Origin: Desulfobulbaceae bacterium BRH_c16a | GTDB lineage: Bacteria > Desulfobacterota > Desulfobulbia > Desulfobulbales > Desulfocapsaceae | Assembly (NCBI GenBank): GCA_000961725.1 | Contig: LADS01000049.1 | Location: forward strand, 1-64,000 | DNA: 64,000 nucleotides | Reading direction: 5' to 3' | In this document: in pieces, positions 1 to 64,000 of the stretch | Numbering within the stretch: the first letter of the stretch is position 1 | How the letters are laid out: each line of letters begins with the position of its first letter | Notes under the pieces: model-generated | Database searches by the model: none | The model's input: the letters and a program-made list of their open reading frames with translations, nothing else | What the model was told of the DNA's origin: nothing | Position numbers and translations under genes: made by a program

Positions 1-1
1 T

Positions 2-406
2 GAAAAGATCACGAAATTCAGCTGGGTCACTGATATAACGATCACCGAAGAAAACGTGTTCGAGCTTATGCGGGCTGGCCGTGCCCGGTGGAAAGTTGAG
101 AATGAAACTTTTAACACCCTCAAGAACCAGGGGTACAATCTCGAGCACAATTATGGTCTTGGTAAGAAAAACCTGAGTGCGGTATTTACCATTCTCATGA
201 TGCTTGCCTTTCTCATCGATCAGGTTCAGCAATTAAGCTGTTGGCTTTTCCAGGAGGCATTACAACAGGCGGAATCAAAACGCTATTTGTGGGAGAGCAT
301 CCGTGCATTTTTCCACAATTACCGGGTTGATTCCATGGAAACCATTTTACGCGCAATAGCCCATGGATATGAACGTCGGGAACTTAAGGAGGTCTGCCGG
401 ACGTAA
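2..406 (+). mobile_element. Transposase, C-terminal part (IS4-like DDE), cut by window edge
   Basis: The frame is open from the first bases of the window to a stop at 404-406, so this is the 3' end of a longer gene. The residues around WKVENETFNTLKNQG resemble the C-terminal region of IS4-type DDE transposases, where a conserved Glu lies within an R-x3-E...K pattern. The spacing to the Lys is one residue longer than the textbook signature, so the exact family is uncertain. After the conserved block comes a hydrophobic helix (TILMMLAFLIDQVQQL) and a charged tail. It lies next to intron and cassette debris, which fits an insertion hot spot. Whether the element is intact upstream cannot be seen. 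Confidence 0.75.
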
Positions 407-588
407 CCGGAGATCGCTCCGTGTTGTCAAAGATCGTACCCTGGAAAAACTGGATATACAGGGTGAATGGACTACTACGTCCCAAAAATGACGAAAACTA
501 CCTTTTCGCAAGGCAATAAGCTGAAAAGGAAGCTGAAAAATTTTGTCACTGAAGGAAAAGCAAAATATTGACTGTCATTATCGGTTAG
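407..588. other. Non-coding debris after the transposase
   Basis: I find no convincing gene here. The open frames on either strand are short and of random composition. The stretch separates the transposase tail from an AT-rich partial reading frame and probably includes the 3' end of the insertion sequence, but no terminal inverted repeat could be paired because the other end is outside the window. Confidence 0.4.
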
Positions 589-801
589 AAGGTCGAATGT
601 AAAATTCCAAAACACAACTATCTGGCCAAAACGGGATTTGCTGGTATACTTCAAACAATAAAAATTCAATTAATGGCACTTGGGATTATCCAAGTAGAGT
701 CACTACAAACAAAAGGCGGAAATATTGCTTTGTTTTGGCAAATTACAGAAAAAGGTAAAAAGGCTGTAGTTGAAATTCGATCAATCAAAAAAAAAACTTA
801 A
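589..801 (+). pseudogene. C-terminal piece of a small AT-rich cassette-like gene
   Basis: A stop-free frame runs from 589 to a TAA at 799-801. It has no good start before an internal ATG at 673, so the 5' end seems lost. The protein ends in ITEKGKKAVVEIRSIKKKT, which looks like the end of a small basic, possibly DNA-binding protein. I do not recognise a family. The stop codon touches the 3' end of the group II intron remnant on the opposite strand. If the intron is removed in silico, the stop is re-formed and is followed directly by the attC-like hairpin, the spacing expected for an integron gene cassette. This cassette reading is inference. Confidence 0.3.
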
Positions 802-1515
802 TCGGGTAGCCGGGGGATTTTCTCCCCCAGCCCCCACACCACCTGGCATGCGGGTCCGCACCAGGCGGTTCCCAAAGAACACCGGACCGTAGTCGGATGA
901 AGTATATCCGCAGTTCTTTGACAACAAGAAGGTGGCAACTGCAAATAATACATGAAAGTGTGATAGTTCTTACATCGCGCCTGCCGATTCGCTCCCCCGG
1001 ACGGGTTCAATGCGTGGCAGAGCAACTAAGATCTCACTTTCTTCTATGAGTTTGGCCCTTCAGCGGGGTGAGTCCTCCCGGCTTTTCAATTCGCCGGGCT
1101 CGTTTCCAGTCTCCATTGCCCCTGCATGGTGACTTCCTTCGCCTACTATGGCCTCTGCTGACTCCTGCCCAAACTCCCTGCATGTTGCCACACAGGGCGC
1201 TGCCGATAATGCGACTGCACGTTGAACAGGCCTCCCCGGATAAGAACGTAATCTGTCGCTATGCAACCGTAGCATTTACCGTATCTCCTAAACCCAGGGT
1301 TTTGTCATGTTGTGCTGACTTGCCCGGAGACTCGGCCTTGTATGCCATTTCTGTTCGTCGGCTCATAGTTTTGCGCTCCAGCTTCCTCCGGACGCGCCCT
1401 CGCGGGAACGCCCTTGCTTTCGGCTAGTATTTATGTTCCTGTCATCACGACAGTAACAGGGTTTACATACAGGGGACTTGCACCCCATAAGATCACGCCC
1501 ATGCCGGGCGTACAC
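801..1515 (-). mobile_element. Group II intron, internally deleted, without its reverse transcriptase
   Basis: Read on the minus strand, the element begins at 1515 with GTGTACGCCCGGCATGGGC and a segment with GGGTGCAAGTCCC, typical of the 5' end and domain I of bacterial group II introns. It ends near 801 with a domain V-like hairpin (CCTGG..GCGGACCCGC..CCAGG, about 835-875) and a domain VI-like GC-rich hairpin closing in CGGCTACCCGAT. About 715 bp is too short for the reverse transcriptase, and no maturase sequence is visible, so the ORF has been lost. The orientation is opposite to the flanking cassette-like genes, as in group IIC introns inserted into attC sites. The ends are well supported; splicing ability is unknown. 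Confidence 0.7.
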
Positions 1516-1579
1516 AAAACGTTCCACAGGAAAGCTTTTCCGCTGCGCTCCAAAGTTTCCTGTGAACTCTACGTTATGT
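1516..1579. other. attC-like recombination site (59-base-element type)
   Basis: An imperfect inverted repeat pairs GTTCCACAGGAAA (left arm) with TTTCCTGTGAAC (right arm), leaving one unpaired C in the left arm. This resembles the extrahelical base of attC sites. The loop is about 20 nt and the right side ends in GTTATGT, a plausible R' core. The outer left core (..AAAAC) is poor compared with the RYYYAAC consensus. The group II intron abuts the left edge and a small gene with a good ribosome binding site starts 18 nt after the right edge. No integrase gene is in the window, so this is a structural call only. Confidence 0.45.
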
Positions 1580-1596
1580 AAAATATGGAGGACTAG

Positions 1597-1886
1597 ATGA
1601 AAACCTACATTGAAGAAAATTGTCCACTTTGTGATCAAAATTCAAAATATTATGTAGTTGATCATGGAGATAAGAAATATTTTAATGTTCTTCGTGCGGA
1701 AAATTCCAAATCTCAATAAACGCTGAAGAACTGATTCATGCTACGAATGAAATTTGGAAAGAAAATGCATCAAAGACATCAAGGCAATTGCCTGACGAGC
1801 AAATACTTCTTATCTTTGTAGAAATAAAAAATGGTGAGAAAACATTAACTGCAAAAATTGAGTTAAAAAGAAATGTTGCATTATAA
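1597..1886 (+). pseudogene. Small zinc-ribbon-like cassette gene with a single-base frameshift
   Basis: An ATG at 1597 follows GGAGG at good spacing. The first frame gives MKTYIEENCPLCDQNSKYY... and stops at 1719. From about 1695 a second frame continues with CGKFQISINAEELI... to a TAA at 1884-1886. Restoring one base near 1695 joins the frames into a protein of about 97 residues with CPLC followed by a third Cys in CGKF, suggesting a partial metal-binding ribbon. The gene is AT-rich, unlike the chromosomal genes to the right. It lies between two GTTATGT heptamers (1573-1579 and 1892-1898), as expected for one gene cassette. A sequencing error is an alternative explanation for the shift. Confidence 0.5.
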
Positions 1887-1959
1887 TAAACGTTATGTCT
1901 TTAAAAATGTAAAAATGTACAATCCAAATAAATATTCAAGTTCTGTGAAAGGTGAAAAT

Positions 1960-2238
1960 ATGAAAACTATCAAATTAGATGTTTGTAATGGATTAGATTC
2001 CATTTCAATTCATGGAACAAGTATAAAGCCAGAGCCTTCCGTAGGTATGGTAGTGGCTTTGTGTCACAATGAAACGTCATTCAAGGTTGAAATTAAAAGC
2101 ACATCAACCGACAAGAAGCAATTGTTCGGTGAAGTTATCAAATCAGAGCCTGGGCATCTTGAAAAATGTGGCTTGGAAATTGGTAAACAAATCGAATTTA
2201 CAGAAATAAATATCTGCTATCCAACACAAAAAGATTAA
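1960..2238 (+). CDS. Small hypothetical protein, cassette-like
   Basis: I favour the ATG at 1960, preceded by AAAGGTGAAAAT, giving a 92-residue protein that begins MKTIKLDVCNGLDSISIHG. An in-frame start at 1873 would add 29 residues but has no ribosome binding site and would cross the presumed cassette boundary. The protein is soluble, without signal peptide or membrane segments, and seems to be mostly beta strand (repeated alternation such as SFKVEIKS and IEFTEINI). I do not recognise a family. It is AT-rich, stops 10 nt before the 3' end of an intron fragment on the other strand, and is probably part of a cassette-type mobile segment. Confidence 0.55.
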   Translation: MKTIKLDVCNGLDSISIHGTSIKPEPSVGMVVALCHNETSFKVEIKSTSTDKKQLFGEVIKSEPGHLEKCGLEIGKQIEFTEINICYPTQKD

Positions 2239-2248
2239 AATTAACATA

Positions 2249-2640
2249 ATCGGGTAGCCGGGGGAATCTCTCCCCCAGCCCCCACACCTCCTGGCATGCG
2301 GGTCCGCACCAGGCGGTTCCCAAGAGCTACCGAGCCGTAGCCGGGTAATGGATGTTTACCCATTGACAGATAGTAGACCTTGAAACCTGAGCCATTGATT
2401 GGTCATGCCTGATTGGGTGGCCAACGTGCGGGAGAGTCTCCAGGGACCTTTTCGACTCATGCCGGCCGAAATAGCAGTACGCAGGAAAGTTCCGAGCTTC
2501 GTCAACTCGCGAACCTTGGTACGACAATAGCGCCATTGCTTCCAATAGCACATTCGCACCCTGCGGCGTAGCAAGTGGTCGATTTTCGGAATGGGAGAGT
2601 AGTGCTCGGATATTCCGAAATACCCCATCCAGCCAGGCAC
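2249..2640 (-). mobile_element. Group II intron 3' fragment with maturase (LtrA) C-terminus
   Basis: On the minus strand the segment encodes the GIIM maturase domain of a group II intron reverse transcriptase: GWMGYFGISEHY..., then LRRRVRMCYWKQWRYCRTKVREL, then RTLATQSGMTNQWLRFQGLLS, stopping at 2356. The maturase is followed by the same domain V and VI hairpins as the copy at 801-1515, ending in CGGCTACCCGAT at 2249. The two tails are nearly identical over about 90 bp. Everything 5' of the maturase domain is missing and replaced by unrelated sequence near 2640, so this copy cannot encode a working reverse transcriptase. Confidence 0.8.
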
Positions 2641-2645
2641 TGAAA

Positions 2646-2765
2646 ATGGGTACGGATGCAGACTACCGCGAAAATCAGCGAGAGGCGTATAAATCCTGGT
2701 GCGAGCGTAATCCCGACTACTGGCGGCAGCGGCGACAGGAAAAACGCAGAAAGGCGGCATTATGT
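2646..2765 (+). pseudogene. Fragment of an unrecognised basic, Trp-rich protein
   Basis: An open frame starting at 2646 reads DADYRENQREAYKSWCERNPDYWRQRR before losing plausible coding character. The Tyr/Trp/Arg-rich repeat-like composition resembles short conserved proteins often seen beside transposons in proteobacteria, but I cannot name the family with certainty. It is joined to an intron fragment on the left and to a nitroreductase-like fragment on the right, so it appears to be a rearrangement remnant and not a working gene. Confidence 0.3.
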
Positions 2766-2796
2766 TGTGCGCATGGCTGCCAGGACTCTGGCCAAT

Positions 2797-2976
2797 GCCC
2801 CTGTAGTCATCGGCGTGAAAAACACCGGTAGCCTGATCAACCACGGCAGCGAGCTGTTCCGGATCGGGCAAAAGAGATCCTTCGACTTCTTCCGCACCAT
2901 GGAGATCCAGAGTTCTGCCGCCGCCGTCGAGAATCTGTTGTTGGCCGCCACCTCGTTGGGCCTGGGTAGTGTCATG
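2797..2976 (+). pseudogene. Nitroreductase-like gene fragment
   Basis: In one plus-strand frame the translation APVVIGVKNTGSL...IQSSAAAVENLLLAATSLGLGS matches the pattern of the FMN-binding core of nitroreductases, where a D/S-x-AAA-x-NLLLAA-x-x-LGLG helix follows an APV strand. Only about 60 residues are present. The start, the N-terminal flavin-binding arginines and the C-terminus are absent, and the frame then runs into sequence antisense to the next lipoprotein gene. It is therefore a remnant. The family call rests on one motif region. Confidence 0.5.
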
Positions 2977-3004
2977 AAAGCACGTTTACTGCTTCCGATG
3001 CAAG

Positions 3005-3451
3005 TCATTTTTTTCCTGTGCGATGTTGCGCAGAATAGCCGAAAGATATTCCCGCTGCGGTGGGAGGCACGACCATGGTTTCCTCGAATGAACTATCAGC
3101 CAAGCCGTATCGTGAAGTACGGTATCCGGAAAAGTACACTATCTGCTCTTGCATCACGGTTCCGGTTGCATCGAAAAACAGGACATATACATTCAGGGAA
3201 TCGACACGGCCGCTGTAAAAGACTCTCCCTGTAAGAGTTAAATTGTCGCCTTGCAGCGCATAACTGTATTCCACGGTTAATCGTCGATAATCGAAAACGC
3301 CCTGGCTGGTTTCCTGGTCGGAAAAGAGAATCCGATTGTCTTCCGACACGAACTGCCGCATCCCTGCACACCCGAAGAGACCCAGTTGCACGAAGAGAAG
3401 GATGGACAGAATGACTGCCATTCTAGTCGATACATGAGAATATTTTTCCAT
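3005..3451 (-). CDS. Small lipoprotein of unknown function
   Basis: The protein (148 residues from the ATG at 3451) begins MEKYSHVSTRMAVILSILLF and has a lipobox-like LGLFGC, so it is probably exported and lipid-modified at Cys28. The start at 3451 is chosen because AAGGGGTG precedes it; an upstream in-frame ATG at 3481 lacks this. The mature part is predicted to be mostly beta strand and holds no motif I recognise. It is divergent from, and about 260 bp upstream of, the ACP-ketosynthase operon. It may be functionally linked to that operon, but nothing in the sequence proves it. Confidence 0.7.
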   Translation of the reverse strand: MEKYSHVSTRMAVILSILLFVQLGLFGCAGMRQFVSEDNRILFSDQETSQGVFDYRRLTVEYSYALQGDNLTLTGRVFYSGRVDSLNVYVLFFDATGTVMQEQIVYFSGYRTSRYGLADSSFEETMVVPPTAAGISFGYSAQHRTGKK

Positions 3452-3711
3452 AGCAGCACCCCTTATTTTTTTGTCAGGCATTATCCTAAGTTAAACATGG
3501 AGGGAGAAAATTCAAGGAATTGGTCAACGACTCATCGCACTGTACGTATGGACTCGTTGCAGGATGTGCACCCCCTGGATTCAATATTTCCTTTTGCAAT
3601 TGCCAAAAACTGTGTAGTATCCCACTCGACTTTACGCCTGCTCGGCTCAACAGCGAAGATAAAATCCTTCTGTTATTATTCGAAATTTTCTACACTCTTG
3701 CCAATTCCATT

Positions 3712-3972
3712 ATGACCAAAGATGAGATTAAAGATAAAATTTTAACAATCCTCACCGAGGATTTTGAATTCGAGCAGCCGGGTGTCGATGACAACCTCCG
3801 GGACGATCATGGTTTTGACAGCATCGATGCCATTGAACTGCTGGGAAAAATTGAAATCTCCATCCTGGGCTTTTCCCTCACCCGAGAGGAAAAAGAAAAG
3901 GCTATGACGATCAGGACAGTCAATGACATCCTTGATTATATAGAAGCGATCAAAAGCTCTCGAACCAAATAG
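3712..3972 (+). CDS. Acyl carrier protein
   Basis: This 86-residue acidic helical protein carries GFDSIDAIEL, with Ser37 as the 4'-phosphopantetheine attachment site. It would hold acyl intermediates as thioesters for the ketosynthase encoded 16 bp downstream. The ATG at 3712 is preferred over a longer frame because the upstream residues do not resemble any ACP. It is the first gene of a four-gene plus-strand operon (ACP, ketosynthase, acyltransferase, radical SAM). The helix II region DSIDAIELLGKIE is more typical of secondary-metabolism ACPs than of a housekeeping AcpP (DSLDTVELVM). It is one of three distinct ACPs in the window. Confidence 0.9.
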   Translation: MTKDEIKDKILTILTEDFEFEQPGVDDNLRDDHGFDSIDAIELLGKIEISILGFSLTREEKEKAMTIRTVNDILDYIEAIKSSRTK

Positions 3973-3988
3973 ACCCTGCCTGCAAACC

Positions 3989-5233
3989 ATGAAACGACGC
4001 GTTGTCATCACTGCCTGTTCCGCCATCACCCCCATCGGCTATGACAAAAACGAGATTATTGAAAATCTCAGACAGGGAAAATCCGGAGTAATCCCTCTGC
4101 GTGACGATGGGCTCCTGACCAAGCACATTCACTCCCGGGTCTTCGGGACGGTGAATTACCCCATAGAATACGGTTTCAAACGACATTTCCGCAAAACCAT
4201 GGGCCCGGTGGCCTACTATGCCTGTCAGGTTGCCAAAGATGTTCTGGAAAGCTCCGGCCTCAGCCAGGATTTTATCACCTCCGGCCGCCTTGGTGTCGCC
4301 TTCGGCTCGACACATGGCAGTCCTACGGTCCAGCGCGAAATCTACAAGACCTTTTTCAATGAACTCGAGTCGAAATTTTCTTCCATCGGCGCGGTTGATT
4401 ATCTCCGCTCGATGGTCCATACCACGGCAGTGAACATTACCAGAATGTTCGGTATCACCGGACGAATCATTGCCTCCTCCACCGCCTGCACCACCAGCAG
4501 TCAATCGATCGGATACGGCTATGAGATGGTCAAATACGGCATGCAGGATGCGATGATCTGCGGCGGGGCCGATGAATACGACACCACCACCGTTGCGGTT
4601 TTCGATAACCTGCTGGCCTGTTCCGTGGGCTACAACGATACGCCGCACTCTACTCCTAGGCCTTTCGATGCCAAGCGGGACGGGCTGGTGGTAGGAGAAG
4701 GCGGCGGCGCCGTGCTGCTCGAAGAGTATGAGTCCGCTAAAAAACGTGGCGCGGTCATCCTTGGCGAAATAATCGGCTTTGCCTGCAACAACAATGGCGG
4801 CGATCTTATCCTGCCAAATCTTGATGGAATTACCGCGACCTTGCGTCTGGCTCTCGACGATGCCAACATCTCCCCTCACGATGTCGATTTTATCAGCGCC
4901 CATGCCACGGCGACAAAAATGGGCGATGTGATCGAGGCCCAGGCCATTGCCGCGGTCTATGGCGACAAGCCGTTTGTCACCGGCCTGAAAAGCTACATGG
5001 GCCACACCATGGGCACCTGCGGAGTGATCGAGTCGATTCTGACCTTGTACATGATGGAGCAGGGATTTATTGCCCCCACCCTGAACCTGGAAAATGTCGA
5101 CGAACGCTGCAATATGCTGCGACATACCCGTGAAGTTACTGAAACCCAAACAAAAATTGCAGCCATTCAGAATTTCGCCTTTGGCGGAGTGAATACCTGT
5201 CTGCTTATTAAAAACGGCAGTGCGGTGGATTAA
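3989..5233 (+). CDS. Beta-ketoacyl-ACP synthase (KS), thiolase fold
   Basis: This 414-residue enzyme has the full condensing triad: Cys167 in SSTACTTSSQ, His in SAHATATKMGD and a second His in KSYMGHTMGT. It should catalyse decarboxylative Claisen condensation of an acyl primer with malonyl-ACP in the cytosol. The Cys context TACTTSS differs from the usual SACATG of FabF, hinting at an unusual primer. It follows the ACP gene closely and precedes an acyltransferase, so ACP, KS and acyltransferase probably act on one acyl chain. It is diverged from the two ketosynthases at 33.8 and 35.1 kb, so it is not a recent duplicate of either. Confidence 0.92.
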   Translation: MKRRVVITACSAITPIGYDKNEIIENLRQGKSGVIPLRDDGLLTKHIHSRVFGTVNYPIEYGFKRHFRKTMGPVAYYACQVAKDVLESSGLSQDFITSGRLGVAFGSTHGSPTVQREIYKTFFNELESKFSSIGAVDYLRSMVHTTAVNITRMFGITGRIIASSTACTTSSQSIGYGYEMVKYGMQDAMICGGADEYDTTTVAVFDNLLACSVGYNDTPHSTPRPFDAKRDGLVVGEGGGAVLLEEYESAKKRGAVILGEIIGFACNNNGGDLILPNLDGITATLRLALDDANISPHDVDFISAHATATKMGDVIEAQAIAAVYGDKPFVTGLKSYMGHTMGTCGVIESILTLYMMEQGFIAPTLNLENVDERCNMLRHTREVTETQTKIAAIQNFAFGGVNTCLLIKNGSAVD

Positions 5234-5251
5234 TTTTTCGTTCTTTTAACA

Positions 5252-6043
5252 ATGTCTTCTTCCGGACAATCTCCCGGCCACCGCCCCTCGGGTCTCCTGG
5301 CCGACCGAATTCTCGATTGCAGTGCGACCATGGCCTGCTGGGCCTGGTTTACCCTCGGTTTTATCCTGTTCTTTTCCTGGCGCTATCTCGCCTATGCGCT
5401 GTTTGTTAAAAATCCGGAGATTCAGTTCCAGCGGCTGAATTCTCTTTTTTACCGGATTTTTTTTCGCGTGGTAAGCGTCACCGCGCCGCGTCAGAAAATT
5501 GAAATCGATGAACGGATAGCCGCCATAAAATCTTCAGTGATAGTCTGCAATCACCTCTCCTACCTCGATCCATTGTTGCTGATCGCCCTCTTCCCGCGGC
5601 ACAAGACTATTGTAAAAACCCGATTTTTCGGCACCCCGATCTTTGGCTGGATGATTACCAAATCGGGGTACCTCCCCGCCACAGGCGAAGGCCGTTTTTC
5701 CGGGTTGATGATCGCGCAGATGGACACAATGGCGCAGTATCTCAAAGACGGCGGCAATCTCTTCATCTTTCCGGAAGGGACCAGGAGCCGCGACGGAAAA
5801 ATCGGCGAGCTGAACAAGGGCGCGTTCAAGATTGCCCGGATGTGCAGCGCGCCTCTCTATGTTCTGCAACTTCGTAATACCGACAACCTTTTTACTCCAG
5901 GCAAATTTCTATTTAATACCAGGGTACACAACACCATCGGAGTTAAAATTATCGAACACATCGAACCGGATTATCAAAAAAATCCCCCCTCCTCCGCTGA
6001 ACTTCTGCAACAGGTGCAGCGAGCATATATTAAGGCACAGTAA
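5252..6043 (+). CDS. PlsC-type 1-acylglycerol-3-phosphate acyltransferase
   Basis: The 263-residue protein has a membrane-associating N-terminal helix (about 28-50), the HX4D catalytic motif as NHLSYLD (His101, Asp106), and FPEGTRSRDGK near residue 171 for phosphate binding. Family members move an acyl chain from ACP or CoA to a glycerol-phosphate-type hydroxyl at the inner membrane. Located 18 bp after the ketosynthase and 5 bp before a radical SAM gene, it is probably translationally coupled in the operon. Aryl polyene and related clusters also contain such acyltransferases, thought to attach the chain to a lipid anchor. Its acceptor here is unknown. Confidence 0.88.
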   Translation: MSSSGQSPGHRPSGLLADRILDCSATMACWAWFTLGFILFFSWRYLAYALFVKNPEIQFQRLNSLFYRIFFRVVSVTAPRQKIEIDERIAAIKSSVIVCNHLSYLDPLLLIALFPRHKTIVKTRFFGTPIFGWMITKSGYLPATGEGRFSGLMIAQMDTMAQYLKDGGNLFIFPEGTRSRDGKIGELNKGAFKIARMCSAPLYVLQLRNTDNLFTPGKFLFNTRVHNTIGVKIIEHIEPDYQKNPPSSAELLQQVQRAYIKAQ

Positions 6044-6048
6044 CTGCG

Positions 6049-7071
6049 ATGCAGATATACAATCTTGAGTTTTCAGAGGAGGAAGTCCGCGAGGCCGTGG
6101 CTGCGGGCCGCCTGCTTTCCATGGAGATGGAATTCAGCCGGGTCTGCAATTTCCGCTGCTCCTACTGCTATGTCGATGAAAAGATCGAATGCAGAAATGA
6201 ACTTTCCCGTCAGGAAATCAAGGACGTCATCCTGCAGGCAAAAGCCATGGGAGCACGAAAAATCATCATCCTCGGCGGAGAACCGTCTATTTATCCGCAT
6301 CTTGTAGAAATGATTCGCTTTATCGGCAAAGAAGGGCTGAAAATCGAGATGTTCACCAATGGCTCCGGAATCGATAAAGACCTTGCGGCTGTTCTGGCTG
6401 AGGAAAAGGTACGGATTGCCTTGAAACTCAATTCACGGAAGGAGCACATTCAGGACCAACTGGCGGGAAAGAAAGGAGCATTTCAGATAATCGACAAGGC
6501 GCTCGCCTCCTTGAAAGAGGCAGGCTACCCGTCCCAGAATCTGTTCCTGGCAATCAGCACGGTAATCTGCCGGCAAAACATCAAAGAATTACCGGCGATG
6601 TGGCAATGGCTTCGCGAGGAAAATATCGAACCATTTTTTGAAGTTATCACTCCCCAGGCACATGCCTTGAAAAACAGCTGGCTGCACGTCGATCCGCGGG
6701 AATTGAAAGACCTCTTCACCGAGCTCTCGACAATCGACCAGGAAAAATTCGATCGCAACTGGGAGCCTCAGCCGCCACTGGTCGGCAACAGGTGTATGCG
6801 CCATCAGGTCTCCTGCCTGGTGACCGCAATTGGCGAAGTCATGCCCTGTGTCGGCGTCACCATCCCCCTCGACAATATCCGCAGCAACAGGCTGGCCGTT
6901 ATCCTGAAAAACAGTGAAGTGATCAACAATCTCAAGAATTACCGGATGACGATCAAGGGCCCGTGCAGAGTTTGTGAAAAAGCGGCCGAGTGTTACGGTT
7001 GCCGGGGGGCAGCCTACCAGCTCACCGGTGATTATCTGGCCTCGGATCCCACCTGCTGGCGTTTGCTTTGA
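6049..7071 (+). CDS. Radical SAM enzyme with SPASM-like C-terminal Cys cluster
   Basis: The 340-residue protein has the 4Fe-4S motif CNFRCSYC (Cys33, Cys37, Cys40), a GGEP strand for SAM binding, and a C-terminal region rich in Cys (NRCMRHQVSC, MPCVGV, GPCRVCEKAAECYGC, DPTCW) typical of SPASM/twitch auxiliary clusters. SPASM proteins usually modify peptides or perform dehydrogenations; here the neighbours are ACP, ketosynthase and acyltransferase, so a lipid or ACP-bound substrate is possible. It is the last gene of the operon. The other radical SAM genes of the window have a different C-terminal layout. Confidence 0.88.
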   Translation: MQIYNLEFSEEEVREAVAAGRLLSMEMEFSRVCNFRCSYCYVDEKIECRNELSRQEIKDVILQAKAMGARKIIILGGEPSIYPHLVEMIRFIGKEGLKIEMFTNGSGIDKDLAAVLAEEKVRIALKLNSRKEHIQDQLAGKKGAFQIIDKALASLKEAGYPSQNLFLAISTVICRQNIKELPAMWQWLREENIEPFFEVITPQAHALKNSWLHVDPRELKDLFTELSTIDQEKFDRNWEPQPPLVGNRCMRHQVSCLVTAIGEVMPCVGVTIPLDNIRSNRLAVILKNSEVINNLKNYRMTIKGPCRVCEKAAECYGCRGAAYQLTGDYLASDPTCWRLL

Positions 7072-7078
7072 GTCATTT

Positions 7079-7106
7079 AAGATCGTCGAACTGATCTTTA
7101 TTTTTG
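7079..7106. terminator. Possible bidirectional terminator between convergent genes
   Basis: AAGATC and GATCTT (6-bp arms, 8-nt loop) are followed by TATTTTT on the plus side. The hairpin sits between the stop of the radical SAM gene and the stop of the convergent channel gene. The stem is short, so the call is weak. Confidence 0.35.
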
Positions 7107-9449
7107 TTGTGCGAGCTGCCGCTTGAGCTTTTCCTCCTCATCGAATATTTCACGGGCTGCCGCTCCCGCAGCCTGAGCGATCTTCTGCGCCTGCGAGGCA
7201 TCTTCATGGCCGTTTACCGGTGCAGGAAGATCGACAATAACCTTCTTATGGGCATAGTGGATGCCTTTGGCGTGCATTGCCGCTGTGATACGTTTGAAGG
7301 CCTCTCGCCGGATGACAAACTGAGCTCCCGGTTTGGCGGTGAATTTCACCCGGATGGTCATCACCGAATTGGTAATCTCCCGGACTCCCTGGGATTTTAT
7401 CGGACTGATGAAATTTTTGCCCAATTCCGGATCTTCGAGCATTTCCTGGCCCACTTTCTTGATGATTTTCCGTATCTTGTCGATATCTGCATCATAGGCA
7501 AAATCAAGACTGAATTTTTCAATGATCCCTCCCCGCATATAATTGGTGATCATTCCCAACTCACTATGGGGAACAATCTGCAGCATCCCCCGATGGTGGC
7601 GAAGCATGACGTTACGCAGGCTGATTTTCTCGACGGTGCCGCTGATCCCGCCGGCAGACAGGTATTCACCTACCCTGAAGGCATCATCGAGCAGGTAGAA
7701 AATGCCGGAGAAGATGTCCGAGACTATCTTCTGGGCACCAAAGCCGACAGCCAGGCCGATCACACCGGCGCCGGCCAGAAGGGGGCCTATGTCTACTCCC
7801 ATCGAGGACAGGATGGTCAGAGTCACCATGACAATCAATATCGAGGCAACAAAACTGCGGACCATGGGCAACAGGGTGTAGGCTCTCCCCTGGGCGGGGG
7901 CGGCCCCCCATTCAGCGTCGACATCATCGCGCTGTATTGAGTCTTCCGGCAGCGATTCCTTGATTTTTCGTTCAATCCAGGAACTGATGAATTGCCAGAA
8001 AAGAAGGGCCACAGCCATAATGATCAGGGAATCGAAAAGGACACCAGTCAAATTGGAGACAAGCGGGATGGTATACCCCCAGAGGCTGGCAACCCAGAAT
8101 ACGACCGCGAGAAACAAAGCAAGACGGGCGTATTGCTTTACTTTTTGAAACAGCTCATTCTCTCTGTGCTGTTCACCGATGGCATCTCGGTCGGCAGTTT
8201 GCCGGGATGCAGATGATTCCTCCTCATACAGTCGCAAACTGAGCATGGTATGCTTGACCAGCCATTGAACCACCCGATCGGCCAGCATCCAGATTGGCAG
8301 GACAAAAAAACTGATAAGAAATGCACCCTTGGCAGTGGCATCCGGATCGGCAATGCTCATAATCATCAGGCACCAGAGGATTATGAGATAGAGCAGCGCG
8401 AGAAAATGCCAGACCGCTGCGAGATTTTGTTTTGCCCATGATTGTGGTTTCGTTTCTTCAGGTGTTGTAGCCAGGATGTACGCTGTGACCTTTTTTTGAT
8501 AGATAGCCACCATAACTGCGGTTACTGCCAGGAGTATTGTCGCCGCGAAAAGTTTGATCAAGACCACTGTTTCGAGCCGGGCGCCGAGCCGGAAAGCAAC
8601 GATAGCGAAGAGTATAACCGCAATAATGTATCCCCAGGTCCAGACAATGAGGCGAAAGGCGATCCCGGCGAGCGCACAGTTGAGCGGCAGTGCCCGGAAC
8701 CGGCGATTGGATGGTGACAAAACAATTTCGGCAAGGATGGCAATGAACCGAATAATTGTGATTGCCAGCAGAACAGCGAGGAAGAGCAATTTAAGAGAAG
8801 GCGAATCGGTCCAGATAAAAGTGAAGTAGCTGACGTACGCTATTATAAAGAATAAAAAGAGTCCAAGAAGAGATGGCAGTATTGTTATCAGTACTGCGGC
8901 AAACCTCTCGGGAATGGTCATGTCGGCACCCGATCCAGGCAAGTTGGCGAGGTTGCCGGGAGAAAGGTTATAATACTTTTTCGTCAGAAACAGGTTGACG
9001 GCTTTTTCGGCAATAAGGCCAATACTGATGAAAAACAGTACCCAAAAAATATTCCTGAGAGCCCCTCCGGGAGTACCATAAGGGCTAAATGAAAGCAAAA
9101 CCTGGTATAAGTCATGAATGCTTTCCGGGATATTGCCGACAAGTTTTCCCAGTTCTTTATGGGTATCGTCCGATTGCCGAGCCAGTATATCAAGGAATGC
9201 GCCGAGCGTGGCACCGGGGCCCGGAGCTTGGTCCGTAACAGGTGACTTGGTTGCCGAGGACTGCTCCTGCATCTTGGCGATAAGCGATTTCCTCACCTCT
9301 TCATCGCTCATCCCGGCAATACGTTCGTGAATTGTCCCTTCTCCTCTGGCCGGTTCGCCAGCCGCCATCGCCGGAGTCAACCCTGTTGCCAACAGCATGC
9401 AAATGAAAAGAACGAGGATCGGTACTTTTCCATTCCGTTCCGTTTCCAT
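7098..9449 (-). CDS. MscS-family mechanosensitive ion channel, large multi-helix type
   Basis: The 783-residue protein has an N-terminal signal-like segment ending in AMA, a periplasmic stretch, about nine or ten hydrophobic segments between residues 130 and 580, and the conserved MscS pore and beta domain: LLAGAGVIGLAVGFGAQ, the following KIVSDIFSG, and IVPHSELGMITNYMRG. MscS-type channels release solutes at high membrane tension. The size and extra helices resemble the MscK/YnaI-like or MscM-like subgroup rather than the small MscS. It is convergent with the ACP operon and starts a long minus-strand gene run. Charged C-terminal helix with ALA-rich segment is also seen. Confidence 0.9.
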   Translation of the reverse strand: METERNGKVPILVLFICMLLATGLTPAMAAGEPARGEGTIHERIAGMSDEEVRKSLIAKMQEQSSATKSPVTDQAPGPGATLGAFLDILARQSDDTHKELGKLVGNIPESIHDLYQVLLSFSPYGTPGGALRNIFWVLFFISIGLIAEKAVNLFLTKKYYNLSPGNLANLPGSGADMTIPERFAAVLITILPSLLGLFLFFIIAYVSYFTFIWTDSPSLKLLFLAVLLAITIIRFIAILAEIVLSPSNRRFRALPLNCALAGIAFRLIVWTWGYIIAVILFAIVAFRLGARLETVVLIKLFAATILLAVTAVMVAIYQKKVTAYILATTPEETKPQSWAKQNLAAVWHFLALLYLIILWCLMIMSIADPDATAKGAFLISFFVLPIWMLADRVVQWLVKHTMLSLRLYEEESSASRQTADRDAIGEQHRENELFQKVKQYARLALFLAVVFWVASLWGYTIPLVSNLTGVLFDSLIIMAVALLFWQFISSWIERKIKESLPEDSIQRDDVDAEWGAAPAQGRAYTLLPMVRSFVASILIVMVTLTILSSMGVDIGPLLAGAGVIGLAVGFGAQKIVSDIFSGIFYLLDDAFRVGEYLSAGGISGTVEKISLRNVMLRHHRGMLQIVPHSELGMITNYMRGGIIEKFSLDFAYDADIDKIRKIIKKVGQEMLEDPELGKNFISPIKSQGVREITNSVMTIRVKFTAKPGAQFVIRREAFKRITAAMHAKGIHYAHKKVIVDLPAPVNGHEDASQAQKIAQAAGAAAREIFDEEEKLKRQLAQQK

Positions 9450-9505
9450 AGAAGGCTCCTTGTTTTCAGCAAGATTCCTGCTTGCAGCGTCCCCAGAGTC
9501 GAGTT

Positions 9506-9688
9506 CTATTCTTTCATCAAGGTAGTGAGGCGTTTTGTAAATCTCTCGGCCCAGAACTTAAAGGCTTCTTCCGCAGATCCCCACTTGGTGAACCTGCCTG
9601 TAAATTCGGCATGCACTGTGTCTCGTGTCCGGCAGCGAGTACTTCCTGGGTCAGGGAAAAAGATGAGTACGGCTTTCAGAAAGGCCGG
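9506..9688 (-). pseudogene. Start-less reading frame, possible gene remnant
   Basis: A stop-free minus-strand frame of about 60 codons ends at 9506 and reads ...HAEFTGRFTKWGSAEEAFKF... It has plausible amphipathic composition but no start codon with a ribosome binding site, and its upstream end meets the sigma-54 activator fragment. I cannot assign a family. It may be the C-terminal remnant of a deleted gene. Confidence 0.25.
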
Positions 9689-9694
9689 TCAACT

Positions 9695-9757
9695 TTTACC
9701 GTCCTGGAGTTACACTGAGGAGTTTGGCCTGCCGATCCAGCGGCATTTCCCCGATCT
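9695..9757 (-). pseudogene. Short fragment of a sigma-54 activator AAA+ domain
   Basis: On the minus strand this reads IGEMPLDRQAKLLSV, matching [15 protein letters not shown] in the intact activator at 21247-23247. The nucleotide identity is high over about 60 bp (for example GGAGTTTGGCCTGC is shared), then ends abruptly on both sides. It is a relic of a duplication or of a lost second activator. Its end overlaps the stop codon of the 319-residue gene next door, so the C-terminus of that gene may have been set by this rearrangement. Confidence 0.55.
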
Positions 9758-10715
9758 ACCGATCAAAACACACCAGAACTGCGAAGCGCTGTAATTCTTC
9801 GTTCAAGGTCAATTCGGCAAGATTGATCTGATGAAATGGTTCCCCACTTTCCAGAACGACGACATTCATCCAGTTCAATCGCAGGGATTTTTCACGAAGA
9901 ACCAAGGTGTCGCCCGGCGAATCCATGATCCGTTTCAGGTAACCAAGCGTGTCGTCAGGCGTTTCAAGCTCCTTTTTCGCCAGCTCTATCTCCTTCTCGG
10001 TTTCGCTCAGCAATGATTGCAATTCATGGAGCTTTTCGGCATTTTCCTGCTCAGGCTGGGCAAAAACTTCAAATGTATGACGTTTGCCGCGGAGGATACG
10101 ATTCATTGAAGAGAGTCGTGCCCGGCGCTCACGCAACTCGGCCAGGTTCGCCTTCTGTGTGGCGATTTTTTCCATGGCAACACTGGCAAGTATCGCAAGA
10201 CTGCGCTGTCGAAGGTTGAGCATGGTGGTCTGCAGGTCGGGGGTCGGCGCAACGACACGGTGGTCAACGAACGTCACGGCCTTCATCGGGACATCGGCAA
10301 GGATCATTTCACCCTGCTGTTTATGACCGTAGATGATCGTCTCTATTTTGGTCATGGTCAAAAGAGCGAATAACTCCTGCCCTCCACCGGCGCCAGCTAC
10401 CTCCCGGGCCTGCTGGACAACCGTTTCCATCTCCTCGGTTGATCTGAAGAGTGCCTTCACCAGAGGATCGTCATAGTAGTTTTTTCGATTCAGACAAACC
10501 GGGCCCGGAAGAAAAGTAATCATACTCTTACAGTATTTTATGGTTTCTTCCACTGATGGGAGCAACACCTTGCGGTAACGATGGGCAAGACGAATTATCG
10601 GATCGGCAATATCGACAACCTCTTCAACCGACTTGATCAGGGCCTGCCTGTGCAGCCGATCTTGCCGCAGGGTATTTATCTTCTGGCGAAGCCGTGCCAT
10701 GATAGTATTGAACAT
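9756..10715 (-). CDS. Conserved-looking coiled-coil protein of unknown function
   Basis: The 319-residue protein has no signal peptide. Its C-terminal half (about 185-265) is rich in Glu, Lys, Leu and Arg heptads, suggesting a coiled coil (for example KLHELQSLLSETEKEIELAKKELE). The N-terminal part contains a PGPVCLNRKNYYDDP segment that looks ordered. I do not recognise a family. It is transcribed alone on the minus strand with about 130 bp to the upstream gene. The last residues (VLVCFDR) run into a duplicated sigma-54 activator fragment, so the natural C-terminus may be truncated or replaced. Confidence 0.65.
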   Translation of the reverse strand: MFNTIMARLRQKINTLRQDRLHRQALIKSVEEVVDIADPIIRLAHRYRKVLLPSVEETIKYCKSMITFLPGPVCLNRKNYYDDPLVKALFRSTEEMETVVQQAREVAGAGGGQELFALLTMTKIETIIYGHKQQGEMILADVPMKAVTFVDHRVVAPTPDLQTTMLNLRQRSLAILASVAMEKIATQKANLAELRERRARLSSMNRILRGKRHTFEVFAQPEQENAEKLHELQSLLSETEKEIELAKKELETPDDTLGYLKRIMDSPGDTLVLREKSLRLNWMNVVVLESGEPFHQINLAELTLNEELQRFAVLVCFDR

Positions 10716-10849
10716 GCTTTCACCTCCCTGGGGGGATCAAACTCTTTCATCCGTTGGGCGGCCACTTTACACGTGTGTTCAGAGTCACTGCAAGCAGGTG
10801 CCGGCGAGACACAACTAGCCCCTTTAAAAAGAGTTATTAGCAGGAGATG

Positions 10850-13027
10850 CTATCTGACACGACGCCCGTGCATCTGGTTGCCGCGTGCCCGCGCCCCGGC
10901 CTGCGCGTTGAGCTCACGGGTGGGCTGCGGTCTGCTTGTCGATTGCCATCCGCTGCCGCTATTGCTACTCCAGTTGCCGGAGTTGTCCTTTCTGTAAACA
11001 TTCCCGTCTTTGCCGGCATAAACATTGCCTTGTTTATCCTTGGCAACCGCGCCCTGGCTGTATCGGGTATCCCAGGCACCGACACCCGCGCCGCTGTCCG
11101 CCCTGACGCCGGCGGCACCTGTACCCCTGTTCGTCTGCACTGCGGCTGCAGATCCCCGGTCGCCTGTCCGATAACCGCCCCGCGCTGCATTACCGGTAAC
11201 TGGATTGTAGGCGGCAGCCCTCCCGGCCGAGCCGTATGCCGTGTCAACCCGGGCGGCACCTGCCCGGGTTCCGGTGTAGGGATTGTAGGCCCGTCCGGCC
11301 GAAGCGCTGCCGGAAGGCCCATAGGCATAGGCTCCACGTGAGTATGTCCCGGTACGGGGATTATAGGCGACTCCGGCCCCTCCGCCGGCATGCGGACCAT
11401 AAGCGGCATGGCCGGCCCGGTAATAACCGCCGTTATGATAGTCATATCGAGCCCCCCAGCCGTAGGAATAATGAACCGGATAAGGGGGGTAATAAGAGTG
11501 ATGATGACTGTCGGCAATCGTCGCACCGGCCACCATTCCGGCACCGAACATCAGCACCCCGGTCGCCGCTACGTATTCTCCGCTGTAACCGGCGGTCTGG
11601 GTGTAGACGACCGTGGTCGGCGTGGTGCTCTGCACGATAACGTAGGTCACGTTGTGCATGGGGTGGGAGGGCGGGATGGTATAGATGGCCGACGGCACAC
11701 TGGTACAGAGGGTCCATGGGCCTGTGGCATTGCGGCTCTCAAACCAGACACCGTTATTGCAGCAGTAATAGCTGCCATTCACGAGAAAGACCGATTTCGG
11801 CGAGTTGATAGCATACTGGACCGTCGTAGTCTCTATGACCTGAAAATTCGGCTGGCCGTCATAGCTCACCTGCACCACAGGAGGATCAGCCGTTGTCGTC
11901 ACAGTTTTGGCGGGGATAGAGGCTAACAGCACCGCATCTTTTGCTTCGGTTGTGCCGGGTACGGAGGCCTTGACGAAGGCGGCCGGATCATGGCCTGGAA
12001 TCCTGATGAAATCGTCAGGCAGATCTTTGCTGGCAGCCGACCACGGGCCTTTCAGACCGGCGGCCCGAAACCAACGGCCTGCGATCAGAAGATAGTATTT
12101 TTTCTCAGCCGAATGGAGAAATACGGAGGTATCGGTATTTACCACCCTCATCAGTTTGGTCCCGAGGATGGGGCTGAAGGTCGGTTTTCCCTGAGTGAGA
12201 ATCAATTCCGCCGGTTCGGTGCTGACAAATACTGCGGGAAGATCGGAAACCCGTGTACCGGGGACGTGGGCCCTTACATCGGCCCAGTTTTCATCCGCGG
12301 GCAGTAAAGAAAGACCCTTTGGCAGAGTGCCCGCTGACGTCCATGGCCCTTTGAGCGCATCCGCCGTCATCAGCCAGTTGTCGCCGTTCAGCAGATAATA
12401 TCGCTGGCTAACCGCATCAAAAAAGATATCCCAGTTGGTGTTGACGGCGAACATCAACTCGTTCTGGTCTTTCACCACCGGCTGCAACTGGGGTTCACCC
12501 ATGAACATCACAAGAATGGCGGGTCTGGTGCTGAAAAAGATTCTCGGCGGATCAAGATTGAGGTCGACGGCATGTTGCTGAGGTTGCTTCTCGACGTCCA
12601 GATAAGCCAGGATCCGGTCGAGGGATACCGTCAACGGCCTCCCCTTCGGATACAGTTCATCCACCGTCCTGCGCAGAGAATTCGCTTCCGAGTCCGAGGT
12701 ATTCGGGAACCGCAGGATGCGCAATTTCGGCAACAGCGCCACCACCCGGTTTCCCTGATCGACCACGGTTTCCGCCTCTATCTCAGCCACACCGAATTTT
12801 TCTTTGGCACTTTTTCCGGTTTTCACGGCAATGGCACAACGAAGATGGAGGATCCTGTAATCCGTCCAGTAGTCCACCTGGGGTTGATAGATGATCAGTT
12901 CTTTACCGTTCTCCTCAATAAGCCTGGGCCAGCCAGGATCTTCAGGAGGAGATTCGGCAGAATATGCAAAGGACGATGCCGATACCATGAGGATCACGGT
13001 CAGTATTTTTGAAAAAGGATTTTTCAT
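10850..13027 (-). CDS. Large secreted protein with Tyr/Trp 'GPW' repeats and Gly/Tyr/Ala-rich tail
   Basis: The 725-residue protein starts with a signal peptide (cleavage likely after AYSAES). Three repeats between about residues 210 and 440 share a YYLL...W...(L/T)GPW pattern: RYYLLNGDNWLM..LKGPW, KYYLLIAGRWFR..LKGPW and SYYCCNNGVWFE..TGPW. A hydrophobic segment near 480-505 is followed by His/Tyr-rich and then Gly/Ala/Tyr-rich low-complexity sequence with repeated AYNPxTG units and a final NVYAGKDGNVYRK. Similar proteins are often labelled carbohydrate-binding V/XII-like, without proven activity. It is likely periplasmic or surface-located. It is 16 bp upstream of no gene but follows the 438-residue exported protein, so the two are probably co-transcribed. 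Confidence 0.75.
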   Translation of the reverse strand: MKNPFSKILTVILMVSASSFAYSAESPPEDPGWPRLIEENGKELIIYQPQVDYWTDYRILHLRCAIAVKTGKSAKEKFGVAEIEAETVVDQGNRVVALLPKLRILRFPNTSDSEANSLRRTVDELYPKGRPLTVSLDRILAYLDVEKQPQQHAVDLNLDPPRIFFSTRPAILVMFMGEPQLQPVVKDQNELMFAVNTNWDIFFDAVSQRYYLLNGDNWLMTADALKGPWTSAGTLPKGLSLLPADENWADVRAHVPGTRVSDLPAVFVSTEPAELILTQGKPTFSPILGTKLMRVVNTDTSVFLHSAEKKYYLLIAGRWFRAAGLKGPWSAASKDLPDDFIRIPGHDPAAFVKASVPGTTEAKDAVLLASIPAKTVTTTADPPVVQVSYDGQPNFQVIETTTVQYAINSPKSVFLVNGSYYCCNNGVWFESRNATGPWTLCTSVPSAIYTIPPSHPMHNVTYVIVQSTTPTTVVYTQTAGYSGEYVAATGVLMFGAGMVAGATIADSHHHSYYPPYPVHYSYGWGARYDYHNGGYYRAGHAAYGPHAGGGAGVAYNPRTGTYSRGAYAYGPSGSASAGRAYNPYTGTRAGAARVDTAYGSAGRAAAYNPVTGNAARGGYRTGDRGSAAAVQTNRGTGAAGVRADSGAGVGAWDTRYSQGAVAKDKQGNVYAGKDGNVYRKDNSGNWSSNSGSGWQSTSRPQPTRELNAQAGARARGNQMHGRRVR

Positions 13028-13043
13028 GGCAACACCTTGCTTG

Positions 13044-14360
13044 TCAGGATTTCTGTTTCTTGTCCGGCATCAGCTTGCCTTGGGCGTTGGGGTGCAGTTC
13101 CCAGCCCAGGGACTGCAGTTCTGCCTTGGCCTTCCCGCTGAAATCCCCCAGTATCCACATCTGCAACCCGGCAGGCAGTGCCTCCCCTTGCACTGGCTCC
13201 GAGAGCCAGGTGGCGACATCGGCGACCCTGCCGCTCCAGAGTACGTGATCTGCCGGGAATACCACGACGGCAGCGCCCTTTTCAGTCTTGGCGTAAAGGA
13301 ATCTGGCGTATGGTGCAAGACTCTGCAGCGGTTCGACATTTTTATGATAACCGGCGATCATCGTCGTTATCTTGGTTATGGTATCGGCCATTTCATGAGT
13401 ATTCGCCTGGAGAGAGACCTTGATGAAAAGCCCCCTGTTCTCAACTCCATTCATACTTTCCAGGGCCTCGACCATGATTGTCTGGAGGGCGGGCGAGAAT
13501 GACGGGTTATTGAGATAGAGCTGCACTGTGTCGGAGTCGATTTTCATTGCCTCCAGTTTATTTTTATTTTGCACCCATAACTCAGAGGCCGGGGTGTTAT
13601 TGATGACTTCATTCAAAAGTCGGGCTGTACCTGAAGTTGTCAGCAAGAGTCCACCGGATCCGGGCACCGCGGTCTGGGCCAGGCCCACACCAATCCCGCC
13701 GAGATAATCCGCCCAGCCCAGGCGCTCCAGTTCCTGCTGCAATACCGGATTCAAAGAATAGACACTGACCCCGTATCTGGTGGCTATCTCACCTTTTGAT
13801 TTGGATTTCCCGATGAATTGTTCAAGCTTGTTGTCTTCAGCATCGGTTGTCTTCCTTTTGCCGACCACCTGTGATGCCCGATTGAAGAGACTGCCGACCC
13901 CGGCGGCAGCACCTTCCAGAGTTTTTCGCGGATCAGTGACCAGGTTTGCTATCCCGTGGACTGTATTTTTCCCGGACTGCACCACCGATTCTGCGGCGGT
14001 GTTTTTTGTCTCGATCTTTTTCATGGCGGCAATGGCCTGGATTTCATAAAGAAGCTGCTTGAGGTTCGGGGTTGAATTGGCCCTGAACACGCCAAATTGA
14101 GAGCGCACCGTGTAGTGGTTGAGCAGCCCATCGTTGACGATCTCTTCATCCACAGTGTAAAGGTCGCTCTTCAGCAGGTCGGGGCTGATCACCGACGATG
14201 CCTTCAGTAACGTTTTCTCCTCAGAACTGTTCTGCACCTGGGCTGCGAGCACCCCGACAGGGTGACTGCTCAAAACCAGCCAGACAGCGAGCAGCATAAC
14301 CATTGATACTGACCACATGTTCCATTTCTGTTCCAGTTGGGCATTTTTATTGAGTGCCAT
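13044..14360 (-). CDS. Exported protein of unknown function
   Basis: The 438-residue protein has a long N-region and then a hydrophobic core (MVMLLAVWLVLSSHPVGVLAA), so it is probably exported by Sec or anchored by an uncleaved helix. The mature region is alpha-helical with a Gly-rich patch (LGGIGVGLAQTAVPGSGG) that could touch the membrane. I recognise no catalytic motif. It lies 16 bp upstream of the 725-residue secreted protein on the same strand and about 100 bp downstream of the outer membrane factor gene. A shared role at the cell surface is possible but unproven. Confidence 0.65.
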   Translation of the reverse strand: MALNKNAQLEQKWNMWSVSMVMLLAVWLVLSSHPVGVLAAQVQNSSEEKTLLKASSVISPDLLKSDLYTVDEEIVNDGLLNHYTVRSQFGVFRANSTPNLKQLLYEIQAIAAMKKIETKNTAAESVVQSGKNTVHGIANLVTDPRKTLEGAAAGVGSLFNRASQVVGKRKTTDAEDNKLEQFIGKSKSKGEIATRYGVSVYSLNPVLQQELERLGWADYLGGIGVGLAQTAVPGSGGLLLTTSGTARLLNEVINNTPASELWVQNKNKLEAMKIDSDTVQLYLNNPSFSPALQTIMVEALESMNGVENRGLFIKVSLQANTHEMADTITKITTMIAGYHKNVEPLQSLAPYARFLYAKTEKGAAVVVFPADHVLWSGRVADVATWLSEPVQGEALPAGLQMWILGDFSGKAKAELQSLGWELHPNAQGKLMPDKKQKS

Positions 14361-14459
14361 ACGTTTTCACCTCATTTTTCATGGGTTCAAGAGCTGTTAC
14401 CACGCGGCGACGGGCTCGCGCGACTCAGCGGCACGTTCCATCGCTTGAATCGGCATTTC

Positions 14460-15905
14460 TTAAAAATCTGCGCCGAAGCCGCCCCCCAGAGCCAGGTGCA
14501 GGTTGACGCGCTGGCTCAACTGTTCACTCTCCACGCGCAAAAGACTAAGGCGGGCGGCGTGGAGGTCGAGCAGCTGCTGTTGTACATTACGCAGATCGGT
14601 TCTACCGGTCCGATAAGACGTCTCCACCAGTTCAAAGGCGCGCTGGTGGTCGATGACTGTGCGCTGCAGAAGCTGTTCGCGCTCGGTCAGGTTTTGTATC
14701 GCAGCGAGAGTGTTCTCGACATCGCCGAGTGCGCGCAGGGCGATTCCGGCATATTGTGCGATAGCCTCTTTCTGCTCGAGGGTGCGGATTTCAACCTGCG
14801 TCTGCAGTGCTCCTCCCTGGTAAACCGGGGCGATGAGCCGAGCCCCGGCGCCACTGACGGGATTATTAAAATCGTCTTTCAATCTGATAACTTCGCTGGT
14901 AAAGGCGGCAACACTGGCATTGAGGGTGATACGGGGCAGACGGGCGGCTTTGGCCTCGCCAACCCGGTTGAAGGCGGCCGCCACCCGGCGCTCGGCAGCG
15001 ATGAGGTCGGGACGGCGTTCAAGCAGTTCCAGTGGTATGCCGACAGGCACGGGACCAGGCAGTTTTGCCAGATTCCGGCGAGCCTTCAGTTCAGCGGCGG
15101 GATACCGGCCGATCAGCAACTCCAGACCTCGCAGGGTTTGCCCGTGAGCCAGGTTAACTTGTGCGGCATTGTCCTGAAGAGTGCCGAGGCTGGCCTGCGC
15201 CAGCACAACATCCTCTTCCCCGGTGACACCGACCCGATAGCGTTGTTCGGTAAGAGCAAGCAGCAGTTGCGCCGACTGCACCATCTCGCTTGCGATCTGC
15301 CGCTGCAGCCAGGTTTCGGTAGCCGTAAACCAGCTCCTGGCAGTGCTTGCAGCAATCGACTGGCGGGCAAAATCGAAATCGGCCTGGGCTGAGAGATAGG
15401 TTTCTTCTGCGGAACTGCGGCCATAGCGGAGGCGGCCCCAGAGGTCCAGTTCCCAGGATGCGGCGAAGGCGATTCCCTGCAGGGCGGAACTCATGTCGCC
15501 GCCACCGGATTTAGTACCCCCCGTGCCGAGGAAATTGATCGCTGGGAGAAGAGTTGCCTTGGCAAGATTGACATACCCGGCAGCCTGCTCAACCCTGACG
15601 GCACTGATCCTGAGATCCGGATTGTGGGTAACAGCCTCGGCCACCAGTGCCGAGAGCTGATCGTCATCAAACGAGTCCAGCCAGTCACCTGCGACAGGTC
15701 CCGAAAGGCCGCCCGCCTTCCAGCCGGCAGGCAGGTCGATATTGGTAAGCGCCTGTTGCTGAATTCCCTCTCGCCCGGGAGGCGATTTGAGGCTGCAGCC
15801 GGCGGCCGGCAATAACAATGCAGCAAACATGAGGCAGAATCGGGGGAATCGCCCGGCTTTTCTCTTTACTGAAAGTGGGCCGTTCGAAAATTTCTCTCGC
15901 AGCAT
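14460..15905 (-). CDS. NodT/TolC-type outer membrane efflux lipoprotein
   Basis: The 481-residue protein has a lipobox LLPAAGC (Cys37) and the two-fold repeated OEP architecture: residues about 70-260 and 285-475 each with long coiled-coil helices. Typical motifs are SWELDLWGRLRYG, LERRPDLIAAERRVAAA and SYRTGRTDLRNV. Family members form trimeric outer membrane channels for RND, MFS or ABC pumps. It is 9 bp downstream of a membrane fusion protein gene, forming a probable operon with that gene and a DUF3302 gene. No inner-membrane pump lies alongside. Confidence 0.9.
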   Translation of the reverse strand: MLREKFSNGPLSVKRKAGRFPRFCLMFAALLLPAAGCSLKSPPGREGIQQQALTNIDLPAGWKAGGLSGPVAGDWLDSFDDDQLSALVAEAVTHNPDLRISAVRVEQAAGYVNLAKATLLPAINFLGTGGTKSGGGDMSSALQGIAFAASWELDLWGRLRYGRSSAEETYLSAQADFDFARQSIAASTARSWFTATETWLQRQIASEMVQSAQLLLALTEQRYRVGVTGEEDVVLAQASLGTLQDNAAQVNLAHGQTLRGLELLIGRYPAAELKARRNLAKLPGPVPVGIPLELLERRPDLIAAERRVAAAFNRVGEAKAARLPRITLNASVAAFTSEVIRLKDDFNNPVSGAGARLIAPVYQGGALQTQVEIRTLEQKEAIAQYAGIALRALGDVENTLAAIQNLTEREQLLQRTVIDHQRAFELVETSYRTGRTDLRNVQQQLLDLHAARLSLLRVESEQLSQRVNLHLALGGGFGADF

Positions 15906-15914
15906 ATCCGCCTC

Positions 15915-17096
15915 TCAGTGCAATTTCAGGATCAGCCAATCGAGCTTGGCACCGACACGTAGAATTACCTTACGGATAATATGGATCATTTCGCCGCTGT
16001 CGGTGTAGACTGCCCCGGCACCGCGGGCACCGGCAGCGAGAAAAACATCCTGATCATTTTTATCCACCAGCAGACGAACGGCAAGGCTGTTGGGCGGGAC
16101 AGGCGCAACGCCGGCCGCCGTATTCATCGACCCGATGGGCAGCTGCCCCTGAGCCGTGGCCCACATGATGGAATCCACTTTGCACTTGATAATACGGCCT
16201 GGGTACATCCTGAAGGCGATTTCCGCCTCCTGATCCGGTTTGATCTTGCGAACCTCATTCTGGTTGAAGATGGCGAGAATCCACTGTTCATCTTCAACAA
16301 AATTCATGGCGGGAACCATCGGCAACGGTACGGCCATGGCGCCTGGACGCAGGGCCAGGGAAACGACGGTACCATTGGCCGGAGCATGATAGACTGTCTG
16401 GTCGAGCTTCCACTGCGAATCGGCAAGCTGGGCCTTGGCTCGTTCAATCTGAGCTTTTATATCGGCTATTGTATCCTGTTCCCCTTCCGGTGTCTTGGCG
16501 GCAAGGATTTCGACGATCTGCGATTCACTTGCAGTGGCTGACGCGAGTTCGGCTGTGAGGTTGGCAATGTCGGCCTGGTTCTGCTCATAATCGAACCTGT
16601 TGCCGGCACCCGTCTCGGCCAGTTCCTTGAACTGCACGCCTCGCACCCGGCCGAGTCTCAGTTTGGCAGCGACCGCCTCCTTCTTGCCGGTAGCAGCCTT
16701 GAGCTGTTCGCGCTGGCTGCGAAGATTTGCATTCGCGGTGATAAGCTGGACCTTCAACTGCTCCAGCTGGGCTTTATAAACCTTGACCTCATTCTCATAG
16801 GGTACCGGATCGATCTTGAACAACACGTCGCCCTTTTTGATGGGTCGGTTTGGATCAACGGGCACCTCGGTAACCAGTCCGTTCACCCGGGGGTTGATGA
16901 CCACGACATAATTGATGACACGGACATCATTGGAGGAAGGGGCGAAAATGTTCAAGAGAAGAATCAGGGTCGCTATACCGATAATGGGAATGGTTATGGT
17001 GATGACCTGGGTGGTGATATTCCAAGGCAGCCATTTGAACTTGAAAAAGACCAGCCAGGCGAAAAAAGAGTATATGCCCAGGAGAAGAATTTCCAT
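15915..17096 (-). CDS. HlyD/EmrA-type membrane fusion protein
   Basis: The 393-residue protein begins with two hydrophobic segments (LLGIYSFFAWLVFF and ITITIPIIGIATLILLL), then a biotinyl-lipoyl-like half (INPRVNGLVTEVPVD..PIKKGDVLFKID), a coiled-coil hairpin (about 115-235), and the second lipoyl half (YHAPANGTVVSLALRPGAMA). Such proteins bridge an inner-membrane transporter and an outer membrane factor. The double N-terminal helix is like E. coli YibH, whose partner YibI is a DUF3302 protein, and a DUF3302 gene indeed precedes it here by 1 bp. Substrate is unknown. Confidence 0.88.
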   Translation of the reverse strand: MEILLLGIYSFFAWLVFFKFKWLPWNITTQVITITIPIIGIATLILLLNIFAPSSNDVRVINYVVVINPRVNGLVTEVPVDPNRPIKKGDVLFKIDPVPYENEVKVYKAQLEQLKVQLITANANLRSQREQLKAATGKKEAVAAKLRLGRVRGVQFKELAETGAGNRFDYEQNQADIANLTAELASATASESQIVEILAAKTPEGEQDTIADIKAQIERAKAQLADSQWKLDQTVYHAPANGTVVSLALRPGAMAVPLPMVPAMNFVEDEQWILAIFNQNEVRKIKPDQEAEIAFRMYPGRIIKCKVDSIMWATAQGQLPIGSMNTAAGVAPVPPNSLAVRLLVDKNDQDVFLAAGARGAGAVYTDSGEMIHIIRKVILRVGAKLDWLILKLH

Positions 17097-17097
17097 C

Positions 17098-17646
17098 TCA
17101 GACCTGACCTCCTTCTACTGCTGCCGGTTCTTCGGCCAGTTTCGCTTCCAGTTCAGCCAACCGTGCCCGCAACCGCTGCAGCTCGTGTGTATCGTCGTCG
17201 GCGACGGTGGCAGTTTTATCCTTGTCACCGTGCTCAGGTTCCACCGTGTCCGTGCCATAGGCCAGCTTGTATAAAACCGGCTTGGAGTAGGCCCAGAGCC
17301 AGGCAATCGGCCAGAGCAGGCCCCCGAAGACCAGGGAAAGCAGGCAAAGGGTCTGAATGGCCTTGGCCTGAGGATGTTTTCTCCTCTCGGCAATCCTTTC
17401 CGGCAGGATATGGACGATCCAGAATACGATTATTGCCACAACCGGAGCTACGATGAGGACAATCCAGGCAAGGACATCGGCCACCTTATCGAGTGTCTCA
17501 CCTTTGAACATGGAGGCCTGGGCGGGGACGGGTATGGCCTGGGACACCAGGATCAAAAAGAGCAACCCGTGAAAGATCAGCGTTGGACCTAACCGGCGAC
17601 GTCCGGCGATTTGGAATGAATGAAATGGGTGATTGGTTTTGTCCAT
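17098..17646 (-). CDS. DUF3302 membrane protein (YibI/YiaW-like)
   Basis: With a start at 17646 the protein has 182 residues: a signal-like hydrophobic segment (TLIFHGLLFLILVSQAIPVPAQA), the DUF3302 core with two membrane helices (VLAWIVLIVAPVVAIIVFWIV and TLCLLSLVFGGLLWPIAWLWAY) joined by a basic loop with HPQAKA, and a C-terminal coiled coil (LQRLRARLAELEAKLAE). A longer in-frame start at 17805 exists but the extra residues look untranslated. The start is uncertain, since GGAGG lies about 15 nt before the ATG. Pairing with a YibH-like fusion protein is conserved in enterobacteria; its role is unknown. Confidence 0.75.
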   Translation of the reverse strand: MDKTNHPFHSFQIAGRRRLGPTLIFHGLLFLILVSQAIPVPAQASMFKGETLDKVADVLAWIVLIVAPVVAIIVFWIVHILPERIAERRKHPQAKAIQTLCLLSLVFGGLLWPIAWLWAYSKPVLYKLAYGTDTVEPEHGDKDKTATVADDDTHELQRLRARLAELEAKLAEEPAAVEGGQV

Positions 17647-17869
17647 GATGTGATGACTAGTCCTCCACAGTGAATGAGATTGACCTGCACCGACTTGGGA
17701 CATTTTGGTTACAGCTAGCTGTTTTCCGGTGTTCCTGCAAAGGATGGGATTCAGATGGTCACACTCACGAGGGGGGTAGAAGGCAACCGTCCGGAAGCAA
17801 CTCATTTTAACTTATCCATCGAACTATGTACAATATTTATGTTAGGAATATGGAAAATCGTGTCGTCCT

Positions 17870-18319
17870 TCATGGCAATTCCCTTTTTTGATCAATCACC
17901 CGGGTTTGATGCATGCGGGTCACGACAGTGAAGAAGAAACCCGTGGACCAGCCGCACATGAGGATACCTGTGAGTGCCTCGATCCCTCCGACCAAACGCC
18001 ATTTTTCCGGCAACACCAGATCGCCGTAGCCCACTGTGGTATAGGTAACCGAACTGAAGTACAAAGCCGATTGTGGGTCAGGCATAGCATGCCCGTACAT
18101 GTAAAACACGGCCCAAAGGGAAATTTCAAACAGATGCAGCAAAATGAGCCGACCGGCAACCCGAACAAGACACCAGACCGGCACCCAGAAACGGGGGTCG
18201 GCAAGTTCAGTCGAATGGTCGATCCTTCGAAATAAAAATGTTATCCCGAGCGCATGTGCTGTCACACACAGGGCCACCAGCAAAAAAGAGATGAGAAGCT
18301 TTACGATCATTGCGATCAC
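17870..18319 (-). CDS. Two-helix potassium-channel-like protein
   Basis: The 149-residue protein has a pore-loop filter TVGYGD (residues 95-100), a hallmark of potassium-selective ion channels, placed between hydrophobic segments. An N-terminal helix (LLISFLLVALCVTAHALGI), a middle helix (LLHLFEISLWAVFYMY) and a final helix (GGIEALTGILMCGWSTGFFF) give three or four membrane passes, with no C-terminal regulatory domain. It probably forms tetramers in the inner membrane. It follows the PPK2 gene by 24 bp on the same strand, so the two may be co-transcribed; a functional link between polyphosphate and potassium balance is speculative. Confidence 0.85.
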   Translation of the reverse strand: MIAMIVKLLISFLLVALCVTAHALGITFLFRRIDHSTELADPRFWVPVWCLVRVAGRLILLHLFEISLWAVFYMYGHAMPDPQSALYFSSVTYTTVGYGDLVLPEKWRLVGGIEALTGILMCGWSTGFFFTVVTRMHQTRVIDQKRELP

Positions 18320-18343
18320 TCGTCTTATACATCGATCAACTTT

Positions 18344-19165
18344 TCAGAATCTCTCGGGAATGAGCTTGAACGGATAGTCTCGTTCCTGATATTTCTTGCC
18401 GATCTTGCGTTGAGACAGTTTCACCTTTTCAGTGTCAAGTTTCTGGAATTCGATTGAGCTGAGCAGATGGCCGATGATGTTCAGACGTGCCCGCTTTTTA
18501 TCGTTGGATTTGGCGACATGCCATGGCGACCAGGGGACATCAGTCTTAGCGAACATCTCATCCCGGGCCAGCGTATAGTCATCCCAGCGGTCATAGGATT
18601 TAAGATCCATCGGTGTGAGCTTCCATATCTTGCGGGGATCATCAATCCGTGAGGTAAGGCGGCGGGTCTGTTCCTCCGGGCTGACTTCGAGCCAATATTT
18701 CAGCAGGATAATCCCCGATTCGACCATCATTTTCTCAAAGGCCGGAACAACATTGAGAAAACGTTTGACCTGTTCCTCCGCGCAGAATCCCATCACCCGC
18801 TCGACACCCGCCCGGTTGTACCAGCTCCGGTCAAAGATCACAACCTCCCCTGCTGCCGGCAGATGAGGCAGGTAGCGCTGGGCGTACATCTGCGACTTTT
18901 CCCGTTCGGTCGGCGCAGGCAATGCTACGACCCGAAAAATCCTCGGGCTCGCCCGCTCGGTGATGGCCTTGATCACCCCGCCCTTGCCGGCCCCGTCGCG
19001 TCCTTCAAACACCACACAGACCTTGAGTCCCTTGTGGACAACCCACTGCTGCAGTTTGACGAGTTCCCCGTGCAGTTTGGCCAGCTCGATCTGGTAGTTC
19101 TTGTTATTCAACTTTGGGTTGGCCTTTGATATTTCCTTGTTTTTTTTCTTTTTGGTTTTTCCCAT
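18344..19165 (-). CDS. ppk2: Polyphosphate kinase 2 (PPK2 family)
   Basis: The 273-residue protein shows Walker A GRDGAGKG (55-62), Walker B region IFDRSWYNRAG (110-120) and the lid region RKIWKLTPMDLKSYDRW, all typical of single-domain PPK2. These enzymes transfer phosphate between polyphosphate and nucleoside di- or monophosphates in the cytosol. The start at 19165 is preceded by AAGGAGGGGGCA; an upstream ATG at 19189 lacks this. A Lys-rich N-terminus is present. The gene overlaps or abuts the end of the SulP gene, suggesting co-transcription with an anion transporter. The substrate class (ADP or AMP) cannot be set from sequence alone. Confidence 0.92.
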   Translation of the reverse strand: MGKTKKKKNKEISKANPKLNNKNYQIELAKLHGELVKLQQWVVHKGLKVCVVFEGRDGAGKGGVIKAITERASPRIFRVVALPAPTEREKSQMYAQRYLPHLPAAGEVVIFDRSWYNRAGVERVMGFCAEEQVKRFLNVVPAFEKMMVESGIILLKYWLEVSPEEQTRRLTSRIDDPRKIWKLTPMDLKSYDRWDDYTLARDEMFAKTDVPWSPWHVAKSNDKKRARLNIIGHLLSSIEFQKLDTEKVKLSQRKIGKKYQERDYPFKLIPERF

Positions 19166-19178
19166 TGCCCCCTCCTTG

Positions 19179-20864
19179 TCAGCGAGCACTGCTATCAGTC
19201 ACAGCCTGAAGCGTCTCGAATCGAGCGATCGCCGCACGTGCGTTAAACAGCAGGCGCTCTTTACCGAGGCGATCGGCCAGACCGGACTGCCGCACCACCT
19301 TGATCACGGCAGGATTCAGGGCTGCCAGCCACAACGTCACCCCACGCTCCGTCGTTCGTTTCTCGCCCTCGATGAGCATCTGCAGGGCTGAGTATTCGAT
19401 ATCCGGTACCCGGCTCATATCCAAAACAACCACCCGAGGCTGGTATTTCTCCACCAGTGCACTGATTTTTCCGGCTATGTTCTGGGCGTTGACAAAATAG
19501 ATACGTCCCTCAGGACGGAGGATCAACAGCCCCTCGAAGGTTTCATCGTCGGGATTGGCAATCGACAGCGGGCGCAGCACGTCGGCACCGCGCTTGCGGG
19601 CGATGACATAGACAGGAGGATTGGCGGTCTGACTGGACAGGCCGATCAGCGAGACGACGATGGCCACCACTATACCCTTCAGCGTGCCGAAAACCAGGAC
19701 GCCAAGACAGGCCACCATGGCCCAGAGGAACTCCATCCGGCGAATCTTGAGGATTGCGCGGAACTCAGCCGGCTGGATCAGCCCGACGGAGTAGACGATA
19801 ACGACCGCGGCAAGCGTAGCATAGGGCAGCAGGCCCAGCAGGGGGGCGAGCAGCAGCATGGTCGCGGCTGCGGCGCCGGCGGTGATGAGTGAAGCCTTCT
19901 GAGAGCTACCGCCCGCAGCCCGTACGACGGCGGTCTGCGATGTGCCTCCGCCGGCGGGCATGGCCCCGAACAGGGCCCCGCCCAGGTTGGCCGCACCTGT
20001 CGCAATCAATTCACGATTGGCATTGATCGACGGATCGGCGCGACCGGCAAAGGCCCGCCCCGCCGCAATCGACTCGGTGAAACTCATCAGGGCGATGCCG
20101 AAAGCGCCCGGCAGTAATTGTTCAACCAGCGCCAGGTCAGGCAGGGTAAGGGAAGGCAGCCCCTGTGGAATCAGACCGACCGTAGCGACGCCCTGATCGT
20201 GCAGGCCAAAGTACCATGAAGCGGCGATGGCTCCCCCCACCGCCACCAGCGGTGCCGGCGAATGCGGCCGGAGCAGCTCCATGCCGATCAGCACAAAAAA
20301 CGTCGCGCCCGCCACAGCCAGGGTAATCGACGAGGTCTCGGGCATGTGCTGAACCAGGGAGAAAGCATCACGGAAAAAACCCTGTTTGGCGAGATGAATA
20401 CCAAGGAGTTTAGGCACCTGATCGAGCACGATCACCATACCTATTCCCGCCTTGAAGCCGGTAAGCACCGGCGTTGAGATGAAGTTGGCGACAAAGCCCA
20501 GTCGCAGGACGGCAGCCAGCAGCAGTATCACTCCCACCAGGGCGGTCAGCGTTACCGCGGCAGTGATGAGTTGAGATGAATCGCCATCGGGCACCGCCAG
20601 GCCGAGCTGCGTCCCGGCCAGGATCGCCAAAGTTGTGGTGGTACTGACACTGAGCACTCGGGACGAACCGAGGAGGGCGTAGATCGCCATCGGGACAAAG
20701 GCGGTATAGAGGCCTACCGCGACAGGCAGGCCGGCAACGGTCGCATAGGCCATCGCTTTGGGCAGAACGACCGCAGCAGCAGTCAGTCCTGCGATCACAT
20801 CGAATCGCAGATTCATCGCAGGCGGAGATATCTCTCCTCCGGGTATCGGAGCTGTTTTCTTCAT
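19179..20864 (-). CDS. SulP-family anion transporter with STAS domain
   Basis: The 561-residue protein has a SulP transmembrane region (about 20-415; about 12-14 helices, with GLTAAAVVLPKAMAYATVAGLP near the N-terminus and the conserved SFTESIAAGRAFAGR) and a C-terminal STAS domain (about 445-555, with VVLDMSRVPDIEYSALQML). Relatives carry sulfate, bicarbonate or C4-dicarboxylates. No carbonic anhydrase gene is adjacent, so sulfate or dicarboxylate transport is equally possible. It is the first gene of the minus-strand set SulP, PPK2, channel. A duplicated intergenic region with a palindrome lies just upstream. Confidence 0.9.
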   Translation of the reverse strand: MKKTAPIPGGEISPPAMNLRFDVIAGLTAAAVVLPKAMAYATVAGLPVAVGLYTAFVPMAIYALLGSSRVLSVSTTTTLAILAGTQLGLAVPDGDSSQLITAAVTLTALVGVILLLAAVLRLGFVANFISTPVLTGFKAGIGMVIVLDQVPKLLGIHLAKQGFFRDAFSLVQHMPETSSITLAVAGATFFVLIGMELLRPHSPAPLVAVGGAIAASWYFGLHDQGVATVGLIPQGLPSLTLPDLALVEQLLPGAFGIALMSFTESIAAGRAFAGRADPSINANRELIATGAANLGGALFGAMPAGGGTSQTAVVRAAGGSSQKASLITAGAAAATMLLLAPLLGLLPYATLAAVVIVYSVGLIQPAEFRAILKIRRMEFLWAMVACLGVLVFGTLKGIVVAIVVSLIGLSSQTANPPVYVIARKRGADVLRPLSIANPDDETFEGLLILRPEGRIYFVNAQNIAGKISALVEKYQPRVVVLDMSRVPDIEYSALQMLIEGEKRTTERGVTLWLAALNPAVIKVVRQSGLADRLGKERLLFNARAAIARFETLQAVTDSSAR

Positions 20865-21060
20865 GCTTTTTCCACCCCGCTCATGTTATTTCACATGTAT
20901 TATCCGTATCCTCATATGACCATCCCTTGCGAAGATGAGGAGGGATTTGCGTAAAACTGCGTCATCGGATCCACTCCTTTGAGCATAGCCGTCATTGCAT
21001 GCTGCTTGTGGTCATAAACATTTCGCATTTCGGGATGGATCCCGAGGATGCTCCCGGCAG
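20865..21060. promoter_or_regulatory. Upstream region of the SulP operon, no gene seen
   Basis: This stretch precedes the SulP start on the minus strand and so should hold its promoter. I could not identify convincing -35/-10 or -24/-12 boxes. No coding potential is seen. Confidence 0.3.
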
Positions 21061-21246
21061 CACATTACCTAGCGACAACAGAGCAGCAAATTACATGCCG
21101 AATGTAGTTGGCAAAAAACGAACCGATTGCGTATTGTAATTGATATATAAATTTGATCTGAAATCCGATTCCGGCACCATGAGGACTTAACATGCACCCT
21201 CAAGATATTGAGGATCCGCCACTCGTTACGGGGAAAGGGGCAGCGC
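21061..21246. repeat. Duplicated intergenic segment, copy A, with 16-bp palindrome
   Basis: Segments of this stretch recur at 28310-28500: ACAGAGCAGCAAAT/TACATGCCGA near the left, and CCCTCAAGATATTGAGGA...TTACGG near the right. The palindrome CCTCAAGATATTGAGG (6-bp arms, 4-nt centre) at 21198-21213 is identical in both. The rest is diverged, so the palindrome stands out as conserved. It could be an operator or a relic of a small gene, since both copies can be read as PQDIE(D/E)P. Copy A lies just past the stop of the sigma-54 activator gene. Confidence 0.55.
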
Positions 21247-23247
21247 CTACGAGGGACGAAGAATACCTAATTTCTTTATTCGAAAGCGCAGCGTGCTTGG
21301 ATGAAGATCAAGGATCGAAGCCGCGCCGCCAGGCCCTTCGATTTTCCATTCGGTCATGCGAAGAACCTGCATGATGTGATTACGTTCAATAGAGGCCAGA
21401 TCTTGTTTTTCGGTTTCTTTGTTCGGGGTTGCAGAGGAGTCGAGTCGATCGCCAAGGGTAAATGAAGTTCCCTGGCTGATAATCACACTTCGTTCAACCA
21501 GATGCTCGAGCTCTCTCACATTTCCAGGCCAATGGTATTTCACCATTTTGTCTAGGATATTTTTAGAGATGGTTTCAATCCGCTTCCCCATCCTGCGGTT
21601 ATATTTTTCGATGAAATACTCGGTCAGAAGGACGACATCTTCGGTTCGCTGCCTGAGTGGTGGAATTGTAATCGGAAAGACGTTGAGCCGGTAGAAAAGG
21701 TCCTGCCGAAACCGACCGCCTCGAACCTCCTCGGCGAGATCGCGGGCAGTTGCCGCAACTACCCTGGCATTCACCTTTATCGTCCTGGTGCAGCCGAGCC
21801 TCTCGAATTCACCATCCTGAAGTACCCGCAGGAGTTTGGCCTGCAGGTCCAGCGGCATTTCCCCGATCTCGTCGAGAAAAATCGTGCCGCGATCGGCAAC
21901 CTCAAAGCGGCCGGCCTGCCTGGCATGTGCTCCGGTAAACGCCCCTTTTTCCCGACCGAAGAGTTCACTTTCGATGAGACCTGCCGGCAAGGCCGCGCAG
22001 TTTACTGTGATAAACGGCCGATCCCGGCGGGGGCTCATCATATGAATAGCATTGGCCAGCAAGCCCTTGCCGGTCCCGGTTTCACCAAGTATGAGCACGG
22101 TGGCATCCGTTGCAGCGACTTGTCTGCCGGCCACAAGCACATTATTCAATGCCTTGCTGTTGCCGACCATCTGCTCGAATCCCTGTTCTTTCTGCAGTTC
22201 TTCGCGGAGATAGTGGTTCTCGCCTTCAAGCTGCCGTCTGAGCGCTTCAACCTCAGTCAGCCGTTCTTTCAGTTCACCTTCCAGGCGCTTGTATTCACTG
22301 ATATCGATGGAAACGCCCAGCAGCCTGTTCACCTCTCCATCAACCTTGCAATACGGCCTCCCTCTTGAACAAATCCATCTCAGGCGATCGGTGCCGAGCC
22401 GAACTCGAAACTCGATATCGATTATTTTCCCCTTTACGACGGCATCGGAGAATATTTGCCTGACACCGGGGAGGTCGTCGGGATGGATGGCAAGTTCGAA
22501 GGTGGCCAGGCTGATCTCTTCATTCAAATTGAAGCAGAAAATCTCCCGAGCCTGTTCGCTGGCCCAAAACACCCGGGTTTGGCAGTCATACTCCCAGATG
22601 CCGGCACCGGCCGAATGTACCGCAAGGCTCAGTCGCCTCTCGCTTTCCCGCAAACGCTCACCATCATGCTTACGCGCCAAGGCATTACAGAAAATCTGGG
22701 CAACTAGTTCCAGCCTTTTCACGTTCTCGGTGGTCCCGCCGTGCGTGTCATGCAGATTGCCGAAGCTCAGGACACCGATGGTCGGCTTGCCGCCTGTCTT
22801 TAGGGGGATGACCACAGAGGACTTTATGCCGTAATGAAGTCGAACCTCCCGGTCCCGGGATGCTTCTGCCGGCAACTCATCGGTGTTGATAGTGAATGGC
22901 CGGCCTTTCAGGATCTTGCGATATGTCCAGGGAAATGCTTGTTCCGCGTCAATCTGAGTTGGACGCGTTGGACCATCCGGTGGGCTGTGCATGTGGGTGA
23001 GTGTCATCAACCGCGGTTGTTCAGCCGAACACTGCCACAAAGTCGACGTATCGAACCCCAGGCATTCGCAGATTCGCCGTTGGGCTCCCTCAATATGATT
23101 GTCAATCCGATCGATTGGCAGGTTGATGAACTGAGTGGATATATCCGACAGAAGTGTTTCGAAGGTCAGCTGCTGCCGCATTTGATGATCTAAGTCGGCA
23201 AACTTCTCATGTGGCATATTTTGCGCCAATCTTCTCTCCCATAACAC
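21247..23247 (-). CDS. Sigma-54-dependent transcriptional activator (GAF-PAS-AAA+-Fis)
   Basis: The 666-residue protein has a GAF domain (about 35-195), a PAS domain (about 205-320), a coiled-coil linker (320-355), the AAA+ domain with Walker A GETGTGKG (388-395) and the sigma-54 contact loop GAFTGA (435-440), [13 protein letters not shown], and a C-terminal Fis-type helix-turn-helix (about 620-660). It should activate sigma-54 promoters in response to a small ligand sensed by GAF or PAS. The PAS-C motif around [16 protein letters not shown] supports the linker. Start uncertain: ATG at 23247 or at 23217. It is divergent from the transaldolase-like gene, a possible target. Confidence 0.93.
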
Positions 23248-23462
23248 TTAGCGGAACCTCAATATCCTGCGGTTGAGAAATTCTGTCACAGCACCTTTAA
23301 TTAGGTAGGATAATAAAAACCTCGCGAAAAATAAAGGACTTATTTTTCCAACACGTTTATCCGATTCTGGTCTCTTATTTGCTACACGGTTGCAGGGTGT
23401 CACGCGGTTCGTGCGTTCTTAGCCATTGAGAAAATCGATTGTGCTGATTTTCTTTAACCCAT

Positions 23463-24557
23463 ATGAGGAACACCTTGAACATACTTTCGACCTTACTCCG
23501 TATCGGACAGAGTCTGTGGCTGGAGAACATCTCCCGTGAACAACTCCAGAGTGGGTCGCTTATCCAGTACATTAAAGAAGGGTCGATAACGGGAGCATCC
23601 GTGAGTCCTGCTGCCTGCAGCCGTAGTCTGCGAAGTTCGGAAGTTTACGACAATGCAATCCGAAAAAAACTGGCGGAGGGGCTGTTCGGAGAACCATTGG
23701 CACAGGAACTCATCATGGAGGACGCCCGCCATGCCGCCGATCTCCTGCGACCCGTTTTCGACCGTACCGACGGTGTCGACGGTTGGGTAGCGCTTACCAT
23801 TTTCCCCCTGTCGACAAATGATACCGCAGCTATCACAGCAGCAATTTCAAACATTCACGCGAAAGCCAGGCGACCAAATATTCTTATTACGATCCCAGGT
23901 CTGCCGGACTGGCTGGAAGCCATAGAAGAGGTGATATATTCGGGAGTCCCGGTCAGCATAGCTTTTCTTGTCTCATGCGGGCAGTTTCTCAGCGCGGCCC
24001 AAGCCTGTCTGCGAGGCATTGAACGGCGCGTTGCCGCGGGACTCAAGCCTGCAGGTACCTCTTTCGCCTCAATATCCATCAGCCGTCTTGTTGAAGCGCT
24101 CTCGGCTGAATTGTCGAACGACCCATTTCTTCCTAGTGGAATTGCCATAGCCAGGAGGATTTACAAGGCTTCACGCGACCTGCACAATTCGCAGGAATGG
24201 GAGCGCGCCTATAATGCCGGTTCCCGACCTCTTCGCCTGGTTTGGACAATGGATACAAACTATCAGTGCAAACAGTTTGGCGCCTCTCTTATCAAGGATC
24301 TGGTGGCGCCGCTCACGGTCGCGGCCATACCTGAGAATACCTTGAAATCAATCATAGGGTGCAATTTTCTGGGAACACCGTTGCCGGCAGACGGCGGAGA
24401 CTGCGAGGAATTACTCTCTCGGTATTCGCAGCTCGGCATTGATCTTGATACTTTTGCAGTCAGACTCCAAAATGAAGAGGCAGCATCACTGATCAGTTCA
24501 TGGATTGAACTGCTCGACGCGGTTGCATGCAAAAGTGCATTAGTCACAAAATGTTAA
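23463..24557 (+). CDS. Transaldolase-like protein lacking the catalytic lysine
   Basis: The 364-residue protein follows the transaldolase (TalA/TAL-PGI) pattern: IGQSLWLENISREQLQSG near the N-terminus matches the family's LGQSLWLDNISR. The strand that carries the Schiff-base lysine (RPNxxIKIPGT) reads RPNILITIPG, so Lys is Thr143. The family's SLEVSP reads ALTIFP and TSNP reads GASVSP, so further active-site residues are missing. The gene has no internal stop or frameshift, so it seems to be under selection for another role, such as binding or regulation, or is a recent decay. It is divergent from a sigma-54 activator, 215 bp away, and 60 bp upstream of a lipoprotein gene. Confidence 0.8.
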   Translation: MRNTLNILSTLLRIGQSLWLENISREQLQSGSLIQYIKEGSITGASVSPAACSRSLRSSEVYDNAIRKKLAEGLFGEPLAQELIMEDARHAADLLRPVFDRTDGVDGWVALTIFPLSTNDTAAITAAISNIHAKARRPNILITIPGLPDWLEAIEEVIYSGVPVSIAFLVSCGQFLSAAQACLRGIERRVAAGLKPAGTSFASISISRLVEALSAELSNDPFLPSGIAIARRIYKASRDLHNSQEWERAYNAGSRPLRLVWTMDTNYQCKQFGASLIKDLVAPLTVAAIPENTLKSIIGCNFLGTPLPADGGDCEELLSRYSQLGIDLDTFAVRLQNEEAASLISSWIELLDAVACKSALVTKC

Positions 24558-24617
24558 AGCTTACTGCCTGGGGATTTACAGCCGATAAATGCACTCTAAA
24601 AAAACAAGGAGACAGGT

Positions 24618-25178
24618 ATGCAAAAATATATGCGAATGTTGATGATTGCGTTGGTCACGGCAAACTTGTGGGGCTGCGCCGAACCCAAAAAGGATCTGAG
24701 AATCGAAAAGTCAGGGATGGTATCGGTCACAGCGACTGTCAAAGCGGTTGATCTGCAAACACGGATGGTCACCCTGCAAGCTCCCAATGGCAAAACGTTT
24801 ACTCTCCATGCCGGCAAAGAGGTGATCAATCTGCCTCAGGTAAAAGCAGGCGATGAGGTGGTGGCGGTGTATTCCGAAGCCCTGGCCGTGCGGATGGCCA
24901 AACCCGGAGAGGTTCGGGATGAAACGACCCAGAGAATCGGCAGGGCAACTCCGGGCAGCAAGCCCGGGGCATTCGAGACTATCGAAAGAACTATTACCGC
25001 TGACGTCAAGGATATCGATAAGACCAACAAAACTGTCAGCCTAGGAATGCCGGATGGCGGTGTGCTGATCGTAAAGGTTCAGGATCCTGCCAACCTTGAG
25101 AAAGTCAAGGCCGGTGACAATATCGTCATCACCTACACGGAAGCATTCGTTGTTTCCATTGAGAAAGCTAAAAAATAA
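24618..25178 (+). CDS. Lipoprotein with two related beta-rich domains
   Basis: The 186-residue protein begins MQKYMRMLMIALVTANLWGC, a lipoprotein signal peptide with Cys20 as the lipid site. AAGGAGACAGGT before the ATG gives a strong ribosome binding site. The mature protein has two repeats of about 65 residues: VTATVKAVDLQTRMVTLQAPNGKTFTLH...VKAGDEVVAVYSEALAV and ITADVKDIDKTNKTVSLGMPDGGVLIVK...VKAGDNIVITYTEAFVV, each like a small OB-type or DUF5666-like fold. It likely faces the periplasm. It may be co-transcribed with the transaldolase-like gene 60 bp upstream. Function is unknown. Confidence 0.8.
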   Translation: MQKYMRMLMIALVTANLWGCAEPKKDLRIEKSGMVSVTATVKAVDLQTRMVTLQAPNGKTFTLHAGKEVINLPQVKAGDEVVAVYSEALAVRMAKPGEVRDETTQRIGRATPGSKPGAFETIERTITADVKDIDKTNKTVSLGMPDGGVLIVKVQDPANLEKVKAGDNIVITYTEAFVVSIEKAKK

Positions 25179-25246
25179 GGCAAAAGCTCTACATCCAGCG
25201 ATATCCATTCTGTTCTATCGCAGAACAGGGAAAATACCGAAAGATG

Positions 25247-27190
25247 TTATTGCGTTTGCATCCCAATCGGCCTTGACACAGCCGGTGCCGAAGCTGTTTC
25301 AGCAGGAGCCTGCCATGCGTTGTCAATCCCGACATGTTTCAGGAGAATTCTTCGAACCTCCTCAATGGCAAAGGGATGGCCCTGGCAGGAATGTTCGGAA
25401 CGGACAATGAATTCGGAATCAACTCCCTCAATATGGGCACTTTGGTAACCGACAACACCGTCGTTTCCTGTGGCGATATCCATCCCGGGTTTGACGGCAA
25501 TAATGGAGTGGGCAACCACGCCGGGCACTATGGGAAGAGACACCAAGCCCGTGAGCAGAGGGTTATCCTCGGACATCCCGTCAATGCTGGTGGGTATCCT
25601 CCCTTTAAGAGAGGTTGGCAATTTGAACTGAGTGTGCAGTGTGTAGAGAAACTCCTGGCTATTCACCACAATATTAAACGGGAGCCTCACCATTTTTCTG
25701 ATAAAACTACGGACCCATTCTTTCGTTAGATAGCTTCCTCGGTGCGGTGTGGATATGAAAACGACCCTTTTGACGAATGGCAGCGGCTTAAAAATGAGCA
25801 GTCGACGGGCGAACTCTTTGATGTTCGGTTCCATTTCTACCTCATCAATGCGTTTATCGCTGATGGCGTTCCACAGAACATCGCCGGTATCTACCGCGGT
25901 CATCTTGGTGAGAAGTCCTCCCTGGCTATGGCCGATTACAACCATATTCTGAAAGGCCGGGTCTTTCTGCTGAGGGTCGAGTTGTTTGATCATTCCGACC
26001 AACGCCTCTCGCAGTTCAGCTGCCGAAAGAGTCACCATATTGCTGCTGTTGTACTGATAGAACCAGAACTGGAAATTTTTACGGATTTGAGGATCCGCCC
26101 GAAGGGAGTTCAGCATCTCCGCCCACCAGACCGGACTGCTCGCCGTGCCGTGAACGAACACGACCGGAATCCGGCCCGGCTCATAAGGTTGGATAAGAAG
26201 AACTCGCACTGGGATATCAGCACCGGTGATGAAGCGTTTTTCGCCCATCCTCCAGAGCCAGGCTTCATTAAGTTTGTAGGCAAGCGGCGTCGTGATATCC
26301 GTTTCCAGCGGTACCGATTTATCTTTAACCTGTGTCCTGACATCGTCCAAGGCCGAATACAGTTCAAGAAAGGCTTGGGATCGGCCCTGCTGATACTCCC
26401 TGAAATCCCCCGACACCCTGAGAAATGCAGTAATCGGCAGCGCACCTCCATTCGGCGACTCGATGCTTTTACGGGTCAACCCTACAAGCGGCATTCCCAA
26501 GCCGGCTGAACGATTGCGGACAGTGAATCCCCGAACCGCATAGCTGTCGGCAGGAAACAATCCTTCAAAATTGGCATAATCCCAGGAGAGGGTATCGGTT
26601 TTGAGAATAAGAGACAGTTCTCCTCCAGGTAGTTGCCGCACGCCCCCTGAGAGATTCAGGCCGCTCTTGTCATTGACGGGAAAGGCCTGATACAGTGCAT
26701 GATTATACAGATCACAGGCATCCCGGAAACGCGGATCATAAGCATTCGGGGGCGGCTCGCGACCATCGCCCAAAAGGTAGAAGTACGCATACACGGCGGA
26801 CTGGAGAAGCACATCCTGTGCTTCTCGGCGACTGTTATCGGTGGATTTTTTTATCAATTTTTGCCCCTGCAGATAACACAGTTCCGACAAGGTGAAAAGA
26901 ATGTCGCGACGATCATCCGACTTGCTGATGACATGCAGGGCCTGTATCGTTTTCAGGGGTTCCTCAGCCTGCGCATCGAGGAGATTGTATCTTTGCAAAA
27001 CAGTCTTGCTGCTGTCACTGATTATTCCGTCACCCAAAGAATTTTCGGTTTTGAGATTATATGATTCTTGGGGCGAAACCCTGGCAACACCAATCGGGCC
27101 GGCACATCCGGACAAAACAACAAGAAACAGCAACAAGGCCAGGAAACGACTGTATTCGGTCAGATAAAATAATTTTCCGTATGAGACCAT
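25247..27190 (-). CDS. Alpha/beta-hydrolase (lipase-like), lipoprotein
   Basis: The 647-residue protein has a lipoprotein signal peptide with LVVLSGC. A helical N-terminal part (about 50-180) precedes an alpha/beta-hydrolase domain with PVVFVHGTASSPVWW (oxyanion region) and the nucleophile elbow GHSQGG (Ser422); a late His in RSEHSC... is a candidate catalytic His. It is predicted to act at the outer membrane or in the periplasm, perhaps on lipids or esters. It is 8 bp downstream of a DUF4105 gene and convergent with the small lipoprotein gene. DUF4105 and hydrolase genes together suggest envelope lipid maintenance; this is inference. Confidence 0.85.
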   Translation of the reverse strand: MVSYGKLFYLTEYSRFLALLLFLVVLSGCAGPIGVARVSPQESYNLKTENSLGDGIISDSSKTVLQRYNLLDAQAEEPLKTIQALHVISKSDDRRDILFTLSELCYLQGQKLIKKSTDNSRREAQDVLLQSAVYAYFYLLGDGREPPPNAYDPRFRDACDLYNHALYQAFPVNDKSGLNLSGGVRQLPGGELSLILKTDTLSWDYANFEGLFPADSYAVRGFTVRNRSAGLGMPLVGLTRKSIESPNGGALPITAFLRVSGDFREYQQGRSQAFLELYSALDDVRTQVKDKSVPLETDITTPLAYKLNEAWLWRMGEKRFITGADIPVRVLLIQPYEPGRIPVVFVHGTASSPVWWAEMLNSLRADPQIRKNFQFWFYQYNSSNMVTLSAAELREALVGMIKQLDPQQKDPAFQNMVVIGHSQGGLLTKMTAVDTGDVLWNAISDKRIDEVEMEPNIKEFARRLLIFKPLPFVKRVVFISTPHRGSYLTKEWVRSFIRKMVRLPFNIVVNSQEFLYTLHTQFKLPTSLKGRIPTSIDGMSEDNPLLTGLVSLPIVPGVVAHSIIAVKPGMDIATGNDGVVGYQSAHIEGVDSEFIVRSEHSCQGHPFAIEEVRRILLKHVGIDNAWQAPAETASAPAVSRPIGMQTQ

Positions 27191-27198
27191 GAGGCACC

Positions 27199-28329
27199 TT
27201 AATGTGTTTGTTCCGGCAACCCTTCGCGGATACGCCGGGAGAAGTCGGGAGCTTGATCGGCCGCCTGAGCCTTTTTGTTGATGTAACTCATCTTTTTTAA
27301 CTCTGTAAACGCCAGGGCATAGCTGAGGAAACCTCTTTCATAGATCATCTCGTCGAGATACCCATTGACGATCAACCGCCAGTCCAACCTGGCGTCGGGA
27401 TTATACGGCACAGTATGTTTGCGAATACTGGTGGTGCAGTTACCGGTGAGGGCGTTGTACCACTCGGGGTGCGCCTTGAGGCGGTTCACCTCTTGCAGAT
27501 AATCAAGAAATACCTTGCGGACTATTTCGGGTTGTACCTGCAGACGATACAGATAGACATCCTCGTGCCGAAAATTTGTGCGCAGACGCACCACATCACG
27601 CTCGTCGGCGACAACGTACATCTTCTCGTACTGGCGAAAAAATCCCTTAATCGCCGAATATTCCTCCCCTTTCTCTTTGCGGGTTTCAATCGAAAAACAG
27701 ACGTTGCCGCCATCCTCGAAACCAAAGCTGAGCATGGTGTGGGCAATATTTGGCGATCCCCAGTAAACAAGAAAGAGGTCAAGAGTCCGGAGTTTTGCAA
27801 GATCGAATGTCCGACCATAATAATGGCAGGTGAAATCGGTCTCGGTCTGGTAGTCACAGTTGCGGATATTATGCAGAGCAATCTTGTTTCCGGTAACTTC
27901 CGCATGGGGAATGACGGCCATATCTGGTTGCCAGTCCCGGGTATTTGAAGGGGTTAAAGAGAGAAACCAGATAACGATGCCTGCGAGGAGGAGACAGGAA
28001 ACAGCCGGCCCCAACCATCGGGGACGAAGGAGAAGAGGAGACAGGAGGGTGGCCATTGCAAAGAGCAACGCCGACATGAGTCTGATACCCGGTGTCAGAT
28101 CTGAAAACCATATGACCAGAACAGCCCACCCCGTCATAAGGACAAGGACAAGCCAGATGCATATCCGAACATAAATCCGCTTTTTCGGCTTGTTTTTTTC
28201 AACATCCCGTAAGAGGAGCATATTAACGCCTTTGTTTTCTTCAGCCGGTTTTTTGCAGATGCTGCCAATTCCGGGTGCAGAATTTGCTATCGTCTGATGC
28301 ATGATCAGCAACAGAGCAGCAAATAACAT
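27199..28329 (-). CDS. DUF4105 membrane protein
   Basis: The protein (376 residues from the first ATG) has three or more hydrophobic segments in its first 130 residues, then a DUF4105 domain: a periplasmic region with DLAKLRTLDLFLVYWGSPNIAHTMLSF, SIETRKEKGEEY and ALTGNCTTS, where the conserved Cys and Asn-Cys motif suggests a papain-like (NlpC/P60-type) fold. An alternative start lies at 28221 and would remove 36 residues that resemble no known start. It is probably co-transcribed with the hydrolase gene downstream (8 bp). Catalytic activity is not established for the family. Confidence 0.8.
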   Translation of the reverse strand: MLFAALLLIMHQTIANSAPGIGSICKKPAEENKGVNMLLLRDVEKNKPKKRIYVRICIWLVLVLMTGWAVLVIWFSDLTPGIRLMSALLFAMATLLSPLLLRPRWLGPAVSCLLLAGIVIWFLSLTPSNTRDWQPDMAVIPHAEVTGNKIALHNIRNCDYQTETDFTCHYYGRTFDLAKLRTLDLFLVYWGSPNIAHTMLSFGFEDGGNVCFSIETRKEKGEEYSAIKGFFRQYEKMYVVADERDVVRLRTNFRHEDVYLYRLQVQPEIVRKVFLDYLQEVNRLKAHPEWYNALTGNCTTSIRKHTVPYNPDARLDWRLIVNGYLDEMIYERGFLSYALAFTELKKMSYINKKAQAADQAPDFSRRIREGLPEQTH

Positions 28330-28500
28330 GCCGACTATCTCTAGAATAAAACTAGGCGATTATGTGTTGTAATCGGTGGAATATATCTCGGGAATGCGTG
28401 GCTGGTATTTGATGGGTGGCTGATGATACCCCTCAAGATATTGAGGAACCACTAATTATTACGGAAGAAAGGTGCAGCTCCTGCAGGACCGAAAGATTAC
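28310..28500. repeat. Duplicated intergenic segment, copy B, with the 16-bp palindrome
   Basis: This is the second copy of the segment at 21061-21246, in the same orientation, 7.2 kb away. The identical palindrome CCTCAAGATATTGAGG is at 28431-28446. It lies between the DUF4105 start and the U32 gene stop. The copies share short blocks (ACAGAGCAGCAAAT, ACATGCCGA, TATTGAGGA, TTACGG) among many substitutions, so the duplication is old. Confidence 0.55.
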
Positions 28501-28563
28501 AAGAGTGGGATGATAAGGATCGACGTTTGTCGATGCAATTCTTAATGATACCGTAATCCACCT

Positions 28564-29763
28564 CTACCCTGAATTCCCAATGTTCAAGGAGTCTTCAAGC
28601 AATTTTCCGATATCCCCGGCGAGCACCTCGGCCTCCCCACGGTCAAAACGGACGGCACGTTCGGCATAGCGGTGGCAGTAGCGGCAATCCTCGCAGTAGG
28701 TTTCCGAGCAGCGGATTTTCCGGAATCCCGCGAGAAAATCCGTTAATTCGGCATTATCGATGACAAGATCAAGGGCTAAAAGTCGACGTCGCAGTTTCAG
28801 CATGCGCAGCATGAGCCGGCGTTCCTCCTTGCCGTAGTGCCGCATTCGCTCACGCACCTGCTCGTCTATATCACTGTGGAAGCCGGCCGGATCGCCGAGC
28901 ATCTCAAGCGACAGGATATCCAGAAGATTCCCTTCGTAGCTCCGGTCGGCATACGCTCCGGCGGCGCGCAGCAGCCAGGCCGTAGACCTGGAACGATCGA
29001 TAATCTTGAATTCATCGAAGCCCAGGGCTTCATAGACATGAAGATCTTCGGGACGAATCCACCGACTCATCAGCAGGAGCTCCGGGTGAAGCAGGCGACG
29101 ACGCGTACACTGCCAGAGGTAGAAATCGAGAAAAAAACTCGCCTGGCCGGTGTTTTGCGCCAGCTGGGAGGCATGTCCCACGCTGCATGCATGTTCTGCA
29201 AGGTAGTGACAGTTGTAGATGCACGAGACGTTGACAAACAGCTGCATCCCGCACGACAGCCCGGAACGGATTTTGCCGAGCATGTTGAAATCCCGGTTGA
29301 ACTCGCTGTAGGGGATAATCAGCGGATCGACCCCGAGAGCTTCCTGATACTTCAGCCTGGAGAGGTTGGTTGGCCAGCTCAGCACGCTGCCGCGAATTGC
29401 CAGATGGGGAAAATTACGGCGCACCAGTGAGAGGACGGCGAGATTGGCGATCGAGACACTGTCGACGCCAATCTCGACAAGTTGGCCGACAAAGTTCAGT
29501 ATTTGATTTTTCCCTTCGGCTGTTTGCTCAAGGTTGCCGAGACAGGGGGCATTGATAAGGTAACAAAATGACAGTTCCCGGTCATGGGCCGCACGAATGT
29601 AGGCTACAGCGGAGTCCCAGTCGACGGATGGCACGACCATCCCGGCCCTGCCTCCTCCCACTATATCGAAAGGAAGCTTGGCATAGATCGAAGTTACCTC
29701 CGGGATTTCCGTTAGACCTTCCAGCAACTCCATATCCCAATTTGCCGCAACGCTCAGTTTCAT
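28564..29763 (-). CDS. U32-type protein with Cys clusters (UbiU/UbiV or YhbU-like)
   Basis: The 399-residue protein has the TIM-barrel-like U32 layout: early strand MKLSVAANWD, YCYLINAPCLGN, NLAVLSLVRRNFPHLAIRGS and the Cys-rich region FVNVSCIYNCHYLAEHACS, followed by LWQCTRRR and a C-terminal CSETYCEDCRYC. The Cys set could ligate a 4Fe-4S cluster, as in UbiU/UbiV, which support oxygen-independent hydroxylation. It is on the minus strand downstream of the methyltransferase gene, from which it is separated by the 88-bp palindromic element. Whether it belongs to the adjacent biosynthetic cluster is open. Confidence 0.75.
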   Translation of the reverse strand: MKLSVAANWDMELLEGLTEIPEVTSIYAKLPFDIVGGGRAGMVVPSVDWDSAVAYIRAAHDRELSFCYLINAPCLGNLEQTAEGKNQILNFVGQLVEIGVDSVSIANLAVLSLVRRNFPHLAIRGSVLSWPTNLSRLKYQEALGVDPLIIPYSEFNRDFNMLGKIRSGLSCGMQLFVNVSCIYNCHYLAEHACSVGHASQLAQNTGQASFFLDFYLWQCTRRRLLHPELLLMSRWIRPEDLHVYEALGFDEFKIIDRSRSTAWLLRAAGAYADRSYEGNLLDILSLEMLGDPAGFHSDIDEQVRERMRHYGKEERRLMLRMLKLRRRLLALDLVIDNAELTDFLAGFRKIRCSETYCEDCRYCHRYAERAVRFDRGEAEVLAGDIGKLLEDSLNIGNSG

Positions 29764-29797
29764 GTATTTCCCTTTAAAAACTGTTCAAAATCTGTTT

Positions 29798-29885
29798 AGG
29801 AGCCGTTACGAAATAACCAGGCCATCTTCAACCATTTCGTTACGGCTCCTTAGACCGTTCCGGGCATTACCTTGGCCATGTTATT
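29798..29885. repeat. 88-bp palindrome-containing element, left copy
   Basis: The element starts with AGGAGCCGTTACGAAAT and has the matching arm ATTTCGTTACGGCTCCT at 29834-29850, a 17-bp perfect stem around a 19-nt loop, followed by a conserved tail to AACATGGCC..AATAAC. An inverted copy with only four mismatches is at 42060-42147. It lies just past the stop of the methyltransferase gene. It could act as a REP-like element, a terminator or a miniature transposable element. Confidence 0.85.
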
Positions 29886-29897
29886 TTTGACAACGGC

Positions 29898-30578
29898 TCA
29901 GGCGCCTTGGTCCAGATACCCGTGAACGGCGAACTGGAAAGGCGAGGCCATGGTGAGAGTGAGTTTTCCCGTCAGCTTTGCCTGCTGTAATTGAGCGGCT
30001 ATCTCGTCCAGGGTATATGCGGCACGGAGCGAGAGCAGCATATCCTGGCGCAGCAAGGCAGGGGCGCCGGGTACGTATGTATCGATTATATTTTCAGCCG
30101 ATTCTTCGCTGGCCGGGCGCAGCAGGTCGATAACCAGAACTGCGGCATGAGGCAGACTGTATTTATTGACGGCATACCACAAAACCATGGGATCGGCGAG
30201 GTGGTGGAGAAAACTGTGGGAGATAACTGCCTCGTAGCGCTCGCGGGGCAGAGAAAAATTGTCCGGCAGGATGCCATGAAAAAGACGAACACGATCCTCC
30301 AGGCCTTCGCGCCGTACGGCATTTCTACCGAATTCCAGCATATGGGGAGCGCCGTCCACGCCATGTATCTCGCACTGGGGAAAAAGTCCGGCCAGGCGCA
30401 GAGGGATGGTGGCCGGGCCGCAGCCAAGATCGAGGATGGCGTCTTTTGGTACGAACTTGCGGAAAAACTTTCGAAAATTCTGAATAAAAAGCCAATAACC
30501 GTTGTCCAGCCATGCCCCCGCGTAGGCGGCGACATGCTGTGGGTCATCCATAAGTTCCGGTTCTGGAATTCGGTTCAT
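29898..30578 (-). CDS. SAM-dependent class I methyltransferase
   Basis: The 226-residue protein has the class I motif I LDLGCGPATIPLRLA (about residues 50-64), motif II region GVDGAPHMLEFGR and a VISHSFLHHL motif typical of small-molecule methyltransferases. The start at 30578 is chosen because AAGGAAGG precedes it. It is divergent from the main cluster and inside the pair of inverted 88-bp elements, so it may share the cluster's regulation. Aryl polyene and flexirubin clusters often contain methyltransferases that modify the aryl head group; that role is an inference here. The substrate is not identifiable from sequence. Confidence 0.8.
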   Translation of the reverse strand: MNRIPEPELMDDPQHVAAYAGAWLDNGYWLFIQNFRKFFRKFVPKDAILDLGCGPATIPLRLAGLFPQCEIHGVDGAPHMLEFGRNAVRREGLEDRVRLFHGILPDNFSLPRERYEAVISHSFLHHLADPMVLWYAVNKYSLPHAAVLVIDLLRPASEESAENIIDTYVPGAPALLRQDMLLSLRAAYTLDEIAAQLQQAKLTGKLTLTMASPFQFAVHGYLDQGA

Positions 30579-30697
30579 ATCCTTCCTTTTCTCTTGTTTC
30601 CCTGGCGGCAAAATTTGTTATTCTGATGGTACTTCATACAATAAAGCTATCAACAATGCTTGCGTAAGAAGAACGATTTTCGAAACTGGTAATTCCT

Positions 30698-30871
30698 AGG
30701 GCCTGTTCACAAATAACATGGACAAGATTGCGCTCAGATTTGGGTCAGATTTGGTTGTGGCGATCAGCGCAAAACCGCAGGCGTAGCTGAGCTAATTTTG
30801 CGATTGAGCCGCAGCCCAAGATGGCCCGAAGATGAGATGCAGGATGTTCATGTTATTTGCGAACAGGCCCT
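30698..30871. repeat. MITE-like element with 24-bp terminal inverted repeats
   Basis: The 174-bp segment is bounded by AGGGCCTGTTCACAAATAACATG and, at the right, the inverse CATGTTATTTGCGAACAGGCCCT, matching at 22 of 24 positions including neighbours. No transposase is inside. The termini share GG..CC and AAATAAC with the 88-bp elements. It lies in the promoter-facing gap between the methyltransferase and the dehydratase gene, so it may influence transcription of either side. Confidence 0.75.
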
Positions 30872-31153
30872 TAGTAAAGCCGATGGGTAGCTGAGGGAAA
30901 TTCTACTTGTAAAATATAAGGAAGATGTTAAAATTGCGGAGCTTGCGAAAGAAAATACGTATTCATGTCAACACATTGCGCCCCTGACCTATGTTTTGGC
31001 AGTAAAAGGGATTTTTTGTGTCTGCTTACCTGTTGAATATTTCCAGCCCGAGTGGTATACGTTTGTTCCCTACCCGACCGCATGTATTTTTTACCGGCAA
31101 TGAGAGGACGTGGCATTGATACTTTAAGGTATCCAGTAGGTTGAACGAAAAAG
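30872..31153. promoter_or_regulatory. Upstream region of the main biosynthetic operon
   Basis: No gene is seen between the MITE-like element and the first plus-strand gene. The region should contain the operon promoter, but no strong sigma-70 or sigma-54 boxes were found by eye. The sequence near the start (GTTGAACGAAAAAG) offers only a weak ribosome binding site. Confidence 0.3.
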
Positions 31154-31483
31154 ATGGAATTAACCAAGATAACCGCATCCGTTGCAGCTGAAAGCACTTC
31201 TTCTTGGTTCTCCGGCCACTTTCCCAACAATCCGATTCTGCCTGGAATTGCCCAGTTAAAAATGGTCGCCGATCTCATCGCCAAACCCGGAGGTGGTAAT
31301 GTTTACATAACGGGTTTGAGCCGGGTCAAGTTCAGAAAGATAATAAAGCCGGGCGAAAAGCTCGATATTCTGGTCACATGCAGTAATGTAGAAAATCAAT
31401 ATTTGTTCAAGATCACCAGCGGGGACGAAGATGTCTGTTCCGGCAAAATGCTTTTCACCCAAACCGAAATTGCAAATTCATGA
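31154..31483 (+). CDS. FabZ/ApeI-like 3-hydroxyacyl-ACP dehydratase, hotdog fold
   Basis: The 109-residue protein carries GHFPNNPILPGIAQLK, the hotdog dehydratase motif with catalytic His22. The acid residue that FabZ has in its following helix (as in LIIEAL) is not evident; LKMVADL is found instead, which resembles the shorter ApeI-like proteins of aryl polyene clusters. It would dehydrate 3-hydroxyacyl-ACP to trans-2-enoyl-ACP. Its stop overlaps the ACP start by 4 bp (ATGA), so translation is coupled. It is the first gene of the 12-gene operon. Confidence 0.8.
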   Translation: MELTKITASVAAESTSSWFSGHFPNNPILPGIAQLKMVADLIAKPGGGNVYITGLSRVKFRKIIKPGEKLDILVTCSNVENQYLFKITSGDEDVCSGKMLFTQTEIANS

Positions 31484-31746
31484 GTAACGATATCAACCAG
31501 ACCATAACTCGAATCTCTGAGATCATCATCAATGAACTCAAGCTTGAAGATGTCACTCCCGAAACCTTTAATGCCGACCTCGATTTAGTTGACGAGGTGG
31601 GGGTCGACTCCATGGACCTGGCGACCGTTGCCCTGGTTCTGAGAGATGAGTACGGAATACGAATCGACGAAGACGATTATCCGAAACTGACGACTGTCCG
31701 CATCATTGCCCAGTACATCATCGACAAACAGAACAGCAACGAATAA
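31480..31746 (+). CDS. Acyl carrier protein
   Basis: The 88-residue acidic protein has the phosphopantetheine site GVDSMDLATV (Ser44). It is coupled to the dehydratase gene by a 4-bp overlap and to the next radical SAM gene by TAATG. Its sequence differs strongly from the ACPs at 3712 and 37637, so each may carry different intermediates (for example starter, chain or final product). It is a typical small discrete ACP of a type II system. Confidence 0.9.
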   Translation: MSNDINQTITRISEIIINELKLEDVTPETFNADLDLVDEVGVDSMDLATVALVLRDEYGIRIDEDDYPKLTTVRIIAQYIIDKQNSNE

Positions 31747-32801
31747 TGTCTGCCCAGCAACCGCACTACAAGTTCTCCGATATAATTGCAGATCCGCTGA
31801 TCCGGGAGCGTTGGGAAAAGGTTCGCCGCTATTTTTTTCTGCGGGAATCGACCTATGACATGAGCAACCGCTGTAATATTCGTTGCGAAGGTTGTTATTA
31901 TTTCACCGGTGAAAAACAATTTGCCGCGGAAAATAACGACGAAAAATCCTGGCGGCAGCTTCTTCAATCGGAAAAAGAGCGCGGCATAACCTTTGCCGTC
32001 CTGGCCGGCGCAGAACCCTCACTGGTGCCGCAGCTGTGCGAGGTCTGCTTCAGGGAGATCCCCCTGGGCGCTATCGCCACCAACGGCCTGAAAACGATTC
32101 CGCGCGAGATCGATTACCGAATCCACATCTCGGTCTGGGGAAATGACCAGACCAGTCAGATCATCCGCAAGGCTCCGAACATGCTGGCCCGGCAAATAGC
32201 CAACTACAAAGACGATCCCAGGGCGGTATTCGTCTACACCTTCACACCGGTTAACATTGACGAGGCTCTGGAAGTAACAGAACTGCTCGCAGACAACGGT
32301 CAGCACATTACCTTCAACATGTTTTCCGCACCGGTCGGCTACCAGGGCCATCTCCGCCATACCCCCGAAACCCTGCAAAAAACGCGGGAGATCATGAGCA
32401 GACTGCTGACGGAATATCCACACACTGTGCTCTTCTCAACCTATAATATCGTTGCCCATACCGAAAAACAGGCCTTGCATGAGCTTTTTTCCTGCTCCTA
32501 TCCGCGAATGAATCCCTCCACGGACATCGGACTCGGCAGATCATTCAGGCAGTATCGTACGGATCTGCAGTGGGATCGTGATGCAGCCTGCTGCGTGCCG
32601 GATACGGATTGCGACGACTGTCGGCATTATGCCGCGGGCAGTGCCGTGGTCACCGCCAGAATGTACCGGCATGCCACAGATCCTGTGACTTTTTCCGCAT
32701 GGCTTGACTATGTAGATACGTATCTTGCCGTCTGGGTCAGAGGATACGATAAAGGGCAAAACCTCTGTAACACCTTTATCATTCCGCCTCCAAAGAACTA
32801 G
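31746..32801 (+). CDS. Radical SAM enzyme, paralogue 1
   Basis: The 351-residue protein has CNIRCEGC (Cys43, Cys47, Cys50), AGAEPS near the glycine-rich SAM loop, and a C-terminal DCDDCRHYAAG with two further Cys. It shares the layout and the phrases NRCNxRCxGC, (F/V)AAExN and DxxSW/DKW with the next gene, so the pair arose by duplication. The next Cys CCVPD and CDDC could bind an auxiliary cluster. It is translationally coupled to the ACP gene, so an ACP-bound substrate is likely. Reaction unknown; hydrogen abstraction on an acyl chain is a hypothesis. Confidence 0.85.
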   Translation: MSAQQPHYKFSDIIADPLIRERWEKVRRYFFLRESTYDMSNRCNIRCEGCYYFTGEKQFAAENNDEKSWRQLLQSEKERGITFAVLAGAEPSLVPQLCEVCFREIPLGAIATNGLKTIPREIDYRIHISVWGNDQTSQIIRKAPNMLARQIANYKDDPRAVFVYTFTPVNIDEALEVTELLADNGQHITFNMFSAPVGYQGHLRHTPETLQKTREIMSRLLTEYPHTVLFSTYNIVAHTEKQALHELFSCSYPRMNPSTDIGLGRSFRQYRTDLQWDRDAACCVPDTDCDDCRHYAAGSAVVTARMYRHATDPVTFSAWLDYVDTYLAVWVRGYDKGQNLCNTFIIPPPKN

Positions 32802-32808
32802 TATACTT

Positions 32809-33807
32809 ATGAAAACAGTCAGTTCCCTCCTCGATGAACACTGGTATGAGCGTTATAAGAAAATTTCAAGGCTCAACATCCGCAGCTCCATTTACGATGT
32901 GACCAACCGCTGCAACCTGCGGTGCAAGGGGTGCTTCTTTTATTCCTCCGGCGAGCACAAAGTGGCCGCCGAGGAAAACGACATAGACAAATGGCATGGT
33001 TTTATCGAAAAGGAAATGGCGCGGGGAGTCAACCTGGCGATCCTGATCGGCGGCGAACCCACCCTCTGCCTGGATCGGATTGAGGCCTTTTACAAGAAAT
33101 TGCCCACCTTCTGCGCCACCAATGGTCTGATCAAGGTCCCCAGGGATCGCTTTCCCGACTTGATGGTCGGCATCTCCCTGTGGGGCGATGCCGAGGATGA
33201 AAAAATTCTGCGCGGCAAAGATACGTTCAAGATTTCCAGCGGCAACTACGCAGGCGATCCCCACGCATACTACCTCTATACCATTACCCCCAAACAGCTC
33301 GGCAAAACGGAAAAAATCATCCGGAAAATTCGCGACGTCGGCCTCAAGGTGCACATGCAGCTCCTGTCCAACGACGAAGAAGTCGACGGTTTTTCGTGGC
33401 AGCCGGACGAACTTATAGCGGTGCGCGAAGAAATGGACGGCATGCTGGACAGCTACCCGGAGACGGTTATTTCCTCGAAATATTACCACGAGGTGATTAC
33501 CACCGGCAAAATGCTGGGACGGTCGTTCGGCTGGATGGAATGCCCTTCGGTTACAGAGCCCATCGACAACCGGGAGCCCAAACCAAAACGATTGATAGGG
33601 TTTATTCGCTGGTCATCCGAACTGCAGGCCATGCATCGCTGCTGCACCTCGGAAACCCGCGACTGTTCCACCTGCAAGGATGGCGCCGCCCATATGAGCT
33701 GGGTAATGGTCAACAAGCGGGCTCATATCAAAACCGCCAAGGATCTGCAGAACTGGATCGAGGTCTACGAAATGTTTGCCAAGCTGTATCAATTTATTCC
33801 CTGGTAG
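32809..33807 (+). CDS. Radical SAM enzyme, paralogue 2
   Basis: The 332-residue protein (ATG at 32809) has CNLRCKGC (Cys35, Cys39, Cys42) and GGEPTLC for SAM binding. C-terminal CCTSETRDCSTCKDG matches the auxiliary-cluster Cys of the neighbour. It lies 7 bp downstream of paralogue 1 and 4 bp upstream of a ketosynthase gene. The two paralogues are similar along their whole length but too diverged to be a recent copy, so they probably act on different substrates or positions, or as a pair. Homologous pairs beside FabF-type enzymes are known from proposed ladderane clusters, as I recall. Confidence 0.85.
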   Translation: MKTVSSLLDEHWYERYKKISRLNIRSSIYDVTNRCNLRCKGCFFYSSGEHKVAAEENDIDKWHGFIEKEMARGVNLAILIGGEPTLCLDRIEAFYKKLPTFCATNGLIKVPRDRFPDLMVGISLWGDAEDEKILRGKDTFKISSGNYAGDPHAYYLYTITPKQLGKTEKIIRKIRDVGLKVHMQLLSNDEEVDGFSWQPDELIAVREEMDGMLDSYPETVISSKYYHEVITTGKMLGRSFGWMECPSVTEPIDNREPKPKRLIGFIRWSSELQAMHRCCTSETRDCSTCKDGAAHMSWVMVNKRAHIKTAKDLQNWIEVYEMFAKLYQFIPW

Positions 33808-33811
33808 CGCT

Positions 33812-35062
33812 ATGGGAAAAAAAGATGCGGTCATTGTCGGCTACGATGCCATTTCCCCATTGGGAAGCGACCTGCAGGCACAGTGGCAGAATGCCCTCGA
33901 AGGCAAAAGCGGCATCGGCCCCCTCACCCGCTTCTCTCTGTCTGAAGGATTTCCTGTCTGCATTGCCGGCCAGGTTCCGGATATCGACGACGAAAAGTAC
34001 TCTTTTCTTTCTGCCCGGCATCAAGCGGCCTGGACTTCTCCCGTCTTCAAATACTCCATGCTCTCGGTTGTCAGGGCTCTTGAACGGAGCAGGATAGTAC
34101 TCTCCCCTGAGATCGCACTTCGCACGGCGGTAACCTACAGCTCGGCGATAGGCGGCCTGGACGCGGTCCTGGCTGCCGACAGACGGCTGCAATCAGAGAA
34201 CAGGCTTCCACCTCCTTACACCAACCCCAACGCCTGCGTCAGCATGATCGGGGGCAAAATAGCCATTGAAACGGGAGCAAAGGGGCCCATTACCTCTACC
34301 ATCTCTGCCTGTGCCACCGGCCTCACCTCGATGATTATCGGCTCGATGTTTCTGGCCCAGAACCGAGCCGATATCGCCATCTGCGGCGCCGTCGATTTTG
34401 CCCTGGTCGAACCGATTGTCGCCGGGTTCTATACCATGAACGGCGTGTACTCTCCCAAGGAAGGCCGGGAACACGACCCGCCGGCAATGGCCAGCAGGCC
34501 GTTTTCCACAGATCGACGCGGGTTTGTCCTTTCCGAAGGTGCCGGTGCGGTTATTCTCGCCACCCGGGAATTTGCCGAGGCCCATGGTCTCCACTACAGC
34601 ACCGAACTGGCCGGCTGGGGGATGACCTCGGATGCCCACCACTTTGTCGCCCCCTACTTCGACACCATCAGACAGTGCATGCAGAATGCCCTTGCCGATG
34701 CCGGGATTAGCCCTGCCGACATTGCGGCAATCAATGCCCATGCCGCATCCACCCGGGTTGGCGACAAGGTCGAATACGATGCCATAAAAGCGATCTTTGG
34801 CGACAAGCTGCCCCCTGTCAGTGCCAATAAATCCCTTATCGGCCATGCCATGGGCGCCTCCAGCGTGATCGAAACCATCTTTTCATTGCGGGGCATGGAA
34901 GAGAGTATCCTGCCTCCGACCATCAACTACACCCCCGATCCGGAAATCGACATCGACTGTGTGGCGAAAGGCAAGAGGTCTCTCGAACAGGAATTTATTC
35001 TGAAGAATTCCTTTGGCTTCGGAGGCTGTAATGCCTGCGCGGTTTTTAAAAAATCAAATTAA
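33812..35062 (+). CDS. Beta-ketoacyl-ACP synthase (FabF-like)
   Basis: The 416-residue enzyme has Cys167 in STISACATG, His in NAHAASTRVGD and His in KSLIGHAMGASS, so the triad is complete. The second motif has HAA where FabF has HGT, a mild departure. Start at 33812 (ATG after GCGCT). It lies directly upstream of a second ketosynthase gene, 9 bp apart. Both contain active-site Cys, so this is not a KS/chain-length-factor pair of the classical type. It should extend ACP-bound chains by two carbons with malonyl-ACP. Confidence 0.93.
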   Translation: MGKKDAVIVGYDAISPLGSDLQAQWQNALEGKSGIGPLTRFSLSEGFPVCIAGQVPDIDDEKYSFLSARHQAAWTSPVFKYSMLSVVRALERSRIVLSPEIALRTAVTYSSAIGGLDAVLAADRRLQSENRLPPPYTNPNACVSMIGGKIAIETGAKGPITSTISACATGLTSMIIGSMFLAQNRADIAICGAVDFALVEPIVAGFYTMNGVYSPKEGREHDPPAMASRPFSTDRRGFVLSEGAGAVILATREFAEAHGLHYSTELAGWGMTSDAHHFVAPYFDTIRQCMQNALADAGISPADIAAINAHAASTRVGDKVEYDAIKAIFGDKLPPVSANKSLIGHAMGASSVIETIFSLRGMEESILPPTINYTPDPEIDIDCVAKGKRSLEQEFILKNSFGFGGCNACAVFKKSN

Positions 35063-35071
35063 AATCCACTT

Positions 35072-36337
35072 ATGAAGGCACCGAAAAACAGAAGAGTCTA
35101 TGTTGTCGGCTATGACGCTGCGACTGCTCTCGGCAACACCTTTGCCACAACCTGGCAAGGTGCCGTGGACGGCCTCGCCGGTTTTCGAAGACTCAGCCGT
35201 TGCGAGTCCTCGAGCCGCAGCAATGTGGTTGGCGAGATACCGGACTGGGACCCGGCCACGTTTTCGTATGTCGACCGCAAGGAGGCTTCTCTCTGGAACG
35301 CATCCTACGTCTTTCTCACCATGGAAGTCTGCCGGAGAGCGCTTCTTCATGCCGGGCTTGAAATAAACGCAGAAACCGGCCCCAGAACCGGTTGCCTGAT
35401 CGGCTCGGCCCTCAACGGTGTCGATTCGTACCGGATCGCCATGGACAATTACGTCAATAACGGCCCATTAAAGGTCAGTCCCTATCTGCTGCCCAATGTC
35501 TGTGCCAACCTGCCGGCCGGAAAAGCCGGGATGCTCATGGGATTCACCGGGCCTATCTTTTCTCCCCAGGGTGCCTGCGCCTCGGGCAACCATGCCATCG
35601 GCATCGGGGCGCGGATGATTCGCGACGGCGATTGTGATTTTGTCCTGGCCGGCGGGGTCGAGACCTGTATTATCCCGGAAATAATCCAGGGCTTTTCCAA
35701 CATGCTGGCCACCATCAAGGTTGGCCCGAAAGACCGGGCGGCAGAAGATCCTACCCAGGCCTCACGTCCCTTCAGCCTTGACCGCAAGGGATTTGTCCTT
35801 GCCGAAGGTGCCGGGGTGCTGGTGCTGGCCGCCGAAGATGCCATGCGCTCCCTTGGCCTGACGGCAAAAGCCGAGATTGCCGGCATCGGCTGGAATTCCG
35901 ATGCCCATCATTTTACCCGGCCCAATGCCACGACCATCATCCGCGCCATGGAGGATGCCATTGACGATGCGGAAATCACGCCCGGCGATATCGGTGCGGT
36001 GAATGCCCACGGCACTTCAACGCCCACAGGCGACAGCACGGAGGTCAAGTGCCTGCGCGCCGTGTTCGGCAAACACATCGAAAAAATTCCAGTTTCGGCA
36101 AACAAATCCCAGGTCGGCCATTCTCTCGGCGCATCTGCCGCTATCGAGGCTACTCTTGCTATTGAGGCCATGGGCCGGGGAATCGTTTTGCCGACGGTCA
36201 ACCATATTCCCGACCCTGAATTCAGTGATATCGATGTGGTCCCCAATAATGCCCGCAAGCATCCACACGAATTCGTCCTCTCCAATTCTTTCGGCTTTGG
36301 CGGAACCAACTGCTGTATCGTTTTTCGAGGAATGTAA
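35072..36337 (+). CDS. Second beta-ketoacyl-ACP synthase (FabF-like)
   Basis: The 421-residue enzyme has Cys169 in SPQGACASGN, His in NAHGTSTPTGD and His in KSQVGHSLGAS. The active-site context GACASG resembles FabF-like and APE-type synthases. It is diverged from its upstream neighbour, so they probably work on different chain lengths or oxidation states. Its stop overlaps the thioesterase start (TAATG). Together the two enzymes suggest a homodimer pair or a heterodimer, as found with aryl polyene ketosynthase pairs, but here neither has lost its Cys. Confidence 0.93.
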   Translation: MKAPKNRRVYVVGYDAATALGNTFATTWQGAVDGLAGFRRLSRCESSSRSNVVGEIPDWDPATFSYVDRKEASLWNASYVFLTMEVCRRALLHAGLEINAETGPRTGCLIGSALNGVDSYRIAMDNYVNNGPLKVSPYLLPNVCANLPAGKAGMLMGFTGPIFSPQGACASGNHAIGIGARMIRDGDCDFVLAGGVETCIIPEIIQGFSNMLATIKVGPKDRAAEDPTQASRPFSLDRKGFVLAEGAGVLVLAAEDAMRSLGLTAKAEIAGIGWNSDAHHFTRPNATTIIRAMEDAIDDAEITPGDIGAVNAHGTSTPTGDSTEVKCLRAVFGKHIEKIPVSANKSQVGHSLGASAAIEATLAIEAMGRGIVLPTVNHIPDPEFSDIDVVPNNARKHPHEFVLSNSFGFGGTNCCIVFRGM

Positions 36338-36816
36338 TGCGACCCAGACCTTTCATCCCGGAATTTCTCGACAAGCCAGGCTATGTCAGAGATGTCAACA
36401 GCGGCAAGATCTGGCATCGCTGCGAAATGCGTACCCTCTATGTCGATACCGATCGCTCCCAGGTGGTCTATCATGCCAACTATTTGAGATATTTTGAGTT
36501 CGGCAGGGCTGAACTCATGCGGGCAGCAGCCTACCCCTACAAAAAAATCGAGGAAAGCGGCTATATCTACCCGATCATCAAGACTGAACTGAACTACTAT
36601 TCGCCGCTCTTCTATGACGATCTGATGTACATTCACACCCGGCCGGCCAGGATAGAGATGGTCAAACTGCAATTCGATTATTTGATCACCAGGGCCGATA
36701 GCGGCGAGATCTGCTGTACAGGTTTTACCAAACACTGCGCCGTGAACGGCAAGCACATCCCGGTCGAGATAGACGAACAAACCGTCAACCTCTGGAACGA
36801 GTTTCCTCGTTCATGA
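36337..36816 (+). CDS. Hotdog-fold thioesterase (4HBT/YbgC-like)
   Basis: The 159-residue protein has VDTDRSQVVYHANYLRYFEFGR, the signature of 4-hydroxybenzoyl-CoA-type thioesterases, where the Asp in the TD..VVYHANY segment is the likely catalytic residue region. It would release or trim an acyl-ACP or acyl-CoA. Its stop overlaps the next gene by 4 bp. Aryl polyene clusters also carry a 4HBT-like thioesterase. The N-terminal extension (RPRPFIPEFLDKPGYVRDVNSG) is longer than in YbgC. Confidence 0.88.
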   Translation: MRPRPFIPEFLDKPGYVRDVNSGKIWHRCEMRTLYVDTDRSQVVYHANYLRYFEFGRAELMRAAAYPYKKIEESGYIYPIIKTELNYYSPLFYDDLMYIHTRPARIEMVKLQFDYLITRADSGEICCTGFTKHCAVNGKHIPVEIDEQTVNLWNEFPRS

Positions 36817-37631
36817 GTGGCAATCGCCTCCCCTGCACCATCAGCGTGCAACCCTGGTTCAAAGACCATTATGTCGGCCAGACCATCGTGTTCCCCGCCG
36901 TTGAAACCATGCTTTTTCTGGCGGCCGAGTGCGTAGCGGCCCATCCTGAAACCGATATCAGGATAATGGAAGATGTTCGCTTTGGCAGGTTTCTCGAGAT
37001 ACCGCCAGCTGCGGCGACAGTTGCGGTTCTGGTAGAATGTGCCGCAACCGATGGACGTATACAGGCGAAGCTCCTCAGCCGCATGCAATTCAAGGCAATG
37101 GCCAGAAGCAAGGAGCATGGCGAGATCTTTTTTTCCAGCCAGGGCAAGACAGACGACCCTCCCCTTCCAAATATTGATCCGCTGCCGCCTGCCGACCCCA
37201 TAGCCGAGGTCGACACGGCGCACCTGTATCGTGAACTGGTCCCCTTCGGTCCCTGCTATCATACGCTGCAGGAAAGCCTTTTTCTTACGGAAATCGAGGC
37301 GTGGGGAAAATTGAAGGCTCCCGATTTTCCCTGTATCTACCCTGTTCAGGATATCATCGGTTCGCCATTTCCGCTGGACGGGGCTCTGCATGCAGCCTGT
37401 GTGCTGGGCCGGCAATCTGTCCAATTTGTGCCTTTTCCCGTGGGCTTTTCCAGACGAACGGTCAGCCGCCCTACCCTACCGGGCGGCAGTTACCTGACCA
37501 GGGTGATATTGACAGCCCGGACCCGTGACGAACTGGTTTTTGATCTGATTATCTTCAACGACGATGGACTTGTATACGAAACTGTAACCGGCCTGCGCAT
37601 GCGCGATGTGAGCAGGGCTATGAAGAAATAA
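36813..37631 (+). CDS. Stand-alone PKS-type dehydratase, double hotdog
   Basis: The 272-residue protein shows DHYVGQTIVFP (HX3GX4P, His19) in its first half and PFPLDGALHAA (Asp189, His193) in its second half. These are the catalytic His and Asp of modular polyketide and polyunsaturated fatty acid synthase dehydratases (DxxxQ/H). The two halves form the double hotdog of about 270 residues. As a separate gene beside discrete ACPs and ketosynthases, it could dehydrate 3-hydroxyacyl-ACP, in parallel with the FabZ-like enzyme at 31154. It overlaps the thioesterase gene by 4 bp and is 5 bp upstream of an ACP. The family call rests on these two motifs and length. Confidence 0.72.
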   Translation: MSGNRLPCTISVQPWFKDHYVGQTIVFPAVETMLFLAAECVAAHPETDIRIMEDVRFGRFLEIPPAAATVAVLVECAATDGRIQAKLLSRMQFKAMARSKEHGEIFFSSQGKTDDPPLPNIDPLPPADPIAEVDTAHLYRELVPFGPCYHTLQESLFLTEIEAWGKLKAPDFPCIYPVQDIIGSPFPLDGALHAACVLGRQSVQFVPFPVGFSRRTVSRPTLPGGSYLTRVILTARTRDELVFDLIIFNDDGLVYETVTGLRMRDVSRAMKK

Positions 37632-37636
37632 TTGAT

Positions 37637-37918
37637 ATGACTGAAGCTATGGAATCTTTTGAACGAGAATTACTGGAACTGATCTGTACAACCTGCAACC
37701 TGACCGATGTCGACATGGACAAAGTTGCCAGCAACGATCCCCTGATCGGCCCCGAGTCTCCTCTTGGCACCGACTCCCTGGACGCCCTGGAGATAGCAGT
37801 TACCATTCAGCAGAAATATGGCGTACGAATGGATTCGGAAAATACCAGCAGGATCGTCCTGCAGTCTCTTGCGACACTTGCCGAGTATATCAAAAAAAAT
37901 GAGCCGGTGTGTAACTGA
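37637..37918 (+). CDS. Acyl carrier protein
   Basis: The 93-residue protein has the 4'-phosphopantetheine site LGTDSLDALEI (Ser47), with the helix II continuing AVTIQQKYGV, close to ACPs of polyunsaturated and aryl polyene systems. It is 5 bp after the dehydratase and 33 bp before the ammonia-lyase. It could hold the aryl starter or the growing polyene. It is the third ACP of the window; the set of three with different sequences suggests division of labour. Confidence 0.9.
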   Translation: MTEAMESFERELLELICTTCNLTDVDMDKVASNDPLIGPESPLGTDSLDALEIAVTIQQKYGVRMDSENTSRIVLQSLATLAEYIKKNEPVCN

Positions 37919-37951
37919 CGCGTAGACACCCTGGAACAGTCGAAAAAAAAG

Positions 37952-39547
37952 ATGACTACCACACCAGCAATAAACCTTTCCGGCAACGATCTCACGTATC
38001 AAGACATAGTTGCAATCGGCATGGGCAACAAGAAAGTCACCCTTGACGAGAAAGCCTTGGCCCGCTGCCTCGCCTCCAGAACTTTTCTCGAACAGGCGGT
38101 CAAAGACAAGAAGATCATCTACGGGGTCAACACTTCCTATGGCCCGATGTGTAATAAAATTGTCAACGACCGTGATATCGAGACACTGCAGAAAAACCTT
38201 ATTATCAGCCATGCGGCGGGACTGGGAGAACCCCTTCGTCCCTCTATCGCTCTTGCCGTTCTCGCCGTCCGTTTAAACACCCTGGCCAAGGGCTATTCCG
38301 GCGTTCGCCTTGAACTGCTCGAATTGATGCGCGACATGATCAATTCCGGCCTCGCCCCCTACATCCCGGAATGCGGCAGCGTCGGCGCCTCGGGCGATCT
38401 TATCCATCTCGCCCATATGTCGCTTGCCGTGATCGGCATGGGCAAAGTGTATCTTCATGACGAACTCATGGATGCGGGCGAAGCCTACAGAAGAACCGGC
38501 CTCACGCCCCTTGTCTTAAGCTGCAAGGAAGGCCTGGCGCTGATGAACGGTACGGCGGCGATGACGGCCATAGCCGCCTTTGCTCTTTCCGGGGCGGAGA
38601 GATTGTACAATGTAGCCTGTGTCAACGCAGCGTTTGCCGTCGAAATATTCGGCGGCATCGACGATGCCTTCGATGCCGACCTGCATGCAGTAAAACCGCA
38701 TCCCGGCCAGATTCGGGTGGCCCGAACCATCAAGCAGCTGTATAAGGGGACCGGCAATATTACCCTCAGGGATGAACTGCATGAAAGGATCAGAAAGCAG
38801 GGCAATGGCGACGACACCCCGGTTTTCGAGACAAACATCAATGTCCAGGATGTCTATTCTCTCCGCTGCACCCCGCAGATTCTGGCCCCCGTACGTGAGA
38901 CGCTGGATTATGTCGCTCGCACGGTTGAAACGGAAGCCAATTCATCCAATGACAACCCTATCGTTATTCCCGAAAAAAACAAGATCATCCACGGCGGCAA
39001 CTTCCATGGCCAAAGCATCAGCTTTGCCATGGACATTCTCTGCATAGCCATTTCCACCCTCTGCAATCTTTCCGAGAGAAGACTCAACAAACTGCTCGAC
39101 AAAAACCTCAATGAGGGCTTACCCGAGCATCTGATTCCGGGAGAAGTCGGCCTGACAATGGGATTTATGGGAGCCCAGTATCTCGCCACCTCCGCCACAG
39201 CCGAAAACAGGGGACTTGCCGCGCCAATGAGCGTCAATTCCATCTCATGCAATGCCTCCAACCAGGATGTCGTCAGCATGGGCACCGTTGCCGCACGTAA
39301 AGCATTTCGTCTGATCGGCAATGCCAAGCATGTTTTGACCCTGGAAATACTAGCCGATCTCCAGGCCTTATCTTTCCGGAATGCCGATAAACTTGGCCAT
39401 GCAACCGGTAGGATCCATGAAATACTCTCGAAAGATTTTCAAGTATACGATGACTCGAGGATTTTCCATGACGATCTTGTGACCTTTCGCAAACTGATCT
39501 TTTCCAGCCCGGTTTTTGAAGACCTGTCCGTCTATTTTTCGGAATGA
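37952..39547 (+). CDS. Aromatic amino acid ammonia-lyase (HAL/TAL family)
   Basis: The 531-residue enzyme forms its MIO cofactor from Ala146-Ser147-Gly148 in GSVGASGDL. Other family motifs are YGVNTSYGPM (with the catalytic Tyr), SNDNPI and HGGNFHG. The selectivity position reads SH (Ser86-His87), as in histidine ammonia-lyase, but flavobacterial tyrosine ammonia-lyases of flexirubin clusters also have SH and share HGGNFHG and YSLRCTPQIL. No other hut gene is here. I therefore favour tyrosine or phenylalanine as substrate, giving a (hydroxy)cinnamate starter for the synthases; histidine stays possible. It overlaps the B12 radical SAM gene by 4 bp. Confidence 0.88.
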   Translation: MTTTPAINLSGNDLTYQDIVAIGMGNKKVTLDEKALARCLASRTFLEQAVKDKKIIYGVNTSYGPMCNKIVNDRDIETLQKNLIISHAAGLGEPLRPSIALAVLAVRLNTLAKGYSGVRLELLELMRDMINSGLAPYIPECGSVGASGDLIHLAHMSLAVIGMGKVYLHDELMDAGEAYRRTGLTPLVLSCKEGLALMNGTAAMTAIAAFALSGAERLYNVACVNAAFAVEIFGGIDDAFDADLHAVKPHPGQIRVARTIKQLYKGTGNITLRDELHERIRKQGNGDDTPVFETNINVQDVYSLRCTPQILAPVRETLDYVARTVETEANSSNDNPIVIPEKNKIIHGGNFHGQSISFAMDILCIAISTLCNLSERRLNKLLDKNLNEGLPEHLIPGEVGLTMGFMGAQYLATSATAENRGLAAPMSVNSISCNASNQDVVSMGTVAARKAFRLIGNAKHVLTLEILADLQALSFRNADKLGHATGRIHEILSKDFQVYDDSRIFHDDLVTFRKLIFSSPVFEDLSVYFSE

Positions 39548-40908
39548 GCATGGAACGTCTTGTAACGTCTGCACATTGTCTTCTCATTTCCGCCAACCGG
39601 ATGGTATCGCCCTATCCGGTATACCCCATTGGCATTGCGCATATCATGGGAGCCCTGCAACACCATGGCCACCGGGCGGATCATTTCGATGTGCTGGCGT
39701 CCGGAGGATATCCTCTGCTGGAAAAACGTCTCAGGGAAAATCGCTATGATGTTATCGGGGTCTCCATCAGAAACATCGATACCGTCGACAGCACATCGCC
39801 ATTGGAATTGCTTGCCGACATTACCGAAGTGATGCACTGCCTCCGAAAATTATCCAAGGCACCGGTTGTGCTCGGCGGGCCGGGATTCTCCATTATGCCG
39901 GAGCGGCTTCTCGAGTATCTCAATGCCGATTACGGGATTGTCGGAGAAGGTGAAGCGGCCTTTCCCCAGCTGGTAGACAGAATTATGGCAGGCGAGCAAC
40001 CCGGGCAAAAGCTGTTTTCCAGGAGTCTTGCAAAATTCCCCGACTGCCGGCCTCTGTATTCTTCCGAAGTAACAACCTACTATGTCAGCCATGGCGGAAT
40101 GCTGAATGTGCAGACCAAACGCGGCTGTGCCCACGGCTGCATCTATTGTTCCTACCCGACCATCGAAGGAAGAAAACTGCGATACCGCGATCCGGCAAGC
40201 GTTGTCGAAGAGATTAAAAGTCTTTCCGAACAATTCGGTGCCAGATATATCTTTTTTACCGACGGGGTGTTCAACGATCCCGATGATCGGTATCTTGAAA
40301 TCGCCGAAGAACTTATCCGGGCGGGAAGCTCTCTGCCCTGGTGTGCGTTTTTCCGCCCGCAAAACCTTAGCGGAGATACGCTCAGATTGTTGAAAAGAAG
40401 TGGGATGGCCGCCATGGAGTTGGGCACCGACGCTTCAACCGATACTACCCTGGCCGCGCTCGGCAAAGGATTTACCTTTGCCGAAGTGCTTGCAGTAAAT
40501 GATGCTCTTGTCGCCGAATCAATCCCCTGCGCCCATTTTATCATGTTCGGCGGCCCCGGGGAAACAGAGGAGACCATCGAGCAAGGCTTGATCAACATCG
40601 AAAAATTGAAAAGATCGGTGGTCTTCGCCTATCTCGGCATTCGCATAATGCCCGGCACGAAGCTCCATACGCGCGCCCTTCGCGAAGGATCGATCACCGT
40701 CGACACCGATCTGGTGCGGCCCATCTTCTACTACTCTTCGCTTGTTGACAGGGATTTTATCGACAGCCGGCTGCGCCTGGCATTTCGCGATAAAGGGAAC
40801 CGAGTCTTTCCCGTGGCGGAACGTGAACACTTCATCCCCCTGCTGCATCAGCTGGGACATGACGGGCCGTTATGGGATCTGCTGATTGATAATCATCCGA
40901 GCCAGTGA
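39544..40908 (+). CDS. B12-binding radical SAM enzyme (lipid-biosynthesis type)
   Basis: The 454-residue protein has an N-terminal Rossmann-like B12-binding domain (about 10-160, with YPIGIAHIMGALQHHGH and VVLGGPGFS) lacking the DxHxxG base-on motif. The radical SAM domain follows with CAHGCIYC (Cys195, Cys199, Cys202), FTDGVFN, and GGPGETEETI. Such enzymes methylate or rearrange unactivated carbons. It sits between the ammonia-lyase and a glycosyltransferase. Similar proteins in databases are called lipid-biosynthesis B12-binding/radical SAM proteins, as I recall. A methyl branch or ring closure on the chain is plausible. Confidence 0.85.
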   Translation: MSMERLVTSAHCLLISANRMVSPYPVYPIGIAHIMGALQHHGHRADHFDVLASGGYPLLEKRLRENRYDVIGVSIRNIDTVDSTSPLELLADITEVMHCLRKLSKAPVVLGGPGFSIMPERLLEYLNADYGIVGEGEAAFPQLVDRIMAGEQPGQKLFSRSLAKFPDCRPLYSSEVTTYYVSHGGMLNVQTKRGCAHGCIYCSYPTIEGRKLRYRDPASVVEEIKSLSEQFGARYIFFTDGVFNDPDDRYLEIAEELIRAGSSLPWCAFFRPQNLSGDTLRLLKRSGMAAMELGTDASTDTTLAALGKGFTFAEVLAVNDALVAESIPCAHFIMFGGPGETEETIEQGLINIEKLKRSVVFAYLGIRIMPGTKLHTRALREGSITVDTDLVRPIFYYSSLVDRDFIDSRLRLAFRDKGNRVFPVAEREHFIPLLHQLGHDGPLWDLLIDNHPSQ

Positions 40909-40909
40909 T

Positions 40910-42046
40910 GTGAAAATTCTCATTGTCATACATGCCTGCAATCAGGGTTCAACCCTTCCTGCCGTGGCGAATGCAGCTCTTGCCACCGGCTATGACCTGC
41001 TGGTAATCGACGACGGCAGCGACGATGACTGTCTTCTTGCCATTGCCGGACTGCCATGCCGGACCATCAGGTTCGAAGAGCATAGAGGCAAGGCTGCGGT
41101 ATTGTTCTACAGTGCCGGGCAAGCGGCAGAATCCGGCTACGACGCCATTGTTACAATCGATGGCGACGGTCGACATAATCCGGCGGACATCCCTCTTCTC
41201 GCGGCAAAGGCGAAAAAACACCCAACCCCTTGCCTGGTCATTGGATCCCGGCAAGCGGCTTCAGTTGCAAGTTTCTGGGTTCGGCTGGAATGCGGCCTTG
41301 AAGTGCCTGACACCGAAAGCAGTTTCCGGCTGTACCCGGTAAAAGAACTGCTGGCGGTAAAATTCAGCCGAAGCGATTCCTGCTATGCCATAGAAACCAT
41401 AGTTCAGCTCGCCTGGGCAGGCGTTCAGGTGAGTTCCGTCCCGCTTACCGTCTCCTGCCCGTCTGCCGACGAGCGAAGAGGTCTTTTTCCAGCCACCCGG
41501 AAAAATCTCGGCCTGCTCCGGCTGCACACTCGGCTGGTAACGAGAAGACTGCTGCCATGGCCTCATAAAAAACTCATCGAAGAAGCACCGTTCCACCAAA
41601 AGATAAGCGAATCGGTCTCCCGTAATCCTCTCAAGGTACTCGGCAAAATCTGCAAGGAACATACCTCTCCGCTCTGGCTGGCAATGGCCGTCTGGGTCGG
41701 CATTTTCATGGGAGCGCTTCCCCTTTTTGCAATCCATACCATCGCCATCATCTATGTCACCCACAGACTCCATCTCAACAAAGTTGCAGCAGTTGCCGCC
41801 AGTCAGTTCTGCATGCCTCCCGTTGTGCCGGTTCTTTGCATTCAGATGGGATATTATCTCCGCAAGGGCGAATTGCTCCTCGATTTTTCCTGGCAGCGAT
41901 GGCTCCTCGAAATCCATGAACGTTTCTGGGAGTGGCTCATAGGCTCGTTGCTGATTGGTCCTCTTCTCGGTCTTATCGGCGCGGGAGTGATGTACTGGAT
42001 GGCGGCCGGGATACAGAACCGTAAGGAAAATAACGGAGATCGCTAA
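40910..42046 (+). CDS. Glycosyltransferase family 2 fused to DUF2062
   Basis: The protein (378 residues from GTG at 40910) has a GT2 domain (about 1-215: LLVIDDGSDD for nucleotide sugar, IDGDGRHNP as DXD motif, RLYP) and a C-terminal DUF2062 membrane region (about 260-370, hydrophobic helices around SPLWLAMAVWVGIFMG and ASQFCMPPVVP). GT2-DUF2062 proteins commonly transfer a sugar or similar group to a lipid carrier at the inner membrane. It closes the operon: the GTG lies 1 bp after the previous stop. The 88-bp element follows 13 bp after its stop. Confidence 0.85.
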   Translation: MKILIVIHACNQGSTLPAVANAALATGYDLLVIDDGSDDDCLLAIAGLPCRTIRFEEHRGKAAVLFYSAGQAAESGYDAIVTIDGDGRHNPADIPLLAAKAKKHPTPCLVIGSRQAASVASFWVRLECGLEVPDTESSFRLYPVKELLAVKFSRSDSCYAIETIVQLAWAGVQVSSVPLTVSCPSADERRGLFPATRKNLGLLRLHTRLVTRRLLPWPHKKLIEEAPFHQKISESVSRNPLKVLGKICKEHTSPLWLAMAVWVGIFMGALPLFAIHTIAIIYVTHRLHLNKVAAVAASQFCMPPVVPVLCIQMGYYLRKGELLLDFSWQRWLLEIHERFWEWLIGSLLIGPLLGLIGAGVMYWMAAGIQNRKENNGDR

Positions 42047-42059
42047 GCCGCTGTAAAAT

Positions 42060-42147
42060 AATAACATGGCCACGGTAAGACCCGGAACGGTCTAAGGAGC
42101 CGTAACGAAATGGTTGAAAATGGCCTGGTTATTTCGTAACGGCTCCT
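42060..42147. repeat. 88-bp palindrome-containing element, right copy (inverted)
   Basis: This is the reverse complement of 29798-29885 with four mismatches in 88 positions. The 17-bp stem is AGGAGCCGTAACGAAAT/ATTTCGTAACGGCTCCT with one base pair differing between copies but kept paired, which points to selection for the hairpin. The element lies between the GT2 stop and the convergent ParA stop and overlaps the latter by two bases, so it may terminate both. Confidence 0.85.
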
Positions 42148-42898
42148 ATTCCCTGATCCTGATTTTTTTCTCTATATCTTCCCACATTGTCCGATACGCC
42201 TCGGCGGCCTCTTCCTTGGCGGCAAAGGTCGAAAGCGGCGCTCTGTGTATCCCCATTTTCTCGACGTCGGTCGAGAAGGGGATATAACTCTTGAGCAATC
42301 TTTTATATTTCTTCCGCAATGCGGTCATCGTCTCGCGATGGAGATTTTTGCTCTGCTGAACCATCGAGAAGAAAGGCATGATTTTTTTCTGGCGATATTC
42401 ATTGTCGCTGAAAAAATCGTGGAGCTGCTCGAGGCTGCGTACCGACAAGGTAGTGGGAATGACCGGAACGACGATTTTATCGGCTGCCTTGAAGACATTT
42501 TCCGAGAGTAAAGAGATGTTCGGCGGACAATCGAGGATGATGACCCGGTACTCGCTGTCCATCGCCTTCAAGGCTTTTTTCAGACGCGACCTATTGTTTT
42601 TCATCCGCGACAGGAAGATATCGAAATCGCGATAGGTCAGGTTGGCCGGCAGCAGATCGAGGTTTTCATAGTCGCTTGCCCGGATTGCGGCGGCGATCTT
42701 CCCGGCATCCTCGAAGAAGGCCTCATCCTTCAGCTTCTTTGACGGTTTCACTCGAAAATAAAACCCTGAAGCCCCCTGGGGATCAAGATCGCACAGCAGT
42801 GTCCGGTTGCCGTTCATGGCACTGGCATAGGCAAGATTTACCGCCGTTGCCGTTTTACCCACCCCGCCTTTATTGCTGTAGCAGGCGATTATCTTCAT
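42146..42898 (-). CDS. ParA-family ATPase
   Basis: The 250-residue protein has the deviant Walker A KGGVGKT (residues 10-16), LLCDLDPQG (A' box) and VIILDCPPN (Walker B). ParA-like proteins position cargo such as DNA or storage granules on the nucleoid. The start at 42898 has GAGGAAGG in front; a longer frame is unlikely. It overlaps the end of the CHAD gene by 29 bp, so the two are co-transcribed. CHAD proteins bind polyphosphate granules, and PPK1 is divergent from them, so this ParA probably helps place polyphosphate granules. This is inference; no ParB is present. Confidence 0.85.
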   Translation of the reverse strand: MKIIACYSNKGGVGKTATAVNLAYASAMNGNRTLLCDLDPQGASGFYFRVKPSKKLKDEAFFEDAGKIAAAIRASDYENLDLLPANLTYRDFDIFLSRMKNNRSRLKKALKAMDSEYRVIILDCPPNISLLSENVFKAADKIVVPVIPTTLSVRSLEQLHDFFSDNEYRQKKIMPFFSMVQQSKNLHRETMTALRKKYKRLLKSYIPFSTDVEKMGIHRAPLSTFAAKEEAAEAYRTMWEDIEKKIRIRE

Positions 42899-44429
42899 CT
42901 TGACCTTCCTCTTTATGAAAGAGTTCATGGAATTCGGATCTGATCTCCGGGCTGTCGAATCGTGCAAAATTGTTCATGATCTGATTTCGTTCCTCGAGCT
43001 GCAGGCGATACAGCATTGCCGTCAGGGCACCGATTGCCTGGGCGACCTGCAACGCCTCGGCGCCGCGTCTGGAATCGCCCGCCATCATCCCGGCAAGAAA
43101 ACTCTGCTGTACCGAATAGTCGTTGAATTTTCCCAGATTGTCCTGCAGTACCTTGAGTGATTTGATAAGCTGTCGAAGAGCTTCCGGGGGAAACAACGGA
43201 GCGAAAAACTCCATGAGATAGCGGAGTTTTTTACAGTGTATGCGCAGGCGGTGAATAACCGGATCAGGGGTATTCTCATCGATATCCCGGGCTGTCCTGC
43301 ATACCTTGCGATATCTTTTCAGAATAAGCCGACAGGCAAAGGCCAGGGTGCTTTCCTGCGCCGCAGGGCCGCCGCCGAAGTTATCCGTTTTGGCGAATTC
43401 TTTCTGCAACGCGGTAATCCGCCGGGAATAGGCCCGGCTTTCCATGAAGTGGGCGACTTTCTTCTGCTCCTCTTTGCGCTCTGCCGCAAACGTGGCAAAA
43501 AGCAGCCGCAGTCCCGCGTGGGTTATCGGCGGAACCAGCCGAAAGTATTCCTCCCTTTCCAGCAGATAGACATCCAGGTCCCTGAGTGCGTTGGTCTTTT
43601 TCGTCAGTTCGCCAAACTGGGCCTTCAGCCGGATGGTGTCCTCTGCCTTGAACACTTCGGAAAAAAGACCGACAACCGACCGGACCTTCCGCAAGCCAAC
43701 CCGATAATCGTGAAGAAATTCGGAGTCGATATCTTCGACGATACCCGCCTCATTGCTCCGGACGAGTCGCAGCAGGGTTTGAATGATAACGACGGCGCTT
43801 TCGATGATCGGTGTTTCTGGTAACAGACTGATTTCTGGCTTGCTCGTGTATTCCTTTTTCTCTATGCCAAGACGCTGATAGACATCCCCCGCATCGGTGC
43901 AGGGAGTCGCGCCGTATTCCTGGAGGGCCTGCTTGAATTCGCCATGGGCCTCCGGGTATCCGCGGAGGGGCAGGGTTCCGCCGATTACTGCAGTTTTCCG
44001 GGCACGACTTACAGTCAGATAGTGAAAGCGAACCAAAGTCTTGCCGACATCGTCCAGGAGCCCGCCGACTTCCCGCTTCACCTTCACCTTGGCCACCGGA
44101 AGAAAAGCTCTCAGCCTGGAGATGTCTGCCAGGAGACGGGATACCGGCCCCTCCCCGAGGTCAGCGGCGAGTTTCCAGCCGGGCACGGCCTGCTGCTCGA
44201 AGAGCTGACCTGTCTGCAGATCGATGAGCAACAGCAGCTGACCGGTTTGAAAGAGTATTTTGGCGGCTTGAAAGTTTTCGTTTTCAAAAGTGTCGAGAAG
44301 CAGCCCCTCTCCCGCCTCGCTCTTTTCCATGCTGAGCCTGAACGCGGATTCGATCGACAGAAGTTTCCCCAGTTTTTGCATGCTGAGACTACGGGGAAGA
44401 AAAAATATAAAGGGTTCCATTACGCTCAA
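42870..44429 (-). CDS. CHAD-domain protein (polyphosphate-binding)
   Basis: The 519-residue protein has an N-terminal region of about 210 residues of unknown fold and a CHAD domain (about 225-510) with conserved HDYRVGLRKVRS, LRDLDVYLLE, VHRLRIHCKKLRYLMEFF and LQDNLGKFNDY. The many basic residues in the repeated helices bind polyphosphate. Family members localise to polyphosphate granules. It overlaps parA and is divergent from ppk1 (297-bp gap), so the set is probably a granule module. The N-terminal part lacks the EXEXK of a CYTH domain, so it is not a typical CYTH-CHAD protein. Confidence 0.88.
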   Translation of the reverse strand: MSVMEPFIFFLPRSLSMQKLGKLLSIESAFRLSMEKSEAGEGLLLDTFENENFQAAKILFQTGQLLLLIDLQTGQLFEQQAVPGWKLAADLGEGPVSRLLADISRLRAFLPVAKVKVKREVGGLLDDVGKTLVRFHYLTVSRARKTAVIGGTLPLRGYPEAHGEFKQALQEYGATPCTDAGDVYQRLGIEKKEYTSKPEISLLPETPIIESAVVIIQTLLRLVRSNEAGIVEDIDSEFLHDYRVGLRKVRSVVGLFSEVFKAEDTIRLKAQFGELTKKTNALRDLDVYLLEREEYFRLVPPITHAGLRLLFATFAAERKEEQKKVAHFMESRAYSRRITALQKEFAKTDNFGGGPAAQESTLAFACRLILKRYRKVCRTARDIDENTPDPVIHRLRIHCKKLRYLMEFFAPLFPPEALRQLIKSLKVLQDNLGKFNDYSVQQSFLAGMMAGDSRRGAEALQVAQAIGALTAMLYRLQLEERNQIMNNFARFDSPEIRSEFHELFHKEEGQDEDNRLLQQ

Positions 44430-44545
44430 GTCCTTGTATTATTTGTATAAATCCTGCGACAAATACCCCGGCGGCCATCTCCCTCCAAACGTCCTGTTCT
44501 CCGACCGGTACTTTCGATCATGCGGAACGTCTTAAGGTAGTCTGA

Positions 44546-44559
44546 CATACCATTGTATG
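44546..44559. promoter_or_regulatory. Short palindrome in the CHAD/PPK1 divergent gap
   Basis: CATAC-CATT-GTATG is a 5-bp-arm inverted repeat in the 297-bp gap between the divergent genes. Its central place fits an operator, but the arms are short and no regulator can be named. Confidence 0.25.
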
Positions 44560-44726
44560 GAAGTCAACGAACGGGCTGGATCGGCCTTCCATGAACTCCT
44601 CAAAAGGAGCGTAATCAAATGCGGAAACTATATCTTTTCCTGAACGTATCTGCTACCATAAATGAAACAGACAGAAGAAAGCCTGACTTTGGTTATCTCT
44701 TTTAGAACCATTCATACCTCACTGCC

Positions 44727-46940
44727 ATGAACCTGAAAACAGAGCCCGAAGCCGACGTACGCGAGCTACCCGACAAAAAGCAGCAGCAACAGACCACATT
44801 CGATCTGCAGTCTCCGGAATGGTATCTCAACCGGGAACTTACCTGGCTTGAGTTCAACAAACGGGTGCTGCACGAAGGGCAGGACCCGAGAAATCCACTG
44901 CTCGAGAGAGTGTTTTTTCTGGCAGTCATCGGATCGAATCTCGACGAGTTTTTCATGAAAAGGATCGGCGGCCTGAAGCAGCAGGTCGGAGCGAGCGTCA
45001 GAAGTCTTTCGGTGGACGGCCGCCTGCCTCAGCAGCAGATTGATGCCTGCCATACTGTTGTTCGTGAAATTCTCGACCAGCGACTGCTTCTGGAAAGTGA
45101 ATTGCAACGGCTGCTCGCCAAAGAAGGCATCTCGATCAAACGCTACAAAGACCTGAACCCGGAAGAACAGGATCTGGTTAATGGCTATTTTCGCAACGAA
45201 ATCTACCCACTTCTTACCCCGCAGGGAATGGATCCCGCCCATCCCTTTCCCTTCATTTCCAACCTTTCGGTCAATCTGCTGGTAAGCGTCCGGTATCCGG
45301 AAAGCGACCACAGTTTCCTGATCAGGATAAAGATCCCTACCAGCGCCGATCTCCCCAGATTCGTCCAGGTAGGCAGAAACGCCGTCTATATTCTCCTCGA
45401 GGATCTGGTCGGCAACAATCTCCAGCTGCTTCTTCCCGGAATGGTAGTTGAAAGTTGCGAGACCTTCAGGGTAACCCGTAACGCCATCACCGAAAGGTCC
45501 GAGGAACAGCCCAACGATCTGCTGAGCATGATCGAATCGGCCCTGCGCGACCGAAAATTCGCCGAGATTGTCCGTCTGGAAGTGGGCAGCGGCATGCTCG
45601 ACCTGCACAAGGGCAAGCTGGCTGCCGAACTGGGGGTGGATGGAGAAATGGACGTTTATGAAGTCGCCGGCATTCTCGGGGTCAGGGATCTGTTTCAGAT
45701 TGCCGCACTCGACAGGCCGGAACTGCATTTCGTTCCTCACTACCCGGCCGACAACCCGGAACTCCTGGGAGATGACCCGAACATCTTCCATACCGTCCGC
45801 GAACATGGCGATGTGCTGCTGCAGCATCCCTACGAATCCTTCGACACTTCGGTGGAAAGATTCCTCAGGGAGGCCAGTTCAGACCCCAAAGTGCTGGCCA
45901 TCAAGATGACTCTCTACCGAACCGCAAAAAATTCGCGGATCATTCAATATCTGATTGATGCCGCCCAGAACGGCAAGCAGGTGGCGGTAGTGGTTGAACT
46001 GATGGCTCGGTTTGACGAGTCGGCCAATATCAGGTGGGCCGGGTTTCTCGAAGAGGCAGGGATACATGTCACCTATGGAATCGTCGGGATGAAAACCCAC
46101 TCCAAACTGATCTTTGTCATTCGAAAGGATTTCAATGGGTTGCGCCGTTACGCCCATATCGGCACCGGGAACTACCATGCGGGAACGGCCAGGGCATATG
46201 TCGATCTCGGCCTGATCACCTGCGATCCCGAGATCTGCTCCGACCTGACCGAACTGTTCAACTACCTCACCAGCGGCTGCACGCCGATGCGCCGCTATGC
46301 CAAGCTGCTGCCCTCGCCAAAACAGTTGAAAAAGGGCCTCCTCAGCAGGATCGAGAGGGAAATCGCCCATCAGAAGAAGAGCGGCAACGGCCTCATTCAG
46401 TTCAAGACCAACGCCGTGGAAGACATTGACGTGGTCCAGGCGCTCTACCGTGCGTCCATGGCCGGGGTCCGCATCGACCTCATCGTCCGCGACTCCTGTC
46501 GTCTCAGGCCCGGCATCAAAGGACTGTCCGAGAACATCAAGGTCATATCCCTGGTCGGAAGATTTCTCGAACACACCCGGATCTACTATTTCAAAAACAA
46601 CGGCGAAGAAGAGTACTACATCGGTTCGGCCGACCTTATGAAACGTAATCTCGAGAGCAGAGTGGAGGTCTGCACCCCGATTGAATCGACGCAGCACAAG
46701 GCGCTGCTTCGGGAAATGCTCGATCTTCAGCTCACCAACATACGTAACGTCTGGGAGATGCATGCGGACGGTTCCTACACCCAACGCAGATCCGACGACG
46801 TAAAAGGATCTGCGTGCGTGCATCATTTCCTCATCAACAGAGCAGAGAAAAGAGCCGCCGCCGGACGGCTGGCGCTGGCCAAGAAAAAAAGCAAAAAGAA
46901 GATCTCAAATCGCCAGATCGGCAAGAAAGAGGGGAAGTGA
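44727..46940 (+). CDS. ppk1: Polyphosphate kinase 1
   Basis: The 737-residue enzyme makes polyphosphate from ATP through a phosphohistidine. The autophosphorylated His is His477 in YAHIGTGNYH and the second catalytic His is His616 in FLEHTRIYYF. The N-terminal domain starts with PEWYLNRELTWLEFNKRVL, the standard PPK1 opening. Length and motifs match the family. A basic C-terminal tail (KKKSKKKISNRQIGKKE) is an addition that may bind polymer. It is divergent from the CHAD-ParA pair. Confidence 0.95.
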   Translation: MNLKTEPEADVRELPDKKQQQQTTFDLQSPEWYLNRELTWLEFNKRVLHEGQDPRNPLLERVFFLAVIGSNLDEFFMKRIGGLKQQVGASVRSLSVDGRLPQQQIDACHTVVREILDQRLLLESELQRLLAKEGISIKRYKDLNPEEQDLVNGYFRNEIYPLLTPQGMDPAHPFPFISNLSVNLLVSVRYPESDHSFLIRIKIPTSADLPRFVQVGRNAVYILLEDLVGNNLQLLLPGMVVESCETFRVTRNAITERSEEQPNDLLSMIESALRDRKFAEIVRLEVGSGMLDLHKGKLAAELGVDGEMDVYEVAGILGVRDLFQIAALDRPELHFVPHYPADNPELLGDDPNIFHTVREHGDVLLQHPYESFDTSVERFLREASSDPKVLAIKMTLYRTAKNSRIIQYLIDAAQNGKQVAVVVELMARFDESANIRWAGFLEEAGIHVTYGIVGMKTHSKLIFVIRKDFNGLRRYAHIGTGNYHAGTARAYVDLGLITCDPEICSDLTELFNYLTSGCTPMRRYAKLLPSPKQLKKGLLSRIEREIAHQKKSGNGLIQFKTNAVEDIDVVQALYRASMAGVRIDLIVRDSCRLRPGIKGLSENIKVISLVGRFLEHTRIYYFKNNGEEEYYIGSADLMKRNLESRVEVCTPIESTQHKALLREMLDLQLTNIRNVWEMHADGSYTQRRSDDVKGSACVHHFLINRAEKRAAAGRLALAKKKSKKKISNRQIGKKEGK

Positions 46941-46957
46941 CACTCGTCACCTCCCCT
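46930..46957 (+). terminator. Hairpin at the ppk1 stop
   Basis: AGGGGAAGTGAC and GTCACCTCCCCT pair with one G-T, around a 4-nt loop, and include the stop codon. No T-run follows, so this is a terminator candidate with modest support. The rest of the 274-bp gap up to livK holds no gene I trust. Confidence 0.45.
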
Positions 46958-47214
46958 GCCAAATCCGATTGATTTGTCGCCAGACATCACAAGTAATCTC
47001 CCAGAAACAACTTCTGCAGCAGAGATATCGCCTTAATCTCTATTTTTTCTTGCGCACTGAGTGCTTTTTTAAGTAGTCTTTCCTCCCAATCAATAGCCGG
47101 AAGCACTAAAAAAGATTTTTCCCGGTAAGCCGTTATCATGACCAACATTCCCGAAACAGTCGTTAGATGCGATTCGGGATCAACCAAGCCAATAGAAGAA
47201 AGAAGGGAGCGAGC

Positions 47215-48375
47215 ATGAAAAAACTTATCGTTGGGCTTTGTGCCCTGGGAATGATGATGTCAAGTGCGGGCATTGCCGCCGATAAGGTGAAAATCGGCAT
47301 GATCACAACACTTTCCACCAAAGGCGGCTACCTGGGCGAAGATATCCGTGACGGCTTCAAGCTGGCCATCGACCGGGAGGGCGGCAAACTGGGAGGTGTT
47401 CCGGTGGAGCTGATGGTCGAAGACGACGGCGGCAAACCGGAAAAAGGCAAACAGATTGCCGAGCGATACACGCAAAAAGACGGGGTGAAGATCATGACCG
47501 GCATCGTCTTTTCCAATGTAGCGATGGCCGTGATCCCCAAGGTGGTGCGGGAGGACGTGCTCTATCTCAGCGCCAATGCCGGTCCTTCAAAGCTTGCCGG
47601 CGACGGCTGCCATCCCAATTATTTCAGCGTTTCGTATCAGAATGACAACCTCGACGAGGTGGTCGGTCAATATGTTTCCGAAATCGGCCATAAAAATGTC
47701 TACCTCATTGCCCCCAACTATCCGGCCGGCAAGGACCATCTCGCCGGTTTCAAGCGATACTATAAAGGCAATATCGCCGGTGAAGTATATACCAAACTCG
47801 ATCAATCCGACTACTCTGCGGAAATCGCCACCCTGCGCGCCGCCGGTCCCGATGCGGTATTCTTTTTTCTGCCGGGCGGCATGGGCATCAATTTTCTCAA
47901 GCAATACGAGCAGGCCGGACTGAACCAGACCATTCCGCTGTATGGTCCTGCGTTTTCCTTTGACGAGCGGATTCTTGGCGCAGTGGGCAGTGCCGCCCTT
48001 GGCGTCAAAAATGGCTCGCAGTGGACCCACGACCTGGACTTCCCGGCCAACCGGGAGTTTGTCGACGCCTACCGGCAGGCCTACGGCAGGATGCCGACTC
48101 TCTATGCCGCCCAGGGCTACGACACCGCCAGGCTGATCGGTTCGGCCTTGCAGGCAACCGGCAAGATCGATGACCTTGCCGCCGTCCGGACTGCCCTGAA
48201 AAAAGCCGATTTCGCCTCGGTCCGCGGCAATTTCGCCTTCGGTGAAAACCAGCATCCAATCCAGGATATCTATATTCGGGAAGTTGTTAAGACCGAAACC
48301 GGCTTCACCAACAAGACGGTCAAAAAGGTCTTTACCAACCATGTGGACGCCTACGCCGCAGAATGTAAAATGTGA
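47215..48375 (+). CDS. Branched-chain amino acid ABC transporter, substrate-binding protein
   Basis: The 386-residue protein begins MKKLIVGLCALGMMMSSAGIAA, a Sec signal peptide, followed by KIGMITTLSTKGGYLGEDIRDGF, the usual start of LivJ/LivK-like type I binding proteins. AGAAGGGAG before the ATG at 47215 supports this start over an earlier in-frame one. It would bind its ligand in the periplasm and pass it to the LivHMGF transporter. Relatives also bind urea, aromatic compounds or amides, so the ligand may not be leucine. It is first in the five-gene operon. Confidence 0.9.
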   Translation: MKKLIVGLCALGMMMSSAGIAADKVKIGMITTLSTKGGYLGEDIRDGFKLAIDREGGKLGGVPVELMVEDDGGKPEKGKQIAERYTQKDGVKIMTGIVFSNVAMAVIPKVVREDVLYLSANAGPSKLAGDGCHPNYFSVSYQNDNLDEVVGQYVSEIGHKNVYLIAPNYPAGKDHLAGFKRYYKGNIAGEVYTKLDQSDYSAEIATLRAAGPDAVFFFLPGGMGINFLKQYEQAGLNQTIPLYGPAFSFDERILGAVGSAALGVKNGSQWTHDLDFPANREFVDAYRQAYGRMPTLYAAQGYDTARLIGSALQATGKIDDLAAVRTALKKADFASVRGNFAFGENQHPIQDIYIREVVKTETGFTNKTVKKVFTNHVDAYAAECKM

Positions 48376-48492
48376 AAAGGCTGTCAGCTGTCAGCGGTCA
48401 GCCGGTCGGAGCTTGAATGGCCAGGCCCTGTTATTCCTGCCGCTGTAAACTGATAGCTGAACGCTGAATGCTGAATGCTGACCGCTTAAACT
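48376..48492. repeat. Inverted array of 7-nt repeats between livK and livH
   Basis: The gap holds near-repeats of GCTGTCA/CAGC on the left (CTGTCAGCTGTCAGCGGTCAGC) and a reverse-sense set on the right (GCTGAACGCTGAATGCTGAATGCTGACC). The two halves can pair as a long imperfect hairpin. Such heptamer arrays occur as dispersed elements in bacteria. It could slow transcription after livK, favouring excess binding protein. Confidence 0.6.
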
Positions 48493-49407
48493 ATGCTTCT
48501 GGTAATCGAACAACTTCTCAACGGCCTGCAACTGGGCATCACCCTGTTTTTGATGTCGGCCGGTCTGACCCTGGTCTTCGGCATCATGCAGGTCATCAAC
48601 CTGGCCCATGGCTCGTTCTATATGATCGGGGCCTACGTCGGGGCAACGGTTGCAGCCTGCACCGGCTCTTTTCTGCTGGGTATAGCCGGGGCTGTAGCCG
48701 CCGCCATGCTTGCCGGATGTCTGGTGGAGATCCTCGTTCTCCGCCACCTCTACCACCGGGAACATCTCGACCAGGTGCTGGCGACCTTCGGCCTCATCAT
48801 GTTCTTTAACGAGCTGACCCGTATGGTCTGGGGACGGCAGCCGCTTTTTGTCGAAGTTCCCGCCTGGCTGGCGACAAGCATCGAGCTGCTGCCGGGCCTC
48901 CCCTATCCCGCCTATCGGCTGGCGGTTATCGCCGTCGGCCTGCTGGTTGCAGGGGCGCTCTGGCTTGTTTTTGCCAAAACCCGGCTCGGCATGCAGATCA
49001 GGGCCGGGGCGGTGAACAGGGATATGATCGGCGCCCTCGGCGTCAACATCAAGCTGCTGTATACCCTGGTCTTCGGACTTGGCGCCTTGCTCGCCGGTCT
49101 TGCCGGAATAATGGCCGGCCCCATTCTTGCGGTTGAATCGGGCATGGGAGAGAGCATCCTCATTCTCACCTTTGTGGTGATCGTCATCGGCGGCATCGGC
49201 TCGATCAGAGGGGCGGTGGCTGGGGCGCTGCTGGTCGGCATGGTGGATACCATGGGCCGGGCCTTTCTGCCTTCGATCCTTCGACTGGTCATGGCAACAT
49301 CGACCGCCGACGGGGTCGCCGCATCCCTTGCCTCGATGGCGATATATATACTCATGGCCATCATCCTGGTCTGGAAACCCCGGGGATTATTCCCCGCCCA
49401 CGCGTGA
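48493..49407 (+). CDS. livH: Branched-chain amino acid ABC permease, LivH type
   Basis: The 304-residue protein has about eight hydrophobic segments and LivH motifs GLQLGITLFLMSAGLTLVFG and GLAGIMAGPILAVESGMGESI. With LivM it forms the inner-membrane channel. It overlaps livM by 4 bp. No signal peptide. Confidence 0.92.
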   Translation: MLLVIEQLLNGLQLGITLFLMSAGLTLVFGIMQVINLAHGSFYMIGAYVGATVAACTGSFLLGIAGAVAAAMLAGCLVEILVLRHLYHREHLDQVLATFGLIMFFNELTRMVWGRQPLFVEVPAWLATSIELLPGLPYPAYRLAVIAVGLLVAGALWLVFAKTRLGMQIRAGAVNRDMIGALGVNIKLLYTLVFGLGALLAGLAGIMAGPILAVESGMGESILILTFVVIVIGGIGSIRGAVAGALLVGMVDTMGRAFLPSILRLVMATSTADGVAASLASMAIYILMAIILVWKPRGLFPAHA

Positions 49408-50399
49408 GCTTCATGCCGTCAAGAAAACACATTGCCATCGGCTGCGGTGCCGTTATTCTGCTTGTTCTCCCGCTTGCAGCATCCCTCACCGGCCAACCCT
49501 ATCTCATATCTCTTGCCAGCAGGATTCTCATCTACGGTCTTGCCGCGGCAAGCCTTGACCTGCTGCTCGGCTACAGTGCCATGATCAGTCTCGGCCATGC
49601 CGCCTTTGTCGGCGTCGGGGCGTATGTGGTCGGCATCTTCCATTTCCACGGATTCGAGGCAGAACCGCTGTTCACCTGGCCTTTTCTCCTCGCCGGCAGT
49701 GAAAACGGCCTGCTCGTTCTGCCTTTGGCCGTATTGACTTCGGCCTTTGCCGCGCTGATCATCGGCGCTCTCAGCCTGCGCACCACCGGCATGCACTTTA
49801 TCATGATCACGCTGGCCTTTGCCCAGATGCTTTTCTATTTTTTCGTCTCTCTTGAGAAATACGGCGGAGATGACGGGCTGTCGATGTATTCGCGGACCAA
49901 ACTGCCGGGGCTCGATCTGGAAAACGATATCCAGTTCTACTATCTCTGCCTCGGATCGCTCATCCTGTTTCTTTTCTTTGCCGCACGGCTCGTCCACTCA
50001 CGGTTCGGCCTCATCATCCGCGGCGCCGGCAACAACGACAGACGCATCAAGGGCCTCGGTATTCATTCATACCGCTACAAACTGGCCACCTTCGTCATTG
50101 CCGGCGGAACCGCAGGTCTTGCCGGAGCGCTGCTCGCCAACCAGACCGAATATGTCAGCCCAGGCCTGATGCACTGGACTCTTTCCGGCGAACTCATGGT
50201 CATGGTCCTGCTCGGCGGCCTCGGGACGCTCTTTGGTCCGGTCCTGGGTGCTGCAGTTTTTCTCCTGCTTGAAGAAACGCTGGCCATCTATACCGAGCAC
50301 TGGATGATCTATATGGGACCATTTCTCGTACTCTCGGTTATTTTTGCCAAGAATGGCCTGCTCGGATTTCTGACCGGGAAAAAAGACCGACATGACTGA
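49404..50399 (+). CDS. livM: Branched-chain amino acid ABC permease, LivM type
   Basis: The 331-residue protein (GTG at 49404, or ATG at 49413) has about nine hydrophobic segments and LivM motifs SLDLLLGYSAMISLGHAAFVGVGAY and MVMVLLGGLGTLFGPVLGA. It pairs with LivH. Overlaps on both sides (4 bp before, 8 bp after) show tight coupling. Confidence 0.92.
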   Translation: MSFMPSRKHIAIGCGAVILLVLPLAASLTGQPYLISLASRILIYGLAAASLDLLLGYSAMISLGHAAFVGVGAYVVGIFHFHGFEAEPLFTWPFLLAGSENGLLVLPLAVLTSAFAALIIGALSLRTTGMHFIMITLAFAQMLFYFFVSLEKYGGDDGLSMYSRTKLPGLDLENDIQFYYLCLGSLILFLFFAARLVHSRFGLIIRGAGNNDRRIKGLGIHSYRYKLATFVIAGGTAGLAGALLANQTEYVSPGLMHWTLSGELMVMVLLGGLGTLFGPVLGAAVFLLLEETLAIYTEHWMIYMGPFLVLSVIFAKNGLLGFLTGKKDRHD

Positions 50400-51147
50400 A
50401 TCCCTCTTACACATTTCCGGGCTGCACAAGTCGTTTGGCGCTCTTAGGGCCACGGACGACCTTTCCTTTACCATCGCCAAAGGCCATATTCATGCCCTGA
50501 TCGGCCCGAATGGCGCCGGAAAAACGACAGCAGTCAACCAGCTGAGCGGCGATCTTTTGCCGGATGCCGGAACGATCACCTTCAAGGGCCGCGACATCAC
50601 CCGACTGAAAACTTACCAGCGGGCCCGGCTCGGTATCGCCAGATCGTTCCAGATCACCCATATCTTCGAGAACCTCAGCGTCGCCGAGAATATGGGGCTC
50701 GCTCTCTGCGCCCGGGCCGGGCACAATTTCCGCTTTTTTCGCAACTGGCGCAAAGCCTCAATGGTGGCAGACGATCTGTCCGGCGCCCTGGCCCGGGTCG
50801 ATCTGCTGCACCGAGCCGAGCTGAAAGCCCGCCATCTCTCCCACGGCGAAAAGCGTCAGCTGGAAGTCGGTATGACGCTTGTCGGCCAGCCGGAACTGCT
50901 GATTCTCGACGAGCCGATGGCCGGGATGGGCCCGGGTGGCACGGTTGAATTGACCAAACTCATCCGCCGGCTGAAAGGACAGGTGACCATACTTCTGGTC
51001 GAACACGACATGGATGTGGTTTTTTCCCTGGCCGACCGCGTGACGGTCCTCGTCTACGGCGCCAACATCGCAACCGGCACACCTGCCGAGATCCGCGCCA
51101 ACCCGGCAGTTCGCGAGGCCTATCTGGGGGATAACGGCGATGCTTGA
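50392..51147 (+). CDS. livG: Branched-chain amino acid ABC ATPase, LivG type
   Basis: The 251-residue ATPase has Walker A GPNGAGKT, the signature LSHGEKRQLEV and Walker B LLILDEPMAG, followed by VEHDMDVVF. It drives transport with LivF. Overlaps livF by 8 bp. Confidence 0.93.
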   Translation: MTESLLHISGLHKSFGALRATDDLSFTIAKGHIHALIGPNGAGKTTAVNQLSGDLLPDAGTITFKGRDITRLKTYQRARLGIARSFQITHIFENLSVAENMGLALCARAGHNFRFFRNWRKASMVADDLSGALARVDLLHRAELKARHLSHGEKRQLEVGMTLVGQPELLILDEPMAGMGPGGTVELTKLIRRLKGQVTILLVEHDMDVVFSLADRVTVLVYGANIATGTPAEIRANPAVREAYLGDNGDA

Positions 51148-51844
51148 ACTGTGCGGCGTTACCTCATTTTACGGTGAAAGCCAGGCTCTCTTCGGGGTCT
51201 CCCTCCACATTCGGGAATCCGAAGTGGTCACCCTGCTTGGCCGCAACGGCATGGGAAAAAGCACAACCATCCGTTCGATCATGGGACTGACTCCGGCCCG
51301 CACCGGGACCATCAGATACCTGGGCAAGGAGATACAGGACCTGCCGAGCTACAAAATTGCCCGGATGGGTATCGGTCTCGTCCCCGAGGGGCGGCAGATC
51401 TTCCCCAATCTGACGGTTCGCGAAAACCTCATCGCCACCGCCTCGAACTATCGCAAGGCGCCGCAACCCTACTCCCTGTCCGATATTTTCGACATCTTCC
51501 CAAGGCTCGCCGACCGCCTCACCCACTACGGCAACCAGCTTTCCGGCGGAGAACAGCAGATGCTCGCGGTGGGCCGGGCCCTGATGATCAATCCCGGCCT
51601 GCTGATCCTCGACGAGGCGACCGAAGGACTCGCCCCCCTAATCCGCAAAGAGATCTGGCGGGGCCTGAAAATTCTCAAAGGCAAGGGCCTGGCGATTCTC
51701 ATCATCGACAAGAATATCGAAGCCCTGATGGCCATTTCCGAACGCCACTACATCATGGAAAAAGGACAGATCGCCTGGAGCGGCACCACGGAAGACTGGC
51801 AGAAAAAGCCGGAACTCAAATCCCGCTACCTGGGGATCGATTGA
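51140..51844 (+). CDS. livF: Branched-chain amino acid ABC ATPase, LivF type
   Basis: The 234-residue ATPase has Walker A GRNGMGKS, signature LSGGEQQMLAV and Walker B LLILDEATEG. The last helix holds IDKNIEALMAISERHYIMEKG. Its 3' end is duplicated about 1.1 kb downstream at 52705-52950. Last gene of the operon. Confidence 0.93.
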   Translation: MLELCGVTSFYGESQALFGVSLHIRESEVVTLLGRNGMGKSTTIRSIMGLTPARTGTIRYLGKEIQDLPSYKIARMGIGLVPEGRQIFPNLTVRENLIATASNYRKAPQPYSLSDIFDIFPRLADRLTHYGNQLSGGEQQMLAVGRALMINPGLLILDEATEGLAPLIRKEIWRGLKILKGKGLAILIIDKNIEALMAISERHYIMEKGQIAWSGTTEDWQKKPELKSRYLGID

Positions 51845-52246
51845 TAAATTCCGCCTTCCCTTTCAATTGTTAGACTTCCTACATGATCACGGAAGATTTG
51901 ATTGACATCTTGGGCGTTTTTCACGGGGGCGTTTGTTCATTTCTCTTCCAGGAATTATGATCTAAAAAACATTCAATTTGTTCCAGGATTGCCAACACGA
52001 CAGGGAAAATGAGACTCCCTTGCCACCCTTTCATCACCTTCCAAGTGTATATTTTTTGTTGACGAATCCACCCGCCGTCATCCCATGAAAATCGGGAAAG
52101 GAAAGAAGAATGACATCAGACGTTTTTGCGCACCAGAGTAATCCATGTCAGTTCAGGAGAACAGTTTAGGACATTTCCTTCTTTAGGGTAATAGGGACCG
52201 ATACCGATGAGGGTTAAAGCACTACTTTGTTGGTGAAGTGAGTGTG
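51845..52246. other. Gap after livF, no gene seen
   Basis: No frame of convincing coding character lies here. The base composition is more AT-rich than in the Liv genes. The beginning matches the flank of the duplicated livF piece for about 30 bp. Nothing else identifiable. Confidence 0.4.
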
Positions 52247-52706
52247 TTATGACGACTGTCCGGCGAACATGCTCGCGGATCGTATCTCATCCAGCTCCTC
52301 CGGCAAGTGTAGTGCATATTCAGCCCTCGCAATAGCCAGGCGCGCATGACGCTCCGCAGCTTTTTGCATGTTGCTGTCGCCGGTCCTAGCCAATGCGTGT
52401 AACGCCTTCTGCAGGCGAACGCCAACTTCGACTAGGCCGGCCCCATCGCGGGCTATTGCTGTAAAGGCGTCATCAAACATGTCGTCCGTTGAAATCTCCG
52501 GAACCTAAATGCGATCAAATTCGCAGGGAATTTTATCGTTCTCCTTCGACTGGCTTGTTCCAAAGGACAAAAAGACTGAAAAACTTGTTAATTAATATCC
52601 AATCGCCGTCCCAGGATCTTTTACCGCCGGCGAGAGGGCGCGAATCGCGATTTCCGAAAGCACCATAAGGCCGAATCGGGGATCGTCATCAAACGTTCGA
52701 TCGGCG
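52247..52706 (-). pseudogene. DUF2254 membrane-protein gene, broken C-terminal part
   Basis: Minus-strand translations match the C-terminal region of DUF2254 proteins: DPRFGLMVLSEIAIRALSPAVKDPGTAI, then ILINKFFSLFVLWNKPVEGE in another frame, then CEFDRI-stop-VPEISTDDMFDDAFTAIARDGAG and the RLQKAL...ALHLPEEL tail. Two frame changes (near 52600 and 52545) and one in-frame TAG (near 52506) break the gene. The N-terminal membrane part is missing; the fragment is joined on its upstream side to the duplicated livF end. The gene is thus a decaying relic left after a rearrangement. Confidence 0.75.
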
Positions 52707-52950
52707 GCAACCTGCCCCCTTAATCCGCAAAGAGATCTGGCGGGGCCTGAAAATTCTCAAAGGCAAGGGCCTGGCGATTCTCATCATCGACAAGAATATT
52801 CAAGCCCTGATGGCCATTTCCGAACGTCACTACATCATGGAAAAAGGGCAGATCGCCTGGAGCGGCACCACGGAAGACTGGCAGAAAAAACCGGAACTCA
52901 AATCCCGCTACCTGGGGATCGATTAATAAAATTCATTCCTTCCAATTGTA
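52705..52950 (+). pseudogene. Duplicated 3' end of livF
   Basis: This stretch repeats 51629-51870, including the stop, with few substitutions (for example IQALMAI for IEALMAI). It has no promoter or start and begins inside the gene, so it is not functional. The copy is in the same orientation as livF, about 1.08 kb downstream. The duplication may have been made with the DUF2254 fragment between the copies. Confidence 0.92.
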
Positions 52951-53213
52951 CTGCATTATTTTTATATGAATACATACAACCCTTTTAACCCCACAGTCTC
53001 CCGAAATCGCCGTCAGTTGTTGTTATCCCCATGCTCTCTGAGTTTTGCCTCGATCTCGGCAAAACCGGAGTATAAACCCCTTGCCGATGTCACGCCTCCC
53101 CATGAATCCAGGGACCGCCGCTGGCTAAAAAAAGTGGGGAAAAGCGCCGTCAACATGCAAATATCCGGATTGTTTTATCCTTCAAAGGGATAAGGCATAT
53201 ATCTATCCTTATC
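52951..53213. other. Gap, no convincing gene
   Basis: A 75-codon open frame starting at 52966 is present but has the composition of random sequence. No ribosome binding site or motif was found. Confidence 0.35.
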
Positions 53214-53262
53214 ATGTTATTTTTCCAAACATTTTTTTCATTCTTTCTATCTCAGCTGAGAC
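53214..53262 (+). mobile_element. 5' remnant of the integrase-type IS
   Basis: ATG at 53214 reads MLFFQTFFSFFLSQL, matching MFFFQTIFSFFLSQF at the start of the intact transposase at 56337, and nucleotide similarity covers about 50 bp. Then it stops. The 3' end of a second IS copy is at 54785-55107, so the XRE-HicBA segment may lie within a gutted IS. Confidence 0.6.
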
Positions 53263-53457
53263 CCTATTCGCCCGCTCGACTTCCTTTTAGCGAGAGTCTT
53301 TTTGCATTTATGTAATCGTTATTACTGATATTTAAGGACTTCTTGCAACACCAATTAGAAATATTCGCTTAATTTTTAAGTCATTAATTCTACATATTAA
53401 GAAAAAATTGATTTACCTTTGCCACTTCCTGATTTATCTTGTTTGCAGGAGGTTGCC
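53263..53457. promoter_or_regulatory. AT-rich upstream region of the XRE gene
   Basis: AT-rich sequence leads to the XRE start, with GCAGGAGGTTGCC as the ribosome binding site at 53445-53457. No clear promoter boxes can be fixed. Confidence 0.35.
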
Positions 53458-53832
53458 ATGGAAGAAAAAGAAACGGTTTTGTCCCCTAATTTCCCAGCAA
53501 AATTAAGAGTACTGAGAAAAAGTCACGGCTTGTCTCAAGGTCAGCTTGCCAAAAAAATTGGAGCGGATCTTCAGAGAGTCTCAAAGTATGAACGTGGCGT
53601 TATTTGGCCCACCATGGAATTAATGGTAAAAATCGCCAAAGTCTTTGATGTCAGTGTTGATTTTCTTATTCGAGACGACAAAGAAGCGGCCATCGGCAAA
53701 ATCAGAAATCAAGAGCTGTTGCACCAGCTGGAAGAGATCAATAATTTGCCGGAAGAAGATCAGGAGACTGTGGTGTCTTTCCTGGATGCCTTTATTAAAC
53801 GCAGAAAATTCGAGGAACTTATCCATGGCTGA
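53458..53832 (+). CDS. XRE-family transcriptional regulator
   Basis: The 124-residue protein (start at 53458 after GCAGGAGG) has an HTH_3 domain at about 12-68: LRVLRKSHGLSQGQLAKKIGADLQRVSKYERG. The C-terminal part (QELLHQLEEINNLPEEDQETVVSFLDAFIKRRK) resembles the tail of many toxin-antitoxin or phage XRE proteins, including those that regulate HicAB. It is 23 bp upstream of hicB, so it probably controls the operon. Confidence 0.85.
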   Translation: MEEKETVLSPNFPAKLRVLRKSHGLSQGQLAKKIGADLQRVSKYERGVIWPTMELMVKIAKVFDVSVDFLIRDDKEAAIGKIRNQELLHQLEEINNLPEEDQETVVSFLDAFIKRRKFEELIHG

Positions 53833-53855
53833 TAGCCAAAAACATGAGGTGCCCC

Positions 53856-54062
53856 ATGAGTACGTTTACCGCTGTTATCCATAAAGAAGATGATCTTTAC
53901 GTAGCAGAGTGCCCTGAAGTGGGAACCGCCAGCCAAGGGGAAAGTATTGAAGAAGCTGCAAGTAATCTCCAGGAAGCAACGGCTTTGTATCTTGAAGAAT
54001 TTCCTTTAAAACAGACCTATCGCCCCATTCTCACAACCTTTGAGGTACCCACCCATGCCTGA
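53856..54062 (+). CDS. hicB: HicB-family antitoxin
   Basis: The 68-residue protein starts FTAVIHKEDDLYVAECPEVGTASQGES and continues with a helix EEAASNLQEATALYLEEF, the HicB partial RNase H fold. An in-frame ATG at 53844 is an alternative start. It overlaps the hicA remnant by 8 bp. It would bind and neutralise HicA; since hicA is broken, it may now be a free regulator or inert. Confidence 0.85.
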   Translation: MSTFTAVIHKEDDLYVAECPEVGTASQGESIEEAASNLQEATALYLEEFPLKQTYRPILTTFEVPTHA

Positions 54063-54278
54063 GTTGCCGAAAATCTCAGGTGATGAAGCAATCAAGAATT
54101 TTCAGAAGCTCGGATTTCAGCGGTTCGTCAGAAAGGCAGCCATGTTGTGCTGCGTCGAGGCGACAAGGGCTGTGTTCTTCCCCGTCATAAAGAATTAGCA
54201 CTCGGTACTCTCCGGAGTGCGATCAAGCAAGCAGGTATTTCGGTCATCGAATTCCTTACCGGATACGAAGGGAAATAG
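54055..54278 (+). pseudogene. hicA: hicA toxin gene, frameshifted
   Basis: The start at 54055 overlaps the hicB stop. The first frame reads MPELPKISGDEAIKNFQKLGFQ and ends in junk at 54197. In the next frame the sequence continues VRQKGSHVVLRRGDKGCVLPRH..ELALGTLRSAIKQAGIS to TAG at 54276-54278, with the HicA catalytic His in GSHVVL. One base is missing near 54122. The toxin is therefore presumably inactive, unless slippage or a sequencing error is involved. Confidence 0.85.
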
Positions 54279-54784
54279 ACCGGAACTTTTGTGACAACAA
54301 GTTCGAGCGGAAACTGCGGAAGGGGGTTTCTGTTCTAACACTATATAGAACAAGACGAAATGAATTGTATCTCGGTCTAATTCGGCAAAACGCCAAAAAA
54401 CAACCGATTTCTTATAACCGCTAATTCGGCACAAAGTATGACTGGATTTTGGTAAATCACAAATATTATCGGCAAAACCCTCATCCCCATCATCGACGAT
54501 GCTCACCTGATGGATATGCAGACCCTGCGAAAACTCAGGCTGCTGTTTGCGGATTTTCCAAGCTCTTGCCCTCGGTTCATACTTCTTTTCCTGCCAATTA
54601 TCCGATATCGGGGACGGATTTGCCTTTTTTTAAGGAAATCTCCCCCTAAATCTTCCCTCACTCTATTTTTCAGCTTTGAATTCTATCGAATTCTAATTTC
54701 AACAGCAGACAACAATGCATAAACAGGACAGGCATTCAGGGTTGATAACGCTTTTTCAGCTTCATTTTTACTTTTGGCGAGCGA
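54279..54784. other. Gap with a degenerate copy of the IS 3' flank
   Basis: No gene is seen. From about 54560 the stretch resembles, with many changes, the sequence downstream of the IS transposase (blocks CTCTATTTTTCAGCTTTGAA and CTTCATTTTTACTTTTGGCG, the latter identical at 57573-57592). It seems to be an old third remnant of the element. Confidence 0.5.
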
Positions 54785-55107
54785 CAGGACCCACTATGGG
54801 ATTGCCAAAGACACTCCCATTCCCAGGGCTATCCAGGCAAAACCGGTAAATAGCGGCAAGGTTGTTGCTCTACCCAGGGTTGGTGGACTGCATCATCGGT
54901 ATGAATGGCGGGAAGCTGCCTGAGTTAACTGTTATTTCCCAGATCTCCAACTTCTTTGCCGACTATTTTGCCCGGCAACTGGGATGAGTTTGCTCTTTTC
55001 TCCGAAACTATCCCTCAACACATCTCCTTACGCTATTTTTTCAGCTTTGAACCCTTCGTCTTCCAGCTCCAACAGCATGAATACTTCACAAACAAGACAG
55101 GATTATC
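54785..55107 (+). mobile_element. 3' remnant of the integrase-type IS
   Basis: The sequence matches 57233-57558 with about 90% identity by eye. The coding part ends with VALPRVGGLHHRYEWREAA as in the intact transposase, followed by the same 190-bp downstream flank. It lacks the catalytic core. The flank runs into higA, whose C-terminal codons it nearly touches. Confidence 0.85.
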
Positions 55108-55111
55108 ACAC

Positions 55112-55432
55112 TTAATGAGCTTCAAGTCCATTTGGTTTTCGACGGTATGCCTTAACCTCTATTTCTATTTTCTTTCCAGCTTTTTCCTTCGCTATTTTCA
55201 TGTTGTATCTGATCTGCAGGTTAAGCCAGAATTCAGGTTCGATCCCAAAATATTTACCGAGTCTCAAGGCGGTGTCGGCGGTGATTTCCCGTTTCCCATG
55301 TATGATCTGACTTATCCTGTTCGCTGGGACATTCAGATCTTTTGCCAGCTGAATCTGTGATATCCCCATCGGCTGCAGGAATTCTTCAAGCAGCACATCA
55401 CCAGGGAAAATGGGAGGCAGTTTATCGGCCAT
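55112..55432 (-). CDS. higA: HigA-family antitoxin
   Basis: The 106-residue protein has the HigA start PPIFPGDVLLEEFLQPMGISQIQLAKDLNVPANRISQIIHGKR and the usual DTALRLGKYFGIEPEFWLNLQ. It binds DNA by its HTH and neutralises HigB. It follows higB by 10 bp on the minus strand, the typical toxin-first order. Intact. Confidence 0.93.
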   Translation of the reverse strand: MADKLPPIFPGDVLLEEFLQPMGISQIQLAKDLNVPANRISQIIHGKREITADTALRLGKYFGIEPEFWLNLQIRYNMKIAKEKAGKKIEIEVKAYRRKPNGLEAH

Positions 55433-55442
55433 TTTCTTCTCC

Positions 55443-55721
55443 TCAGTGGTAATCCACTATTTCCACATCATGTGGATTTCCGTTTTTCCATACGAAACAA
55501 ACACGCCATTGCGAGTTGATACGTATGCTGTACTGTCCTTTCCGGTCGCCTTTGAGCGCCTCAAGGTGATTGCCCGGCGGTACCTTCAAACTATCCAGTG
55601 ATACTGTAGCATTCAGAATTTCCAATTTGATCCGGGCGGCCCTGGAAATGGTTCGAAACCTCTTTACATCGTAGTCGTTAAATAGTTTCTCGGTGTCTTT
55701 GCATTTGAAGGACTTGATCAT
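55443..55721 (-). CDS. higB: HigB-family RelE-like toxin
   Basis: The 92-residue protein has FKCKDTEKLFNDYDVKRF, the segment LKVPPGNHLEALKGDRKGQYSIRINSQWRVCFVW and a final VEIVDYH, the standard HigB pattern of an mRNA interferase. It is intact and upstream of higA. The module is between IS fragments and an RHS remnant. Confidence 0.93.
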   Translation of the reverse strand: MIKSFKCKDTEKLFNDYDVKRFRTISRAARIKLEILNATVSLDSLKVPPGNHLEALKGDRKGQYSIRINSQWRVCFVWKNGNPHDVEIVDYH

Positions 55722-55859
55722 GGAAGTATTGTATGACGCAATACGTCATTCGTCAATTGAATTTAAAAAAAGATCGATGAGGTGGAGGTCGACGCGAAAG
55801 GCCGACGTTCGGAACCCGGGACAACAAAAAGTTGCTGTAGCTTGATCACCGATTTTCGC

Positions 55860-56226
55860 GCCAGCTTTAAAGCCTGGGCTGGCAAAGGCGAATCCGGAGT
55901 TTTTGACATTGGTTCTTCTTCCAAGGCTATCGTAATCGTACTGGTAATTTGAGATAAGCTGCGAATTATAGCTATTGCTCACCCCGGTTTTCTGGTTGCG
56001 CTTGGCTTCATAGGTAAAAAGGTGGTGATTCCGGTGCCGCCAGCCGAGTGGCTGGTTATGGTTTCCAGGAGTTGCGAGTTGGCGAGATAACCGTAGGTGG
56101 CGTTGCCGCTTGCGGCTCCATGCTGCCAGTCGAGGCTGGCGAAACGGCCGGTGTTGTCAAAGCCGTAGCTTATCTGATAGCCGGTATCGAGGGTAAAGCC
56201 GTTGTTGCGGCCGGGGACGATGGTAT
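55860..56226 (-). pseudogene. RHS/YD-repeat protein remnant
   Basis: Minus-strand frames show YD-repeat style sequence: ISYGFDNTGRFASLDW, GNATYGYLANSQLLETIT and, after a frame change near 56010, LISNYQYDYDSLGRRTNVKNSG. Such repeats form the shell of large secreted RHS toxins. No start, end or toxin domain is present. The remnant lies 110 bp from the IS start, which may have cut it. Confidence 0.75.
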
Positions 56227-56336
56227 CATACGGAACTCCTAATTCATTGCTTTGTCATTCACCTGGGATTATTAAAACAACCCAATCTCCGATTTATTTT
56301 CCATTCGCAATCAATCCACCAACTTCTATCGTTATT

Positions 56337-57371
56337 ATGTTCTTTTTCCAAACAATTTTTTCGTTTTTCCTCTCCCAATTCCTTTTCATTCACCTCGCAG
56401 CGGAGAACTTGGCCCTCCGGCAGCAGTTGGCGATCATGAAACGAAAAAACTCACGACTGAAGCTTTGCAGGTGGGACAGGATATTCTGGGTTATTTTTTC
56501 AATTTTTCGTCCGCAGTGGAAAGCCTCTCTTGTTCTTGTCAGACCGGAAACGGTCATCCGCTGGCATCGCTCCGGATTCAGGCTTTTCTGGCGATGGAAA
56601 AGCAGAAAGAAAAAGATTGGCAGACCGGAAGTTGCCACCCAGTTGAAGAAACTCATTGGTCGAATGGCAAAAGAGAATCCCTGTTGGGGCGCGCCCCGCA
56701 TCCACGGGGAGTTGCTCAAACTGGGCTTTGATGTCTCGGAAAGGACGGTCTCAAGGCTCATGCCAAAGCGTAAGTTTCATTCATCGGGGCAAAAATGGCG
56801 AACCTTTCTCAAAAACCACTCCTCTGCTATCTGTGCCATGGATTTCTTAGTTGTACCGACTGCTTCCTTTCGAGTTCTGTATGTGTTGGTTGTCCTCAGT
56901 CATGAGCGAAGAAAAGTCATTCATTTCAATGTCACCGATCATCCCACCGCCATATGGACTTCACAGCAGATAAAAGAAGCCTTTCCGTGGGAGACTGCAC
57001 CCAAATTTCTGCTCAGGGACCGGGACGGGATTTACGGTAAGACGTTCAGGCAATGTGTCAAAGACATGGGTATAAAAGAGATCATAACCTCACCTCGAAG
57101 TCCCTGGCAGAATGGCCACGTTGAAAGATTTATCGGCTCAATACGCCGGGATTGTCTCGACCATGTTATTGTCTTCAGTGAAAATCACCTTCGCCGGATT
57201 CTTTCAGAATACTTCGCCTATTACAACCTCGACCGGACCCACTATGGGATTGCCAAAGACGCCCCTATTCCCAAGGCTATCCAGGAAAAACCGGTAAATG
57301 GCGGCAAGGTTGTTGCTCTGCCCAGAGTTGGTGGACTGCATCATCGGTATAAATGGCGGGAAGCTGCCTGA
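56337..57371 (+). mobile_element. Intact integrase-core (DDE) transposase
   Basis: The 344-residue protein has a hydrophobic N-terminus (MFFFQTIFSFFLSQFLFIHL), then an HTH (RWHRSGFRLF...), KENPCWGAPRIHGELLKLG and the integrase core with Asp in CAMDFLVV, Asp in LLRDRDGIYG and Glu in NGHVERFIGSIRRDC. These are common in IS481/IS3-like elements found in environmental bacteria. Start at 56337 is chosen because it agrees with the remnant at 53214. Two or three partial copies lie within 3.5 kb. Terminal inverted repeats were not resolved. Confidence 0.88.
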
Positions 57372-57645
57372 GTAGCTGTTATTTCGTCAGACCTCCAACT
57401 TCTTTGCCGACTATTTTGCCCGGCACCTTGGATGAGTTTACTCTTTTCTCCGGAAATATCCCTTCAACACATCTCCTTACGCTTCTTTTTCAGCTTTGAA
57501 TCCTTCGTCTTCCAGCTCCAACAGCATGACTACTTCACAAACAAGACAGGGTTGCTATATCAGGCTGCATGATTAGCTTCATTTTTACTTTTGGCGAGCG
57601 ACACCTGGCCCCGAGCTTCGCCCCGAGCTTCTTTCGCGCCGGAAT
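57372..57645. repeat. 3' flank of the IS, repeated at 54922-55107
   Basis: The first 190 bp repeat the flank of the 3' remnant and the last 30 bp (CTTCATTTTTACTTTTGGCGAGCGACA) also occur at 54760-54788. It is likely part of the element. No gene. Confidence 0.7.
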
Positions 57646-58079
57646 TCATCTTTTACCACCTTCTATGGGGACTTCAAACATTTTTGGCCCTCGGTACTCC
57701 CTACTAGCGCTATAATTTAGGAAATTTTGCTCATCGAGAGCAAAATAGATATAACCATTAAAATTTTTTTGCACTCTATTTCTTAAATCTACATTTGCAT
57801 AATATTCATTTCCTTTTTCATTAACCCAACTTACAAGTATACCGCATTCGGAGGAGAGCTAAAAGAAGCATTATATGTTTTCCATGCCCCAGCATTTACA
57901 GCAAATGGGATTTCCAATCCGTTATTAGATTTAATTAAAAAATCAGTCCAACCATGACTGCGCATATTCTCTACTACGATTGTATACTCGTAACCTAAGC
58001 TTTTACAACCTAATAAACTGGAAAATAAAATCATGATACAGAAACCGTGTATCCCTTTTATTTTAAATGGTAATGTCAT
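57646..58079 (-). pseudogene. Lipoprotein gene with a frameshift, candidate immunity protein
   Basis: From ATG at 58079 the frame encodes a lipoprotein signal (FCIMILFSSLLGC) and a beta-rich domain, then stops at 57831. In another frame the sequence continues VSWVNEKGNEYYANVDLRN... to a stop at 57646, so a frameshift near 57843 splits a gene of about 140 codons. AT-rich. It lies 17 bp downstream of a phospholipase-effector fragment, the place of an immunity gene; periplasmic lipoproteins are usual immunity partners of such effectors. The role is inferred from context. Confidence 0.6.
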
Positions 58080-58096
58080 AATAATTCCTACGATTC

Positions 58097-58582
58097 CTAG
58101 TCCAAATTAGTTCTACCGGTATTCTCCCTTAAGGCCCATGGTAAGATTGTCGTTAAATCGTGTGGTTTTTGGACGTTCCAATGAGTACCTATGTCAGGTT
58201 CTTTTCTGAACTTTACTCCAGCTTTTACGGCTGAATTATAGATATATTCAAGTGGTGTGATACTTAATTCATTTGTATCAGAACCGTGTCCTCTTCCAAT
58301 GTCTGAATGATCTCCAGGAAATATACGCTCATTTGCTCGGTTGTTAAGGCGTGTTAATGGAAAATCATATCTCTTATCATGTGAAATTGCATGTGCTACA
58401 AATTTAACTCTTTTTGGAATTGTTAAATTCAATTCAGTAAATGCTGTCTGATCAACAGTATCAAATAATCCTACAAATCTTATCTCAATTGGACATTTTT
58501 TATATCCTTTAAAACGCTTGTGGATAAACCGGGGACAGACCACGGTTTCCTTAAAAGTCCAAAATATCTGAACCAGCGTCAT
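58097..58582 (-). pseudogene. C-terminal part of a DUF2235 (Tle1-like) phospholipase effector
   Basis: Minus-strand sequence reads IEIRFVGLFDTVDQ, VKFVAHAISHDKRYDFPLTRL and RIFPGDHSDIGRGHG, the conserved second half of the DUF2235 alpha/beta-hydrolase fold of type VI secretion lipases, where GLFDTV and the HSDIG His are catalytic-site elements. The N-terminal part with the GxSxG nucleophile is absent; instead the frame opens in unrelated sequence (TFKETVVCPRF), probably an IS200-like end. The fragment is AT-rich and looks transferred. Confidence 0.7.
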
Positions 58583-59014
58583 CCTCCCACAATTGGACGA
58601 TGCAATAGTCCCAATGCAGCACTGCTACTATGTCGTATCGACTCTTGTGTTTTATTAGGATTTTATACTGTTACCATCTATTATTTGTTGTTTCAATAAG
58701 TTCTGTATATTTTAACGATTGTACCTTGCGAGAATGGCAATTGTTGAATCGGCGACTCAAAAAGGCAATTGCTTAAAGAGAAATGTTGTTTGAATTAACG
58801 AATTTCACTGCTGGATCCTGGCCAGAACCCTCCACAACAAAAAAATTGCGCTGAAATGATTGCGAAACAAATCATTTGAATGGCGTCAATAGAAAATGCC
58901 TTTATCAAACTTGATATGGACAGATGGCTTCGGAGATATTACTCTCCAGTCGCTTGCAATTACCAACAAGTTTCAGAAGTTACCTTCCATCACCAGTTAA
59001 ACCGGAATACAAAC
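58583..59014. other. Gap upstream of the membrane-protein gene
   Basis: No gene is seen except an upstream in-frame extension (58880) of the next gene, which I reject as start. The left part is AT-rich and belongs to the accessory zone; the right part probably holds the promoter of the membrane-protein gene. Confidence 0.4.
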
Positions 59015-60169
59015 ATGAACAGGCAGTTCAAAATCGCCATCTGGCTCGTTATGACCACCGCCATAACCTGCGGTTTTCTTCACCACCTCGTTCCGCCTTC
59101 GGTAATGAACTTCGAGCGATTACATATTTTTCTTTTCAACCTGTGCAGCGGCGGCACCCTGCTCATCTATTTCACCGAACAACAAAAGCAGGTGAGTGTC
59201 CAGGCCGGCTCTTTTCTGGTGCTTGCCCTCGCCTTTGCCTTCTGCGCTTTCTTAGGCTGGTATGTGGCAGCGCTGATCATCCCCCTGCTGCTCGCTGCGA
59301 TCATTGAGAAGGTGCGGATCCGTCGCTTCGGCAGCTGCTTTCCCAGGGCACTCTTCTCCATCGGAGAGAGCACTTCGAAAAAATTCCATCAAGCCTCGCT
59401 GCTTTGTCTCTCTTTGGGCTTGATAATTTCCAGCCTGGCGATTCTCAACAGTGAATTCGGCCATTGGCTGACGCTTGAAAAATTGAAACTGGACACCTTT
59501 TTCCTCGGATTTTCCTTCCCCATCTCGCTGATCGCCATGTCGGTCATTTTCGGGCTCATGAAGAATGAGGTAAAGCCCCTCATCGCCTGCCTCAAGGAAC
59601 TGTCTTTCTGGATCATCAATCTCGGCGTCATTGTCTTCTTTCTTTTTATCCTGGCCAGCTGGTTCGTTCCCCAGGCGGCAATTGCCGTCATTCTCTTTCT
59701 GGCAGTCGTTCTCATCCTCTTTCTTTACTGGCAGCAGGGCATACGGCTGCAACAGAAGGCCTTTCTTACCTCCGGCATCCTGTTTCTGCTGATCACCTCC
59801 ATTACCGGGATTCTGTACATCCTGCTTGCCTTCTCCGCTTCATACGACCCGCAGGCGAGTTTACCCCTCCTGAGGATGCACTCCTTCACCGCACTCTATG
59901 GCTGGAACCTCAGCGGTCTCGCGGTGATCAGCCGACATGGCGATTTTCCCATCCAGCTCCACTCGCAGAAGGTAATTCTGATCCACTGGCTCACCGTCTG
60001 CATCCTCTGCCCTTTGGGATATTTCCATCCTTTCGCGGCGATTCTTGCGGTGCTCTGCTATGGCCGACTGCTCTACATCCTGTTCTTCAACCAGGGACAG
60101 GTTGAGCTGCATGCGGCAGACGCGGGAGAAAAGGTCTTGCTCGGAACAAGGCTGGAAAGCGTGCAGTAA
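59015..60169 (+). CDS. Polytopic membrane protein of unknown function
   Basis: The 384-residue protein (ATG at 59015) has about eleven hydrophobic segments spaced evenly with short loops, no charged catalytic motif and a final soluble tail. The sequence includes HHLVPPSVMNFERLH near the start and MHSFTALYGWNLSGLAVI near 300. I cannot name the family. It is convergent with the histidine kinase gene, 62 bp away. Its GC content and codon use fit the chromosome rather than the accessory zone to its left. Confidence 0.7.
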   Translation: MNRQFKIAIWLVMTTAITCGFLHHLVPPSVMNFERLHIFLFNLCSGGTLLIYFTEQQKQVSVQAGSFLVLALAFAFCAFLGWYVAALIIPLLLAAIIEKVRIRRFGSCFPRALFSIGESTSKKFHQASLLCLSLGLIISSLAILNSEFGHWLTLEKLKLDTFFLGFSFPISLIAMSVIFGLMKNEVKPLIACLKELSFWIINLGVIVFFLFILASWFVPQAAIAVILFLAVVLILFLYWQQGIRLQQKAFLTSGILFLLITSITGILYILLAFSASYDPQASLPLLRMHSFTALYGWNLSGLAVISRHGDFPIQLHSQKVILIHWLTVCILCPLGYFHPFAAILAVLCYGRLLYILFFNQGQVELHAADAGEKVLLGTRLESVQ

Positions 60170-60231
60170 GATGCCCGAAACCGGACGGTACGATTATCGC
60201 CGGTATTGCAAGAGATTGACAAACGACACAA

Positions 60232-63200
60232 TCAGGAGTCCTGCAGTTCACGGAAAACAGCCCAACCCAGCAGGCTGGCCGAATATGGTTTTTCGATGAA
60301 GTTGCCGACACCGAGGCGCATCGCCTTTTTGACATCTTCACTTTTGGAAAAACCGCTGGCAATGATCGCCTTCTGCCGCGGATGGATCGAAATTATCTTC
60401 TCGTAGGTCAAACAGCCATTGATTCCCGGCTCCATGAACATATCCAGCAGCACAAGGTCGACCTTCTCCTGGCGCAGGAAGGCAATTGCTTCTTCTCCAC
60501 TGCCGACCACAGTGACATGATAGCCGTACGCGGTGAGGATCTGATCGGCGATATCCCGCAGCGTCGGTTCGTCATCGACCACGAGGACCCGTTCGCCTCT
60601 GCCGGGCGGTGGCTCCTCATCCATTTCTTTTGCAGAGGCCAGGGCCGGCATGGAATATCTCGGTAAAGAGAGACTGAAAGTGGTCCCCCGCGCATCGCTT
60701 GCTATGGTGATCTTTCCGCCGTGTTCCTGTGCCGTATTCCAGACAACCGCCAGACCAAGGCCGGTGCCGCTCTTGCCCATGACCTTTTTCGTGTAGAAGG
60801 GTTCGAATATTCGCTCTCTGTCCTTTTCCGAAATTCCAGGACCATTGTCCGTCACATCGACCACCACATAGTCACAAGGGACAGTTCTGCCGCCTTGTTC
60901 TGCCGATTTCGTCTCTTCACGGATGGCAAGCAGCACCTGCCCTTTATCTTCAATGGCCTCCATGGCATTGGTCACCAGATTCATCAGACATTTCTTAATA
61001 TGAACGGGCGAACAGAGAATGGTCGAATTCTCCGACAGACACTCAACGTCAATGGTGACATGTGGATACAGCGAACAGAGTCTGTTGAACTCGGGGGAAT
61101 CGAGATATTCCCTGACCAATGTATGCACATTGTGCGACTCCCTGACATTTGCAGCACTTCTTGCCACCGTCAACAGATCGGCAACGACCGTGGCGGCCCG
61201 TTGCCCCGATTCCCTCACCGATTCGAGAGGCTTGCGGAGATGACTGTCTTTGTCGAGTTTAGCCAGCATCAATTCGGGATAGTTGATGATTCCGGACAGG
61301 ATATTATTCAGGTCGTGGGCCACCCCGCCGGCCATAAGACCGATCGCTTCCATTTTCTGGGCGCGGACGAGTTGGGTCTCGAGTTTTTTCTGACGGGAGA
61401 TATCCATCATATGGCCCTGAACTTCGACAAGTCGCCCCTCGTTATACCTGCCGATGCCGTTGCACAGCACCGTAATGGTTTCGCCATCGTCGCGGAGGAG
61501 TTCAACCTCAATGTTTTCGACCTTCACGCCGTCTGCAAGATCATTTGCAAGCTTTGCCCAGAAATCGGCATTGCGATAAAAGGTGGAGATATTTTTGCCG
61601 ACAGCTTCGGCTACACTGCCAAGACCGAGGATTCCGGCGAAAATCTTATTGCAGAGCAGCACCTTGCCGCTCGGGCTGGCAAGAAAGAACCCGCTGAGAT
61701 CTGCTTCGAAAATCTGCCGGTAACGCTCCACGCTCTGATGCATCTCAGCCTGGACCTGCTTCATCCGGGTAATGTCCTGCACCTGCGACACGTAATTAAG
61801 CGGTTTGCCGTCCCGGTCGATATTCAGGCCGACACTCATGAGAGCCCAGACAAGCTGCCCATTTTTATGAAGATAGCGTTTTTCCATGGGCGGTGCCGGA
61901 TGGCCCGACAGGATTTCCGAGATCATGGCTCGAGTCCGTTCCGTATCCTCCGGACAGGTTACATCCTGCCAGTTTTTCCTTTCCAGCTCTTCGCGGCTGA
62001 AACCCAGCATCGAGCACAAGGCATCGTTGACCCGCAGATACCTGCCCTCCAGACCGACGAGAGCTATTCCACTTGCCGCGCTGTCAAAGAGTGTCCGGAA
62101 GCGATTTTCGCTGAGAGTCAAAGAGCTGTTCGCCCTCCGGCGATTTGCAGCATTGACGAGCAGCAGCGCGATAATGGAGGAAAGAGCGAAAAAACCTCCG
62201 GCTACGCCCCAGACCAGATGTTTATATTGCGAGTAGAGAGTTACCGAAGTATTGATCACGATACTGCCGGCAGGCAGAGTTTCAGGATCGATGTTGAAAC
62301 GCTGCAGCTGGAGAAAGTCGAACATAAAACGGTTCGGACTCTCCTTCACCACGGCAATCGATGCTGCCGGTTCGCCGGCGAGGATCCTTGTGGCCAGTTG
62401 TGCCCCCAGCCTTCCCTGAAAATAGCCGCTCGCCAGTTTTCCGCCGGCAATGCCGTAACCCAGATGGAAATCCCAGAAAGAATAGAGGGGGGCTCCGCTT
62501 ACCTCGGAAATCAGCGTGGCGCTCCGCCTGAAATCATAATAGTTGCCGGCCCGGTCGGTAGTGAAAGACAACCAGACGGCGATATCTCCCATATCGAGTC
62601 GGCTTACTTCTGCCCGCACCTCATCCATGGTGTGGTTCTCAAGAAGAAGGACGTCCATCGGCCGGGAAAGTTTTTGTATCGCCTCGAGGAAAATCGGTTT
62701 GTTGGTCGTGCCGGTCAGCGTCTGGTCACTGATCACCACAAACCGGGTAGCCTGGGGCTGAAGCTGCAAAGCAGCCTCAAGAGTAGCCGGCATATCGAAC
62801 GCCTCAAGGACACCGGTGAATGTCGGCAGTCCTTCCAGCATGTCATCCTGAAAGCTGTTGACGCCGCAGAAAACCACCGGCTTCCCCGGGAACAGCCGAC
62901 CATGATGTTTTCTGAGAAAGTTAAAGGCGAGGTCATCCGTTGCGACAATGACATCAATGTGGCTGTCCCTGAATTTCAGGGCGTAAAGGGCGGCAAGCCG
63001 ATCAAGATACTGCTCGGAAAAAATGCGTTTGGTATCCATGAACTCGTGGGCGATGTCGAGGACCATCCCCGATTCGGCCAACCCTTCACCTATGCCCTTG
63101 ACCAGACTGTCCGTCCATGACAGTCCGGCATGATAACTGTGCAGGACAAGCACCTTCCGGGGAGATTCCGCCACCCCGGCCAGGAGCGTTGAGGCCCGGA

Positions 63201-63303
63201 CAACCAGCAAAAAGAGAATAAACAGGACAACCGGTACCGGGCGGTGTCGCTGATGACCGGCGGATTGGCCGGGAGATTTTCTCGGGATGATACCTTCCGC
63301 CAT
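60232..63303 (-). CDS. Hybrid sensor histidine kinase with ABC-type binding domain, two PAS and a receiver
   Basis: The 1023-residue protein has an N-terminal hydrophobic segment (about 24-45), a periplasmic ABC substrate-binding-like domain (48-345, with VIVATDDLAFNFLRKHHG and GKPVVFCGVN), a membrane helix (about 368-390), two PAS domains (about 400-520 and 530-650), HisKA with phospho-acceptor His663 in GVAHDLNN, a HATPase domain (DNGPGISEKDRERIFEPF, GTGLGLAVV) and a C-terminal receiver with Asp954 in LVLLDMF. It senses a small ligand or redox state. No partner regulator gene is next to it; its own receiver may pass the signal on. Confidence 0.93.
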   Translation of the reverse strand: MAEGIIPRKSPGQSAGHQRHRPVPVVLFILFLLVVRASTLLAGVAESPRKVLVLHSYHAGLSWTDSLVKGIGEGLAESGMVLDIAHEFMDTKRIFSEQYLDRLAALYALKFRDSHIDVIVATDDLAFNFLRKHHGRLFPGKPVVFCGVNSFQDDMLEGLPTFTGVLEAFDMPATLEAALQLQPQATRFVVISDQTLTGTTNKPIFLEAIQKLSRPMDVLLLENHTMDEVRAEVSRLDMGDIAVWLSFTTDRAGNYYDFRRSATLISEVSGAPLYSFWDFHLGYGIAGGKLASGYFQGRLGAQLATRILAGEPAASIAVVKESPNRFMFDFLQLQRFNIDPETLPAGSIVINTSVTLYSQYKHLVWGVAGGFFALSSIIALLLVNAANRRRANSSLTLSENRFRTLFDSAASGIALVGLEGRYLRVNDALCSMLGFSREELERKNWQDVTCPEDTERTRAMISEILSGHPAPPMEKRYLHKNGQLVWALMSVGLNIDRDGKPLNYVSQVQDITRMKQVQAEMHQSVERYRQIFEADLSGFFLASPSGKVLLCNKIFAGILGLGSVAEAVGKNISTFYRNADFWAKLANDLADGVKVENIEVELLRDDGETITVLCNGIGRYNEGRLVEVQGHMMDISRQKKLETQLVRAQKMEAIGLMAGGVAHDLNNILSGIINYPELMLAKLDKDSHLRKPLESVRESGQRAATVVADLLTVARSAANVRESHNVHTLVREYLDSPEFNRLCSLYPHVTIDVECLSENSTILCSPVHIKKCLMNLVTNAMEAIEDKGQVLLAIREETKSAEQGGRTVPCDYVVVDVTDNGPGISEKDRERIFEPFYTKKVMGKSGTGLGLAVVWNTAQEHGGKITIASDARGTTFSLSLPRYSMPALASAKEMDEEPPPGRGERVLVVDDEPTLRDIADQILTAYGYHVTVVGSGEEAIAFLRQEKVDLVLLDMFMEPGINGCLTYEKIISIHPRQKAIIASGFSKSEDVKKAMRLGVGNFIEKPYSASLLGWAVFRELQDS

Positions 63304-63474
63304 GCCGCTCCCTGCCCCTTCGTTGAGATTATCACCCTACTGGATTCGTTTTACCAATCCCTTAGTTGAATATATTCATAGGTGTTACCAAAAAGTTTAG
63401 CAGGCGACCGTCAACGCTGCAAGTCATGACAGCAATTTAATATTTTTATAACTGGGCTGTTCAGCACTTGGGCC

Positions 63475-64000
63475 TCAATTCATTCCAATATCCCCGTCGA
63501 TTTCATCGATCTTTTCCTGGGCCGTTTCCCATTTTGCATACCAGCGATCAAGCCGGCGCTTGCAGTCTTCGTAGTCTTTGCTCGTCGTTGCCCAATTGTT
63601 TTCGTCTTTGTAAAGCTCCGGGTCGGCCATAAGATTTTCCAGATCTTCTTTCTGTTTCTCGCAAATCTCAATCTGCTTTTCCGCCTCTTCCAGCTGTTTC
63701 AGCCAGGGACCGGCCCGCCGGCTGCGCTCCTGGCGCAGCTGGGCCTCAAGCCGCTTGCGCTCCTTGCGGCTTTCCTGGGAGTCGGCGGATTGGCCATTTG
63801 CCTTTATCGCAGCGGCGCGAGCGGTTTCAACCTCCAACTCCTTATCCTGCTCCCGCAGCGCCTCCTGCTTCAGCAGATATTCGGCGATGTTGCCTTCATA
63901 CAGGGTCAGCCGCCCCCCCTTCACCTCGAGGACCTTGTTGGCAAAGGAATCGAGAAAATAGCGGTTGTGGGAGACCACGACAATGGTCCCGTCATACTGG
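63475..64000 (-). CDS. ABC-F family ATPase, C-terminal end, cut by window edge
   Basis: The frame is open to the window's right end. It begins with TIVVVSHNRYFLD, the last part of an ABC ATPase domain (H-loop), then GGRLTLYEGNIAEYLLK, a charged coiled-coil linker (about 60 residues, KERKRLEAQLRQERSRRAG) and another coiled-coil (LKQLEEAEKQIEICEKQKEDLENLM). This is the tail of a Uup/EttA-like protein with a C-terminal coiled-coil. ABC-F proteins act on the ribosome. The stop is at 63475. No start visible. Confidence 0.88.
   Translation of the reverse strand, partial: QYDGTIVVVSHNRYFLDSFANKVLEVKGGRLTLYEGNIAEYLLKQEALREQDKELEVETARAAAIKANGQSADSQESRKERKRLEAQLRQERSRRAGPWLKQLEEAEKQIEICEKQKEDLENLMADPELYKDENNWATTSKDYEDCKRRLDRWYAKWETAQEKIDEIDGDIGMN

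Follow-up and report, generated by a model that had tools for sequence, protein, structure and literature searches.

The described systems that come closest to the locus analysed here are the aryl polyene (APE) clusters of Gram-negative bacteria, as in E. coli CFT073, X. doucetiae and A. baumannii, the flexirubin clusters, with the tyrosine ammonia-lyase FlxA and LolA2, and the gene clusters proposed for ladderane synthesis in anammox bacteria (kuste3335-3352 and kuste2803) together with a syntenic cluster in Desulfotalea psychrophila. APE genes usually lie in one cluster, a trait that is not strictly defining. Titles, abstract openings and selected passages of the open-licence PMC literature on aryl polyenes or Desulfobacterota ladderanes do not describe the block reported here.

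The window, by which we mean the whole stretch of 64,000 nucleotides, comes from a bacterium with kinship to known sulfate reducers and carries at 31154-42046 twelve ORFs, all on the plus strand and with intergenic gaps of -4 to +33 bp. Families were assigned with Pfam and NCBIfam profiles, and the ORFs, their strand, the gaps and the profile matches agree with the sequence-only reading, which had described twelve tightly coupled plus-strand genes of named families. The block is made up of two modules, an eight-gene core (FabA-like dehydratase–ACP–rS1–rS2–KS1–KS2–thioesterase–PS-dehydratase) and a four-gene tail (ACP2–lyase–B12 radical SAM–GT2). Preceded by two minus-strand neighbours, these genes are:

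28564..29763, minus strand: U32-family protein (PF01136 24.9 bits, cut-off 22.4)
29898..30578, minus strand: SAM methyltransferase (Methyltransf_25 48.8 bits)
31154..31483, plus strand: FabA/FabZ-like (ApeI-like) single hot-dog dehydratase, first core gene (Pfam FabA 32.5 bits, cut-off 23)
31480..31746, plus strand: ACP1, acyl carrier protein (PP-binding 35.9 bits)
31746..32801, plus strand: rS1, radical SAM enzyme of an unnamed family, with CX3CX2C and a C-terminal CC-X5-C-X2-C
32809..33807, plus strand: rS2, radical SAM paralogue of rS1, also of an unnamed family
33812..35062, plus strand: KS1, FabF-type ketosynthase (TIGR03150 fabF 338 bits, below the cut-off of 494)
35072..36337, plus strand: KS2, FabF-type ketosynthase (fabF 369 bits, below cut-off)
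36337..36816, plus strand: YbgC/FadM-type 4HBT thioesterase (TIGR00051 84 bits, cut-off 68.7)
36813..37631, plus strand: PS-DH, double hot-dog PKS-type dehydratase (PF14765 36.1 bits, cut-off 23.7)
37637..37918, plus strand: ACP2, second acyl carrier protein, opening the lineage-specific tail (PP-binding 27 bits; PRK09184 65.5 bits, cut-off 70)
37952..39547, plus strand: MIO aromatic amino acid ammonia-lyase or aminomutase (PF00221 554 bits)
39544..40908, plus strand: B12-binding radical SAM enzyme, TIGR04072 (rSAM_ladder_B12; 629 bits, cut-off 360)
40910..42046, plus strand: GT2 glycosyltransferase fused to DUF2062 (PF00535 40.9 bits, PF09835 55.2 bits)

KS1 and KS2, for each of which the nearest solved chain is a FabF, keep in their translations the Cys/His/His that we take to be the usual active site, as the earlier reading had held, and the translated lyase contains ASG, presumably the MIO triad. 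PS-DH shows His and Asp motifs and has a sole solved match, 6obv (a PKS DH), at E 1e-4. For the GT2-DUF2062 protein, a TTG start at 40886 is possible besides the GTG at 40910. The U32 gene adjoins the core again in 4 of 20 relatives' loci, and the SAM methyltransferase gene recurs together with it.

The pathway continues at window positions 3712-7071 and on a second contig of the genome, C25 (the window contig being C35). The genes in the window are:

3712..3972, plus strand: ACP3 (84.9% identity with the ACP next to KS3 of locus L037)
3989..5233, plus strand: KS3, ApeR-like ketosynthase (91% identical to the copy in locus L033)
5252..6043, plus strand: PlsC-type acyltransferase, like ApeD (AGP_acyltrn 74 bits, below the cut-off of 103; a relative passes Pfam Acyltransferase)
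6049..7071, plus strand: radical SAM/SPASM enzyme (46-47% identity with its SPASM counterpart of three probable anammox clusters)

Among solved structures, two pathway ketosynthases match APE enzymes best: KS3 matches ApeR (7f27, 325 bits, followed by 4ewg at 319 bits and FabB-type chains at about 225-230), and the fused KSKS (KS-CLF) on C25 matches ApeO-ApeC (7f28 and 6qsp, 207 and 199 bits). C25 also holds an ApeP-like dehydratase (35.6 bits, cut-off 27), the AMP-ligase and export genes. Like the fabF matches, several others lie below curated cut-offs, namely the ApeI-like ones (25.8 bits for the first core gene and a further score of 25.4, cut-off 28.5), that of LolA, whose best match is the flexirubin LolA2 model (89 bits, cut-off 125), and that of the AMP-ligase, whose best match is 4-coumarate-CoA ligase (100 bits, cut-off 334.7). 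In common with APE clusters there are ApeR-like and ApeO-ApeC-like ketosynthases, ApeP/ApeI-like dehydratases, FabG, an AMP-ligase, several ACPs, a thioesterase, PlsC and GT2/LpxL transferases, LolA and an MMPL exporter, and with these, several of them on C25, the aryl polyene and flexirubin logic seen by the sequence-only reading is borne out. In contrast to APE clusters, the genes of the window genome lie in three separate stretches on two contigs (window 3.7-7.1 kb, window 31.2-42 kb and C25); in some relatives they are near-contiguous. To the APE set the window genome adds radical SAM enzymes (rS1, rS2, SPASM and B12), PS-DH, FakA-DegV and a further pair of FabF enzymes, and its own lineage adds the MIO lyase. 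The three radical SAM genes counted earlier were too few, as the pathway regions hold six (rS1, rS2, SPASM, B12, B12b and B12c) when window 6049-7071 and C25 are included. With flexirubin clusters the locus shares an MIO lyase accompanied by KS, ACP and DH genes and a LolA2-like carrier, whereas the flexirubin models themselves are not reached, either by LolA or by the lyase (453 bits against the FlxA model NF053541, cut-off 700). To our knowledge, flexirubin makers are without the rS1/rS2 module.

That C25 and C35 belong to one pathway would follow from relatives, the estimated contamination of the bin being 6%. Locus L033 is one contiguous stretch that opens with a B12 enzyme, AMP-ligase and FakA-DegV, goes on with KS3 and SPASM and reaches as far as GT2, in Desulforhopalus sp. 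IMCC35007 one locus runs from FakA-DegV through the core, and in a further relative (G008) two loci cover one contig that carries AMP-ligase, FabG, KSKS and ParA-CHAD-PPK. Among the best 80 of 315 rS2 relatives, 33 loci have 9 kb on both sides, and near the core these include AMP-ligase in 5, KS3 in 5, LpxL in 2, SPASM in 2, MMPL in none, KSKS in 14 and FabG in 15. Since APE-type genes are seldom near the core in these named loci, the full set is mostly a genus or family feature.

Our leading interpretation, held tentatively and with not quite even confidence, is that the block is part of an anaerobic envelope-lipid pathway of the aryl polyene type, of about 30 genes and similar to those behind pigment-like, aromatic-capped lipids, in which a starter enzyme of the tyrosine/phenylalanine type is combined with an additional radical-SAM/FabF module. 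An acyl chain would be built on carrier proteins, attached to a lipid anchor and exported towards the outer membrane. Judging from its residues, the MIO lyase may convert tyrosine (or phenylalanine) by deamination into an arylacrylate, for example 4-coumarate, or, acting as an aminomutase, supply a beta-amino acid as the starter; the AMP-ligase of C25 would load the arylacrylate onto an ACP. KS3, the fused KS, FabG and the ApeP/ApeI-like dehydratases, whose kinships are described above, would then extend the starter without enoyl reduction, giving a polyene. The KS1-KS2 pair with ACP1 and PS-DH, which is conserved together with rS1 and rS2, could provide a second extension step, and we would guess that rS1/rS2 act on C-H bonds of the ACP-bound chain without O2 and that the TIGR04072 B12 enzyme C-methylates the ring or the chain. 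Thioesterase, GT2, LpxL-like and PlsC-like transferases, LolA and the MMPL protein would set the product free, anchor it and export it; the rings, branches or unsaturation suggested by the sequence-only reading may be present in it. In the lyase-bearing variant, an aromatic end that absorbs UV would make this product easier to trace chemically.

An alternative, which we consider unlikely though it deserves serious attention, is that two pathways lie side by side, the core making an unusual fatty acid or polyene without an aromatic part and the ACP2-lyase-B12-GT2 genes being an inserted fragment of a separate aryl polyene or ladderane-like pathway. The two modules do differ in their distribution, and the conservation of the core counts for the leading interpretation as well. 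A single scan of genome contigs confirmed 315 relatives of rS2, and in the 80 named loci formed by the best of them, with correction for contig ends, each core neighbour recurs in 90–100%: rS1 adjoins rS2 in 70/70 loci whose contig reaches, ACP1 is found in 66/66 and KS1 in 66/69. The hosts are Desulfobacterales, Desulfobulbales, Syntrophales, Spirochaetes MAGs and one Planctomycetota MAG. Over 64 loci, the distance matrices of rS1 and rS2 (Mantel 0.701) and of rS2 and KS1 (0.695) are correlated, each with 0/999 permutations as high, a result that common descent alone could also produce. Within 9 kb downstream of rS2, in contrast, a lyase was found in 0/45 named loci of the best 80, and of the 33 loci with 9 kb on both sides only one has a lyase near the core (L181, 34% identical). 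Because the lyase is missing near nearly all core operons, the core does not need it. The idea of one conserved unit stands for the eight core genes; the lyase tail is lineage-specific, and the full twelve-gene set was seen in close relatives only. Lyase, B12 and GT2 genes occur without the core in locus L112 (G031), and in L115 (G015) they lie about 29 kb from it on the same contig. The window B12 enzyme is 49-61% identical to the B12 enzymes of these lyase/B12/GT2 clusters and of core-less clusters, and 33-38% to the B12 enzyme usually upstream of the core.

Against two separate pathways, tail and core are joined on one contig in four relatives (G001, G003, G005 and G006), and PSDH-ACP2-lyase-B12 are joined in G009. 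The tail also seems to replace, rather than add to, a TIGR04072 enzyme: as the window genome has one TIGR04072 match above cut-off, core and tail probably share the TIGR04072 step. Under the single aryl polyene-type pathway, this lineage would have exchanged the B12 enzyme that normally lies upstream of the core for a lyase-B12-GT2 module resembling the one in ladderane-type clusters, and this exchange would change the starter unit. Among solved structures the B12 enzyme matches TsrM (6wte, 93 bits) and AprD4 (55 bits); its kinship with TsrM is strongest in the B12 domain, where the best-matching stretch lies.

It could also be, although we think it improbable, that the locus serves to make ladderane-like or polyunsaturated lipids along the lines put forward by Rattray and colleagues, with the radical SAM enzymes cyclising or desaturating the chain. 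The likeness to ladderane clusters noted by the sequence-only reading is real at the family level. Common to the anammox and Desulfotalea clusters and this one are a TIGR04072-type B12 enzyme, a close SPASM relative, an AMP-ligase, MMPL, GT2 and several KS; the three probable anammox loci with the SPASM relative have relatives of PS-deacetylase, KS, AMP-ligase, B12, MMPL and GT2, and passages of PMC9902471 report antiSMASH 'ladderane' clusters in Desulfobacterota MAGs. However, at E 1e-15 no rS2 relative was found in any of 11 genomes, of 23 tested, called anammox by the proxy of HZS_alpha frames of 809-831 aa. Five further genomes of the 23 have HZS_alpha matches in frames of other lengths, and distant HZS-alpha relatives in non-anammox bacteria are described in a passage of PMC12758564. 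The window genome, moreover, is without an orthologue of the A-type amine-oxidase ('phytoene desaturase'; best 28 bits) and has only a distant pair on contig C54 (23-24% identity). The active sites of KS1 and KS2 are usual, unlike those of three FabB/F paralogues of Kuenenia, and D. psychrophila, with its syntenic cluster, is reported to have had no ladderanes, though it had C31:8 and C31:9 hydrocarbons (PMC2649909). The lyase is an addition relative to ladderane clusters. Ladderanes are an unlikely product, because the 11 probable anammox genomes gave no rS2 relative and the window genome lacks the ladderane-type flavoprotein; we reject membership in the ladderane class and keep it as a working analogy. 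The ladderane pathway is still to be worked out, and TIGR04072, a family named for ladderanes, here adjoins a conserved radical SAM/FabF operon. Anammox bacteria are reported in the literature as not being in pure culture, and since TIGR04072 occurs beside the core in bacteria with named strains, such as Desulforhopalus sp. IMCC35007 and Desulfosarcina widdelii PP31, the role of the family can be asked in more tractable hosts. In these two strains, the sole lyase matches have 36-37% identity.

That the lyase is HutH and the block a chance set of fatty-acid genes is scarcely credible: the best NCBIfam match of the lyase is indeed a histidine ammonia-lyase subfamily (509 bits), but this is below the cut-off of 524, as with the HutH models generally, the lyase is joined to the B12 gene in relatives, and the recurrence of the core neighbours in the best 80 of 315 loci rules out a chance neighbourhood for the eight-gene core. 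The window lyase is not in a hut neighbourhood; the genome has its hut-like locus at another place, and the second, HutH-like lyase, which adjoins GntR-UTRA, is 38% identical to it. At the specificity site, the window lyase and seven orthologues have NQD, and three HutH-like copies (L065, L200 and L201) have QED/KED, the Glu of which we take to be the imidazole specificity site of HutH; the window lyase carries Gln in its place. The non-hut nature proposed for the lyase is upheld by this site, its placement and its distance from the HutH-like copy, and its residues suggest an enzyme of the tyrosine/phenylalanine rather than the histidine type. Its best solved chains are AdmH and a tyrosine aminomutase, at 320 bits each, and the latter shares SH and NQDVVSMG with it. 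As both chains are aminomutases and the SH pair is also present in HutH-like copies, tyrosine is a candidate substrate and plain lyase activity a candidate reaction. Among 54 genomes, 9 carry a close orthologue of the lyase, and 8 of these 9 also have rS1.

At the centre of the core, the rS1/rS2 pair, which recurs in many oxygen-avoiding bacteria, represents an enzyme family so far without a name. The two are paralogues with 30-31% identity; both are under the Pfam Radical_SAM gathering score of 29.5 (rS1 23.5, rS2 28 bits), and no NCBIfam model comes near its cut-off for rS1. Against solved structures, profiles give weak radical SAM matches, the best being SkfB at 38 bits (rS1) and 23 bits (rS2). 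The AF2 model of rS1 (pLDDT 80.6) has a radical SAM fold and that of rS2 is poor (pLDDT 59.5); as the fold search with rS1 returned generic radical SAM matches alone (BlsE, SuiB and viperin), no reaction can be named from the fold. CX3CX2C and the four C-terminal cysteines are invariant in the aligned rows (n=40 for rS1, n=38 for rS2), and the rS2 relatives compared are 68-94% identical to the window's copy across orders, a constraint that, as far as sequence can tell, suggests an important function in anaerobes. As a long shot, an rS1+rS2 heterodimer may activate and couple unactivated C-H of an ACP-bound acyl or aryl polyene chain without oxygen, by ring closure or cross-linking, in which case hundreds of anaerobic species would share a class of envelope lipids, cyclised or cross-linked and in this lineage aryl-capped, that has yet to be described, with the TIGR04072 enzyme acting in the matching ladderane step. 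Four rS2-like proteins in Planctomycetota, with 30-35% identity, have no core neighbours.

The twelve tightly coupled genes recognized by the sequence-only reading are present as twelve ORFs, all on the plus strand at 31154-42046, with families confirmed by Pfam and NCBIfam and with inter-ORF gaps of, in order, -4, -1, 7, 4, 9, -1, -4, 5, 33, -4 and 1 bp. The source assembly comprises 6.5 Mb in 72 contigs (96.6% complete, 6.0% contamination), the window being the initial 64 kb of contig C35; outlying pathway genes lie elsewhere in the window and on contig C25, where some were named through their relatives.

The twelve-gene block and outlying pathway genes of the window genome
31154-42046, plus strand, first half of block: FabA-like dehydratase (FabZ), ACP1, paralogous radical SAM enzymes rS1 and rS2, ketosynthases KS1 and KS2 (both FabF-type)
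31154-42046, plus strand, second half of block: YbgC/FadM-type thioesterase (TE), PS-DH dehydratase (PSDH), ACP2, aromatic amino acid lyase, B12-binding radical SAM enzyme (B12 enzyme), GT2-DUF2062 protein
3712-7071: ACP3, ketosynthase KS3, PlsC, radical SAM/SPASM enzyme
C25 near contig end, first part: B12-binding radical SAM enzyme B12b, ApeI-like DH, MMPL, LolA, ApeP-like DH, fused KS pair (KSKS), ACP
C25 near contig end, rest: small protein, FabG, B12-binding radical SAM enzyme B12c, AMP-ligase, FakA-DegV, GT2, LpxL

More surprising than the lyase is the eight-gene core, FabZ-ACP1-rS1-rS2-KS1-KS2-TE-PSDH, with its two unnamed radical SAM enzymes. With rS1 as query, a true match was found in 21 of 57 genomes, its own included (three more matches stayed below 24 bits), and the complete order is kept in 18 of the 20 relatives' loci fetched; of the exceptions, L049 is cut by a contig end and L052 has rS1 without an adjoining rS2, whose gene is on another contig. 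For the core, the possibility that homologues are scattered and the set not conserved can be set aside. In a draw of 395 genomes from the phylum, an rS2 profile matched 29 (one weakly), and 27 of the 29 rS2-bearing stretches (2.8-4.0 kb) included rS1 as well. Among named genomes, 369 stretches fitted the patterns, of which 315 passed confirmation; the best 80 of these were used, and they are titled as MAGs or strains of Syntrophales (Smithella, Syntrophus), Desulfobacterales, Desulfobulbales, Desulfohalobiaceae, Spirochaetes and one Planctomycetota. In these best 80 of 315, with a locus counted only where its contig extends far enough, rS2 is accompanied upstream by rS1 (70/70), ACP1 (66/66) and FabZ (60/63), and otherwise by KS1 (66/69), KS2 (55/61), TE (54/60) and PSDH (44/45), while kin of the window B12 enzyme lie within 6 kb upstream in 43 of 53 reaching loci. 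The core is widespread in anaerobes, usually together with a ladderane-family B12 enzyme. No NCBIfam model comes near its cut-off on rS1 or rS2, and neither sequence searches nor a fold search named a reaction for them; the CX3CX2C motif and four cysteines near the C-terminus do not vary across 40 aligned rows of rS1 and 38 of rS2. An rS2-like radical SAM protein (30-35% identity) also occurs in four Planctomycetota genomes (L216-L219), without core genes alongside.

The lyase tail behaves differently, so that the proposal of one lyase-primed acyl cluster with three radical SAM enzymes stands in part: the core is kept across relatives, but the tail is mostly absent beside it in named loci. Within the best 80 of 315, no lyase was found up to 9 kb downstream of rS2 in 45 named loci, and any lyase in only one of the 33 flanked by 9 kb on each side. 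This is L181 (Desulfobacterales bacterium GSL_GB14_8), where a differing aromatic-type lyase (34% identity, NQD motif) lies upstream of the core, suggesting independent recruitment. Close lyase orthologues (72-87%, >800 bits) occur in nine of 54 genomes, the window genome counted (G000, G001, G003, G005, G006, G009, G015, G031, G032), all but G031 having rS1. All twelve genes are in order in G001, G005 (GT2 cut by the stretch end) and G006; G003 lacks GT2, and in G009 the block is split over two contigs, B12 being the last gene. In G031 (L112) and G015 (L115), lyase, B12 and GT2 belong to another cluster with amine oxidase, KS, PlsC, LpxL, FabG and ApeP-like DH. The B12 enzyme of the window shares 49-61% identity with the L112/L115 type versus 33-38% with that usual upstream of the core, and a single TIGR04072 match in the window genome exceeds the cut-off. 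We infer a module exchange in which a lyase-B12-GT2 module replaced the core's usual B12 enzyme. Six separate B12-binding radical SAM matches occur within 20 kb in L116 (G050:C53:68001-87999), with others along the same contig. The ParA-CHAD-(PPK) flank (42146-46940) recurs beside quite different cluster versions in L035, L107, L110, L113 and L119, which would fit a single chromosomal site holding exchangeable lipid clusters.

Membership of the lyase with HutH in hut operons is not what we found. HutH models score 509 and 491 bits on it, below their respective cut-offs (524 and 539), and it is the genome's second lyase (C61:74097, 38% identical) that adjoins a GntR-UTRA regulator. In an alignment of twelve lyases, the window enzyme and seven orthologues have NQD(V/I)VSMG, versus QEDHVSM or KEDHVSM in three hut-like copies; Gln replacing Glu at the specificity site is what we take to be a mark of tyrosine/phenylalanine rather than histidine enzymes. 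Among solved chains, AdmH (320.5 bits) and a tyrosine aminomutase (319.9) come closest; the latter shares SH and NQDVVSMG with the window lyase, and AdmH does not, but SH does not discriminate because the hut-like copies also have it. By sequence, an aminomutase reaction is a candidate alternative to the lyase reaction. Possible lyase fusions are MIO-lyase-like stretches at G006:C1:880920, G019:C1:3367696 and G013:C21:61966, which lie within open frames of 1332-1444 aa.

The block is a variation on a known pathway type, with a core carrying two radical SAM enzymes outside named families. Among solved structures, KS3 is closest to 7f27 (325 bits), followed by 4ewg (319), FabB-type chains scoring about 225-230, and KSKS to 7f28 and 6qsp. 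According to PMC8358021, 7F27 is ApeR and 7F28 ApeO-ApeC, both of A. baumannii, and 6QSP is ApeO-ApeC of X. doucetiae; aryl polyene (APE) genes were compared using PMC8253772 (Table 1). The nearest solved kin of KS3 and KSKS are thus APE ketosynthases and those of KS1 and KS2 ordinary FabF, so the backbone looks like an aryl polyene synthase, with the conserved FabF/radical SAM core as an addition that sets it apart from the APE system. Upstream of the core, AMP-ligase, FakA-DegV, GT2, LpxL-like transferase, ACP, KS, PlsC and SPASM, either all together or as a shorter series, are found in L033, L037, L039 and L179 (Desulforhopalus sp. IMCC35007), and part of the set in L034, L035, L036 and L042; in the 33 named loci with 9 kb on both sides (best 80 of 315), AMP-ligase and KS3 are near the core in five each, LpxL and SPASM in two each. 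In the window genome this set is in two pieces, at 3712-7071 and near the end of C25. Read by eye, 2-406 looks like a transposase end, which would explain the contig break. The L048 relative of the C25 small protein is a weak match to ApeP (20.9 bits, cut-off 27).

Alongside the observed gene families, conserved order and APE kinship of KS3 and KSKS, we would propose that an aromatic amino acid gives an aryl starter, carried on an ACP and built into a polyene that would receive a lipid anchor and reach the outer membrane. The roles of rS1, rS2 and the B12 enzyme in it are guesses. Among solved structures, the B12 enzyme comes nearest to the tryptophan C2-methyltransferase TsrM (93 bits, best stretch in the B12 domain), followed by the diol dehydratase AprD4 (55 bits, radical SAM part); a first guess would be methylation of ring or chain. 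A U32-family protein and a methyltransferase (28564-30578) are kept beside the core in four of 20 relatives' loci (L035, L036, L040, L042); since some U32 proteins carry out O2-independent ring hydroxylation, the pair may modify the aromatic end. Upstream of the block lie an outer-membrane efflux/HlyD/DUF3302 set, PPK2 and a SulP-type permease (14460-20864), and downstream polyphosphate kinase PPK (44727-46940).

TIGR04072 bears the NCBIfam name rSAM_ladder_B12. Rattray 2009 (PMC2649909) singled out the B12 radical SAM protein Kuste2803 and found synteny with Desulfotalea psychrophila, which made no ladderanes but C31:8 and C31:9 hydrocarbons. Candidate genes expressed in E. coli gave no new fatty acids, several proteins being insoluble or undetected (Javidpour 2016, PMC4790861), and 'ladderane' calls by antiSMASH extend to Desulfobacterota and further non-anammox phyla (PMC9902471). 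Among 343 genomes drawn from the phylum of the genome holding L148, 20 exceed the TIGR04072 cut-off and five have an rS2 relative (E 1e-15). HZS_alpha matched 16 of 23 genomes tested, in 11 of them in frames of 809-831 aa, all with TIGR04072-like genes (E 1e-60); these 11 are probably anammox, and none has an rS2 relative (E 1e-15). Eight loci were read from five of them. L221, L223 and L225 hold PS-deacetylase, KS, AMP-ligase, SPASM (46-47% identical to the window's), B12 (33%), MMPL, amine oxidase and GT2; four others have only the B12 enzyme, and the remaining one has an AMP-ligase match (25%) as well. SPASM, B12, AMP-ligase, MMPL, GT2 and KS kin are common to these clusters and the window genome's pathway genes. 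Core-less relatives' clusters (L101, L102, L103, L107, L109) have most of the L221/L223/L225 set without PS-deacetylase.

A second fatty-acid-like cluster lies in the window genome in L235 (G000:C54:4001-23999), at 6348-12024 on the minus strand, with KS, ACP, two amine-oxidase-family flavoproteins, FabG and a FabA-like dehydratase, adjoined by Tol/ExbBD-type genes. The two flavoproteins recall the desaturase-like pair DP2405-DP2406 of Desulfotalea, as described in PMC2649909.
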